From a virus, in the IMG/VR virus record IMGVR_UViG_3300035682_001501, positions 1 to 36,392 of that record: a stretch of DNA of 36,392 nt; one strand, given 5' to 3'. Both the position numbers and the translations under genes were made by a program. Position 1 is the stretch's first letter, and each line of letters begins with the position of its first letter. The notes beneath the pieces were generated by a model that was not told the origin of the DNA, did no database searches, and was given only the letters and a program-made list of their open reading frames with translations. Positions 1 through 36,392 of this stretch are shown here, piece by piece.

Positions 1-2
1 CT

Positions 3-362
3 CATGAGACTCTGGCAGATGCTCTCATGAAGCCCACGAGAATCTACACCAAGACAGTGCTCCCCTTGGTGAAACAGGATCTCATCAAGGGTGTGGCACA
101 CATCACAGGTGGCGGCATATACAACAACGTGATGAGAATCATACCTGACAATCTTGATGCACGCATGGCTGTGAAAATTCCAGCACCTTTTTATTGGATT
201 CAACGTCAGGGCAACATCAGCACTGATGAATTATATGAGGTGTTCAACTGTGGCGTGGGGCTGGTGCTGGTGGTGGATCCCCTAGATGTGGCTTCTGTGA
301 AAGATCAGCTGATTGCCCAGGGCGAAACTGTGATACACCTGGGAGAGGTGGTGACAAAATGA
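3..362 (+). CDS. purM: Phosphoribosylformylglycinamidine cyclo-ligase (AIR synthase), C-terminal part
   Basis: This is the C-terminal part of AIR synthase, the purine-pathway enzyme that closes the imidazole ring of AIR using ATP. The reading frame is open from base 3, so the gene begins before the window; the internal ATG at 27 is not the start. Family signatures are visible: LMKPTRIYTKTVL, the glycine-rich AHITGGGIYNN and FNCGVGL, all close to the E. coli PurM C-terminal domain. The stop overlaps the pyrG start by four bases (ATGA), so the genes are probably translationally coupled. purM and purN are known auxiliary metabolic genes of T4-like cyanophages, which fits a phage enlarging the purine pool for genome replication. 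Identity is sure; only the extent upstream is unknown. Confidence 0.95.
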   Translation, partial: HETLADALMKPTRIYTKTVLPLVKQDLIKGVAHITGGGIYNNVMRIIPDNLDARMAVKIPAPFYWIQRQGNISTDELYEVFNCGVGLVLVVDPLDVASVKDQLIAQGETVIHLGEVVTK

Positions 363-1960
363 CCAGATTTATTTTTATCACAGGTGGAGTGGTGAGCAGC
401 CTGGGCAAAGGCATTGTGGCAGCCAGCATGGGCGCACTGTTGCAGGCACATGGTTATCAGGTGAGAATCAGAAAGATGGATCCCTATCTCAACGTGGATC
501 CTGGCACCATGAGCCCTCTACAACATGGAGAAGTGTTTGTCACCGAAGATGGTGCAGAAACTGACCTGGATCTAGGCCACTATGAGAGATTCACAGGTGT
601 AAATGCCACCCAGGATGATGCCATCACAGCAGGCAGCATTTATCAGACTGTGATTGCCCAAGAACGTGCAGGTGACTACCTGGGTGCCACAGTGCAGGTG
701 ATTCCGCACATAACAGATGAGATCAAACATCGTATTCAGCACAACACACAAGATGAAGATTTTGTGATTGTGGAAACAGGTGGCACAGTGGGCGACATTG
801 AAAGCCTGCCCTTTTTGGAAGCCATGAGGCAGTTGTACATGGAGCGCGGTGCACGAGAGATAATGTTTGTGCATGTGACCCTGTTGCCCTGGATTGATGC
901 AGCTCAGGAGCTCAAAACCAAGCCCACTCAACACAGTGTGAGGGAATTGTTGGGGCTGGGCATCAGTCCACACATGCTGGTGTGCAGAACAGAACGGGAT
1001 CTGGACATCAGCATCAAAAACAAGATCAGCTTGTTTTGTAATGTGCCCTCACACATGATCATCACTGCCCCCAATGTTGAGAACATCAACACCGTGCCCT
1101 TGAGATATCATGTGGAGGGCATGGATGAGGCTGTGCTCAGGCATTTTGGCATTGATTATTTGCCACCCAACCTCAATCGCTGGTACAACATACAACAAGA
1201 TTGGTTGAGATGTCAGCAAACTCAGTGCAAAGTCAAGATAGGCATTGTGGGCAAATATGTCAGCTTGCCGGACAGTTACAAAAGCCTAACACAAGCATTA
1301 CACCATGCTGCGCTGAAAAATCATCAACAGTTGGAGATTGCATGGATCAACAGTGACCAGGATGCTGATCCTCTACAGCAGCAATTGAATGAATGTGATG
1401 GTGTGCTGGTGCCTGGTGGATTTGGTGCCAGAGGCATACCAGGCAAATTACAGGCCATCAGATATGCCAGAGAACACCAGGTGCCTTTCCTGGGCATCTG
1501 TTTGGGCATGCAATTGGCTGTGATAGATGTGATTCGCAGTGCAGGTTGCATGAGTGCAGGCAGCACTGAATTTGGTGCATGCGAACCAGCTGTGGTGGAC
1601 ATTTTGCCCAACGCTGGTGACAGCATGGGCGCAACCATGAGGCTGGGCAACAGAACAGCGCAACTGATAGACAACAGTCTCATCAGCAAAATATATCATG
1701 GCAATGAGATACAAGAGAGACACAGGCACAGATATGAGGTGATAGTCACTCCCAGAATCCGCAGCATGTTGGAAAAACAAAAATGTGAAATCTCTGCTGT
1801 AAGCACACAAGAACAATTGCCAGAGGTGATTGAACATCAACAACATCCCTGGTTTGTGGGTGTGCAGTTCCATCCTGAATACAAAAGCAGATGCTGGCAA
1901 CCACATCCTGTGTTTGTGAGTTTCCTGGCTGCCTGCATGAACCCTGAGAACCAACCATGA
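359..1960 (+). CDS. pyrG: CTP synthase
   Basis: CTP synthase makes CTP from UTP with ATP and glutamine. At 533 aa it is close to the usual ~545. The N-terminal synthase domain starts with the P-loop region GGVVSSLGKGIVAASMG (residues 9-25), followed by the conserved MDPYLNVDPGTMSP and GGTVGDIESLPF. The C-terminal class I glutamine amidotransferase domain has the oxyanion glycines PGGFGARG, the nucleophile Cys381 in FLGICLGMQLAV and the His505/Glu507 pair in FHPEY, so both half-reactions look intact. It overlaps purM upstream and purN downstream by ATGA. pyrG is an unusual phage auxiliary gene; together with purM and purN it suggests the phage supports both purine and CTP supply. Confidence 0.97.
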   Translation: MTRFIFITGGVVSSLGKGIVAASMGALLQAHGYQVRIRKMDPYLNVDPGTMSPLQHGEVFVTEDGAETDLDLGHYERFTGVNATQDDAITAGSIYQTVIAQERAGDYLGATVQVIPHITDEIKHRIQHNTQDEDFVIVETGGTVGDIESLPFLEAMRQLYMERGAREIMFVHVTLLPWIDAAQELKTKPTQHSVRELLGLGISPHMLVCRTERDLDISIKNKISLFCNVPSHMIITAPNVENINTVPLRYHVEGMDEAVLRHFGIDYLPPNLNRWYNIQQDWLRCQQTQCKVKIGIVGKYVSLPDSYKSLTQALHHAALKNHQQLEIAWINSDQDADPLQQQLNECDGVLVPGGFGARGIPGKLQAIRYAREHQVPFLGICLGMQLAVIDVIRSAGCMSAGSTEFGACEPAVVDILPNAGDSMGATMRLGNRTAQLIDNSLISKIYHGNEIQERHRHRYEVIVTPRIRSMLEKQKCEISAVSTQEQLPEVIEHQQHPWFVGVQFHPEYKSRCWQPHPVFVSFLAACMNPENQP

Positions 1961-2538
1961 ACAAAACACGCACAGCAATTTTTATCAGTGGCAGAGGCAG
2001 CAACATGCAAGCACTGCTACAAGCTGAACAGGATAGTAGCTATCCCACCCAAACAGTTGTGGTGATCAGCAACTGTGCAGATGCTGCTGGTTTGAAAATA
2101 GCTGAGAATCTCAACATTCCAGTGTTGGTTTTTGATGACAAGAACTACAAGGGCCGTAGACATATACAGGAACAGCACATTCACAAGGCATTGCTCATGC
2201 ACCAGGTGGAATTTGTGGTGCTGGCAGGATACATGAGAATCCTCACAGCAGATTTTGTAAATCAGTGGCAAAACAGGATCATCAACATACACCCTAGCTT
2301 GTTGCCCCTGTATCCTGGATTGCACACACATGAGAGAGCACTGGCGGCAGGCGATCAGGAACATGGATGCACCATACACTGGGTCACAGCAGAGCTGGAT
2401 GCTGGTGAGATCCTAGCACAGGCAAGAGTTCCCATTTGGGAACATGATACACCCAACACCCTTGCAGCAAGAGTTTTGGAGCAAGAACATCCACTGTTGG
2501 TGGACACAGTGCGCAAACTTTGTAAAAAAACTGGTTGA
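1957..2538 (+). CDS. purN: Phosphoribosylglycinamide formyltransferase (GAR transformylase)
   Basis: PurN transfers a formyl group from 10-formyl-THF to GAR in purine synthesis. At 193 aa it is slightly shorter than E. coli PurN (212). Motifs visible are the phosphate-binding FISGRGSNMQALL near residue 10, the catalytic NIHPSLLP (Asn and His) and the AELDAGEI region carrying the catalytic Asp. It starts inside the pyrG stop (ATGA) and closes the purM-pyrG-purN cluster. Its stop codon lies inside the -35 hexamer of the next promoter, an arrangement repeated elsewhere in this window. Confidence 0.96.
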   Translation: MNKTRTAIFISGRGSNMQALLQAEQDSSYPTQTVVVISNCADAAGLKIAENLNIPVLVFDDKNYKGRRHIQEQHIHKALLMHQVEFVVLAGYMRILTADFVNQWQNRIINIHPSLLPLYPGLHTHERALAAGDQEHGCTIHWVTAELDAGEILAQARVPIWEHDTPNTLAARVLEQEHPLLVDTVRKLCKKTG

Positions 2539-2562
2539 CAAACTGGGATCTAATGCTATTAT
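2535..2562 (+). promoter_or_regulatory. Early-type sigma70-like promoter
   Basis: TTGACA, 16-nt spacer, TATTAT with an extended -10 (TGC directly before it). The same 28-bp module, nearly identical over its length, recurs at 2766-2793. The -35 overlaps the purN stop codon. It serves the small gene at 2592. Confidence 0.8.
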
Positions 2563-2591
2563 GACTCAACATAACAGCGGAGAAGCATGCT

Positions 2592-2756
2592 GTGACCAAG
2601 GGTGAATATTTTTACCAGATTGAGTTCCTGGACGGTGGTGGAACCGTGCGCCGTGAATGTGTCACCAAAGCAGTGGCCCAAGCCATCTACAAGAGCATGT
2701 GTGTAGAGATGATCCTTTTTGGAGTGTCCAAGGTTACCTGGGGCAAAATGGATTGA
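2592..2756 (+). CDS. Small protein of unknown function, 54 aa
   Basis: A short GTG-started reading frame lies between two near-identical promoters. It encodes a mixed-charge protein beginning VTKGEYFYQIEFLDGG and ending SKVTWGKMD. A GGAG lies about 9 nt before the GTG. The codon pattern resembles the flanking genes, and promoter placement supports a real gene. I do not recognise the family. The alternating strand-like pattern suggests a small beta-rich fold, but that is only an impression. Confidence 0.6.
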   Translation: MTKGEYFYQIEFLDGGGTVRRECVTKAVAQAIYKSMCVEMILFGVSKVTWGKMD

Positions 2757-2765
2757 AAAAACTGG

Positions 2766-2793
2766 TTGACAAACTGGGATCTTATGCTATCAT
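2766..2793 (+). promoter_or_regulatory. Early-type sigma70-like promoter
   Basis: TTGACA, 16-nt spacer, extended -10 TGC-TATCAT. It is a second copy of the module at 2535-2562, differing at only a few bases, and drives the gene at 2821. Confidence 0.8.
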
Positions 2794-2820
2794 GAGCATA
2801 TGAACAAGAGGACAGATTAA

Positions 2821-3567
2821 ATGGGAACTCGCAGCCGCATTGGTATTCGCAACGCTGATGACAGCGTGGACAGCATTTATGTGCACATGGACGGCAGTCC
2901 GGAATATAATGGCCGTATCTTGCTGGAGAATTACCAGGATGAGGCCAAGATCCGTACAATGATTACATTGGGCAATCTCTCCAGCATTGGCGCTGAAATT
3001 GGTGAGCGTCATCCTTATCCTTTTGACAAACTGGATTCCCCAGGGAGCTATACGGCCTACGAACGCACATATGGACACATGTGCCTGGCTTATGGTCGAG
3101 ACCGTGGTGAAGATGACATGGACGCCATACACAGCCAGAGTGTTGAAGACTTCCTGTCCATTCAATGTGGTGTAGAATACTATTATATCTGGCATTATGG
3201 TCGCTGGATGGTGCAGGCCACCTGGGGTGATGATGCTGGCAAGTGGCAGCTGGTGCATGAACTGCTGGGTGTGGATCTCCATGGCAAGTCACTTGCGCTA
3301 GTGATCAAGCCTGTGAACAAGGCTGGCAGCCACCGCACTGGTACACTGAATGACATCAAGGCTGCCGAAATCACCCGTATCCTGGGATTCAAGAGCAATA
3401 TCCAGGATGATCCTGATAAGGTCAAGTATAGCTGGGGCTTTGAGGTTGATGGCAAGCTGTGCGGCATCTGGGACTACAAGGGCAGCGTCCGCTTGGGGCA
3501 ATTCAGCACGTATGGGGATCATGAGGCACTTGCCAAGATTTTTGGTGACCTCTACCAGCCTGGCTGA
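2821..3567 (+). CDS. Conserved phage-type protein of unknown function, 248 aa
   Basis: The N-terminus (GTRSRIGIRNADDSVDSIYV, then DGSPEYNGRILLENY) resembles a family of small uncharacterised phage proteins with the theme GTRS.IG..N.DG. A second part from about residue 180 (ITRILGFKSN, then SWGFEVDGKLCGIWDYKG) looks like a separate small domain. GAGGA lies 9-13 nt before the ATG, and the gene has its own early-type promoter, so it is likely expressed early. There is no catalytic motif I can name and no membrane segment. Confidence 0.75.
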   Translation: MGTRSRIGIRNADDSVDSIYVHMDGSPEYNGRILLENYQDEAKIRTMITLGNLSSIGAEIGERHPYPFDKLDSPGSYTAYERTYGHMCLAYGRDRGEDDMDAIHSQSVEDFLSIQCGVEYYYIWHYGRWMVQATWGDDAGKWQLVHELLGVDLHGKSLALVIKPVNKAGSHRTGTLNDIKAAEITRILGFKSNIQDDPDKVKYSWGFEVDGKLCGIWDYKGSVRLGQFSTYGDHEALAKIFGDLYQPG

Positions 3568-3579
3568 TCTGTAGCTAGA

Positions 3580-3780
3580 TTGGCACGTCAAAAGATCATA
3601 CAACTATGCAGGTATTATGACGCACACGTCACCATCTGTGTGTTGGGCACACCCTGGCAGGAATGTATTGCTCGCAACGCCAAGAGATCAACACCTGTAC
3701 CCCAGAGTGTGATGGTAGCCATGCTTGACAAATGGGAAGTGCTCAGTTATAGTGAGGCACATAGTATTGAATGGCATTGA
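3580..3780 (+). pseudogene. C-terminal fragment of a P-loop polynucleotide-kinase-like protein
   Basis: A 66-residue frame starts right after the previous stop, in the same frame, with only TTG as a possible start. The sequence (ICVLGTPWQECIARNAKR, then VPQSVMVAMLDKWEVLSYSEAH) matches the lid and C-terminal part of phage predicted kinases of the PNK/AAA_33 type, which normally follow a Walker A domain. No Walker A or N-terminal half is present upstream. It is most likely a remnant of a truncated kinase gene. An intact P-loop kinase sits at 15850-16500. It could also be a small accessory protein kept after truncation. The stop overlaps a TTGACA. Confidence 0.5.
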
Positions 3781-3820
3781 CAAGCCAACAGGGAATAAGA
3801 CATTGTTTAGAATCGTTAAA

Positions 3821-3841
3821 GGAAATCTCTAAGAGATTTCC
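3821..3841. terminator. Hairpin with 10-bp arms
   Basis: GGAAATCTCT and AGAGATTTCC form a perfect inverted repeat around a single base. It lies in the 105-nt gap between 3780 and 3886. No clear T-run follows, so it may be a processing or transcription-attenuation site instead of a strong terminator. Confidence 0.45.
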
Positions 3842-3885
3842 CTAGAAATTGTAACATTCACAGACAGGGGTGGTGGTGACACAGC

Positions 3886-4146
3886 ATGGGTAGTCAACCT
3901 AGTTGGGATTATGACTATGCTCTTGAAGGACCCTTCAAGGGCAAAACATATGCTGCCAGTCATCTCAACAACACCCTGAGATTGGCAAGAGTTGCCCAGA
4001 ATACCGGAAGTTGGCCACCTATGCCTACCAACTCAGGGTGGTTGGATTCTCACAGAGAACAGCGAGGCCAGGCCCGAATGCCACCCCTCAAGGACACAGT
4101 GTTGTTTGGGGTCAAATATAGAACCCACCTGAAAGAAAATGCCTGA
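3886..4146 (+). CDS. Hypothetical protein, 86 aa
   Basis: A soluble, basic small protein beginning GSQPSWDYDYALEGPFKGK. No recognised domain. The stop overlaps the next ATG by one base, which supports a real coupled gene. The upstream sequence has only a weak G-rich ribosome-binding region. Confidence 0.55.
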   Translation: MGSQPSWDYDYALEGPFKGKTYAASHLNNTLRLARVAQNTGSWPPMPTNSGWLDSHREQRGQARMPPLKDTVLFGVKYRTHLKENA

Positions 4147-4502
4147 TGATCAATTTCCGTTTACAACTTTCCAACCCCTGGTTCAAACCCAATGAAGATT
4201 TTGAGAACAAGGATTATGCCTTTATTGACCGCCAGGTGAGTAAGAACAAAAGCTTTGAGCTTCAGATCAGCAAATTTGAGTCTAGTGATATTTTTGAGGT
4301 GGCATTGGATCTCAGATGGTGGGGTAGTGATCATCAAGGCCCCCGACTGGAAATCAACGTGTTGGGCTATATGTTCATGATGCAGCTCTACGATTGCCGG
4401 CATTGGAACTATGATGTCAACAGATGGTTCTCTGATGAGGACGCTGATCAAGAAGCTAAGGAGTGGCGAGAACAACAACTAGCTGAAAAGACCATACCAT
4501 GA
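4146..4502 (+). CDS. Hypothetical phage protein, 118 aa
   Basis: The protein begins INFRLQLSNPWFKPN and has a hydrophobic central stretch (LEINVLGYMFMMQLYDCRHWNY) with a charged, helix-forming C-terminus. I recall similar short phage proteins starting with a strand-rich R-L.NPW motif, but no function is known to me. It is coupled to both neighbours (1-base and ATGA overlaps). Confidence 0.65.
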   Translation: MINFRLQLSNPWFKPNEDFENKDYAFIDRQVSKNKSFELQISKFESSDIFEVALDLRWWGSDHQGPRLEINVLGYMFMMQLYDCRHWNYDVNRWFSDEDADQEAKEWREQQLAEKTIP

Positions 4503-4903
4503 AGGTGGGAGTCACAGGGGCGCGCAGTGGCATGACTGACCATCAAACTCAACTGGTGTGGGATTTTTTGACCACACCAGGCATAACAGAGCTACACCAT
4601 GGTGATTGTAGGGGTGTGGATGTAGAGGTGGCAGCACTGGCCCTCAGTCTGGGCATTGAGATTGTATGTCATCCTCCTGTGAAAGATGAACTGAGAGGTT
4701 GGTTTGATAGTGACCAGACCAGAGAACCCTTGAAATATTTTGCCAGGAACAGGAACATTGTGGACGAAACTGATTTCCTGTTGGTTGTGCCATTTCAAAT
4801 GTCTCCTCAAAAACATGGTGGAACGTGGTACACCTATGATTATGCTCGCAAAAAGAACAAGCCCCATCTGGTTGTGTATCCACTGGTAGAAAGAACCAGC
4901 TAA
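4499..4903 (+). CDS. SLOG/Rossmann-fold nucleotide-binding protein
   Basis: 134 aa. The N-terminus MKVGVTGARSGMT, the HHGDCRGVDVEVAALALSLG stretch and the late NIVDETDFLLVVP followed by GGTWYTYDYARKKNKP are typical of the SLOG (DprA/LOG-like) superfamily, small Rossmann-fold proteins that bind nucleotides or nucleotide-derived signals and are common in phages. The glycine-rich GGTWYT region corresponds to the phosphate-binding loop. The exact ligand cannot be told from sequence. It overlaps the previous gene by ATGA and is followed by a hairpin facing a convergent gene. Confidence 0.8.
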   Translation: MKVGVTGARSGMTDHQTQLVWDFLTTPGITELHHGDCRGVDVEVAALALSLGIEIVCHPPVKDELRGWFDSDQTREPLKYFARNRNIVDETDFLLVVPFQMSPQKHGGTWYTYDYARKKNKPHLVVYPLVERTS

Positions 4904-4995
4904 TATGGAAAGTCATGTGCGTATTATAGTGAACTACCGCGCAACAAGCTGGCGCGGATTCCGCGTGAAGGCTAAATGCTCACATGCACAAAAAC

Positions 4996-5030
4996 AATCA
5001 GGGTGTATGATTATTTCATACACCCTGATT
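4996..5030. terminator. Bidirectional terminator hairpin
   Basis: A perfect 14-bp inverted repeat (AATCAGGGTGTATG and its complement) with a 7-nt AT-rich loop lies between the SLOG gene (+) and the convergent small gene (-). Confidence 0.7.
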
Positions 5031-5034
5031 GGGG

Positions 5035-5211
5035 TCACTTGGATGTCTTTTTGCTGGTGTTGGATTCAAAAACATCATGTAGTGGATGCAGTTTCCAAGC
5101 CTCCAGTGCAAATTCCTGTGTGGCCTTGACTGTTTGTGCAGCAGCCTCCATGTTGACACGGTTGATTGCTGTAACATAATCAGTCATGTTTTGATAAAAC
5201 TGTTGATTCAT
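5035..5211 (-). CDS. Small helical protein, 58 aa
   Basis: The start at 5211 is chosen because an AAGGAGGT lies 7 nt before the ATG, a near-perfect Shine-Dalgarno; the longer open frame to 5385 has no support. The product (MNQQFYQNMTDYVTAINRVN, rich in Ala and Gln) is almost certainly a single amphipathic helix and loosely resembles the N-terminal part of phasin-like proteins. That likeness is compositional only. A late-type TAAATA box lies upstream at 5241-5246. Confidence 0.7.
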   Translation of the reverse strand: MNQQFYQNMTDYVTAINRVNMEAAAQTVKATQEFALEAWKLHPLHDVFESNTSKKTSK

Positions 5212-5240
5212 TGAGTACCTCCTTGTTGAATGTGTGTGAG

Positions 5241-5246
5241 TATTTA
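5241..5246 (-). promoter_or_regulatory. Late-type TAAATA box
   Basis: On the minus strand CATAAATA precedes the 58-aa gene. By the T4 late-promoter spacing (last A at -6) transcription would start near 5235, giving a 24-nt leader that carries the AAGGAGGT. Confidence 0.55.
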
Positions 5247-5260
5247 TGCTGCACCGCAAC

Positions 5261-5428
5261 ATGAATGTCAAATGGAGAGCGGAAATGTTGAACCTGGATG
5301 ATGTTAGGGTCATGTGCAGCCTGATTACAAAAAGCAAACATAGAGTGAACCAAGATTGGATGTGGGGCAGCCCCAGGTACAACACCCTGGTTTACAAGGT
5401 TCCTGGCTGGGATATCACCTACACCTGA
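5261..5428 (+). CDS. Possible small protein, 55 aa
   Basis: The open frame from ATG 5261 (MNVKWRAEMLNLDDVRVMCS) runs on the strand opposite to, and divergent from, the 58-aa gene. It has no clear ribosome-binding site. Composition is protein-like and no alternative gene occupies the region. No family recognised. Confidence 0.35.
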   Translation: MNVKWRAEMLNLDDVRVMCSLITKSKHRVNQDWMWGSPRYNTLVYKVPGWDITYT

Positions 5429-5463
5429 GAACGTATCAGCACTGATCCAGAGAAAAAACACAA

Positions 5464-5697
5464 ATGTTTGGCAAGGTATTCAGGTATGGGGTTACCTATG
5501 ATAGTCGTCAACTGTCTCACAATGATTATTTCCTAGAGTTGAGAGAAATCATTCATTGGAACACGCCTAATCTTAATTGGCAAGCTCAGGATGCTAATTG
5601 GGGCAAGATATCCTTGATGGAATGGGATTATGTGGGGGATATTGAGCAATTGTTGGATGCTATTGTTTATTGGAAATTGCAGGAAAGCCTTGACTAA
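5464..5697 (+). CDS. Hypothetical protein, 77 aa
   Basis: The product starts MFGKVFRYGVTYDSRQ and ends with an amphipathic helix (DIEQLLDAIVYWKLQESLD). Codon use is more AT-rich than the flanking metabolic genes. Only a weak GAGA-type ribosome-binding sequence precedes it. Function unknown. Confidence 0.5.
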   Translation: MFGKVFRYGVTYDSRQLSHNDYFLELREIIHWNTPNLNWQAQDANWGKISLMEWDYVGDIEQLLDAIVYWKLQESLD

Positions 5698-5811
5698 CAG
5701 GATGATTGATGGGTATAGTTGTAAATATTGCCAGTGGACTATGACTGTAATCAACCCACTCTAAAAATTCTGCACAGTCATCAAACTCGCTCATACAACA
5801 GGGGACAAGAG

Positions 5812-6294
5812 ATGGCGAAATGGATTAGCACAAAAACTTATAGACAAATTGGACCAGTAGCGTATCGTCAATGGCGGGCAGATAGCCTCTGTCGTTTTAT
5901 ACATGGTTATTCCCTCAGCTTTCATTTGGAATTTGAATGCGATACATTGGATGCACGTAACTGGTGCATGGATTTTGGTGGACTTCGCCCTTTGAAGGAC
6001 AAACTCGAGGAATGGTTCGATCATACTCTCTTATTGGCTTTTGATGATCCTCACTACGAAGACATGAAAAAGCTAGGAGAATTAGGGCTAGCCAAAATTA
6101 CAGAAGTTGAGCGCACTGGTTGTGAGGGGATTGCTGATTTCCTATACAAATATATAAATGGAGTGTTCTTGCCTCAATATGGTGCAGCAGAAGCCGAAAG
6201 AATTTGGTGCAGCATGGTTCAAGTTCGCGAGACTGATGCAAATATGGCTATGAGAGTAGGCCATAGAGAGGATAACGAGGATTTATTCTCATAA
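5812..6294 (+). CDS. QueD-like 6-pyruvoyl-tetrahydropterin/6-carboxytetrahydropterin synthase homologue, with replaced 3' end
   Basis: 160 aa; the start at 5812 follows an AGGGGACA region, and the 28 residues upstream in frame look non-coding. The fold signature is clear: CRFIHGYSLSFHLEFECDT, then WCMDFGGLRPLKDKLEEWFDHT and the T-G-C-E-G-IADFL helix. Classical QueD/PTPS enzymes bind zinc with three His, two of them in HGH; here it is HGY and the N-terminal His is not obvious, so metal binding and catalysis may be altered. In phages QueD-type genes usually belong to 7-deazaguanine DNA modification or queuosine pathways, but no partner gene is in the window. The last ~25 residues are duplicated beyond the adjacent homing endonuclease (7057-7194), so the 3' end seems to have been replaced. 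Confidence 0.82.
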   Translation: MAKWISTKTYRQIGPVAYRQWRADSLCRFIHGYSLSFHLEFECDTLDARNWCMDFGGLRPLKDKLEEWFDHTLLLAFDDPHYEDMKKLGELGLAKITEVERTGCEGIADFLYKYINGVFLPQYGAAEAERIWCSMVQVRETDANMAMRVGHREDNEDLFS

Positions 6295-6297
6295 TTT

Positions 6298-6328
6298 GTT
6301 TAGGGGGTAGTAATACTACCCCCTAAAC
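6298..6328. terminator. Bidirectional terminator hairpin
   Basis: A perfect 15-bp inverted repeat around one base (GTTTAGGGGGTAGTA and its complement) lies between the convergent QueD-like gene and homing endonuclease 1. It starts only 4 nt after the QueD-like stop. Confidence 0.8.
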
Positions 6329-6330
6329 AA

Positions 6331-7032
6331 TCAGACACATGTTGGTTTTTTAGGGCATTTAGATCCATGCCATCTTTTATAGTTCCCTGCATTGAGTCCT
6401 GATTTACCACAATGTTCACAGACTTTATTAGTCTTATTGAGATCTTTTGATCTTAAAACATTGAATTCATATTGAGACTTTCGCTTGATAGACATCTTCT
6501 TACGTGTATCTTCGCCTACTGTAACTCCATATCTAGGATTGTTGGCTCCTTTAGAGTGCTGTGTTTTGATAAATGTTTCCTTACGCTTGGCGGTCGCACT
6601 CTCACTATGCATCATTTTAACGAACCTATCGTTCATAAGTTTATTGAATTCAGGATCTTCTTGTCTATGTCTTGCTCGACTAGCATGGCTTTTCTGCCAA
6701 GATTCTGGGTTATAGTTTTCTGTTACTATAGCTTTGTTATCTGTCTTGTTGAGCCAATCTTCTTTATAGGGTGCTCTTACTCTTTTTAGATATAATTGTT
6801 CAAACTCTCTACATTCTTTAGATGATTGAAACGTTCTGTGAATAACGATTATATCTGGAGCGCCAAAATCATTCCAATACTGTTTGACATATTTTGAAGA
6901 GGTTCGGTAGGTTCCTGATAGAATATTCTGTGGGTTAGCCTTCTTGCCATATTGGCAACCATAATATTTTAATTTGCTAGACTTCCACATAAGGAAGTAG
7001 GTGTAAGGCAGATTATCTGCGTAAATATTCAT
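6331..7032 (-). CDS. GIY-YIG-type homing endonuclease 1
   Basis: 233 aa, antisense to its neighbours. The N-terminus has the GIY-YIG pattern in a relaxed form: PYTYFLMW, then KYYGCQYGK, then YRTSSKYVKQYW, as in Seg-type phage enzymes. The middle has a NUMOD3-like stretch (GANNPRYGVTVGEDTRKKMS) and the C-terminus a CEHCGK...HGSKC Cys/His cluster, probably DNA-binding. The gene is AT-rich compared with the window. An AGAAGGAA lies 9 nt before its ATG, and a CTAAATA late-type box lies upstream on the minus strand at 7093-7099. It sits between the QueD-like gene and a leftover copy of that gene's 3' end, so this is probably an insertion that carried a replacement 3' end. Confidence 0.85.
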   Translation of the reverse strand: MNIYADNLPYTYFLMWKSSKLKYYGCQYGKKANPQNILSGTYRTSSKYVKQYWNDFGAPDIIVIHRTFQSSKECREFEQLYLKRVRAPYKEDWLNKTDNKAIVTENYNPESWQKSHASRARHRQEDPEFNKLMNDRFVKMMHSESATAKRKETFIKTQHSKGANNPRYGVTVGEDTRKKMSIKRKSQYEFNVLRSKDLNKTNKVCEHCGKSGLNAGNYKRWHGSKCPKKPTCV

Positions 7033-7056
7033 GCTGTTGGTTCCTTCTTACTAATA

Positions 7057-7194
7057 GAGTCCTTGGGTTTGGGAGAACCGCGAAGGACACCTTATTTAGC
7101 CTTCAGAGTGGAAGTGAGGGAAACTCAATCAAACATGGCTTTCCGTGAAGGGCATCGCGAATGGGATGAAAATTTATTCGAAGGCTGGGAATAA
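7057..7194 (+). pseudogene. Leftover original 3' end of the QueD-like gene
   Basis: This open stretch without its own start reads VEVRETQSNMAFREGHRE and ends DENLFEGWE-stop. The intact gene ends VQVRETDANMAMRVGHRE and NEDLFS-stop. The two match at most positions over ~25 residues although the DNA differs widely. Upstream it also reads ESLGLGEPRR, matching the expected helix before this strand. It is best explained as the native 3' end displaced when the homing endonuclease inserted. Confidence 0.8.
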
Positions 7195-7219
7195 ACTCTC
7201 AGCTGCGAACATGTGTTAG

Positions 7220-7274
7220 TTGACAGTGTCAACAGGATAAATCCTGTTGACATCACACAAATCACCAGTATCAT
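7220..7274 (+). promoter_or_regulatory. Early-type promoter with overlapping operator-like palindrome
   Basis: TTGACA (7247-7252), 16-nt spacer, TATCAT (7269-7274). The -35 is the right arm of a perfect 12-bp inverted repeat (TGTCAACAGGAT, 2 nt, ATCCTGTTGACA; 7227-7252), and another TTGACA lies at 7220. A palindrome covering the -35 is a plausible repressor site. It drives the deaminase gene at 7309. Confidence 0.7.
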
Positions 7275-7308
7275 GCTTGTATAAAAGCATTTCGGAGACA
7301 AAATCCAC

Positions 7309-7755
7309 ATGGATCCCGCAGCGATCGCGCCGGTAGCGCCGGTAACTGATCGAGACATTAAGATCATGAATATTCTGCACACAATGGCAGAAGATGTCAC
7401 ACCTGTAGCCAATGCCAGGCTGGCTGCTGCTGTGGCCATTCGAGGAAACATTATCAGTTTTGGCAACAACAGTCTGAGATCCCATCCTTTTCAGCATAAA
7501 TTTGGGAAAAACAATGACAGCCTGTTTTGGCATGCAGAAACCCATGCCATCTACAACTTTCTCAAGAGGCGTGTGCCTCAGGACCTTGCCAAGAGCACTC
7601 TTTATGTGTTGCGCATCAAGAGGCCCAGTGAAACCAGCAAGAGCTGGGTTCTGGGCATGAGTCGTCCCTGCAAGGGATGCCAGAAGTGTATCCTGGATTT
7701 TTCTATTCCCAGGGTGATTTACACCACTGATCTGCAGACTTTTGTGTGTGAATAG
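7309..7755 (+). CDS. CMP/dCMP deaminase-like zinc protein
   Basis: 148 aa. It has the cytidine-deaminase-fold signature: HAETHAIYNF (zinc His plus catalytic Glu) and PCKGCQKCI (two zinc Cys). The family deaminates (d)C nucleotides, and phage members usually convert dCMP to dUMP for dTMP supply, which would fit the dUTPase encoded at 18433. The N-terminal ~15 residues (DPAAIAPVAPV) are an unusual Ala/Pro extension. CGGAGA about 10 nt before the ATG supports the start. Substrate is inferred from context only. Confidence 0.8.
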   Translation: MDPAAIAPVAPVTDRDIKIMNILHTMAEDVTPVANARLAAAVAIRGNIISFGNNSLRSHPFQHKFGKNNDSLFWHAETHAIYNFLKRRVPQDLAKSTLYVLRIKRPSETSKSWVLGMSRPCKGCQKCILDFSIPRVIYTTDLQTFVCE

Positions 7756-7784
7756 ATGATCTAGCAAAAATCTCTTTCCATGAG

Positions 7785-7791
7785 CTAAATA
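7785..7791 (+). promoter_or_regulatory. Late-type CTAAATA box
   Basis: CTAAATA lies 36 nt before the ATG of the virion-type gene at 7828. By T4 late spacing the transcript would start near 7797, leaving a leader with AAGGAAAGAG as ribosome-binding site. Confidence 0.6.
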
Positions 7792-7827
7792 TTCAACAAA
7801 CATATCCCAACAGGCTCAAGGAAAGAG

Positions 7828-8973
7828 ATGGTAACAGCAACCCTTACTCCACGTTATTACAGAGTGGAAATTGACATGACTGCACCAGCAAACTGGACAG
7901 CGGCAACAGATGCCACAGATGCTGGCGCAATTGACAACACCACTGCTGAGAAATACAACAGAACAGTTTTGATCACAGGAACTGTGGACACTCCTGTCCT
8001 CACACTATTCAAAACACTTTACATAAATGATGTGTTGGTGGCATTCAGTGGCGCTGCTCTTGCTGATGCCATTAGTGACATCAATGCACTGACACCACAG
8101 ACTGGTGTGTATGCTGACAACACAGTGATCAGCACCTGCATCACACTGCGCAATTGGGTGGGTTATGAAGGCAGTAACATTTGGTTGAAAGAAGGATCAG
8201 GTGGTTTGGCCGAGCTGGGATTGACTGAAAGTGTTTACAGAGATTGGCCTTGTGAAACTGGCACTGGATTTACAGCACCAGTTGCTGCAGAGGACATTCT
8301 CATCAACGGAGTCGAAGTCACTTGGAGCAGTACAACTGCTGCTAGCTGTGCAGCAGACATCAACAGCCTCACCTGGGCACATCAGGTTGTTGCATATGTA
8401 GTGGGGGATGGCACTGTGCCCAATCAAACTCTGCAACTGTGCAGTGCTGTGGGACAACCCTGGGTATTGCAGAATGGTGACACTGGTTTGATCTCTGACA
8501 TTGGATTTCTCACTGGCAATCATGGTGGCACACCTCTCACCTATGCTGAAAGCATTGACAAAGAACGTGCCAACATGAGATGGGATGGCATCGTCAACAA
8601 GCTGGGAGAGCTGATCAGTCCTGTGTATCTGGGCACGTTTGACAAAGATGGTACAATTGATGGTACAAGTCCCCTGGATACACTGAGTTTCACAGTAGCC
8701 TATGATCGCGCCAACTACCTCAGCACAGAAGATGAAACCAGTCCCGGAGACTATTTGTTGGGTGCAGACTGCATCAAGAGATTGATTGCCAGAGCATTGA
8801 CAGAAGATTATAGTGGCAATCAGGAAATCTTTGATCCCACAATCACAAATTTTGGTGACAAGTGTGTAAGAGTCAACCCCACCCAGATTTTGCCCGTTCT
8901 GGCTGAAAAATTGGATGCGGTTGTGGCCAATGTGGAACCCAACATCACTGTCACTCCACTGTTGTTGAAATAA
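7828..8973 (+). CDS. Virion-type structural protein with a duplicated domain, 381 aa
   Basis: A Thr/Ala/Asn-rich protein with no signal peptide, typical of phage structural proteins. Two related segments are visible. The first, near residues 65-130, runs from LYINDVLVAFSG to LKEGSGGLAELGLTES. The second, near residues 150-235, runs from ILINGVEVTWSS to LQNGDTGLISDIGFLTG. Both end in a GL-type turn and contain the C-A-ADIN/A-ISDIN helix start, so they are probably repeated beta domains. The late-type promoter fits a virion gene. The exact part (tail, baseplate, fibre) cannot be told. Confidence 0.65.
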   Translation: MVTATLTPRYYRVEIDMTAPANWTAATDATDAGAIDNTTAEKYNRTVLITGTVDTPVLTLFKTLYINDVLVAFSGAALADAISDINALTPQTGVYADNTVISTCITLRNWVGYEGSNIWLKEGSGGLAELGLTESVYRDWPCETGTGFTAPVAAEDILINGVEVTWSSTTAASCAADINSLTWAHQVVAYVVGDGTVPNQTLQLCSAVGQPWVLQNGDTGLISDIGFLTGNHGGTPLTYAESIDKERANMRWDGIVNKLGELISPVYLGTFDKDGTIDGTSPLDTLSFTVAYDRANYLSTEDETSPGDYLLGADCIKRLIARALTEDYSGNQEIFDPTITNFGDKCVRVNPTQILPVLAEKLDAVVANVEPNITVTPLLLK

Positions 8974-8976
8974 GCT

Positions 8977-9004
8977 TTGACAGAACTCATTGAACAAGTA
9001 AACT
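8977..9004 (+). promoter_or_regulatory. Early-type promoter, weak -10
   Basis: TTGACA, 16-nt spacer, TAAACT, just after the stop of the virion-type gene and before the unknown gene, clpX, infC and creA. The fixed 16-nt spacer matches the other early promoters; the extended TGC is absent. Confidence 0.55.
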
Positions 9005-9035
9005 CTAGTACAAACAACGAGGGGTTAGCGATACA

Positions 9036-9491
9036 ATGAGTTTTGACAAGAGTCAGATGACATATGGTCACCTGGTTACATATCCCAGTGTGTGGTTACC
9101 TCCTGCCAACACAGTGAAAGTTATGCTGTTGGCCCACAGTGAATCACAGGCTCAGGACTACATCTCTCTGGTACAGGATCTATATCCTACCACAGACTGG
9201 GCATTTTACATGGTGGTGGAACCACCGCCCTATACCAAGGAACAGGTGGATTGGATCTGGATCAATCACTTTCATATGAATGCAGTGATTGCTCATGCAC
9301 AAGACGCATTCAATATTGCTCTTGTCAGCAGCATCACACACTGTTTGAGATATGTTCATGTGGGCAGTGATGAAACCATCAACAGCCTGGCAGAATTTGC
9401 CCAGATTCCCTTGTATAATCAAAGCAGCATGATTTTTGAACACATGCTGCTACAGTTGGTCAAACAACATGTAGTTGGAGAACAATCATGA
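9036..9491 (+). CDS. Hypothetical protein, 151 aa, first gene of the clpX-infC operon
   Basis: The product contains VKVMLLAHSESQAQDYISLV and a later EQVDWIWINHFHMNAVIAHA stretch, suggesting an alternating alpha/beta fold. No motif allows a function to be named. GAGGGG before the ATG is a good ribosome-binding site. The stop overlaps the clpX start (ATGA), so the two are co-expressed. Confidence 0.65.
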   Translation: MSFDKSQMTYGHLVTYPSVWLPPANTVKVMLLAHSESQAQDYISLVQDLYPTTDWAFYMVVEPPPYTKEQVDWIWINHFHMNAVIAHAQDAFNIALVSSITHCLRYVHVGSDETINSLAEFAQIPLYNQSSMIFEHMLLQLVKQHVVGEQS

Positions 9492-10723
9492 CAGCCAACA
9501 TCAAGATGATTCACTCCTGTAGTTTTTGTAACAAAAACCAAACACAAGTGAAAACTCTTGTGAGTGGCAATGGTGCATTCATTTGTAATGAGTGCATTGA
9601 TCTGTGTGGTCAGGTGATTCATCCTCCAGAAGAGGCTGCTGATCACACACAGTCAGACATTAATCTAACCCCACCAGTGATTGTAGATTACCTAAATGAA
9701 CACGTGATTGGGCAAACACTGGCCAAAAAAACCCTGGGTGTGGCCATCTACAACCATCTCAAGAGACTGGCTCATCCAGTGGTGGATGGTGTAACCATAG
9801 ACAAAAGCAACATTCTCATGATTGGCAGCAGTGGTGTGGGCAAGTCTCACATGGTGAATACTCTGGCCCAGATCCTCAATGTGCCTTTTGCTGTGGTGGA
9901 CGCCACCAGTTTGAGCCAAACTGGTTATGTGGGCCTGGATCCAGAAGAATGTCTCACCAGACTGTTTCAGGCAGCAGAAAATGATCTGGAAAAAGCTCAA
10001 AAGGGCATCATCTTTGTGGATGAAATTGACAAGATTGGTCGCAAGAGTGGCGAGAATGTCAGCACCACCCGAGATGTCAGCGGTGAAGGAGTGCAACAGG
10101 CATTACTCAAGATTATTGAAGGCAGTGACGTTAAATTTCAGCCTGCTGGTGGCAGAAAAAATCCCAATGGTGAATTTGTCAGCATGAACACTCGTAACAT
10201 CCTGTTTATTCTGGGTGGTGCCTTTGAAGGACTCAACAAGGTGATTGAAGCCCGTTTGGAAGATCAATCCACCAGCATGGGCTTCAACAGTGATCTCAAG
10301 ATTCCTGATGCACAAAAGAGTTTTCAACTGGTGCAGCAGGTGGAAACAGAAGACCTGATTGCCTATGGCATGATTCCAGAATTGATTGGTCGTATCCCAG
10401 TTATCCTGCCCTTTGAAGATCTCAATCAGTCCACTCTCAAAAGGATCTTGGTGGAACCCAAGAATGCCATTACCAAGCAATTTCAAAAGCTGTTTCAACT
10501 GGAAAACATTGAACTGGTTTTTGAAGACGAGGCTCTGGATCAGATTGCCAGTCAGGTTACCCGCACCAGAACTGGTGCGCGAGGACTGCGTAGGGTGATT
10601 GAGCGCATTCTCATCAACAGCCAATATCTAATCCCCCAACTCAAACAGGAACAAGTGAAAAAATTGATTGTAAACAAAAGCACTGTGATTGAACAAAAAG
10701 ATCCAGAAAAAGTGGTTGACTGA
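9488..10723 (+). CDS. clpX: ClpX, AAA+ unfoldase
   Basis: ClpX unfolds proteins and feeds them to ClpP. At 411 aa it is near full length. The N-terminal zinc-binding domain has Cys11, Cys14, Cys33 and Cys36. Then come Walker A GSSGVGKS (113-120), pore loop GYVG (146-149), Walker B IIFVDE (174-179) and the C-terminal GARGLRR sensor-2 region. The pore-adjacent RKH loop of E. coli is RKN here. The ClpP-docking IGF tripeptide appears as MGF (264-266), so binding to a host ClpP looks possible. No ClpP is in the window. It is coupled to infC by ATGA overlap. A phage clpX plus a phage clpS (18116) suggests redirected host proteolysis. Confidence 0.95.
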
Positions 10724-11298
10724 TGGCGAAAATACCATATAGTAATCATATTCGAAACAAAAAGGACCAACCATCTACCATGGCACTAGAACAGACTCTG
10801 GCTAACGAACGCATTCGCTCACCTCAGGTGCGCCTGATCCTACAGGATGGCAGCAACTTGGGTGTTGTGGCAACACATGACGCGCTCAACAGAGCCAGGC
10901 TGGAAGGCATGGATCTTGTGGCAATCAACACTGAGGCGCAGCCCATGATTGCCAAGATTGTGGACCTCAACAAGTATCTGTATGAGCAGAAGAAGGCAGC
11001 CAAGGAACGTGCTCGCAAGAACCGAGAGAATGAAATTCACATCAAGGAAGTGCAACTGCGACCTGTCACTGACGAGCATGATATTGAGATCAAGGCTCGC
11101 AATGCACGCAGCTTCCTGGATGACAGTTGCAAGGTCAAGGTTGTAATCAAGTTTCGCGGTAGAGAAATGGCCTATCGTGAACTGGGTGTGGAAGTGATGA
11201 ATCGCTTCCTGGCTGCTGTGGGTGAACACAAGCTGGAACGTGAGCCCAACATGCAGGGCAACAGCATCCAGGCGCTGCTGATGCCTGTGGTCAAGTAA
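10723..11298 (+). CDS. infC: Translation initiation factor IF-3
   Basis: IF-3 binds the 30S subunit, keeps subunits apart and checks start codon and initiator tRNA. 191 aa. The N-domain (NERIRSPQVRLILQDGSNLG, then DLVAINTEAQPMIAKIVDLN), the lysine-rich linker (EQKKAAKERARKN) and the C-domain (IKEVQLRP, VKVVIKFRGREMAYRELG) are all present. The start at 10723 overlaps the clpX stop (ATGA); an alternative start at 10780 follows an AAAGGA 13 nt away and would remove a 19-residue extension not usual in IF-3. Phage-encoded IF-3 has been noted in some huge phages. Together with bS21 at 13421 it points to control of translation initiation. Confidence 0.95.
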   Translation: MAKIPYSNHIRNKKDQPSTMALEQTLANERIRSPQVRLILQDGSNLGVVATHDALNRARLEGMDLVAINTEAQPMIAKIVDLNKYLYEQKKAAKERARKNRENEIHIKEVQLRPVTDEHDIEIKARNARSFLDDSCKVKVVIKFRGREMAYRELGVEVMNRFLAAVGEHKLEREPNMQGNSIQALLMPVVK

Positions 11299-11311
11299 GA
11301 AAGCATCTCAC

Positions 11312-11776
11312 ATGAAAAACATGTTTTTGGCTATTGCAGCTCTGGCGTGTGCTGCAACCACAGCCTTGGCCCAAACGCAAGTGGGTGAAGTAACCACCAC
11401 CTGGCGCATACTGGGCAGTGGTGATAGGGTGGTTGTGGAACGGTTTGACGATCCCAAGGTGGATGGAGTCAGTTGTTATATCAGCCGTGCAGAAACTGGT
11501 GGCATCACAGGTGCACTGGGCATTGCTGAAGATCCCAGCCGCTTCAGTATTGCCTGCCGTGCAACTGGTGAGATCAAGATCAAAGGTGAAATTGATCGCA
11601 GCCGCAAGGGTGAAGTGATCTTCACAGAGAAAACCAGCTTCTTGTTCAAAACCATGAGAGTGAGCAGGTTTTGGGACCCTGACCGCAAATCGTTAGTGTA
11701 TTTGGTCTGGTCTACCAAGCTGATAGATGGGAGTCCATTTAATTCGGTAACCGCAGTTCCTTTGAAATCGCCTTAA
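11312..11776 (+). CDS. creA: CreA-family periplasmic protein, with replaced 3' end
   Basis: 154 aa with a signal peptide (MKNMFLAIAALACAATTALA). The mature part follows the CreA family closely: IGxVxT-type start VGEVTTTWRILGSGDRVVV, FDDPKVDGVSCYIS, GGITGALGIAEDPSRFSIAC and the closing LVWSTKLIDGSPFNSVTAV. The role of CreA is not established; it is a conserved proteobacterial exported protein, and finding it in a phage is odd. The last ~27 codons are encoded twice: here in a recoded form overlapping the homing endonuclease tail, and again at 12523-12603. Codon use changes at about 11690, from the G/C-ending codons of the gene body to AT-rich ones. Confidence 0.85.
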   Translation: MKNMFLAIAALACAATTALAQTQVGEVTTTWRILGSGDRVVVERFDDPKVDGVSCYISRAETGGITGALGIAEDPSRFSIACRATGEIKIKGEIDRSRKGEVIFTEKTSFLFKTMRVSRFWDPDRKSLVYLVWSTKLIDGSPFNSVTAVPLKSP

Positions 11777-12467
11777 ATCGTCCTTGACTCCACCCATCTC
11801 CTGGACAAACGGGACATAAGGTAGATTTAGTTCCGTCATTCCACCATTTGTAATCTTTTGCCGCTCCAATCCTGGATTTCCTATTTTTTTCCTTGGTCTC
11901 ATCTGTTCGAATATATGATGTCTTGCCCATTTTCGATTGAGATATATTCGATTTATGTTCTGCTGATTTAGCCTTTCCTTTAAGAGAGTTAGCTCTTTTT
12001 TGAACATGATCTGGTGATTGCTTAAGACCTTTGCGTTTACCAATCTTGGAGGCGCTAATCTTCTTTTTTGTTTCCTCTGATAGAGAGCGTCCAACTGTTG
12101 CTGCAAGAATCGCCGTTCTAGCTTTACAGACCTGCCAGCCTGCAATGAGCCTGGTATTAGATCTACGACAAAATGTCATCCTATGGAGTGCATAATGCAT
12201 CGGTCTGAGATATTGTGAATCAACCATTTTAGTCAATAGCCAGTGGCATAAGAAGTGTTCTTTAATGGTTAGATAAACTAAATTGTTGGGGTTATTTGGA
12301 TTTCCCCGAACAGTCCCTGGTGGTCCGTGGCGTCTTCTATTCAGATGCATACAATCTGGTATAATGTGATGTCGTTCCATGGGCAATGCAAGATCTGATC
12401 TATTGCGACCTTGAGCATTATTCACAATATTGAAATACCATTTAGTATATTTGTTCTGCAGGAACAT
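11739..12467 (-). CDS. HNH homing endonuclease 2 (NUMOD type)
   Basis: 242 aa, antisense. The catalytic region is ERHHIIPDC, then NNPNNLVYLTIKEHFLCHWLL, an HNH pattern. It is followed by NUMOD3-like repeats (LSEETKKKISASKIGKRK) and a C-terminal WWNDGTKSTLCPVCPGDGW motif shared with homing endonuclease 3. The ATG follows AAAGGAGAGGAG and a TATAAATA late-type promoter. Its stop lies 38 bases inside the recoded creA 3' end, so the tails overlap in opposite directions. It sits between the two copies of the creA 3' end. Confidence 0.88.
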   Translation of the reverse strand: MFLQNKYTKWYFNIVNNAQGRNRSDLALPMERHHIIPDCMHLNRRRHGPPGTVRGNPNNPNNLVYLTIKEHFLCHWLLTKMVDSQYLRPMHYALHRMTFCRRSNTRLIAGWQVCKARTAILAATVGRSLSEETKKKISASKIGKRKGLKQSPDHVQKRANSLKGKAKSAEHKSNISQSKMGKTSYIRTDETKEKNRKSRIGAAKDYKWWNDGTKSTLCPVCPGDGWSQGRFKAISKELRLPN

Positions 12468-12510
12468 ATGTCTCCTCTCCTTTGTCTTGTCTATTACACA
12501 TGTAATAAAC

Positions 12511-12518
12511 TATTTATA
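12511..12518 (-). promoter_or_regulatory. Late-type promoter TATAAATA for homing endonuclease 2
   Basis: A perfect T4-late consensus octamer on the minus strand, 43 nt before the endonuclease ATG. The predicted start near 12505 gives a leader with a strong ribosome-binding site. Confidence 0.7.
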
Positions 12519-12522
12519 CCAG

Positions 12523-12603
12523 GTCTACCTTGTGTGGAGCACCAAGCTGCTTGATGGCAGCCCCTTCAACAGTGTCACAGCCATCGCAGTGAACAGCAAG
12601 TAG
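12523..12603 (+). pseudogene. Leftover original 3' end of creA
   Basis: 26 codons without a start read VYLVWSTKLLDGSPFNSVTA and end AVNSK-stop. They match the end of the intact creA (VYLVWSTKLIDGSPFNSVTA) almost residue for residue, while most third codon positions differ. Codon use here matches the creA body, so this is the native end, cut off by the endonuclease insertion. Confidence 0.88.
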
Positions 12604-12624
12604 GAATTTCCCTCATAGAGCCAA

Positions 12625-12630
12625 TAAATA
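12625..12630 (+). promoter_or_regulatory. Late-type TAAATA box placing the start on the ATG
   Basis: The context is CCAATAAATAACTCT-ATG. With the T4 late geometry (last A at -6), +1 is base 12636, the A of the next ATG. There is no Shine-Dalgarno, so a leaderless transcript is predicted. Confidence 0.6.
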
Positions 12631-12635
12631 ACTCT

Positions 12636-13358
12636 ATGAAGATCTTGGAATTACTAGAAGCTAAACAATCAGGCGCTCGCCCAGCAGAACTGGGCGACGC
12701 CTATTTTTATATCAACCACAAGCTGGTGGATATCACACCCGAACGCAATCACAGAGACTGGCTGGTGAAGCATCAGCATCAGTTGGGATTGCCTGACTAT
12801 ATTCAAAACAAACCTGTGAGAGCACTCTGGGAAGCCTACAAGCAAGGCATCCTGAGAATTGTCTGGGACAAGGGTGCCAAGTGGCGCACAGGTGTGGGTC
12901 ACGGGCAAGGCAATGTGCTCTACATAAATGGTTTTGATCAGGATGTGTGGGGCAACATGAAATCCATACTCAATCAACCCAAATGGGCTGGCATGATTGA
13001 CACAGTGGTGATTGAATATGTGCAGGATGCTGGTGGCAAGCCCAACTGGTACAAAACTGACATATTCAAAGGCGGCGACATAGAAAGTCTCTATCGCGGC
13101 AAGAAGCCACGCAGGCAGAGACTGCCAGCCAATGCCACATATGGTGGAGAACCAGGCATTGAAATGGTGAAGGAAATCAATCATAGCATGAATCACCTCA
13201 ATGACACTGAACAAAATGTCATGGAAATGTTCAATGCTCACATCATGGGCAGTGGATTCTGGGATCAGTTTAGAACCACTCCCAAGAATGGATTTCACAC
13301 CTGGCCAGGGCACAATTATGATGCCTACATGGGCATGTTGGAAAACAAAATCAGCTAA
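12636..13358 (+). CDS. Late-type phage protein of unknown function, 240 aa
   Basis: The N-terminus MKILELLEAKQSG matches the MK.LxLLE start of the ART-like late proteins further on, which supports this ATG and a shared targeting or packaging signal. The rest (HRDWLVKHQHQLGLPDYIQN, RIVWDKGAKWRTGVGHGQGN, WAGMIDTVVIEYVQD) is soluble and unlike families I can name. It has a late-type box only 5 nt before the ATG and no Shine-Dalgarno. Confidence 0.7.
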   Translation: MKILELLEAKQSGARPAELGDAYFYINHKLVDITPERNHRDWLVKHQHQLGLPDYIQNKPVRALWEAYKQGILRIVWDKGAKWRTGVGHGQGNVLYINGFDQDVWGNMKSILNQPKWAGMIDTVVIEYVQDAGGKPNWYKTDIFKGGDIESLYRGKKPRRQRLPANATYGGEPGIEMVKEINHSMNHLNDTEQNVMEMFNAHIMGSGFWDQFRTTPKNGFHTWPGHNYDAYMGMLENKIS

Positions 13359-13363
13359 TAATT

Positions 13364-13392
13364 TTGACGTAATCATCCTAATCCTCTACACT
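13364..13392 (+). promoter_or_regulatory. Possible sigma70-like promoter for bS21
   Basis: TTGACG, 17-nt spacer, TACACT, ahead of the bS21 gene. It departs from the 16-nt spacing and extended -10 of the other early promoters. Confidence 0.4.
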
Positions 13393-13420
13393 ATGTTTGT
13401 TCAGTAGAAGGTAATACAAC

Positions 13421-13651
13421 ATGGACGATCAATATACTTTTAACAAAAAGGGACTTTTTGTTAGAGTTATGAATGGTAACCTGGAAGGTGCATTGAGCCG
13501 CCTCAAGAGGCTAATGAATCAGGAAGGTATTACCAAAGAGTTGCGCAAGCGTAGGTTTTATGAAAAGCCCACCACCAAGCGCCGCCGCAAAAAAGCTGAA
13601 GCCAGAATTCGTTGGTTGCGAAAAAAAGCCATATTGGATCCCTGGGCATAA
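13421..13651 (+). CDS. rpsU: Ribosomal protein bS21
   Basis: 76 aa. The family signature is clear: FVRVMNGNLEGALSRLKRLM, then GITKELRKRRFYEKPTTKRR and a basic C-terminal helix. bS21 sits on the 30S platform beside the anti-Shine-Dalgarno helix and helps mRNA binding at initiation. AGAAGG lies 9 nt before the ATG. Phage-encoded bS21 is known from marine and huge phages. Here it pairs with phage IF-3 2 kb upstream. The first 10 residues (DDQYTFNKKG) differ from bacterial forms. Confidence 0.95.
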   Translation: MDDQYTFNKKGLFVRVMNGNLEGALSRLKRLMNQEGITKELRKRRFYEKPTTKRRRKKAEARIRWLRKKAILDPWA

Positions 13652-13763
13652 GCTGAAAATTGGGAGAGGGATCCAGATAACATGATAAGGAGGTGGCCCA
13701 AATTAAGCCCATGATCCCTCCCTCAATGTTGGTGTCAAAAGCGATGATGCAAATCATCGCTTT
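13652..13763 (+). terminator. Structured intergenic region ending in a terminator hairpin
   Basis: The last part (13738-13763) is a perfect 11-bp hairpin, AAAGCGATGAT, loop GCAA, ATCATCGCTTT. Before it, the AGAGGGATCC near 13666 can pair imperfectly with GATCCCTCCCTC near 13712, enclosing an AAGGAGGT. No ORF follows that Shine-Dalgarno at a normal distance except a very short one. A terminator plus a longer structured RNA is the simplest reading. Confidence 0.6.
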
Positions 13764-13769
13764 CGCCAT

Positions 13770-13776
13770 CTAAATA
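13770..13776 (+). promoter_or_regulatory. Late-type CTAAATA box
   Basis: CTAAATA directly after the terminator and 28 nt before the first ART-like gene. Predicted transcription start near 13782. Confidence 0.6.
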
Positions 13777-13804
13777 CACCAAACAGTTATTGGAATTGAT
13801 GCCA

Positions 13805-14800
13805 ATGAAATTACTAGATCTATTTGAACAATCGTTCGATCAACCAATGCCACCTGGTGCAAAACGCACCAGAACTGACATCACCACTAGAGATTTGACT
13901 GCAATACTGGATAAAATACGTAAATTGAACAAGGCATTTAACGATAGTGTAATTCTCAAGGACAGATTTCAACAAGACACTGCACTTCAAACAGCGTTGG
14001 AAAAACTAATCAATCGAATCAATTTGAAAATTTCCTACCTGCATAAAATGGGTGATAAGCCCACTCAGGGCCAAAAGAAAATCATACCCATACTGCAACA
14101 GGAATGCAGTGAGTGGATCAATTTGATCAAGGAAAACCACCGTCTACTGTATACCAGTATCCAACAACAAGATTCAGTGTTTGACGCACATGCGCAGCCA
14201 GAAGCGGAATACCTTGTACCAGATAAAATTAACTTTCCAGAAATCACACAAACATTTGATCAAGCTCTCAAGAATTCAGGTTACACTGCTTTCCTCACCA
14301 ACAGCATGTGGGTCACCACAGACCAGTGGGATCCAAGGAGGGCTGGGGGCATCACTTATGTGATTTTTCCCAAAAATGGATTCCAAATACTCCAATACAA
14401 CAATCTCCCCTTGACTATGGGAAATTTTGCAGATCGGTCAGAATTGGATGAATTCGTTCTTGACTTGAAAATTTGGGTCAAATCCCACACCCCTGAATCA
14501 GGATATAACGATCTAGGAAATGCTGTCAAAGCACAGAATTATCTAGAAATTTTTCACCAATTGAAAATGGAATTCTCCTATAGAGGTAATCGTTGGAAGA
14601 TCCCTCCACAATTCGACAAGAGCCTGACTGATTTTATTAATGATCAGGCCATAATAAACACCTTTGACCCACAGCAACTGAGTGCCCATCAATTTACTGT
14701 TTCCTCCAAAACGTGTCGCATCAGAGGTGAATATTGGGCATTCAGGTATGATCTTTGGAATACGTTTTTGGAACAATCATTTATCTATAACCAAGATTGA
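13805..14800 (+). CDS. ART-like late phage protein, paralogue 1 (331 aa)
   Basis: The start at 13805 (MKLLDLFEQSFDQPMPPGAK) is chosen to match the paralogue at 14848. An N-terminal helical part (residues ~25-95) is followed by a domain with LLYTSIQQQDSVFD, LTNSMWVTTDQWD, TYVIFPKNGF and a final RIRGEYWAFRYD. The paralogues at 14848 and 24153 share this order. In them the first motif is LYRG/LLRG and the second RSNSIF.TT, which recall the R-S-E pattern of arginine-type mono-ADP-ribosyltransferases. This copy has lost the Arg (LYTS), so it may be inactive. ART folding is an inference. Late-type promoter upstream. Confidence 0.7.
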   Translation: MKLLDLFEQSFDQPMPPGAKRTRTDITTRDLTAILDKIRKLNKAFNDSVILKDRFQQDTALQTALEKLINRINLKISYLHKMGDKPTQGQKKIIPILQQECSEWINLIKENHRLLYTSIQQQDSVFDAHAQPEAEYLVPDKINFPEITQTFDQALKNSGYTAFLTNSMWVTTDQWDPRRAGGITYVIFPKNGFQILQYNNLPLTMGNFADRSELDEFVLDLKIWVKSHTPESGYNDLGNAVKAQNYLEIFHQLKMEFSYRGNRWKIPPQFDKSLTDFINDQAIINTFDPQQLSAHQFTVSSKTCRIRGEYWAFRYDLWNTFLEQSFIYNQD

Positions 14801-14816
14801 ATGAACTCAATCCAAA

Positions 14817-14822
14817 TAAATA
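14817..14822 (+). promoter_or_regulatory. Late-type TAAATA box
   Basis: CAAATAAATAATTC 26 nt before the ART-like paralogue 2 ATG; predicted start near 14828. Confidence 0.55.
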
Positions 14823-14847
14823 ATTCAAACATGCGGTGCAATTTAAA

Positions 14848-15846
14848 ATGAAATTATGGGATCTTTTGGAAAACTCCTCTCTCCTGCAGCCTGGCGAGAA
14901 AAAAATCAGAGATGATCTATCTCTACGCAGAGCACAAGACATCCAGAATAAAATTGATCAACTGCTGGACAGTTTGGCATCCAGCGAAAGTTTGAGCAGC
15001 ATGTTCCAGAAAGATCAACAATTACAGGACAGTCTGGAAAAACTCAAGAAACGCATTGATCTCAAGGTGTCCTATTTGCAACGCATGCAACTGCGTCCTG
15101 ACAACGGTATGACCAGAATGTTTGCCATTCTGGACAGAGAGTGCAGTGACTTCCTGCCTGTGATGAAAGTCACTGGCAAAATGTTGTACAGAGGGTTGAG
15201 AACAGATGTGAGTGTTTTTGAAGGTCGCAGCAGAGAAGACAGAGCACCCAAGGACAGCAGAACAGAGATCAGCAACAGACTGGATCAAGCTCTGAGAAAC
15301 CATGGCTTCCAAGCACTGAGAAGCAACAGCATTTTCACCACCACCAGTCGTGATTTTGCCAGTAATTATGGTAGCCACATATATTGTATTTTTCCCAAGA
15401 ATGGAGTTCATGTGCTCACCACAAATGTCGGGGATTTGATACTCAGCAGTTATGATTCACTTGTGGGTGCTGGCTGGCAGGACAATTTCATGATCTCATT
15501 GAGAAATTGGTTGATGGATAATGTGCCGGAATGGCGAGATACTCCCCTGGGCAAGGAAATCAGTGGGTACAATTATGATGATGATGTGTTTTGGGAAATC
15601 CAGAACAATTTCAACGATGGCAATCCTCTAAAATTACCAGATGAGTTCAACAAAACCAAAGAGGATTTGCTCTCAGATGAGGCTATCATGAACCACCTGG
15701 AACCCAGATCAGACGATCTGGAAAATGCCATGATAGATGGCAGAGAAATTCTCATCAATGGCGAATATTGGGCCCTGAGATTGGATCAATGGAAACAATA
15801 TATTATTGATCGCTACCTGGAAGGCAACGATCCAAACCCTTGGTAG
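14848..15846 (+). CDS. ART-like late phage protein, paralogue 2 (332 aa)
   Basis: The start at 14848 gives MKLWDLLENSSLLQPGEKK; a GTG at 14836 is possible but less likely. It is a clear paralogue of the preceding gene over its full length (LEKLKKRIDLKVSYLQRMQ, then LDRECSDF). The putative catalytic set is complete here: MLYRGLR (Arg), RSNSIFTTTS (Ser-Thr-Ser-like) and EILINGEYWAL (Glu pair). That is the R-S-E order of mono-ADP-ribosyltransferases. Such proteins in T4-type phages can be packaged in the head and injected to modify host proteins; whether this one is cannot be seen. It is followed 3 nt later by a convergent kinase gene. Confidence 0.72.
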   Translation: MKLWDLLENSSLLQPGEKKIRDDLSLRRAQDIQNKIDQLLDSLASSESLSSMFQKDQQLQDSLEKLKKRIDLKVSYLQRMQLRPDNGMTRMFAILDRECSDFLPVMKVTGKMLYRGLRTDVSVFEGRSREDRAPKDSRTEISNRLDQALRNHGFQALRSNSIFTTTSRDFASNYGSHIYCIFPKNGVHVLTTNVGDLILSSYDSLVGAGWQDNFMISLRNWLMDNVPEWRDTPLGKEISGYNYDDDVFWEIQNNFNDGNPLKLPDEFNKTKEDLLSDEAIMNHLEPRSDDLENAMIDGREILINGEYWALRLDQWKQYIIDRYLEGNDPNPW

Positions 15847-15849
15847 TGA

Positions 15850-16500
15850 TTATTTGGGTGGTTGACCAACAAGTTTTTGACTAGCCATCCATTGTTGTGC
15901 AATGGGAGAGCTGGGCGGAGATTTAATCCAACGCAGCACACTTCTTTGTATTCTGTCCAGCTTGGGTTGTTCACCACTGTTATCCACAAACCAATAATGA
16001 TCACCAAACATTTCCACATAGTGTTTGGTGTTATCTTTGAGAGCCTGATAGCGTTTGGTTATTTCCTCTTCGGGAACTTCGCGCCCAGTGAGATGAGCTC
16101 TGCTGGCTACTCTGTTCATGGCCACATCCAAGGGTGTCCACACATGCACCATGCCCACATCATAACCCATGTCCTGTAGCTGATGAGTGGTTTCCTTGAT
16201 GCTGGACAACCACCAGGCAGTGGTGTCCCAAATTAAGCCCAGTCTTTGATCCATGTAACTCTGGCGTTGTTTGCGAACAATCTCACCATATTTCTGATAG
16301 TCACCTTCTCTGCCCAGCTTGATCCAGGCAGCACGGATTTCATCAGCATCCACAGTTTTGAAGCCCAGGCCTCCAAATAGGATTCTTCTCACAGTACTCT
16401 TGCCACTGCCGGGGCTGCCAGCCATGAACACTGCCTTGAAAATGCCCACATCGTGAACACCTTCTTGAATAACTGGGGATTGCAAAACATCGTATCTCAT
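15850..16500 (-). CDS. P-loop kinase (zeta-toxin/polynucleotide-kinase-like)
   Basis: 216 aa. Walker A is MAGSPGSGKST (residues ~25-35), followed by GGLGFKTVDADEIRAAWIKLG, a central D-T-T-A-W-W motif (GLIWDTTAWWLSS) and a lid with RVASRAHLTGREVPEEEITK. This is the layout of zeta-toxin/PNK-type phage kinases that phosphorylate small molecules or nucleic acid ends. The substrate is unknown. ATG 16500 lies exactly 6 nt after a perfect TATAAATA and has no Shine-Dalgarno, so the mRNA may be leaderless. Open frame upstream of 16500 belongs to the opposite-strand gene. Confidence 0.82.
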   Translation of the reverse strand: MRYDVLQSPVIQEGVHDVGIFKAVFMAGSPGSGKSTVRRILFGGLGFKTVDADEIRAAWIKLGREGDYQKYGEIVRKQRQSYMDQRLGLIWDTTAWWLSSIKETTHQLQDMGYDVGMVHVWTPLDVAMNRVASRAHLTGREVPEEEITKRYQALKDNTKHYVEMFGDHYWFVDNSGEQPKLDRIQRSVLRWIKSPPSSPIAQQWMASQKLVGQPPK

Positions 16501-16505
16501 GTGTT

Positions 16506-16513
16506 TATTTATA
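16506..16513 (-). promoter_or_regulatory. Late promoter TATAAATA placing the start on the ATG
   Basis: A perfect T4-late octamer on the minus strand, TATAAATA-AACAC-ATG. With the last A at -6, +1 equals base 16500, the A of the kinase ATG. Confidence 0.75.
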
Positions 16514-16514
16514 G

Positions 16515-16542
16515 TTGACCTAACAATCTTTTGTGCATAATT
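16515..16542 (+). promoter_or_regulatory. Possible early-type promoter, divergent
   Basis: TTGACC, 16-nt spacer ending in TGC, ATAATT (or CATAAT one base earlier). It is back to back with the late promoter of the kinase and serves the gene at 16549. Confidence 0.45.
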
Positions 16543-16548
16543 ATTGGC

Positions 16549-16875
16549 ATGAATACTTGGCCTCCGTTGTATAAGACCGATCCTCAGGGAGTTTTTGACG
16601 TCACCTATGAATTCACAGAACCGCTCACAGCCAAACAACAGGAAACCATGGGGGGATGGTTGAGCAATCACTGCACACACAACTTTATATTCATCAAGAT
16701 AACTGATCAAATAATTGCAGGTGGTTATGGCAACAACAGTGTTGCCTGGGCAAATAGGCAACTCAAAAGCAACAGTATCCACAATCAAAAATTCCACAAA
16801 TGGGAAATTCGCATGTTTGATCAGGATTCCAGCATTTTTGAAATGGTTTGGGGAAATTTACTCAGCCTAGATTGA
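16549..16875 (+). CDS. Hypothetical protein, 108 aa
   Basis: The start at 16549 (MNTWPPLYKTDPQGVFDV) is preferred to 16531, which would lie inside the predicted promoter. The protein has a strand-rich pattern (HNFIFIKITDQIIAGGYG, KWEIRMFDQD) and no recognised domain. There is no clear Shine-Dalgarno, and the leader would be very short. The stop lies inside the TTGACT of the next promoter. Confidence 0.6.
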   Translation: MNTWPPLYKTDPQGVFDVTYEFTEPLTAKQQETMGGWLSNHCTHNFIFIKITDQIIAGGYGNNSVAWANRQLKSNSIHNQKFHKWEIRMFDQDSSIFEMVWGNLLSLD

Positions 16876-16900
16876 CTTTGTAGACTAGATTATGTAAATA
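16872..16900 (+). promoter_or_regulatory. hsp20 promoter, TTGACT plus TAAATA
   Basis: TTGACT, 17-nt spacer, TAAATA. The -10 doubles as a late-type TAAATA box, so the site could be read by both the host and the late polymerase. The predicted start is near 16906, exactly at the first leader hairpin. Confidence 0.6.
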
Positions 16901-16906
16901 ATTCAT

Positions 16907-16979
16907 GTGAACATAGTGTTCACAGTGAGTGCCTAATGAGGGCTCACATATAAATCTCGCTTTATCAAGGAGAATCAAC
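16907..16979 (+). promoter_or_regulatory. ROSE-like RNA thermometer in the hsp20 leader
   Basis: Three stem-loops fit into the predicted leader. First is GTGAACA-TAG-TGTTCAC (16907-16923). Second is GTGAG...CTCAC with a further GCC/GGC pairing (16925-16947). Third, at 16955-16973, TCTC-g-CTT pairs with AAGGAGA and hides the whole Shine-Dalgarno with one bulged G and a 4-nt loop. The pairing UCGCU against AGGA with the G bulged is the hallmark of ROSE elements (UYGCU), the heat-opened switches before small heat-shock genes of proteobacteria. Recognised by pattern, not by folding software. Confidence 0.65.
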
Positions 16980-17450
16980 ATGCGTACAGCGACACTTTCA
17001 CTCGACAAGTATCTGGATGAACTCATGCGTGACCTCAACAGGTTCGCAGTGGGATATGAACCCACTTTCCGTGTTCTGGATCACATCCGCCACAACAGCA
17101 ATCAGGGCTTTCCCCCATATGATCTAGAAAAGATCAGCGACACTGAATTCCGCCTCAGCATGGCTGTGGCAGGATACAGTGCTGAAGATTTGGACATCAC
17201 AGAACATGATGGTGTGCTCACTGTCACAGGCAGAGTACAAAAGGATGATGCCAGGACCTTCCTGCACAAGGGCATCGCAGGCAGAAACTTCACCAGAATC
17301 TTCTACCTGGATCAATATGTGTATGTGACTGACAGTGATCTCAACAACGGGGTCTTGACCATCAATTTCCGCAAGGAAATTCCCGAAGCTCTCAAGCCAC
17401 GCAAAATTGCCATTGGCAATGCACTTGCCTCACCAGCCATACAAGGCTGA
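16980..17450 (+). CDS. Small heat-shock protein Hsp20 (IbpA type)
   Basis: 156 aa. The start at 16980 follows AAGGAG by 7 nt; the frame further upstream is leader. The N-terminal arm (LDKYLDELMRDLNRFAVGYE) leads to an alpha-crystallin domain: FPPYDLEKISDTEFRLSMAV, GYSAEDLDITEHDGVLTVTG, IAGRNFTRIFYLDQYVYV and the closing GVLTINFRKEIPEALKPRKI. The C-terminal I-x-I-type anchor is present as KIAI. It resembles IbpA-class proteins of proteobacteria and the Hsp20 of T4-like cyanophages. It likely protects newly made phage proteins from aggregation. The leader looks like a thermometer. Confidence 0.92.
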   Translation: MRTATLSLDKYLDELMRDLNRFAVGYEPTFRVLDHIRHNSNQGFPPYDLEKISDTEFRLSMAVAGYSAEDLDITEHDGVLTVTGRVQKDDARTFLHKGIAGRNFTRIFYLDQYVYVTDSDLNNGVLTINFRKEIPEALKPRKIAIGNALASPAIQG

Positions 17451-17465
17451 TCCTGAGCCATGCAA

Positions 17466-17495
17466 GGGGAGGATGCAAATCCTCCTCCTTTTCTT
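17466..17495 (+). terminator. Rho-independent terminator after hsp20
   Basis: GGAGGAT, loop GCAA, ATCCTCC, followed by TCCTTTTCTTT. It has the same GCAA loop as the hairpin at 13738. Confidence 0.8.
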
Positions 17496-17549
17496 TGACT
17501 TGACTGTGACATTCAGTTTACAGTTGTGATACAAACAGGGAAACAACAA

Positions 17550-18074
17550 ATGAAAGTATTGAATATTTTTGGAGGTCCCGGAACTGGCAAGAGTACCAAT
17601 GCGGCTGGGCTGTTTTATCACATGAAATCAGTGGGTATTGAGTGTGAGTTAATTCAGGAATATGCCAAGGACCTCACCTGGGAACGACGATACAACATCT
17701 TGGAAGATCAGATCTATGTGTTTGCCAAACAGCAGAGGCGCATAGCCAGGTTGGTGGAACACAATCTTGATTGGGTGATCACTGACAGTCCCATCCCCCT
17801 GGGCCTGGTTTATGTGAAACCCAACACGCTGGGAGACAATTTCAGCAACCTGGTCATGGAAGTTTTCAACAGATACCACAACATAAATTTTCTGTTGACC
17901 AGGAACTTTGCCTACAATCCAGTGGGCAGAAATCAGGATGAACACGAGGCTAGAGAATTTGACACCCTGGTGAGAAATTTGCTGGACATCTATGATATTC
18001 CCTACAGCAGCATTGTGGGTGGTGAGCCAGCTGTGGACACAATCTGGCAAGCCATACAACCACATTTGACATAA
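17550..18074 (+). CDS. P-loop NTPase, T4-type phage family
   Basis: 174 aa. The start at 17550 (MKVLNIFGGPGTGKSTNAAG) has Walker A at the very N-terminus and follows GGGAAA. Further landmarks are LIQEYAKDLTWERR, VFAKQQRRIARLVE, VITDSPIPLGLVY (Walker-B-like TDSP) and NPVGRNQDEHEA. This order is typical of a widespread, uncharacterised T4-type phage ATPase/kinase family. It probably phosphorylates a small substrate; the real role is unknown. Confidence 0.82.
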   Translation: MKVLNIFGGPGTGKSTNAAGLFYHMKSVGIECELIQEYAKDLTWERRYNILEDQIYVFAKQQRRIARLVEHNLDWVITDSPIPLGLVYVKPNTLGDNFSNLVMEVFNRYHNINFLLTRNFAYNPVGRNQDEHEAREFDTLVRNLLDIYDIPYSSIVGGEPAVDTIWQAIQPHLT

Positions 18075-18094
18075 TCAGCTCACACGATTATCAT
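18066..18094 (+). promoter_or_regulatory. Early-type promoter for clpS-dut
   Basis: TTGACA, 17-nt spacer, TATCAT. The -35 lies inside the last codons of the preceding gene. The predicted start is near 18101, just before AGGAG and the GTG of clpS. Confidence 0.65.
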
Positions 18095-18115
18095 TAGCCT
18101 AGCAGGAGACAACCC

Positions 18116-18436
18116 GTGAGTAATAGTCAATCAACAACACAAACTGTAGAGAAAACCACCACCAAGGTGCAGCCTCCCAGCATGTTTGATGTTATTTTTT
18201 ACAACGACAACAAAACCTATTTTGAGTTTGTTGTGCTGATCCTCATGCAATTTTTCAACAAAGATCTGGATCAAGCAACAGAAATCACACATTTGATTCA
18301 CCAAAAGGGCAGAGCACCAGTGGCCACCTACACGTATGAAGTGGCTGCTGCCAAGCGTGATGAAACTGTGGCCACAGCCAGGGCCAATGGTCATCCCCTG
18401 CGTGTGGAAATTGAACCCCAGGGAGAACAATCATGA
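18116..18436 (+). CDS. clpS: ClpS-like protease adaptor
   Basis: 106 aa, GTG start 7 nt after AGGAG. After a disordered N-terminal ~20 residues the ClpS fold is plain: PSMFDVIFYNDNKTYFEFVV (usual VNDDyTpMEFV), FFNKDLDQATEITHLIHQKG and TYTYEVAAAKRDETVATARA. ClpS delivers N-end-rule substrates to ClpA (or ClpC). The His of the substrate pocket is kept (LIHQKG), the second Asp of NDD is Asn, and the usual gate Met is Phe, so substrate preference may be changed. It overlaps dut by ATGA. With the phage ClpX it suggests redirected proteolysis. Confidence 0.88.
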   Translation: MSNSQSTTQTVEKTTTKVQPPSMFDVIFYNDNKTYFEFVVLILMQFFNKDLDQATEITHLIHQKGRAPVATYTYEVAAAKRDETVATARANGHPLRVEIEPQGEQS

Positions 18437-18945
18437 CACCCACTCTCAAGATCTACAAGACCCAACCACATGCTGTTCTGCCCACAAGAGCAACTGAACA
18501 GGCAGCCTGTTGGGATATCAGTGCATGTTTGACTGATAATGAATGGGTCAAGATCTTTAATCAATATAATGAAAACGCCAGCAGCAGAGTGAGCAATCAA
18601 AAAATCGAACTGTGGGGTGGTCATAGAATGCTGGTGCCCACTGGCTTGATTTTTGAGATTCCAGAGGGATATAGTCTGAGAATTCATCCCAGAAGCGGAT
18701 TAAGTGTGAAAACGGGCATCAACCTCATCAATTGTCAAGGTGTGATTGACAGCGACTATTACCATGAAACATTTGTTGCCTTGGTAAACAATACAGAAAT
18801 GAGTTTTGAAATCAAACATGGTGACAGAATTGCTCAGTGTGAACTGGTGCCTGTGCAACAGATGATTGTGGAAGAAACTGCCACCAAGCCAGAAGCACGT
18901 ACCAGCCGAACAGGGGGATTTGGCAGCACTGGCATCACCTCATGA
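18433..18945 (+). CDS. dut: dUTPase
   Basis: 170 aa. It splits dUTP to dUMP and PPi, keeping uracil out of DNA. All five trimeric-dUTPase motifs appear in order: ATEQAACWDISA, HPRSGLSVKTG, NCQGVIDSDYY (catalytic Asp), HGDRIAQCELVPV and the C-terminal RTGGFGSTG. An insert of ~20 residues after motif 1 (NEWVKIFNQYNENASSRVSN) lengthens it. It overlaps clpS upstream and the lipoprotein gene downstream by ATGA. Confidence 0.95.
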   Translation: MTPTLKIYKTQPHAVLPTRATEQAACWDISACLTDNEWVKIFNQYNENASSRVSNQKIELWGGHRMLVPTGLIFEIPEGYSLRIHPRSGLSVKTGINLINCQGVIDSDYYHETFVALVNNTEMSFEIKHGDRIAQCELVPVQQMIVEETATKPEARTSRTGGFGSTGITS

Positions 18946-19184
18946 TGCGTGCGGTTGCACTGTTGTCATTGCTGATGATGTCAGCATGCGTGGGCTATGT
19001 GGCACCTGTGCCCAGAGTGTATGTGCCTCCACCAGTGTATGTTGTGCCACCTCCCAGAGTGTATGTGCCTCCACCAGTGTATGTTGTGCCACCTCCCAGA
19101 GTGTATGTGCCTCCACCCAGACCTATTCCTATGTATCCCAGATACAATCCAGGATATTACAACAACCCCTACAGGAGATTTTGA
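18942..19184 (+). CDS. Proline/tyrosine-rich lipoprotein, 80 aa
   Basis: MMRAVALLSLLMMSAC is a lipoprotein signal with Cys16. The mature protein is almost entirely PPxYVPPP-type repeats (RVYVPPPVYVVPPP twice and a partial third), ending PRYNPGYYNNPYRRF. Such proteins can span or coat the outer membrane inner face; here spanin or envelope roles are guesses. The DNA carries a 42-bp tandem repeat (19011-19117), so length can vary by slippage. The start overlaps the dut stop (ATGA). Confidence 0.78.
   Translation: MMRAVALLSLLMMSACVGYVAPVPRVYVPPPVYVVPPPRVYVPPPVYVVPPPRVYVPPPRPIPMYPRYNPGYYNNPYRRF
19011..19117 (+). repeat. 42-bp tandem repeat inside the lipoprotein gene, about 2.5 copies
   Basis: The units begin at 19011, 19053 and 19095 (CCCAGAGTGTATGTGCCTCC is the head of each). 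Copies 1 and 2 are identical, implying recent duplication. Each unit encodes 14 residues, so copy-number change keeps the frame. Confidence 0.9.
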
Positions 19185-19186
19185 CT

Positions 19187-19603
19187 GTGAGTCTTCCCTA
19201 TGCAGAACAAATTCTGAGTGACGCTCAGAAAAACCAATATTTTGTGCAATATTTCATCAGAGACCTGAATTTTGATAGTGATAACCTCATGCGTCAAATG
19301 GAATGGTTTCAAACTCGCAATCTAATTGTACAGGAAGTGCAAACTGTGCATTTCTGTGAAGCCCATACTGGCTTTTTTCATGTGAGGTTTTCAGGTGCCG
19401 ATGATCCCAGGCTTGCAGAATACAGTCAAACCTTTGAAGATAATCAGGGCATGAGTTTGCTGCCTGATCAGTATCAGATGTATGAATGGAGTTATTCAGC
19501 CTGGATGCAAGAAGGTGGTAGAGATGCCTATCAGGAGCATTTGGACAGTCTCAATGTCACCAGATTCCCCACCCAACAGGGCGATATTGTGGGTCCCACT
19601 TGA
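19187..19603 (+). CDS. Hypothetical protein, 138 aa
   Basis: GTG start 11 nt after AGGAG; a TTG at 19181 is an alternative. The product (MSLPYAEQILSDAQKNQYFV, then RQMEWFQTRNLIVQEVQTVH) is soluble, acidic and of unknown family. The stop lies just inside a TTGACA promoter. Confidence 0.65.
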   Translation: MSLPYAEQILSDAQKNQYFVQYFIRDLNFDSDNLMRQMEWFQTRNLIVQEVQTVHFCEAHTGFFHVRFSGADDPRLAEYSQTFEDNQGMSLLPDQYQMYEWSYSAWMQEGGRDAYQEHLDSLNVTRFPTQQGDIVGPT

Positions 19604-19637
19604 CATAGTGGGATTGTGTGCTAGTATTAGCACACAA
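19600..19637 (+). promoter_or_regulatory. Early-type promoter with palindrome over the -10
   Basis: TTGACA, 16-nt spacer ending TGC, TAGTAT. The -10 lies in the centre of a perfect 10-bp inverted repeat (TTGTGTGCTA, GTAT, TAGCACACAA; 19614-19637). The placement fits a repressor operator or a 5' hairpin in the mRNA. Confidence 0.65.
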
Positions 19638-19652
19638 TAAGGAACCACTGAG

Positions 19653-19901
19653 ATGAACAGAATGATCAAATATATTGTCTATGAGACTGATCTTGCAGAC
19701 ACATGCGTGATGTTCCCTACCTGGGTCAGTCATGCTCAAATGGCTGCCAATCTGGGCCATGTGCTGGGTGCTGGATTTGTCAACATCACTGTGAACACAG
19801 ACGGTGAAGTGCATTTTGAGGCCCATGGTAGCAGCACCAGCCTGGGTGTCTGCAGCCGTCCTGAAGATACTGCACTGCTCAACTCTCAGTTTGGCAAGTA
19901 A
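19653..19901 (+). CDS. Hypothetical protein, 82 aa
   Basis: A small protein (MNRMIKYIVYETDLADTCVM) with a mixed alpha/beta look and no known motif. AAGGAA lies 10 nt before the ATG, directly behind a promoter, so it is probably a real early gene. Confidence 0.7.
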   Translation: MNRMIKYIVYETDLADTCVMFPTWVSHAQMAANLGHVLGAGFVNITVNTDGEVHFEAHGSSTSLGVCSRPEDTALLNSQFGK

Positions 19902-19907
19902 AAACTG

Positions 19908-19951
19908 TTGACACACCCAGCCTGGGTGTCACCCAGGCTGGGTGTTATCAT
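19908..19951. promoter_or_regulatory. Palindrome of four 7-bp units between TTGACA and TATCAT
   Basis: CACCCAG-C-CTGGGTG-T-CACCCAG-G-CTGGGTG is a perfect 15-bp inverted repeat whose arms are themselves palindromic. TTGACA lies right before it and TGT-TATCAT right after, 32 nt apart, double the normal spacer. It may be a terminator for the 82-aa gene and a control element for the AAA gene at 19985. Confidence 0.6.
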
Positions 19952-19984
19952 ACACATATTAGCAATCCAACAAGGACCTACAAA

Positions 19985-21709
19985 GTGACCAAGACTGTAA
20001 CACTAGAGACTGTTCCCATGGAAATCAAGTCTGCCAAGACCGCCAAGTCTGCCAAAACCGCTGCTACACGCGCCTACAATCTGGTAACCACAGAAGATGG
20101 TGGTGAAAAGATGGTTGAACTCAAGAACGACCGATTGATTACTGCTCTTCGAGATTGCACTCGTGAGATCCCCAACCTGTATGATCGCGAACCTGTTGTG
20201 AGCATTGCAGATCTGTTCTATGAGCTCTCCAGTCTGGAACATGAGCTGCAACACAACAGTCGCACTCCTGGTCTGCGAGACCTGGTGAACCTGGTGCGCG
20301 CTGAAAATCAGCAGTACTTGGAGCAGGTGAACAACATGGTGACCCGTGGTGTGCTGAACTTTGCAGGCCTGCGCATGCTGCTGTCTCCTGGCAAGGAGAT
20401 TGTGATCCATGGCAATCATCTGCAGGGTGCTCGCATCTGTGATGTCACCTATCGCTCCAGCTTTTTTGGCACCTACCTGGAAGTGGAATACGAATACATC
20501 ACCTGCACTGGCAACAAGTTTGGCATTGCTCGTGACAGTGCTCAGGTGGATGCCTTCAAGGGCGTCAAGGACATCAACAGCCTCAACATCACACTGATCA
20601 CCGAGGCACAGAAGCGAGAGCTTGCCCAGCGTGGTGCAGCGTATGAAAAGCTGGCAGTGGGCAGCCACTACAAGCAGTTCACTGGTCACATGGATGTCAA
20701 GAAGTGGTCGTATTGGACGCCCATGCGTGCCACTGGCCGCATCATGGTGGACCTCACCACCTACGATCAGTTCCAGGATGGTGGCCGCATGCGACGCAAC
20801 AGCGAAAACAACACCATGGCCACCATTCCTGCAGATCAGCTGTGGATGACTGACCCTTACGTTCAGGGCTTCAGCTTCATGGCCAAGCAGTGGGGACGTT
20901 TTGCAGTGAGTGACATAACTGACATTGAGTTCCGCACGGAGGCATATGATCAGCTGGTGATGGATCCTGAGAAGAAGGCCATGATCCGTGCCCTGGTGGA
21001 AGACAACAGTGGCGGGTTCAGCGATATCATCAGCGGCAAGGGCGGTGGTTGCATCTTCCTGTTGCATGGTGATCCTGGTGTGGGCAAGACCCTCACAGCA
21101 GAAAGTGTGAGCGAACTGCTCCAGCGTCCGCTCTACAGCGTGGCAGTAGGCGAGCTGGGCACAGACACTGCTCAGCTGGAGAAGAGCCTGCGTCAGATCC
21201 TGGATGTGGCTCAGATCTGGAATGCTGTGATCCTCATCGACGAGGCTGACATCTTCCTGGAGAAGCGCGGACATGGTGATATTATGCGCAACAGTTGCGT
21301 CAGTGTATTTTTGAGGTTGACTGAATACCATCAGGATGTGATGTTCCTCACCACAAACCGGGTTACTGAATTTGATCCTGCATTTTATAGCAGAATCAGT
21401 GTTGCGCTCAAATACGACAAGTTGACACCTCTTAACCGACGTCAGGTATGGCAGAACCTACTCTCAGCATCTGGTATGCCCACAAATATTGATGTGGACA
21501 AACTGTGCGTTCATGAGATTAATGGGCGGCAAATTAAGAATTCCATCAGACTGGCTCGAAGCTTGGCCAAGAGTCAGGGAGTGGAAGTCTCCACTGAACA
21601 CCTTGAACAAGTATTACTCATGAGTGCTCAGTTTTTGGAAGACATCAAATACCCTTGTTTATCCTGCGTCCGGGAGACCAACCATCTCCCGGACATTCTA
21701 TACTCATGA
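19985..21709 (+). CDS. Large AAA ATPase with N-terminal regulatory domain, replaced 3' end
   Basis: 574 aa, GTG start. A helical N-terminal part (residues ~45-210) and a middle domain (YKQFTGHMDVKKWSYW, GRIMVDLTTYDQF, LWMTDPYVQGFSFMAKQWGR) precede one AAA module: Walker A HGDPGVGKTLTA near 360, Walker B AVILIDEADIF near 410, and LTTNRVTEFDPAFYSRISV with the Arg finger. The middle domain plus AAA module resembles a family best known from fungal AAA proteins of unknown function, and also seen in phages. From about 21275 codon use switches from G/C-ending to AT-rich codons, and the C-terminal ~20 residues run antisense into homing endonuclease 3. The 3' third is probably a recoded replacement. 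Confidence 0.85.
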   Translation: MTKTVTLETVPMEIKSAKTAKSAKTAATRAYNLVTTEDGGEKMVELKNDRLITALRDCTREIPNLYDREPVVSIADLFYELSSLEHELQHNSRTPGLRDLVNLVRAENQQYLEQVNNMVTRGVLNFAGLRMLLSPGKEIVIHGNHLQGARICDVTYRSSFFGTYLEVEYEYITCTGNKFGIARDSAQVDAFKGVKDINSLNITLITEAQKRELAQRGAAYEKLAVGSHYKQFTGHMDVKKWSYWTPMRATGRIMVDLTTYDQFQDGGRMRRNSENNTMATIPADQLWMTDPYVQGFSFMAKQWGRFAVSDITDIEFRTEAYDQLVMDPEKKAMIRALVEDNSGGFSDIISGKGGGCIFLLHGDPGVGKTLTAESVSELLQRPLYSVAVGELGTDTAQLEKSLRQILDVAQIWNAVILIDEADIFLEKRGHGDIMRNSCVSVFLRLTEYHQDVMFLTTNRVTEFDPAFYSRISVALKYDKLTPLNRRQVWQNLLSASGMPTNIDVDKLCVHEINGRQIKNSIRLARSLAKSQGVEVSTEHLEQVLLMSAQFLEDIKYPCLSCVRETNHLPDILYS

Positions 21710-22541
21710 CACTTTTTTGACCGTTAGTCCACCAAGTACCAAAGGATATGCGACCTGGTTGAAACTCCTCTCCTGGTTTATCCACACTACGGATGTTTTT
21801 GATTCCATTGTTCCACCAGGTGGCAGGACATTCTTGCCACCTCTTGGTTTGTGATATACGTTGTGCCTCCAGGTATTCGGGATTTTGAACTCTCTTTTGA
21901 GCTGCTGATCTACTCTTCTGTCTTGTTGCGTCACTTCTTTTTATCCCCGTCAAAGCTTGCGCAATTTTGTGCCTTACTTCCGGCCTTGCATTGCATTTGG
22001 TTGACTGTTCACTTCTCTTCAATCGTGCATCCGGATTGGTGAACAATTGTTTAAGCCCTTTTGAGATGTTCTCATTATGTTCTGTGCTGTTGGCAATACC
22101 CTTGCCGGCAAGGCTCAAGATGAGCCTTGCCTCAGGAGAAGGAGGTGCCTTCCTCCTTTGTGATGCACAATTCTTTTGTCTATAATCTGGTCTTAACCAT
22201 CTGGCTTTGGCTTCAAGAGACCTTTGTTGGCGCTGTTCATCTGTTATCTGACGTTGAAATCCTCTGGATCCTCTTCCGCCCAAACTTATATTGTATACGT
22301 CTGGCCTACTAATCCAGTCTTGATCTACAAATATAGCCTCTGCTGCCCACATAGCATCATAATCAAAGGCCATGTATATTATTTCTCTGGAGAATTGATG
22401 CTTGCCATATTTGCGCATAGCCTGTTTGAGGTTAGTACCACTGCCTAGGTACCCATAATTTAGGTCTTCACAGACATGTGCGCCTCTATATTTTTTTCCA
22501 TTGATTTGATTGGTAGTTTCATATATTATATAATATATCAT
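21645..22541 (-). CDS. GIY-YIG homing endonuclease 3
   Basis: 298 aa, antisense. The start at 22541 (MIYYIIYETTNQINGKKYRG) follows AAAGGAG. GIY-YIG features are YYIIYETTN, then YRGAHVCEDLNYGYLGSG and the catalytic-type GKHQFSREII. The C-terminus has two copies of a WWxNGxKs..S...PG....PGR motif (WWNNGIKNIRSVDKPGEEF and WWTNGQKSVMSIECPGDGW), also present once in homing endonuclease 2. The last 65 bases overlap the AAA gene's 3' end in antisense. The DNA for PGDGWSPG forms a 10-bp GC-rich hairpin (21668-21694) that may act as a terminator for both genes. Confidence 0.87.
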   Translation of the reverse strand: MIYYIIYETTNQINGKKYRGAHVCEDLNYGYLGSGTNLKQAMRKYGKHQFSREIIYMAFDYDAMWAAEAIFVDQDWISRPDVYNISLGGRGSRGFQRQITDEQRQQRSLEAKARWLRPDYRQKNCASQRRKAPPSPEARLILSLAGKGIANSTEHNENISKGLKQLFTNPDARLKRSEQSTKCNARPEVRHKIAQALTGIKRSDATRQKSRSAAQKRVQNPEYLEAQRISQTKRWQECPATWWNNGIKNIRSVDKPGEEFQPGRISFGTWWTNGQKSVMSIECPGDGWSPGRRINKGI

Positions 22542-22606
22542 GCTGAATGCTCCTTTCAAGCGTTTAGAGCAGTTGGGATGGTTCAGATCCGCGAACTGCA
22601 CACTTA

Positions 22607-22634
22607 TTGACTTAATAGTGAATTTTGCTATTAT
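22607..22634 (+). promoter_or_regulatory. Early-type promoter
   Basis: TTGACT, 16-nt spacer ending TGC, TATTAT, ahead of the membrane protein at 22676. It matches the consensus of the other early promoters. TGA inside the -35 may be the stop of the original AAA gene. Confidence 0.75.
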
Positions 22635-22675
22635 GCACTCATAAACAGTTTATCTCAATATAGGAAGACATAGTT

Positions 22676-23119
22676 ATGAACAGTCTCAGCTTTTTGATCT
22701 ATCTGGCAGGTGTCACAGGCAGTGTGGGCAATTTCCTCACGTTTCTTGCTGTGATGTTTGGCATCCTGGCCGTGGTGTGTATGGTTGTTTGGCTGGTAAT
22801 GCACGATGAAACTGATAGATTTAGCGATAAGCTCAAGGGGGATGACCTGGTCTTCCGCAGGAGCATGCGCACCAAAGCTTGGCGTTGGTTTTGGGGATTC
22901 ACAGGGTTGTTTGTTTTGGCAGGCAGTATTGCCTCAATCACACCCACCCGTCAGACAGTGCTGTTGATTACTGCCAGCGAAATGGGTGAGAAGGTTCTCA
23001 ACCATCCCAGGGTGAACTCAGTGGTTGATCCTGGCATCGAGCTGCTCACTGCCTGGATGGAAAAAGAAACACGTGAGATCAAGAAGCAAACCACCTCTAC
23101 TCAAACGGGCAAGCCCTAA
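22676..23119 (+). CDS. Two-TM membrane protein of T4-type phages, 147 aa
   Basis: Two hydrophobic helices (FLTFLAVMFGILAVVCMVVW near 20-40 and WGFTGLFVLAGSIASI near 73-90) flank a charged loop (HDETDRFSDKLKGDDL). The C-terminal region TRQTVLLITASEMGEKVLNH and DPGIELLTAWMEKETREI is a pattern I associate with small phage inner-membrane proteins. Function unknown; superinfection or lysis control are guesses. AGGAAGA precedes the ATG. Confidence 0.7.
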   Translation: MNSLSFLIYLAGVTGSVGNFLTFLAVMFGILAVVCMVVWLVMHDETDRFSDKLKGDDLVFRRSMRTKAWRWFWGFTGLFVLAGSIASITPTRQTVLLITASEMGEKVLNHPRVNSVVDPGIELLTAWMEKETREIKKQTTSTQTGKP

Positions 23120-23124
23120 ACAGC

Positions 23125-23168
23125 TTGACACAAGTGAGCATAAGCTATATGCTCACTTGTGATATAGT
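23125..23168. promoter_or_regulatory. 14-bp palindrome next to TTGACA, with TATAGT 32 nt further
   Basis: CACAAGTGAGCATA, 5 nt, TATGCTCACTTGTG is perfect and begins inside TTGACA. AGC-TATATG with a 15-nt spacer falls in the loop, and TATAGT lies 32 nt after the -35, the same spacing as at 19908. It is a terminator and/or operator of the gene at 23183. Confidence 0.55.
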
Positions 23169-23182
23169 ATAGGAATTGTGTT

Positions 23183-23539
23183 GTGACAAGTGATCCGTTG
23201 GCTGCATTTTTGTATGTGCGTGGCTTGGTTCCTGAAGATATGCCGCTGGATGATATCCGTGCTCGCAGCATGCTCTTGCGTGAGTGTATCAACCAGTTGG
23301 TATCTCAACTGGATCACATGTGTGATGACAACACTGAAGAAGAGATTCAGAGTGTGTTCTATGAGGCTGGCAAGCTGCACTTTCTCTCAGAGCTGCGTTG
23401 GTGGTTCAGAGTGCTCTACCAGATGATCCTGCATCAGGAGGATGGTCCCAGACTGGGCCAGCTTACCAAGATCATGACCCTGGATTGGATCATTCACAAG
23501 CTGCAAACACAATCTCAGGATGCCTGGCAGCATGAATAA
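23183..23539 (+). CDS. Hypothetical helical protein, 118 aa
   Basis: GTG start. All-alpha in appearance: MLLRECINQLVSQLDHM, then EEEIQSVFYEAGKLHFLSEL and a Trp-rich LRWWFRVLYQMI. Soluble, function unknown. Only a weak ribosome-binding site (AGGAATTG) precedes it. Confidence 0.6.
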   Translation: MTSDPLAAFLYVRGLVPEDMPLDDIRARSMLLRECINQLVSQLDHMCDDNTEEEIQSVFYEAGKLHFLSELRWWFRVLYQMILHQEDGPRLGQLTKIMTLDWIIHKLQTQSQDAWQHE

Positions 23540-23657
23540 CATGCCAAATATAACTGTTGTCAAACAAACAGTAACAGTCAACAGCCGCTATTTGTGGGAC
23601 AGCATGAACAAAAACATCAACAATTGGATGCAGTTGTTTACAGGCTATAACAAATGA
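23532..23657 (+). CDS. Small protein, 41 aa
   Basis: ATG at 23532 overlaps the previous gene by 8 bases, and its TGA overlaps the next ATG (ATGA). The product starts MNNMPNITVVKQTVTVNSRY and ends WMQLFTGYNK. The overlaps at both ends are the main support. No family recognised. Confidence 0.5.
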   Translation: MNNMPNITVVKQTVTVNSRYLWDSMNKNINNWMQLFTGYNK

Positions 23658-23881
23658 CATGGCGAACCAATTGTACCCTAGAGTCAGCATGGATACTACT
23701 CATGGAGTATCATGACAAGGACCCAGGCAAAATCTTCCTGATGGGTCCACCACAAGAAGTGGATCCATTTGATGTTTATATGAAAGGTCCAGGTGGGGTA
23801 AGTTGTAAATACACGCTGCCTGGTATGACTGTGGAAAAACTGCAAGAACTGGGCCTGTGCGGAATTTATGAGGATCACTAG
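23654..23881 (+). CDS. Hypothetical protein, 75 aa
   Basis: Small soluble protein with LLMEYHDKDPGKIFLMGPPQ and YTLPGMTVEKLQELGLCGIY. It overlaps both neighbours (ATGA before, one base after), so it belongs to a coupled string of small genes. Function unknown. Confidence 0.6.
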   Translation: MTWRTNCTLESAWILLMEYHDKDPGKIFLMGPPQEVDPFDVYMKGPGGVSCKYTLPGMTVEKLQELGLCGIYEDH

Positions 23882-24126
23882 TGCCCGACAACTTGCCCTA
23901 CAACATAACTGTTACTTTCCATGAGTTGCATGACCGTCAATCTCATTATACCCATGCTTGGATCAACATGATCAACAATTTGGAACATACAAATTGGAAG
24001 TATGTCAATCAGTTCTTGAATTCCCACTGGGGAGCACATGCTGAAATCAGGTATGATCAACAAATAATACACATACAGTTTCCCAATCAGTCACAACAGA
24101 TGGCCTGGCAACTAACCTACACCTAA
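23881..24126 (+). CDS. Hypothetical protein, 81 aa
   Basis: GTG start sharing one base with the previous TAG. Rich in Asn, His and Gln (PYNITVTFHELHDRQSHYTH), probably alpha/beta. Its last codons contain the CTAAATA box of the next gene. Function unknown. Confidence 0.55.
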   Translation: MPDNLPYNITVTFHELHDRQSHYTHAWINMINNLEHTNWKYVNQFLNSHWGAHAEIRYDQQIIHIQFPNQSQQMAWQLTYT

Positions 24127-24129
24127 ATA
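24123..24129 (+). promoter_or_regulatory. Late-type CTAAATA box
   Basis: CTAAATA at the end of the 81-aa gene; predicted start near 24135 leaves an 18-nt leader containing GGGAG before the ATG at 24153. Confidence 0.6.
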
Positions 24130-24152
24130 TGTGCAGCCCGGGAGTTGCATAT

Positions 24153-25043
24153 ATGAAAGCCAGAGATTTGCTGTGTGAAGATGTTGATAATGTTGGTAAA
24201 CCCAAAAATAACCCCATATCACTTGCCAAGTTAAAACCAGATACTCTAGAGCCTGGCAGCAAACAAACCATAAGAATCACAGGCAGCACTAAAAACCTAT
24301 TCCAGAAAATCAGCGAAGATTGTGCTGAATACATCCGTGTTGTGCAGGAAACCAACCAATTCCTGTTGCGAGGCGGCACGGGCCCAGATGCCTTTTTGGG
24401 CAGGAGTTGGTTGGCTAGGAAACCCAAAGACAGCAACAAAGAAGCTGCACAATTGTTTGATGACATGTTACGCAAAAGTGGCATGACTGCACTGCGCAGC
24501 AACAGCATCTTTGCCACAACAGATGATAGGCTAGCAGAACAATTTGGCAACAAAATTTATCTGATATTCCCCATCTATGGCAAAAGTTCATTCACATACA
24601 CTAATAAACATGATGTTACCCTGGTGTTCCCTGAGGATGTGGGCGTAGATCAGAACAAAACAAATATTTACAGAGCCAAAGTGGCTGAATGGATCAAGCA
24701 ATTTCAGACAACTGATCTATACAATACTCTGCCCAATAACCGCAAAGAGATTGTTCAATCTTTGGAAGCTATGGCGAGGATCACAGTGATCACACATATA
24801 GCACGCCAACTGCAATTGGTACAAGACAGCAATAGTGCTATAGTAATTCCTGATGAATTAGTCAATCCCAATATAAGAGATTATATGTCGCATGAGGCAT
24901 TTGTGGACAAATATGAGCCCACAAATACAAATTTAGCTGTGGCCATGGAGGATGAACTGGAAGTGTATATACATGGCTTGTATTATGCACTCAACCGGGA
25001 AAAATATGGCTCATTGGCCCATGAATACTGGGAACTAGACTAA
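24153..25043 (+). CDS. ART-like late phage protein, paralogue 3 (296 aa)
   Basis: The start at 24153 (MKARDLLCEDVDN) follows GGGAG by 8 nt and fits the MK..DLL start of the family; the ATG at 24129 is inside the promoter. It shares with the copies at 13805 and 14848 the order ISEDCAEYIRVVQ, FLLRGGTGPDAFLGR (Arg), TALRSNSIFATTDDR (Ser motif), NKIYLIFPIYGK and the end VYIHGLYYALNREKY. The final Glu-rich motif is EDELEVYIHG. It lacks ~40 N-terminal residues of the others. The FLLRG...R..R.P.D and RSNSIF.T pattern is one I associate with T4-type phage late proteins of unknown role. Confidence 0.7.
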   Translation: MKARDLLCEDVDNVGKPKNNPISLAKLKPDTLEPGSKQTIRITGSTKNLFQKISEDCAEYIRVVQETNQFLLRGGTGPDAFLGRSWLARKPKDSNKEAAQLFDDMLRKSGMTALRSNSIFATTDDRLAEQFGNKIYLIFPIYGKSSFTYTNKHDVTLVFPEDVGVDQNKTNIYRAKVAEWIKQFQTTDLYNTLPNNRKEIVQSLEAMARITVITHIARQLQLVQDSNSAIVIPDELVNPNIRDYMSHEAFVDKYEPTNTNLAVAMEDELEVYIHGLYYALNREKYGSLAHEYWELD

Positions 25044-25059
25044 CCAGCTGATTATTTGG

Positions 25060-25065
25060 TAAATA
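25060..25065 (+). promoter_or_regulatory. Late-type TAAATA box
   Basis: GGTAAATAACTGC, 33 nt before the ATG at 25099. Confidence 0.45.
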
Positions 25066-25098
25066 ACTGCAACATAGCATAAATCATGGTGTAGTCTC

Positions 25099-25347
25099 AT
25101 GGCCAAAGGTCCCAAACCACTTCCAATTCTCAATCCAACAAAACCAGGCTCCAAAGCACCATCTAGCAAAGCCAGCAACAACAAGCCTGGTCGAGATGTT
25201 GTTATACCCAAGTTTTCCAAAATGGATCCTGGCCAAAAATTGGAAATCCAAATAAACATGGCTATGGATCTTGTAGAAGACATAGAGGGAAAACTAGAAA
25301 AGTTGAAAGATATGCTGCCCTCGCCCTGGTCGTGCCCAGGATCCTGA
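25099..25347 (+). CDS. Hypothetical protein, 82 aa
   Basis: The N-terminal half is disordered and rich in Pro, Lys and Ser (KPLPILNPTKPGSKAPSSKA); the C-terminal half is one amphipathic helix (DLVEDIEGKLEKLKDML). The last residues (PSPWSCPGS) look unlike the rest. The frame one base over continues into the next gene, so a small frame change near 25320 is possible. Confidence 0.5.
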   Translation: MAKGPKPLPILNPTKPGSKAPSSKASNNKPGRDVVIPKFSKMDPGQKLEIQINMAMDLVEDIEGKLEKLKDMLPSPWSCPGS

Positions 25348-25351
25348 CTAC

Positions 25352-26056
25352 ATGCTCAGCAAAGAGGGCATGAGAAAGCCTTATGTCTCCCAACATGTGG
25401 AAAAGCAACTAAACGAAAATCTGGCACCTCTGTTGAGGTTTCTCAACAGCCGCGTGGGCAAGTTTTGGAACGATGTCTACAGCGAAATCAGCGAAAATCT
25501 CCGGGCTGACAATCCTGTACAACAGCATGTGAGAGATCATCTCCATGATTTTGTGGAAATCCACACTCTCATGCGTGATGGTGAAGTTTACATCACCAGC
25601 TATGGTGTGAGGCTGTTGGAGCACACCAGCAGACGGTTTTATGTGCATCCTGAAACTGGCAGGCTGGAGGTGAACCCTCACTACAGACCCTGGATAAACA
25701 GGTGGCGCACCTATGAGCAGGAACAAAAGGCTGCACGACTGGCCCACCAGCGCACCTTGCCTGACAGCACACAACTGCGCAAAAAGGAAGGCATCTGGTA
25801 TGTGGTGGAAGTGAAACCTATTCCGCCCGTAATCAAGGTTAGCCGTGTGGACAAGATCACTGGCAAGGTTTATGAGATCACTGAGGGCGGAACCGCCTAT
25901 GATGTGATCCTGGAAGCCACTGTGAGCCGTGCTGGTGAGAACAGCACCTACAACCTCACCACCCGAACACATGCGTGGGGAGATCCTGTGTATTGTGCCA
26001 CCAAGCGCCAGCTCAATCATCGTGAGCTGAAAAAATATGGAGTAGCAAATGACTAA
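25352..26056 (+). CDS. Conserved protein of unknown function, 234 aa
   Basis: The N-terminal part contains KQLNENLAPLLRFLNSRVGK, FWNDVYSEISENL and QQHVRDHLHDFVEIHT. I recall this theme (NENLAPL.RFL...VG..WD.VYSEI) from uncharacterised bacterial proteins that usually have a longer basic N-terminus; here that part may lie in the preceding frame. A C-terminal segment (KVSRVDKITGKVYEITEGG) is strand-rich. It overlaps the next gene by 8 bases. Confidence 0.6.
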   Translation: MLSKEGMRKPYVSQHVEKQLNENLAPLLRFLNSRVGKFWNDVYSEISENLRADNPVQQHVRDHLHDFVEIHTLMRDGEVYITSYGVRLLEHTSRRFYVHPETGRLEVNPHYRPWINRWRTYEQEQKAARLAHQRTLPDSTQLRKKEGIWYVVEVKPIPPVIKVSRVDKITGKVYEITEGGTAYDVILEATVSRAGENSTYNLTTRTHAWGDPVYCATKRQLNHRELKKYGVAND

Positions 26057-26423
26057 AGGATATGTGGGCTGGAGCCTGGATGAACAAACTAGGGACAAAC
26101 TGCTGGAACTGTTCCCTCCTGTTTATGAACGAGTGATTGCACACCACTGCACACTGAAGTTTGGCGTGGATGACAAATATCCCCTGCCCACAGCCACACA
26201 AGCTCAAGTTGTGGGCACTGTGGATGACCTCATGGGTGTTCAGGCACTGGTGCTCATGATTGATGGCAGCACCAGCAGGCCTGATGGCAGTGTGTATCAC
26301 ATCACCTGGAGTCTGGGACCTGGTCGCAAACCTGTAGACAGCAACAAAGTGATTGCTCATCAGGGCTACAAGCCAGTGTCGCCTGTGGCAATTGAAATGG
26401 ATCCCCAGTTCTTTGCCTTCTAG
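26049..26423 (+). CDS. 2H phosphoesterase-like protein, 124 aa
   Basis: Two H-x-T/S-type motifs typical of 2H phosphoesterases are visible: AHHCTLKFGV near residue 36 and YHITWSLGPGR near residue 86. The size fits a single-domain member. The superfamily cleaves cyclic phosphodiesters and 2',3'-cyclic ends; phages use members against host signals (Acb1 cuts CBASS cyclic nucleotides). Overall sequence does not look like Acb1 to me, so the target is open. It lies immediately before the curli cassette but has its own overlap with the upstream gene. Confidence 0.68.
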   Translation: MTKGYVGWSLDEQTRDKLLELFPPVYERVIAHHCTLKFGVDDKYPLPTATQAQVVGTVDDLMGVQALVLMIDGSTSRPDGSVYHITWSLGPGRKPVDSNKVIAHQGYKPVSPVAIEMDPQFFAF

Positions 26424-26465
26424 GCAACAGTACTTATCAACTAGATAACAACTTGCAGTTGCATG

Positions 26466-26471
26466 TAAATA
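26466..26471 (+). promoter_or_regulatory. Late-type TAAATA box for the curli cassette
   Basis: TGTAAATATTTCC, 36 nt before the csgF ATG. Predicted start near 26477; the leader carries AAGGAA. No other promoter is visible before the six-gene cassette. Confidence 0.6.
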
Positions 26472-26507
26472 TTTCCACGAAGAAATTGGTCTTCAAGGAA
26501 ATATTGC

Positions 26508-26948
26508 ATGCGACTGTGGGTTTATATTCTAGCCCTTGTGATCACCAGTGCTGCTCAGGCAGGTGAACTGGTACACAGTTTCAATAGTCCCAGCTTCACA
26601 GGTGTAGGCTATAGCAGCCATGTGCTGACTATTGAGCAATTGCAGATCCAGGGCCAGCAAAAGCAAAAAGACAAACAGGCACAGGAATTGGCAGCTCAGG
26701 AAAGAGCCAGACTCACCAATCCTGTAAACCAATTTGTGGGCAATTTGCAAAGTATAGTTTATCAGCAATTGGCCAAAAGGCTCAGCGAGGCAATTTTTGG
26801 TGAAAATCCCAGCAACAGTGGCAGTATCAGCTTGGGCGGCAATGTGATTGCCTATGCAAGAGTGGGCAATGACATAAATCTCACAGTTGTGGATACCTAT
26901 GGTAGTACCACCCGGGTTATCCTTCCCATTGGGAGTATTGCATTTTGA
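26508..26948 (+). CDS. csgF: CsgF-like curli assembly factor
   Basis: 146 aa. A signal peptide (MRLWVYILALVITSAAQA) is followed by the CsgF N-terminal signature GELVHSFNSPSFTGVGYSS, which in E. coli CsgF (TMTFQFRNPNFGGNP) plugs into the CsgG pore. A helical linker rich in Gln/Lys then leads to NPVNQFVGNLQSIVYQQLA and a strand-rich end (GGNVIAYARVGNDINLTVVD). CsgF couples secretion through CsgG to fibre nucleation at the cell surface. It is followed directly by csgG (adjacent, no gap), the usual partner. Confidence 0.88.
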   Translation: MRLWVYILALVITSAAQAGELVHSFNSPSFTGVGYSSHVLTIEQLQIQGQQKQKDKQAQELAAQERARLTNPVNQFVGNLQSIVYQQLAKRLSEAIFGENPSNSGSISLGGNVIAYARVGNDINLTVVDTYGSTTRVILPIGSIAF

Positions 26949-27779
26949 ATGGCAAAATCATGGATCAAATTGGCTATTGTATTACCCTGGATTTCTGCAT
27001 GTGCAACTGTAGCTACAATTGCCACAGTAACTGATCACGACATTACCAAACCTCCTGCTATCAGCAGTAGTAAATTTTATTCTCTCAATGAAAATCAACT
27101 GTTGCCACCCAGAGGTGGTCCCATCACTGTGGCTGTGTATAATTTTCAGGACAAAACTGGTCAACGCAAAGATACTCTAGGAGTTGCCAGCTTCAGCAGT
27201 GCTGTTACTCAGGGAGCCGAAGCCTATCTCATGCAAGCTCTCACAGAGGTGGGCAACCGTAGATGGTTCAGGGTGATTGAACGTGTGGGCATTGAAAGTT
27301 TGATCAAGGAAAGACAACTGATCCGTCAGATGAGAGAACTCTACCAGGGAGCCAATGCACAGCCTGTGCCTCCACTGTTGTTTGCAGGCTTGCTCATGGA
27401 AGGTGGAATCATAGGGTATGACAACAACACTCAAACAGGTGGAATGGGTGCAAGATTTTTGGGTATTGGAGGCAATACTCAGTACAGACAGGACACAGTC
27501 ACCATCAATTTGCGAGCAGTGAGCACCAGCAGCGGAGAAGTTTTGGTGAATGTCACAGTCACCAAAACCATCATGAGTTACATGGACAATGCTGGTGTGT
27601 TGAGATTCATAGATGCGGGTACCCGAGCTGTGGAGGCGGAAATTGGAGCCAGCATAAACGAAAGTCGCAATCAGGCCATACAAATTGCCATTGAAGCTGC
27701 TGTGATTCAATTGATAAAAGAGGGTGCCAACAAAGGTCATTGGGATTTTGACACACGAATTCAAGGAGCAATCAAATGA
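26949..27779 (+). CDS. csgG: CsgG-like curli secretion channel lipoprotein
   Basis: 276 aa, close to E. coli CsgG (277). Signal with lipobox WISAC. Strong matches to CsgG run throughout: ITVAVYNFQDKTGQRKDT, RWFRVIERVGIESLIKERQL, LLMEGGIIGYDNNTQTGGMG, ARFLGIGGNTQYRQDTVTIN and FIDAGTRAVEAEIGASINES. CsgG forms a nonameric outer-membrane pore that exports unfolded curli subunits. The constriction-loop region (Tyr/Asn/Phe in E. coli) maps to the stretch around FQDKTGQ. It overlaps the curlin gene by ATGA. No CsgE homologue is present. Confidence 0.95.
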   Translation: MAKSWIKLAIVLPWISACATVATIATVTDHDITKPPAISSSKFYSLNENQLLPPRGGPITVAVYNFQDKTGQRKDTLGVASFSSAVTQGAEAYLMQALTEVGNRRWFRVIERVGIESLIKERQLIRQMRELYQGANAQPVPPLLFAGLLMEGGIIGYDNNTQTGGMGARFLGIGGNTQYRQDTVTINLRAVSTSSGEVLVNVTVTKTIMSYMDNAGVLRFIDAGTRAVEAEIGASINESRNQAIQIAIEAAVIQLIKEGANKGHWDFDTRIQGAIK

Positions 27780-28456
27780 ATAAAACTGCTATACTACTGG
27801 CCCTCATGGGTGTTTGTATGATTGCCAGCACCAGTGAGGCAAATGAAGTTTATCTGGATCAACTGGGTAACAATTCAACCACAACAATCGAACAAGTGGG
27901 CACAGCCAACAAGGTGGGCTCTGGCACTGACAGGGCCAGCAGTGTGTCAGGCAACAGCGCCACCATCACTGTGAGACAGACTGGCACCACCAACCAGGCA
28001 CAATATGCTGTTGTAGGTGATACCAACACATATACTAGCACCGTCAACGGCAACAGCAACACAACCACAACCAAATGTGGTGGTATTGGTGTCACTGCCA
28101 CTGGCAGTTGCAGCAACAGCAGCATAACAGAAACCATCACAGGCAATGCCAACATGATCAGCACCACTGTGATTGGCACTGCCAATAGAACCAATACAGT
28201 GGTGACTGGCAACACCAACGCAATCACCACTGTTGTGGAAAGCAGCAATGCCAATGTTGCTGCCACACTGAATGGTGACAACAACACTGTCACAAACACA
28301 CTAGCTGGTGTTGCTGGAACTGGTCATATTCTGGCCATGAACATCACAGGCAGCAGCAACAATATTACAACTGTGCAATCAGGCAGCAATGCAACAACTG
28401 TAAACTTGAATGTGAATGGAACCAGTAATACATTTACTGTAAGAACCGGCAACTGA
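27776..28456 (+). CDS. Curlin-repeat amyloid subunit, CsgA/CsgB-like
   Basis: 226 aa with a signal peptide (MNKTAILLALMGVCMIASTSEA). The mature protein is built of short repeats: VYLDQLGNNSTTTIEQVG and ATITVRQTGTTNQAQYAVVG fit the curlin pattern (x-x-x-Q-x-G-x-x-N), and later ones keep G-N/D-x-N-T but replace Gln by Thr (VIGTANRTNTVVTGNTNAIT). Very rich in Thr, Asn, Gly and Ser. Expected to cross CsgG unfolded and assemble as a beta-solenoid amyloid. It overlaps csgG by ATGA. Confidence 0.88.
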   Translation: MNKTAILLALMGVCMIASTSEANEVYLDQLGNNSTTTIEQVGTANKVGSGTDRASSVSGNSATITVRQTGTTNQAQYAVVGDTNTYTSTVNGNSNTTTTKCGGIGVTATGSCSNSSITETITGNANMISTTVIGTANRTNTVVTGNTNAITTVVESSNANVAATLNGDNNTVTNTLAGVAGTGHILAMNITGSSNNITTVQSGSNATTVNLNVNGTSNTFTVRTGN

Positions 28457-28460
28457 TATC

Positions 28461-29462
28461 ATGCAACTTTTGCTAGCTGCTCTAGCATTTGTTGTAATAG
28501 GTTTTGCTGCTAGTGCTAATCCCATTGGAAATATAACAGAAATTACTGGATCTCCTGGCAACATCGAGAGATCTGGTAATTTGCTGGAAGCTGCTGTGAA
28601 CACATCCCTGGCCAACATGGATGTGATTGTCACTCAAAACGGCAGCGCCAAACTCAGGTTTGTGGACAACACCAAGATCAGCATCACTGAGCAGAGCAGA
28701 TTGGTTATTGATGAATATGTGTATGATCCCAGACAAGGAGACAACAGCAAAGTCACTCTCAGAGTGGGCATGGGCACAGTGAGATATGCCAGTGGCCAGA
28801 TAGCCAAAATCAATCAGCAGAAAGTGGATTTACAAACTCCCACAGCCAGTATTGCTGTGAGAGGCACAGATTTTTTCATGACTGTGGCTGAATCAGGAGA
28901 AAGTTTTGTTGTATTGGTTCCCAGTTGTGATCAGGCTGGTGTTTGCAGAACAGGCAAAATACAAGTGAGCAATCCAGCAGGTATGGTGGAACTGGACCAG
29001 CCATTTACAGCAACCACAGTTACCAATGCCCACACTCCGCCAACACCTCCCAGCAGAATTCAGGTCTCGGAAAGTAATATAAACAATCTCATGATTGTTG
29101 TTCCCCCACCAGGATTGAAAGGATTAGCCAAATCCTCAGCGTCTGGTTCTCAAGAAGCTAACCAGGATGCCCTTGTGGTTTCCAGCAAACCTGTGCACAA
29201 TCCCAATACTTCTGATGTGCCCTCACAACTGATAATGAAAGAATCAGTTGTGAACAAAAGCACAGCGGTGCCTATTGTGGTGGAAACCACCGCCACCGGC
29301 GCCACCACAGCCAGCAGAGCCACACCTGGATATGGACAAAGTTTTGTGAGATTTTTGGATGGCAGCACAGGAAATGTCACCATCAGTCACAATGGTGACA
29401 ATGCCACCACACAGGTGGGCACTGTGGGCGGAAACACATTTATCATAAGACCAAGTCCATGA
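28461..29462 (+). CDS. FecR-domain exported protein
   Basis: 333 aa with a signal peptide (MQLLLAALAFVVIGFAASA). Residues ~20-190 fit the FecR domain: GNITEITGSPGNIERSGN, ANMDVIVTQNGSAKLRFVDN, KISITEQSRLVIDEYVYDP and TPTASIAVRGTDFFMTVAES. FecR-domain proteins of this kind occur with curlin-like and CHASE2-cyclase genes in proteobacteria. The C-terminal third is low-complexity (Ser/Thr/Ala) and ends with curlin-like GSTGNVTISHNGDNATTQVG. Role is probably in assembly, anchoring or sensing of the fibre. It overlaps the next gene by ATGA. Confidence 0.82.
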   Translation: MQLLLAALAFVVIGFAASANPIGNITEITGSPGNIERSGNLLEAAVNTSLANMDVIVTQNGSAKLRFVDNTKISITEQSRLVIDEYVYDPRQGDNSKVTLRVGMGTVRYASGQIAKINQQKVDLQTPTASIAVRGTDFFMTVAESGESFVVLVPSCDQAGVCRTGKIQVSNPAGMVELDQPFTATTVTNAHTPPTPPSRIQVSESNINNLMIVVPPPGLKGLAKSSASGSQEANQDALVVSSKPVHNPNTSDVPSQLIMKESVVNKSTAVPIVVETTATGATTASRATPGYGQSFVRFLDGSTGNVTISHNGDNATTQVGTVGGNTFIIRPSP

Positions 29463-30721
29463 AGTTTTTGATAATATTCCTTGTGTTGTTGGTGTTTCCA
29501 GACTGTGCATCAGCAGATGCTGGATTAAATTATGTGATTTATGCAGGCACTGGTGCCACTCCCAGCAGATGCACCACATGCACTGCGCAATTGGCTTCAG
29601 GTACCCTTCCCACACTCAATTATGATTTTGGTGGAGGCAGCATTCTCAACAGTGGCAGAACCGACAGAGTAATCATTCACATCACAGGATATGTGCTTTG
29701 GCCTGGTGCTGGAGCACAATCAGTGACTTTTTATGATAGATCTGATGACGGATTCCATCTCACCGTCAACAACAGTGTGGTGATCAACAACTGGCAAGAG
29801 CAGGGGCCCAGCTATTACAATGGGTCAGGCACCATCACTCTGCAGGGCGGACAATATTATCCAGTGGAAATATGGTGGTATGAGAATGGTGGAGGTGCAG
29901 TCATGCAATTGAACTGGAACATTGGCAGTGGCATTGTGATTGTGCCCAGCAGTGCCTGGAGCACTGTGAGTCCTGTGAAACCCACAACTGAACAATCAGT
30001 GAGAATACTCACAAGAAAACAAGAACAATCCCTGCAATCTTCAGGAGTGTATGTGAGTCAACTGGGCAGCAACAACATGGTTCACATTGAACAAATGGCA
30101 GGCAACAACTTGGTGAGAGGCACCACAGATCAAAATGCTGTGATCAATGGAGACAGCAACACAGTGACCATCCTGCAAAATGGTGCCACAGCGAAACGAG
30201 TGGATCTGCACATCACTGGCAACAGCAATCAGGTGCAGGTGTTGCAGGGCACCACGTCTGCTGGGCAAGCATTGGCATCTGACAGCGGCGGACATTATGC
30301 CAGAACCAGCACAACTGGCAACAACAATATGCATACAGTTTTGCAGAACAATCAGGGTCAAACCAACAGTGGTCATTATGCGGAAACCACAGTCACAGGC
30401 AGCAACAACACAGTGAGAATCAGTCAAACTCAAGATGGCACCAAAACTGCGTTCCAGACCCTAAATGGTGACAGTAACATCGTGGCCTTGCAACAAACTG
30501 GCAATGGAACTCATTATTTGGACAGTCAAGCACAAGGTGGCCTCAACAACATCACAGTCACCCAAAGTGGCAACATGCCTCATGCTGCCAGGGTGCAAGC
30601 TGTGAACAATGGTGGCGCCGTCACCATAGAACTCAATCAAACCAGCAGTACCAGCCAAAACATAGAAATACAGCAAACCTGTATTGTGTTGGCTGGTTGC
30701 GCAGTGAGGATCAATCAATGA
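29459..30721 (+). CDS. PA14-like domain fused to curlin repeats
   Basis: 420 aa with a signal peptide (MKFLIIFLVLLVFPDCASA). Residues ~30-165 look like a PA14 carbohydrate-binding domain: SVTFYDRSDDGFHLTVNNSV, INNWQEQGPSYYNGSGTITL and YYPVEIWWYENGGGAVMQLN. From ~195 to the end come curlin-type repeats (VYVSQLGSNNMVHIEQMAGN, INGDSNTVTILQNG, TGNSNQVQVLQG, NGDSNIVALQQTGNG). It could be a fibre tip or nucleator that binds glycan, an adhesin displayed on the amyloid. The stop is ATGA-overlapped with the cyclase start. Confidence 0.85.
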   Translation: MKFLIIFLVLLVFPDCASADAGLNYVIYAGTGATPSRCTTCTAQLASGTLPTLNYDFGGGSILNSGRTDRVIIHITGYVLWPGAGAQSVTFYDRSDDGFHLTVNNSVVINNWQEQGPSYYNGSGTITLQGGQYYPVEIWWYENGGGAVMQLNWNIGSGIVIVPSSAWSTVSPVKPTTEQSVRILTRKQEQSLQSSGVYVSQLGSNNMVHIEQMAGNNLVRGTTDQNAVINGDSNTVTILQNGATAKRVDLHITGNSNQVQVLQGTTSAGQALASDSGGHYARTSTTGNNNMHTVLQNNQGQTNSGHYAETTVTGSNNTVRISQTQDGTKTAFQTLNGDSNIVALQQTGNGTHYLDSQAQGGLNNITVTQSGNMPHAARVQAVNNGGAVTIELNQTSSTSQNIEIQQTCIVLAGCAVRINQ

Positions 30722-32781
30722 ACAAACTCAAAAAAATATTCACTCATGTGCTGGGCTGTTTGTTGACCCTGGCACTACTCTTGGGCATGAGAATCTGGGA
30801 TCCCAGTTTTGTGGAAAGTGTGAGATTGAGATATTTTGATACTCTTATCACCAGCAAACCCACTACACAAAACAATCTGTGGGTGGTGAACATAGATGAA
30901 GCAGCCATAGATCATCATGGACAGTGGCCATTTGCCAGGGGTGTGTATGCAGATCTAATACAACAGTTGTATGAAAGAAATGCAGGTTTGGTTGTGTTTG
31001 GTGTGCTCATGAGTGAAGAGGACAGACAGGCACAGGATGTTCAATTAGAACAGGTGCTCAAACAGTTGCCCACTATTTTGGTGAGTGTGCCTGGCAATCA
31101 CAACAAAAACACAGCCAGGAAACCAGGGGCAGTGGTGATAAATGATGATTACCTGGATCGCATTCATGGCTATCCTGGCATCATTGCCAATATAGCCAGA
31201 TTGGAGCAGTCAGCAGCCGCAGTGGGCATTGCCAATCAGCTGCCTGAATTGGATGGTGTAAATCGTCGTGTGCCCCTGGTTGTAAGCATAAATCAAAATC
31301 TTTATCCCCATGTGAGCTTGGAAACCTTGCGCATACTGGCTCTGGACCGATCATTCCAGGTCAAACTAAATGCACAGGGAGTTGAAGCCTTGAGAATACC
31401 TCGCTTTGGACCCATCAACACTGACAGTCTGGGCAGGATCTGGATTGACTGGAGCCAGGGCTACCGCACTGCCAGCATGATGAATCTGCCTGAGGATTTT
31501 GAAGGGGCAGTTGTGATAGTGGGCGCCAGTGCCACAGCCGTGGCCAATCCAGTGGCCACCAGCATGGGCGCTAAATTTCCACAGGATGTTCAGGCAACTG
31601 TGATTGCCACACTGCTCAACCAAGTGTCCATTGATAGGCCTGATTATGCTGATGCAGCAGAAATACTCCTGAGTATAATAGCAGCAGCATTGCTGATTGT
31701 GCTGAGCAGATGGTTGTATGTGGGCATAGCTAGCATGATTGTGTTGTTGGCAGGCAGTATCTCTGGCAGCATGTGGCTGTATGCCACAGCCAGTGTCCTG
31801 ATAGATGTCACCTTTCCTGCACTGGTATTGATTTGTGTGGGATTGCATGTGTATGTTGTGAAATTCCTGACTGAATTCTTTCTCAAACAACAGATCAAAC
31901 GGCAATTTGGCAGTTATGTGAGTCCTGTGATTGTGGAACGCTTGCAGAAAAATCCAGAACTGATAAAATTGGGTGGCGAGGAAAAAATGCTCACAGCAGT
32001 GATGACAGACATGAGAAACTTCACTGGCTTGGGAGAAAAATATGACCAGGACGTGGAAGGCTTTACTGCCATCATGAATGAATACATGACAGCCATTGCA
32101 CAACCAGTGTTTGACAACAATGGTTGTCTGATCAAGTTTATTGGTGATGCCAGTTTGCACATTCATGGTGCCCCCTTGGATGATCAAAGACATGCCTATC
32201 ATGCTGTGAAAACCACAATTGAAATGATACAAGCTGTGCACCAGTTCAATCAAAAACTTGTAGCCAGTGGCAAGCCTCAAGTGGGCATGGGCGCAGGAGT
32301 CAACACTGGCAAAATATTGGTGGGCAACATTGGCAGCCAGGGTAAGATGGGATATGATGTGCTGGGTGATCCAGTGAGTGTGGCCAGCAGACTGGAAAGT
32401 CAAACCAAGGGGTATGGAGTTCTGGTGATTCTGGGGCCTGATACCTACCAGGCAGTCAAAGATGATTTCTTTTGTCTGGAACTGGATTGCATTGCAGTCA
32501 AAGGCAAAACTGTGGGACTGAACATTTATACGCCCTTGCTTAAGACTCCCAGGCAACACATGCCTCAATATCATCTGGCCCGAAACAAACACAATCTCAT
32601 GATGCACTTGTATAGAAATCAAAAATTTACACAAGCTAGGGAAATGTGTGATCAACTCATGGGCGAATTTGATCAACAAATGGATCTATATTATCAAATC
32701 TGGATTGAAAGATGTCAGCACATGAACTCACAGGATCTGCCCCAGGATTGGGACGGAATATACCGAGCCACCAGCAAATGA
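30718..32781 (+). CDS. CHASE2-domain membrane adenylate cyclase
   Basis: 687 aa; the start at 30718 overlaps the previous stop (ATGA). N-terminal membrane anchor, then a periplasmic CHASE2 domain (RLRYFDTLI near 40, VVNIDEAAIDHHGQWPF, then IDWSQGYRTASMM), three or so TM helices near 325-400 and a class III cyclase domain. In it MTDMRNFTGLG holds the first metal Asp, IKFIGDASLHIHG the Lys (adenine selectivity) and second Asp, and VLGDPVSVASRLES the transition-state region. There the usual Asn of VN.A.RLE is Ser while the Arg is kept, so activity may be lowered or changed. It closes the curli cassette and would make cAMP in response to an envelope signal. Confidence 0.92.
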   Translation: MNKLKKIFTHVLGCLLTLALLLGMRIWDPSFVESVRLRYFDTLITSKPTTQNNLWVVNIDEAAIDHHGQWPFARGVYADLIQQLYERNAGLVVFGVLMSEEDRQAQDVQLEQVLKQLPTILVSVPGNHNKNTARKPGAVVINDDYLDRIHGYPGIIANIARLEQSAAAVGIANQLPELDGVNRRVPLVVSINQNLYPHVSLETLRILALDRSFQVKLNAQGVEALRIPRFGPINTDSLGRIWIDWSQGYRTASMMNLPEDFEGAVVIVGASATAVANPVATSMGAKFPQDVQATVIATLLNQVSIDRPDYADAAEILLSIIAAALLIVLSRWLYVGIASMIVLLAGSISGSMWLYATASVLIDVTFPALVLICVGLHVYVVKFLTEFFLKQQIKRQFGSYVSPVIVERLQKNPELIKLGGEEKMLTAVMTDMRNFTGLGEKYDQDVEGFTAIMNEYMTAIAQPVFDNNGCLIKFIGDASLHIHGAPLDDQRHAYHAVKTTIEMIQAVHQFNQKLVASGKPQVGMGAGVNTGKILVGNIGSQGKMGYDVLGDPVSVASRLESQTKGYGVLVILGPDTYQAVKDDFFCLELDCIAVKGKTVGLNIYTPLLKTPRQHMPQYHLARNKHNLMMHLYRNQKFTQAREMCDQLMGEFDQQMDLYYQIWIERCQHMNSQDLPQDWDGIYRATSK

Positions 32782-33144
32782 TCAGGGGGTGCTGCTTTCA
32801 TCCACTTTGGCTGAACTCTTGGCACTGGGCATTTTGCCATCCAGGGGTTTGCTGATCTTGGTGGGAATCACATCAACCTTGGCCAAATCCTCTTGTAGAT
32901 CATCTTGCTTGTGATCATGCTTGAGTTCCTGAACCATGGTGAGTTTCTCTCTCAGTCTGATCAGATCATTGTCCAACATTCTGATCCTGTCGATCAGTGC
33001 AATCAATACTCTGTTGGCTTCACTCAGCACGGGCTTGACTTCTTTGGTGACCCAGGTCCACACATAGTGAATCATCCATCCCATGCCACCTGCAGCCACA
33101 ATGGGAAATCCATATTTGCTGATGAGTTCTGCCAATTGATCCAT
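32782..33144 (-). CDS. Small membrane protein with coiled coil (holin-like), 120 aa
   Basis: An N-terminal hydrophobic segment (YGFPIVAAGGMGWMIHYVWTWV) is followed by a coiled coil (LIALIDRIRMLDNDLIRLREKL) and a charged Lys-rich tail. This layout resembles BhlA/UviB-type small phage holins. The N-terminus is paralogous to the gene at 33722 (GFP-I-AAGG). It is convergent with the cyclase, starting at the very next base. Confidence 0.65.
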   Translation of the reverse strand: MDQLAELISKYGFPIVAAGGMGWMIHYVWTWVTKEVKPVLSEANRVLIALIDRIRMLDNDLIRLREKLTMVQELKHDHKQDDLQEDLAKVDVIPTKISKPLDGKMPSAKSSAKVDESSTP

Positions 33145-33158
33145 TTACTCTGTTCCTA

Positions 33159-33707
33159 TTAAAACCACAAAAACAATCCATTCAAACTCAGCAACAGTCC
33201 TGCTCCAGCCACTGCAAAACTGCCCCAGAACAAGGGCATGCTCACTGCCAGAATACTTGCACTCAACAGCACAATGGCCAATTGATAGGCAGTGCTGGCA
33301 TATCCAATCCAGGGACTGCGCAGTTTGGCCTCATCTCTTTCTGTTTCCAGTTTGCTGGCCTTCACAGCAATTTCACGCTTTTCTTCATTCATGCGTTGGG
33401 CTTCTGCCGCCAGTCTATCATGATCTGCACCAGTTGTTTGCACAGCAGCAGTTTCATAAATCACACCACGCACATTTTTGGCCTGATACCAACTCCACTG
33501 ATTGTTGGCACCAATGGTGTTGTTGAGTATCACACTGCTGAGCTTGCCACCATACCAGGCATTGAGTGCCAGCAACAGTGCAAACAAATTGATCACCAAG
33601 CCAGCCTTATCCTTGATCCTAGCCTCACGCTCTGACCTGCTGCCAGTGGCTGGTGCTTTGCTGCTTTTGGTAAACATTTTCAAGATGGTTTCCACCAAAC
33701 TACCCAT
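33159..33707 (-). CDS. DUF4337-like membrane protein, 182 aa
   Basis: Hydrophobic segments are near residues 35-55 (AGLVINLFALLLALNAWYGG) and at the C-terminus (AYQLAIVLLSASILAVSMPL, then VAGAGLLLSLNGLFLW). Between them is NNTIGANNQWSWYQAKNVRG and a coiled coil. The WSWYQAKN motif after an N-terminal TM is the mark of the DUF4337 family of bacteria. AAGGAATAAATC precedes the ATG. Role unknown; with its neighbours possibly an envelope or lysis set. Confidence 0.75.
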   Translation of the reverse strand: MGSLVETILKMFTKSSKAPATGSRSEREARIKDKAGLVINLFALLLALNAWYGGKLSSVILNNTIGANNQWSWYQAKNVRGVIYETAAVQTTGADHDRLAAEAQRMNEEKREIAVKASKLETERDEAKLRSPWIGYASTAYQLAIVLLSASILAVSMPLFWGSFAVAGAGLLLSLNGLFLWF

Positions 33708-33721
33708 GATTTATTCCTTGC

Positions 33722-34003
33722 TCAATCTCTGCGTGCGTCATCTTTGCCATTGGCACGCGCAATTCTGGTGACATCTGGTTTGACTCCTAGGGTATGGCTC
33801 ATGAGCACATCCAACCTGATAATGTCATGATTCATTGTCTTGACACGATTGTCCAGGGCCATGATTATGCCACCCAATCCCTTGATGCTGCTGGTGACTC
33901 CTGCCAGAATGAATTTGAGAGTTAGAAATACAAAATAACCAGCACCACCTGCGGCTGCGATGGGAAAGCCCACATCGCCTACAAATTTGAAAAATTCCAT
34001 CAT
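33722..34003 (-). CDS. Small membrane protein, paralogue of 32782 (93 aa)
   Basis: The start at 34003 (MMEFFKFVGDVGFPIAAAGG) is preferred. One TM helix (GFPIAAAGGAGYFVFLTLKFIL) is followed by an amphipathic helix (IIMALDNRVKTMNHDIIRLD). The ATG is exactly 6 nt after a minus-strand TAAATA and no Shine-Dalgarno is visible, so a leaderless mRNA is predicted. Related to the 120-aa protein in size and topology; holin-type function is a guess. Confidence 0.65.
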   Translation of the reverse strand: MMEFFKFVGDVGFPIAAAGGAGYFVFLTLKFILAGVTSSIKGLGGIIMALDNRVKTMNHDIIRLDVLMSHTLGVKPDVTRIARANGKDDARRD

Positions 34004-34008
34004 GCAAA

Positions 34009-34014
34009 TATTTA
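34009..34014 (-). promoter_or_regulatory. Late-type TAAATA box placing the start on the ATG
   Basis: Minus strand TTTAAATA-TTTGC-ATG. With the last A at -6, +1 is base 34003, the A of the start codon. Confidence 0.6.
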
Positions 34015-34064
34015 AAAATAGTCTATACAACAAAACTACTGTGATAACCAGGCAAAAATAACAC

Positions 34065-34092
34065 TTGACAATGGGAGATTTCATGCTATTGT
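34065..34092 (+). promoter_or_regulatory. Early-type promoter for the RlpA-like gene
   Basis: TTGACA, 16-nt spacer ending TGC, TATTGT. Full match to the local early consensus. Confidence 0.75.
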
Positions 34093-34113
34093 CGGTCTAC
34101 AAAGGAAACAATC

Positions 34114-34461
34114 ATGAACAAGTTGTGTGCATTTGTGACTGCTGCTTGGATTGCTGCCATACCTGATGCCTCTGCTGCCACAGTCACCAGCAGTTGGTAT
34201 GGTGCTGCCTGGAATGGCAGACCCACCGCCAGCGGCGAGATCTTCCATCATCGCAAACTCACAGTAGCGCATCGCACATTGCCCCTGGGCACCAGGGTGT
34301 TGATCACCCATGGCAAACGCAAAGTCTTGGCTCGTGTTAACGACAGAGGCCCCTATGTTCGCGGCCGAGGACTGGATGTTAGTCAGGCTGTGGCTCAGCG
34401 TTTGGGTTTCCAACACAAGGGACTGGCCAGGGTGCATGTGAAGGTTTTGCCCAAAAAGTAG
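34114..34461 (+). CDS. RlpA-like double-psi beta-barrel protein
   Basis: 115 aa with a signal peptide (MNKLCAFVTAAWIAAIPDASA). The mature part is a minimal RlpA/DPBB domain: TSSWYGAAWNGRPTASGEIF, LTVAHRTLPLGTRVLITHG, ARVNDRGPYVRGRGLDVSQA. RlpA enzymes are septal lytic transglycosylases acting on denuded glycan; the catalytic-type Asp residues (NDRGP, LDVS) are kept and the SPOR domain is missing. It could weaken peptidoglycan for lysis or for passage of the amyloid export pore. Own early promoter and AAGGAAAC before the ATG. Confidence 0.88.
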   Translation: MNKLCAFVTAAWIAAIPDASAATVTSSWYGAAWNGRPTASGEIFHHRKLTVAHRTLPLGTRVLITHGKRKVLARVNDRGPYVRGRGLDVSQAVAQRLGFQHKGLARVHVKVLPKK

Positions 34462-34489
34462 TTGACACCTCATACACCTGTGCTATAAT
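34462..34489 (+). promoter_or_regulatory. Early-type promoter, best consensus
   Basis: TTGACA, 16-nt spacer ending TGTGC, TATAAT. Directly after the RlpA stop. Confidence 0.85.
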
Positions 34490-34538
34490 GCTGAATATGA
34501 ACACATCAACTAGGTTTAGCAACATGAAGGGTCACAAC

Positions 34539-34706
34539 ATGCCCAAGTCCACTACTATCAAGCGCATTCTGGAATATGTGGCCGGATTTGCTCTTTTTGT
34601 GATTTTTTGTCAGACTGTGGAAGTTGACTGGCAGCTGATGCTGACGGCCATGCGCGATAGCATGCTGTTGGGTTTTGCTCCCCTGCGCATCAGGTTGGTG
34701 CGCTGA
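34539..34706 (+). CDS. Small single-TM protein, 55 aa
   Basis: The start at 34539 (MPKSTTIKRILEYVAGFALF) is chosen because AAGGG lies 7 nt before it; the ATG at 34488 would be inside the promoter. One TM helix (VAGFALFVIFCQTV), then a short amphipathic tail. Phage inner-membrane peptide of unknown role. Confidence 0.6.
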   Translation: MPKSTTIKRILEYVAGFALFVIFCQTVEVDWQLMLTAMRDSMLLGFAPLRIRLVR

Positions 34707-34708
34707 AC

Positions 34709-35023
34709 ATGTGGGACCTGGATGATTGGCTACCCTGCTACCAGATCATGGCAGCAGAGCAGGGCTGGTGTCTCAGTGAGACTGGCCATGCAGGTTGCCA
34801 TGCAGCCATTGAGGTGCAACGCTGGGATGATGCTGATGGTGTCACTGCTGATCTGGGAGTTGTGGTTCCCCAACTGGCTGGCGATGATAGGGCAGTTCAA
34901 GCCTTTTATCAGAGCTGGCAGCGTGGTGAGCCTCATGCCCTGATTGCCTACCACATTCTGGCCAAGCACAGCCCCATGGAATTTCAACACTGGCGCATGG
35001 ACACTTGGCGAAAAACCCATTGA
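34709..35023 (+). CDS. Hypothetical protein, 104 aa
   Basis: Acidic, Trp-rich soluble protein (MWDLDDWLPCYQIMAAEQGW) without recognised motif. It starts 2 nt after the previous stop, and its TGA lies inside the next TTGACA. Confidence 0.6.
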   Translation: MWDLDDWLPCYQIMAAEQGWCLSETGHAGCHAAIEVQRWDDADGVTADLGVVVPQLAGDDRAVQAFYQSWQRGEPHALIAYHILAKHSPMEFQHWRMDTWRKTH

Positions 35024-35047
35024 CAATGCCAGTAGCCATGCTATGCT
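35020..35047 (+). promoter_or_regulatory. Early-type promoter for the HD gene
   Basis: TTGACA, 16-nt spacer ending TGC, TATGCT. The -35 overlaps the stop of the 104-aa gene. Confidence 0.7.
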
Positions 35048-35075
35048 GATGATGTAGAAACAGGAGTAACCACCA

Positions 35076-35432
35076 ATGCCGCTGCAACAGTGGGAAAAAC
35101 GACAAATCAGCCTGCGCTATTGGCCGCAGGGCAGGCAATGGTTCCAGGCACTGGAAGCTCTGGAGTTTGGCAAAAGCCATCACACTGGCGTTCGCAAGGA
35201 TGGGTTTACTCCCGAGTTTGATCATCAGATCAGTATTGCACATTTTGTGCGCACCTTGGCTCCTAGTCTTGAGTTTCCTGAGGAAACCATCAGCACTGTG
35301 TTCTTGCATGATGTGCGAGAAGATTATGGTGTAAGCGACGAGGAAATCCGAGACCAGTTTGGTAGCCAGGTGGCCACATCGTGCTATGCTGAACCAGCGA
35401 TAGGAGCAAGCGATCATGGGACTTTACGTTAA
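35076..35432 (+). pseudogene. HD-domain (Mesh1/SpoT-like) hydrolase, truncated
   Basis: The N-terminal 100 residues fit small RelA/SpoT-type HD hydrolases: GRQWFQALEALEFGKSHHTG, KDGFTPEFDHQISIAHFVRT and VFLHDVREDYGVSDEEI, with the H...HD metal set. Such proteins may hydrolyse (p)ppGpp or related nucleotides. After FGSQVATS (about base 35380) the frame enters GC-rich foreign sequence and ends in an unrelated CYAEPAIGASDHGTLR. The rest of the HD domain is missing, so the gene is broken or this is an assembly junction. Confidence 0.72.
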
Positions 35433-35724
35433 CCCGACCACGATAAGCAAAGAAGAATGGCTGCTGGCCAACGCCCGCCCTGTAGTGTCCGAGGACATCA
35501 CCGGTGACAACTGGGCGAAGGTGATCGGCGAGGGCCGCATCCCCTTGGTGTGGATGGACAACGGACCGTTCTCCGCCCTGGGTGTGGCATTCAGCGAGCG
35601 CGAGGCCGCGGACTTCGTTCGGCACGACGGCCGTGCCAAGCTGTTTTTCACCGTGCCGCGCGAGAGCCTGTCCAACGAAGACAGCGGCGTGGGTGAGCGG
35701 CTGCTGGCGGCATACAAGCTGTGA
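35416..35724 (+). CDS. Hypothetical protein, 102 aa, GC-rich
   Basis: AGGAG lies 9 nt before the ATG. The product (MGLYVNPTTISKEEWLLANA, VVSEDITGDNWAKVIGEGRI, PLVWMDNGPFSALGVAF) looks like small conserved proteins of GC-rich phages, such as Pseudomonas or Burkholderia types; no function. Codon use is unlike the rest of the window. It overlaps the next ORF by ATGA-type spacing. Confidence 0.7.
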   Translation: MGLYVNPTTISKEEWLLANARPVVSEDITGDNWAKVIGEGRIPLVWMDNGPFSALGVAFSEREAADFVRHDGRAKLFFTVPRESLSNEDSGVGERLLAAYKL

Positions 35725-35909
35725 GCGAATCCTTTCTTACAGCCGAGGAGGTCCAGCGACGCTTGGAGATCCTCTGGTACAAACTGGAGAATGAGGGCAA
35801 CTACGTTGGTGCCAACACCGTGGCCCAGGCCCAGCAGCTAATCAAGAACCTCACCGGGATCGATCGACCAGACCTCCTTATTCGCCGCTCGACAGCGAAA
35901 GCGCCCTAG
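35721..35909 (+). CDS. Hypothetical protein, 62 aa, GC-rich
   Basis: GTG start overlapping the previous stop by 4 bases. Helical (TAEEVQRRLEILWYKLENEG), no known family. Same GC-rich codon use as its neighbour. Confidence 0.6.
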   Translation: MSESFLTAEEVQRRLEILWYKLENEGNYVGANTVAQAQQLIKNLTGIDRPDLLIRRSTAKAP

Positions 35910-36032
35910 CATGTTGATCAAGCGCGAGCTCCCCACCACGATGCTCCATTATAATTATGCCGCGGAAAGCCAGGTGCCTTCAGGCCCTAGATGGATAGCG
36001 GCTGTTGAATAGATTATACAAATAGCTATGAT

Positions 36033-36389
36033 ATGAAATTGAGATACAGATATCGCATCTATCCTACCGCAAGTCAAGAACAACAGATGACGTCTGTGGG
36101 TAGGTCAGTGCGATTCCTCTATAATCACTTTCTCAAGATAAACATCAATTAATAAACATTTGTGTGGCAGTTTGACATGTGCAAGCAACTCACAGCACTC
36201 AAAACACAACACACTTGGTTAAACGACACACACAGCCAGTTGCTACAACAGAGCTTGAAAGAATTGGATTGTGTAGTCAAAGAATATCAAGAAAACAAGT
36301 GCTGTTTTCCGCGGTTCAAACGCAAATACACTACACCGGTATCATTTAGATATCAACAACATGTTCATATATACATCGATCCCAAATGA
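36033..36389 (+). pseudogene. tnpB: Decayed TnpB (IS200/IS605 family)
   Basis: MKLRYRYRIYPTASQEQQMT, then VGRSVRFLYNHFL is the TnpB N-terminus. Two stops in a row (TAATAA, 36150-36155) interrupt it, and the same frame continues with WQFDMCKQLTALKTQHTWLN, LLQQSLKELDCVVKEYQEN and FPRFKRKYTTPVSFRYQQHV, exactly the next TnpB segments. A third in-frame stop (TGA, 36387-36389) closes it before the RuvC-like domain. TnpB is an RNA-guided nuclease; this copy cannot make it. The window ends 3 bases later, so the rest cannot be judged. Confidence 0.85.
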
Positions 36390-36392
36390 TGG

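Follow-up and report, generated by a model that had tools for sequence, protein, structure and literature searches.

By its gene families and their order, the locus described here adds another phage to those already known to carry a type VIII secretion (curli) module. We hold with even confidence that it is turned on late to make surface fibres gluing cells and virions, with roles for a cyclase and two small membrane proteins. The window, a 36,392-nt stretch of IMG/VR record IMGVR_UViG_3300035682_001501, carries six confirmed plus-strand ORFs between 26508 and 32781, all with ATG starts, for CsgF, CsgG, a curlin-repeat protein, a FecR-domain protein, a PA14 plus curlin protein and a CHASE2-cyclase, in that order (table 1). 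The run csgF-csgG-curlin-FecR-(curlin)-cyclase is thus found here on a phage genome. These families had been named in the original prediction and are borne out, by Pfam matches for CsgF, CsgG, FecR, PA14 and CHASE2 plus cyclase and by a profile for curlin; the tight junctions it noted correspond to successive gaps, from csgF to the cyclase, of 0, -4, +4, -4 and -4 nt. The cassette was taken to end at 32781, and here the prediction fell short: the six genes are real, but a minus-strand pair in 32782-34003 also belongs. It was mistaken in presenting a curli channel as undescribed in phages, as HTVC008M and Melnitz are annotated with the same six-gene order and there are five papers, with phage curli discussed in PMC7029224, PMC9004378 and PMC9599517 and viral curli genes also reported in PMC7198788 and PMC9636769. 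A database search for CsgG confirmed 526 relatives in one IMG/VR scan, by which measure phage curli modules are common.

Table 1. Features of the curli module and its neighbours in the window.
Feature	Position	Strand	Match or context
TGTAAATA, T4-type late promoter-like box	26464..26471	+	36 nt before csgF
CsgF, channel-associated secretion factor	26508..26948	+	PF10614 1.7e-17
CsgG, outer-membrane secretion channel lipoprotein	26949..27779	+	PF03783 2.5e-52
Curlin-repeat protein, likely fibre subunit, ~11-residue G-x-x-N strands	27776..28456	+	PF07012 0.003, below cut-off
FecR-domain protein, predicted secreted, curlin-like C-terminal strands	28461..29462	+	PF04773 2.4e-10
PA14 domain + curlin repeats, likely fibre adhesin	29459..30721	+	PF07691 2e-13
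CHASE2 + class III adenylyl cyclase-like membrane protein	30718..32781	+	PF05226 3.4e-35, PF00211 1.2e-16
TM-A (name given here), small membrane/coiled-coil protein	32782..33144	-	phrog_18771 1.8e-28; kept beside curli genes
DUF4337 membrane protein, optional member lying between TM-A and TM-B	33159..33707	-	PF14235 1.1e-27; 8/49 groups
TM-B (name given here), small membrane/coiled-coil protein like TM-A	33722..34003	-	phrog_18771 3.7e-31
TTTAAATA, doubtful candidate late-type box upstream of TM-B	34009..34016	-	only 5 nt ahead of start 34003

The phage origin claimed for the locus is well founded. The flanks encode phage-type proteins (dUTPase, dCMP deaminase, homing endonucleases, QueD and Hsp20), and rIIA and rIIB lie on the same contig beyond the window. 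The T4 capsid gene was not found in this phage's 61-kb contig; that gene is present in 8 of the 22 records searched, including all 7 longer than 200 kb. Codon use resembles that of the flanks, as had been stated, with GC3 of 0.42-0.49 in the six module genes versus 0.43-0.61 in ten flank genes, within or just under the flank range. The prediction would have fallen had the region been joined by assembly. Three further IMG/VR contigs (L004, L005 and L006), from metagenomes possibly sampled at one site, span 26301-34200 with 1 mismatch each over the 7,900 bases, and one of them, of 61,396 bases, contains the whole window colinearly. This agreement rules out an assembly chimera, and a bacterial host fragment is ruled out by the phage genes on both flanks together with the phage grouping of CsgG. 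Inert bacterial cargo or a chimera, for which the bacterial families and large accessory load might speak, is thus scarcely credible: besides the matching contigs and the CsgG tree, the reading frames are intact and the module order is kept across many phage contigs, among them contigs of 200-349 kb that bear T4-type capsid genes. Rfam found no RNA element in the window, hence no glutamine riboswitch, an element reported for Melnitz (PMC9004378), and the window has no tRNA or tmRNA.

The curli-type export channel that had been proposed is upheld by the Pfam match of CsgG and by E. coli CsgG structures, which align to it at 1.1e-50. CsgF is 36% identical to its HTVC008M counterpart and 35% to that of Melnitz; a CsgF profile of three sequences found no match in the PDB. 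In a quick tree of 76 CsgG rows, 51 phage rows, five phage-like MAG contigs and two bacterial-labelled rows separate from 18 bacterial ones (SH-aLRT 96), the phage status of L165, L167, L174, L197 and L212 drawing in part on the TM-A/TM-B pair itself and in part on where they fall in the tree. The window sequence falls among the phage CsgG, which, as the prediction anticipated, stand together, apart from most bacterial copies. The gate protein CsgE was found in 0 of 13 phage records, with the control detected in E. coli and the window's phage known only as a 61-kb fragment. This leaves gating unexplained and counts against fibre export.

Profile searches placed CsgF and CsgG in their families as had been claimed, but the curlin repeats of the first and second curlin proteins, at 0.003 and 0.0036, fell short of the Pfam cut-off and were recovered with a profile of 28 proteins, built from the first curlin protein and its relatives. 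That profile finds the curlin-repeat structure 8c50 at 9.7e-12 and, weakly, E. coli curlin 8enq (0.011). The modelled protein (pLDDT 89.1, pTM 0.83) shows regular stacked strands. Foldseek gave no PDB match for it at E<=0.001; a second aligner run on Foldseek's list gave beta-solenoid proteins with Z up to 17.9 (SufB/SufD), which on this model is a likeness of shape only, and no solved curlin among the 50 matches listed. The sub-threshold repeats and the Foldseek result both count against a fibre.

Sequence and model alike suggest that the 'FecR' protein is secreted and fibre-linked and ends in curlin-like strands. In its model, residues 51-211 resemble the periplasmic PupR signalling domain (Z 14.9) and strands occupy residues 257-329. 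Across a set that includes a few loci from bacterial-labelled contigs, 31 of 43 clusters of FecR proteins have a strict curlin-like motif within the last 45 residues, where shuffling gives a mean of 2.5 and at most 7, and the motif occurs in 2.8% of internal windows; the window's own tail fits the loose motif only, a point against the fibre proposal. Among 133 FecR proteins, again with a few from bacterial-labelled contigs, 79 score above the hydropathy cut-off set for a signal segment, several of those below it being frames trimmed at the wrong Met, and 130 have no further strongly hydrophobic segment (three do). FecR anti-sigma regulators have a cytoplasmic part and a membrane segment ahead of the periplasmic domain, and this layout is unlike that seen here, where there is an N-terminal signal-like segment only. 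CsgG might instead admit nutrients to the infected cell, with FecR an iron-related regulator, as uptake-pore ideas in PMC7029224 and PMC9599517 would have it. The FecR domain match, the resemblance to PupR and the lack of a CsgE match all suit such a pore, which nonetheless strikes us as very unlikely given the apparent secretion, the mostly curlin-like tail, the layout of the protein and the late boxes described below; it would also leave the conserved curlin proteins unexplained.

The second curlin protein appears, from the sequences compared, to swap binding domains (PA14, F5/8C) ahead of its curlin tail. PA14 with curlin also occurs in HTVC008M gp018, L033, L019 and L078, and 4 of 10 second-curlin proteins scanned, besides those of the window and HTVC008M, have PA14 or F5/8C ahead of the repeats. 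The FecR-to-cyclase gap ranges from -43 to 6,250 nt (94 loci, without dereplication).

On gene neighbourhoods, the TM-A/TM-B pair goes with the curli module. It was present in 69 of 69 testable loci (one scan, without dereplication), and TM-B is 63% identical to the Melnitz gene two genes ahead of csgF; its ORF extends to 34084, with the conserved start placed at 34003 by alignment. Of the best 80 TM-B loci, 73 have a curli-module gene (54 of them CsgG), and in the records of the other seven, taken whole (5-19 kb), searches run without a positive control found no CsgG or cyclase. When 20 records were followed up, the pair was already at the locus in three (L005, L032 and L044), elsewhere in the record in seven (in L037 as a single match at the contig edge) and absent in ten; nine of these ten contigs end inside the module, and L070 showed no cyclase in the part examined. 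Among the best 80 bacterial-labelled CsgG loci the pair occurs in five, all inside the phage CsgG group and taken as phage contigs in MAGs, while a cyclase lies near csgG in four: three of those five and L164.

All 13 TM-A proteins match phrog_18771 (function unknown), and 8 of 13 weakly match holin PHROG 4898 (best 5.3e-05). Six TM-A/TM-B proteins of 92-120 aa gave no holin family and no kinase family (HisKA/HATPase) in Pfam at E<=1, and the best PDB match of a TM-B profile (E ~0.01) is a coiled-coil. The holin likeness, considered here for the BhlA/UviB type, would favour a lysis module in which progeny release is timed jointly by CsgG/CsgF, forming a pore in the outer membrane, and by TM-A/TM-B, acting like holins in the inner membrane, an extension of the pinholin/secretin idea argued from gene neighbours in PMC9004378. 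An RlpA-like lytic transglycosylase gene (34114-34461) adjoins TM-B in the window, TM-B lies between csgF and csgG in 12 of 153 classed loci (without dereplication), and late boxes would suit lysis too. Against this, the holin match of the window's TM-A covers residues 1-21 only, the RlpA-like gene is absent from the listed clusters of at least five groups and so is rejected as a constant partner, and the annotated endolysins of HTVC008M do not adjoin its curli genes. Moreover, curlin, PA14 and curlin-tailed FecR proteins would be superfluous to a pore, yet FecR and curlin are kept in 48 of 49 groups (csgG is in all 49 by selection, the loci having been fetched through it). We think a role in lysis unlikely.

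The late-type box reported upstream of csgF, TGTAAATA, was confirmed, and judged from upstream sequences csgF and the TM pair follow T4-type late boxes in most relatives. In 38 of 49 groups TAAATA lies within the 120 nt upstream of csgF, against a mean of 8.35 after shuffling, and in 24 of 34 it precedes TM-B (mean of 5.55 after shuffling), while no late box precedes csgG in any of the 49. Exact TATAAATA has only two copies in the window, minus-strand ones that lie away from the module. With late expression, lysis would soon cut fibre building short, which counts against fibres, but the late timing also bears on surface masking, in which the main task of fibres or pore would be superinfection exclusion, keeping other phages out, with aggregation a side effect. 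Suggested in PMC9599517, masking uses the same parts list as capture by fibres, and variable binding domains could block different receptors; with expression apparently at a stage when exclusion is less useful, we consider it improbable.

The membrane cyclase assigned to the unit is indeed part of it, with CHASE2 and Guanylate_cyc domains and a match to phrog_35576 (2.6e-187). Its start is best put at the ATGA junction (30718) over the ORF finder's upstream TTG at 30697. The motifs MTDMRNFT, KFIGD and GDPVSVASR retain an Asp pair, which we take to be metal-binding, and a Lys/Asp that presumably specifies adenine; Ser stands where we would expect the catalytic (transition-state) Asn. Across 102 full-length cyclases (without dereplication) this position is Asn in 64, Ser in 33 and unread in five. 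None of 13 phage records yielded a phage-encoded cAMP receptor (cNMP-binding protein), with the control positive in 10 of 14 genomes.

The sequences provide the families, their order, export-signal-like starts, curlin-like tails, late-type boxes and linkage, and from these we infer how the module could work. Switched on late in infection, it would form an outer-membrane channel of CsgG and CsgF, through which the curlin-repeat protein would pass and polymerise on the cell surface. The FecR-domain and PA14 proteins would also be exported and join the fibre via curlin-like strands, the former as base or cap and the latter as a carbohydrate-binding tip. Such fibres could glue the dying cell, new virions and neighbouring host cells, improving the odds of the next infection in the way that PMC7029224 put forward as 'sibling capture', and perhaps keep rival phages out. 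TM-A/TM-B would serve the module in the inner membrane as a component specific to phages, and the cyclase might set a host-side cAMP signal or sense the envelope through CHASE2. The proposal is favoured by the families and order, the curlin model and profile, the FecR tails, the PA14 and F5/8C domains, the late boxes, the CsgG grouping and the constancy of the TM pair. Of the functions first suggested, coating or aggregation fits best, while virion exit through CsgG is rejected, the pore being called too small in PMC7029224. Under the culture conditions of PMC9004378, neither cytograms nor TEM showed Melnitz-infected cells clumping, and that paper describes Melnitz as without fibre genes, which we count against fibres; contrary to that view, the Melnitz GenBank record names two curlin-repeat proteins.

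More broadly, and only tentatively, diverse phages, including T4-like ones >200 kb, may share a late fibre organelle with a channel and an inner-membrane pair specific to phages, whose curlin shaft would have curlin-tailed FecR as its base or cap and bear interchangeable lectin tips, placed on the infected cell rather than the virion as a net capturing cells and virions, its tips evolving like tail fibres. The function of phage curli is debated in the literature (sibling capture, lysis timing, exclusion, uptake). The TM pair, the apparently secreted, curlin-tailed FecR, the late boxes and the domain swaps, four features not found described in the accessible text of published phage-curli accounts, make the question specifically testable.

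Bacterial curli (E. coli csg; Sphingomonadales and other Alphaproteobacteria) have CsgG, CsgF and curlin repeats in common with the window, and differ in the CsgE that the 13 phage records did not yield. The T8SS region of the Pelagibacter phage HTVC008M (NC_020484, 6900-13807) matches the window in all six genes and in their order, at 29-44% protein identity, and its second curlin protein likewise carries PA14. TM-B and TM-A are present too, upstream on the same strand, whereas the window's pair is downstream and convergent. Its cyclase keeps the catalytic Asn, where the window has Ser, and is without the C-terminal part; of 32 chosen other HTVC008M proteins, S21 and Hsp20 alone match the window. 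The Methylophilales phage Melnitz (MZ577097) also has the six genes in order (26-43% identical), with TM-B/TM-A upstream and T4-like baseplate genes downstream; its cyclase shares the Asn-to-Ser change, but its second curlin protein is without the PA14 part. The pelagiphage T8SS of PMC9599517 (HK, csgF, csgG, csgA/B, FecR, csgA/B, AC) agrees with the window in genes and order, and its 'HK' is, from its position, probably TM-A/TM-B. FecR is presented there as an iron-linked regulator, whereas here it looks secreted and fibre-linked.

The cassette on the plus strand of the window, with gene junctions of 0, −4, +4, −4 and −4 nt in order, comprises genes for CsgF, CsgG, a curlin-repeat protein, a FecR-domain protein, a second curlin protein with a PA14 domain and a CHASE2-class III cyclase, whose best start is 30718. 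The six-gene set of the original prediction is thus present, and its assignment to a phage holds: its neighbours include dUTPase, dCMP deaminase, QueD, Hsp20, IF-3, ClpX and three homing-endonuclease genes (see table). An assembly chimera in this 36,392-base IMG/VR virus record can largely be ruled out, as positions 26301−34200 recur on three further IMG/VR contigs with 1 mismatch per contig over 7,900 bases, and the entire window is colinear within one of them, of 61,396 bases. That contig carries rIIA, rIIB and a tail-spike-like gene outside the window; a search of it for a T4 capsid gene found none.

Features of the window
Feature	Position	Strand	Remark
PurM C-terminal part	27-362		nucleotide metabolism
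CTP synthase	359-1960		nucleotide metabolism
PurN	1957-2538		nucleotide metabolism
QueD	5728-6294		nucleotide metabolism
Homing endonuclease	6331-7032	-	weak match
ClpX	9488-10723
IF-3	10723-11298
Homing endonuclease	11739-12467	-
S21-like	13421-13651
phrog_11975 match	13790-14800
phrog_11975 paralogue-like	14836-15846		by eye
Hsp20	16929-17450
Small 'ATP-dependent protease' PHROG protein	18116-18436		read as ClpS
Homing endonuclease	21645-22601	-
phrog_11975 match	24129-25043
Six-gene curli cassette	26508-32781	+
TM-A	32782-33144	-	just after cyclase gene
TM-B	33722-34003	-	just after cyclase gene
RlpA-like lytic transglycosylase	34114-34461		divergent from TM-B; PF03330 5.2e-20
Matched stretch	36060-36361		78% match beside a transposase gene, other end of 61-kb contig (L250)

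Window GC climbs to 0.56 at 35−36 kb. TAAATA boxes also lie at 13771, 14817 and 24124, near the phrog_11975-type genes.

In a first scan of IMG/VR for CsgG, 526 relatives were confirmed; the best 80 of these, with the window, HTVC008M (a Pelagibacter phage) and Melnitz (a Methylophilales phage), fall into 49 groups when clustered at 90% CsgG identity. These encode csgF (49), FecR (48), curlin (48) and the cyclase (41), some loci being cut. The family we read as ClpS is present in 25 of the 49, and the RlpA-like transglycosylase is not a constant partner of the module across them. Of 22 contigs searched, 8 have T4-type capsid genes, including all seven longer than 200 kb (202−349 kb), and therefore large T4-like phages carry the module. 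The original prediction asked whether phage CsgG copies form a clade; a quick tree of 76 rows separates them from 18 bacterial sequences (SH-aLRT 96), with two bacterial-labelled rows falling among them. One is a short Pirellulales contig (L171). The other (L164), a 705-kb contig of a Hyphomonas MAG, encodes csgF-csgG-curlin-FecR-cyclase without the membrane pair described below and is nested in the phage group; it could represent a donor type or a later gain.

Judged by sequence and gene placement, a pair of small membrane proteins, here named TM-A and TM-B, goes with the curli module. They are homologous to the two genes preceding csgF in HTVC008M and Melnitz. A search of 50,697 phage records located TM-B in none but the six that have csgF/csgG, and 73 of the best 80 TM-B loci in IMG/VR have a curli-module gene. 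In a second CsgG scan (best 80 of 194 relatives kept), both proteins were present in 69/69 loci with csgF and more than 1.5 kb before it. Across 153 classed loci, not dereplicated, TM-B lies upstream on the same strand (108), downstream on the opposite strand (28), between csgF and csgG (12) or elsewhere (5). The pair occurs in five of the best 80 bacterial-labelled loci, all within the phage CsgG group; MAG contigs L165, L167, L174, L197 and L212 (Rhodobacteraceae, Flavobacteria, Sphingobacteriales), with phage-type curli genes and both TM proteins, are probably phage contigs binned with bacterial MAGs. All 13 TM-A proteins tested matched phrog_18771, and eight weakly matched a holin family; no kinase domain was matched in six TM-A/TM-B proteins. 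The available text of PMC9599517 places 'HK, sometimes two' before csgF, and from this shared position we infer that 'HK' is TM-A/TM-B.

The predicted late-type box is well placed before csgF in the window, and TAAATA, counted within 120 nt before each gene, recurs there in 38/49 groups (shuffled mean 8.35). It also precedes TM-B (24/34; shuffled mean 5.55) and, with a smaller excess, the cyclase (14/38 versus 5.4), and is found before csgG in 0/49, curlin in 5/48, FecR in 2/48, the second curlin in 0/36 and TM-A in 4/34. The full TATAAATA is rarer (6/49 before csgF). csgF has its own box in 4/12 groups with the pair upstream on the same strand, 18/21 with it on the other strand and 16/16 without it in the locus. 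The window's TM-B box, just 5 nt before the start, is doubtful. In the parts available, PMC9004378 uses TATAAAT as a T4-like late promoter sequence and PMC7029224 reports no success in predicting late promoters for its phages.

The 'FecR' protein looks like a fibre component. Its N-terminus is signal-like (79/133 distinct proteins above threshold), and 130/133 lack a further strongly hydrophobic segment. The C-terminus shows a strict curlin-like motif in 31/43 clusters (shuffled mean 2.5, maximum 7) and a loose one in 38/43 (shuffled mean 5.8, maximum 15); the window has the loose form only. The bacterial Hyphomonas copy has no such tail. In the structure model (pLDDT 80.7, pTM 0.59) a disordered linker joins a FecR domain to C-terminal strands (257−329). 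Residues 51−211 look like the signalling domain of PupR (Z 14.9, 135 aligned, 2.7 Å), and residues 19−95 weakly match 5ix9, a 'cell surface anchoring domain' (Z 6.6, 72 aligned, 1.9 Å). A bacterial biofilm operon with a secreted FecR protein and a CHASE2 protein appears in the accessible portion of PMC5192318.

The first curlin protein consists of stacked G-x-x-N strands of ~11 residues, and its model agrees with high confidence; Foldseek gave no significant match to it in the PDB. Among ten second-curlin proteins, three contained PA14 and one F5/8C, with curlin repeats at E ≤ 0.01 in eight and no match at all in two. Across 94 loci, FecR-to-cyclase distance ranged from −43 to 6,250 nt. The window cyclase retains what we take to be the metal- and purine-site residues. 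The catalytic Asn position holds Ser in the window and Melnitz, and among 102 cyclases is Asn in 64, Ser in 33 and unread in five. A search of 13 phage records for a cNMP-binding protein found none. The likeliest role of the module is to form a surface fibre late in infection, its binding tips being exchangeable. The membrane-pair role and the FecR tail were not found in the available text of open-licence PubMed Central literature on phage curli, supplements aside.

The database search proposed in the original prediction returned known carriers. In 50,697 phage records, tblastn with CsgF and CsgG matched HTVC008M (two record copies) and four Melnitz isolates; CsgG also matched a 1.5-kb unannotated fragment labelled Salmonella phage (OR851715.1; 45% identical to the window's gene), likely contamination. 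The claim that no described phage has a curli channel fails because HTVC008M and Melnitz share the six-gene order and papers already treat phage curli. As far as their available text goes, PMC7029224 puts forward 'sibling capture' for the csgF/csgG it reports in pelagimyophages; PMC9004378, which describes Melnitz, suggests lysis timing; PMC9599517 gives HK, csgF, csgG, csgA/B, FecR, csgA/B, AC in podo- and myophages, with metatranscriptome expression; and viral curli genes also come up in PMC7198788 and PMC9636769. The window's cassette is a further example of this known module, in a carrier unlike the cultured ones. S21 and Hsp20 are the only window matches among 32 other, hand-chosen HTVC008M proteins. 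Module order is identical to that in HTVC008M and Melnitz, protein identity is 26−44%, and the second curlin protein of HTVC008M carries PA14, as in the window.
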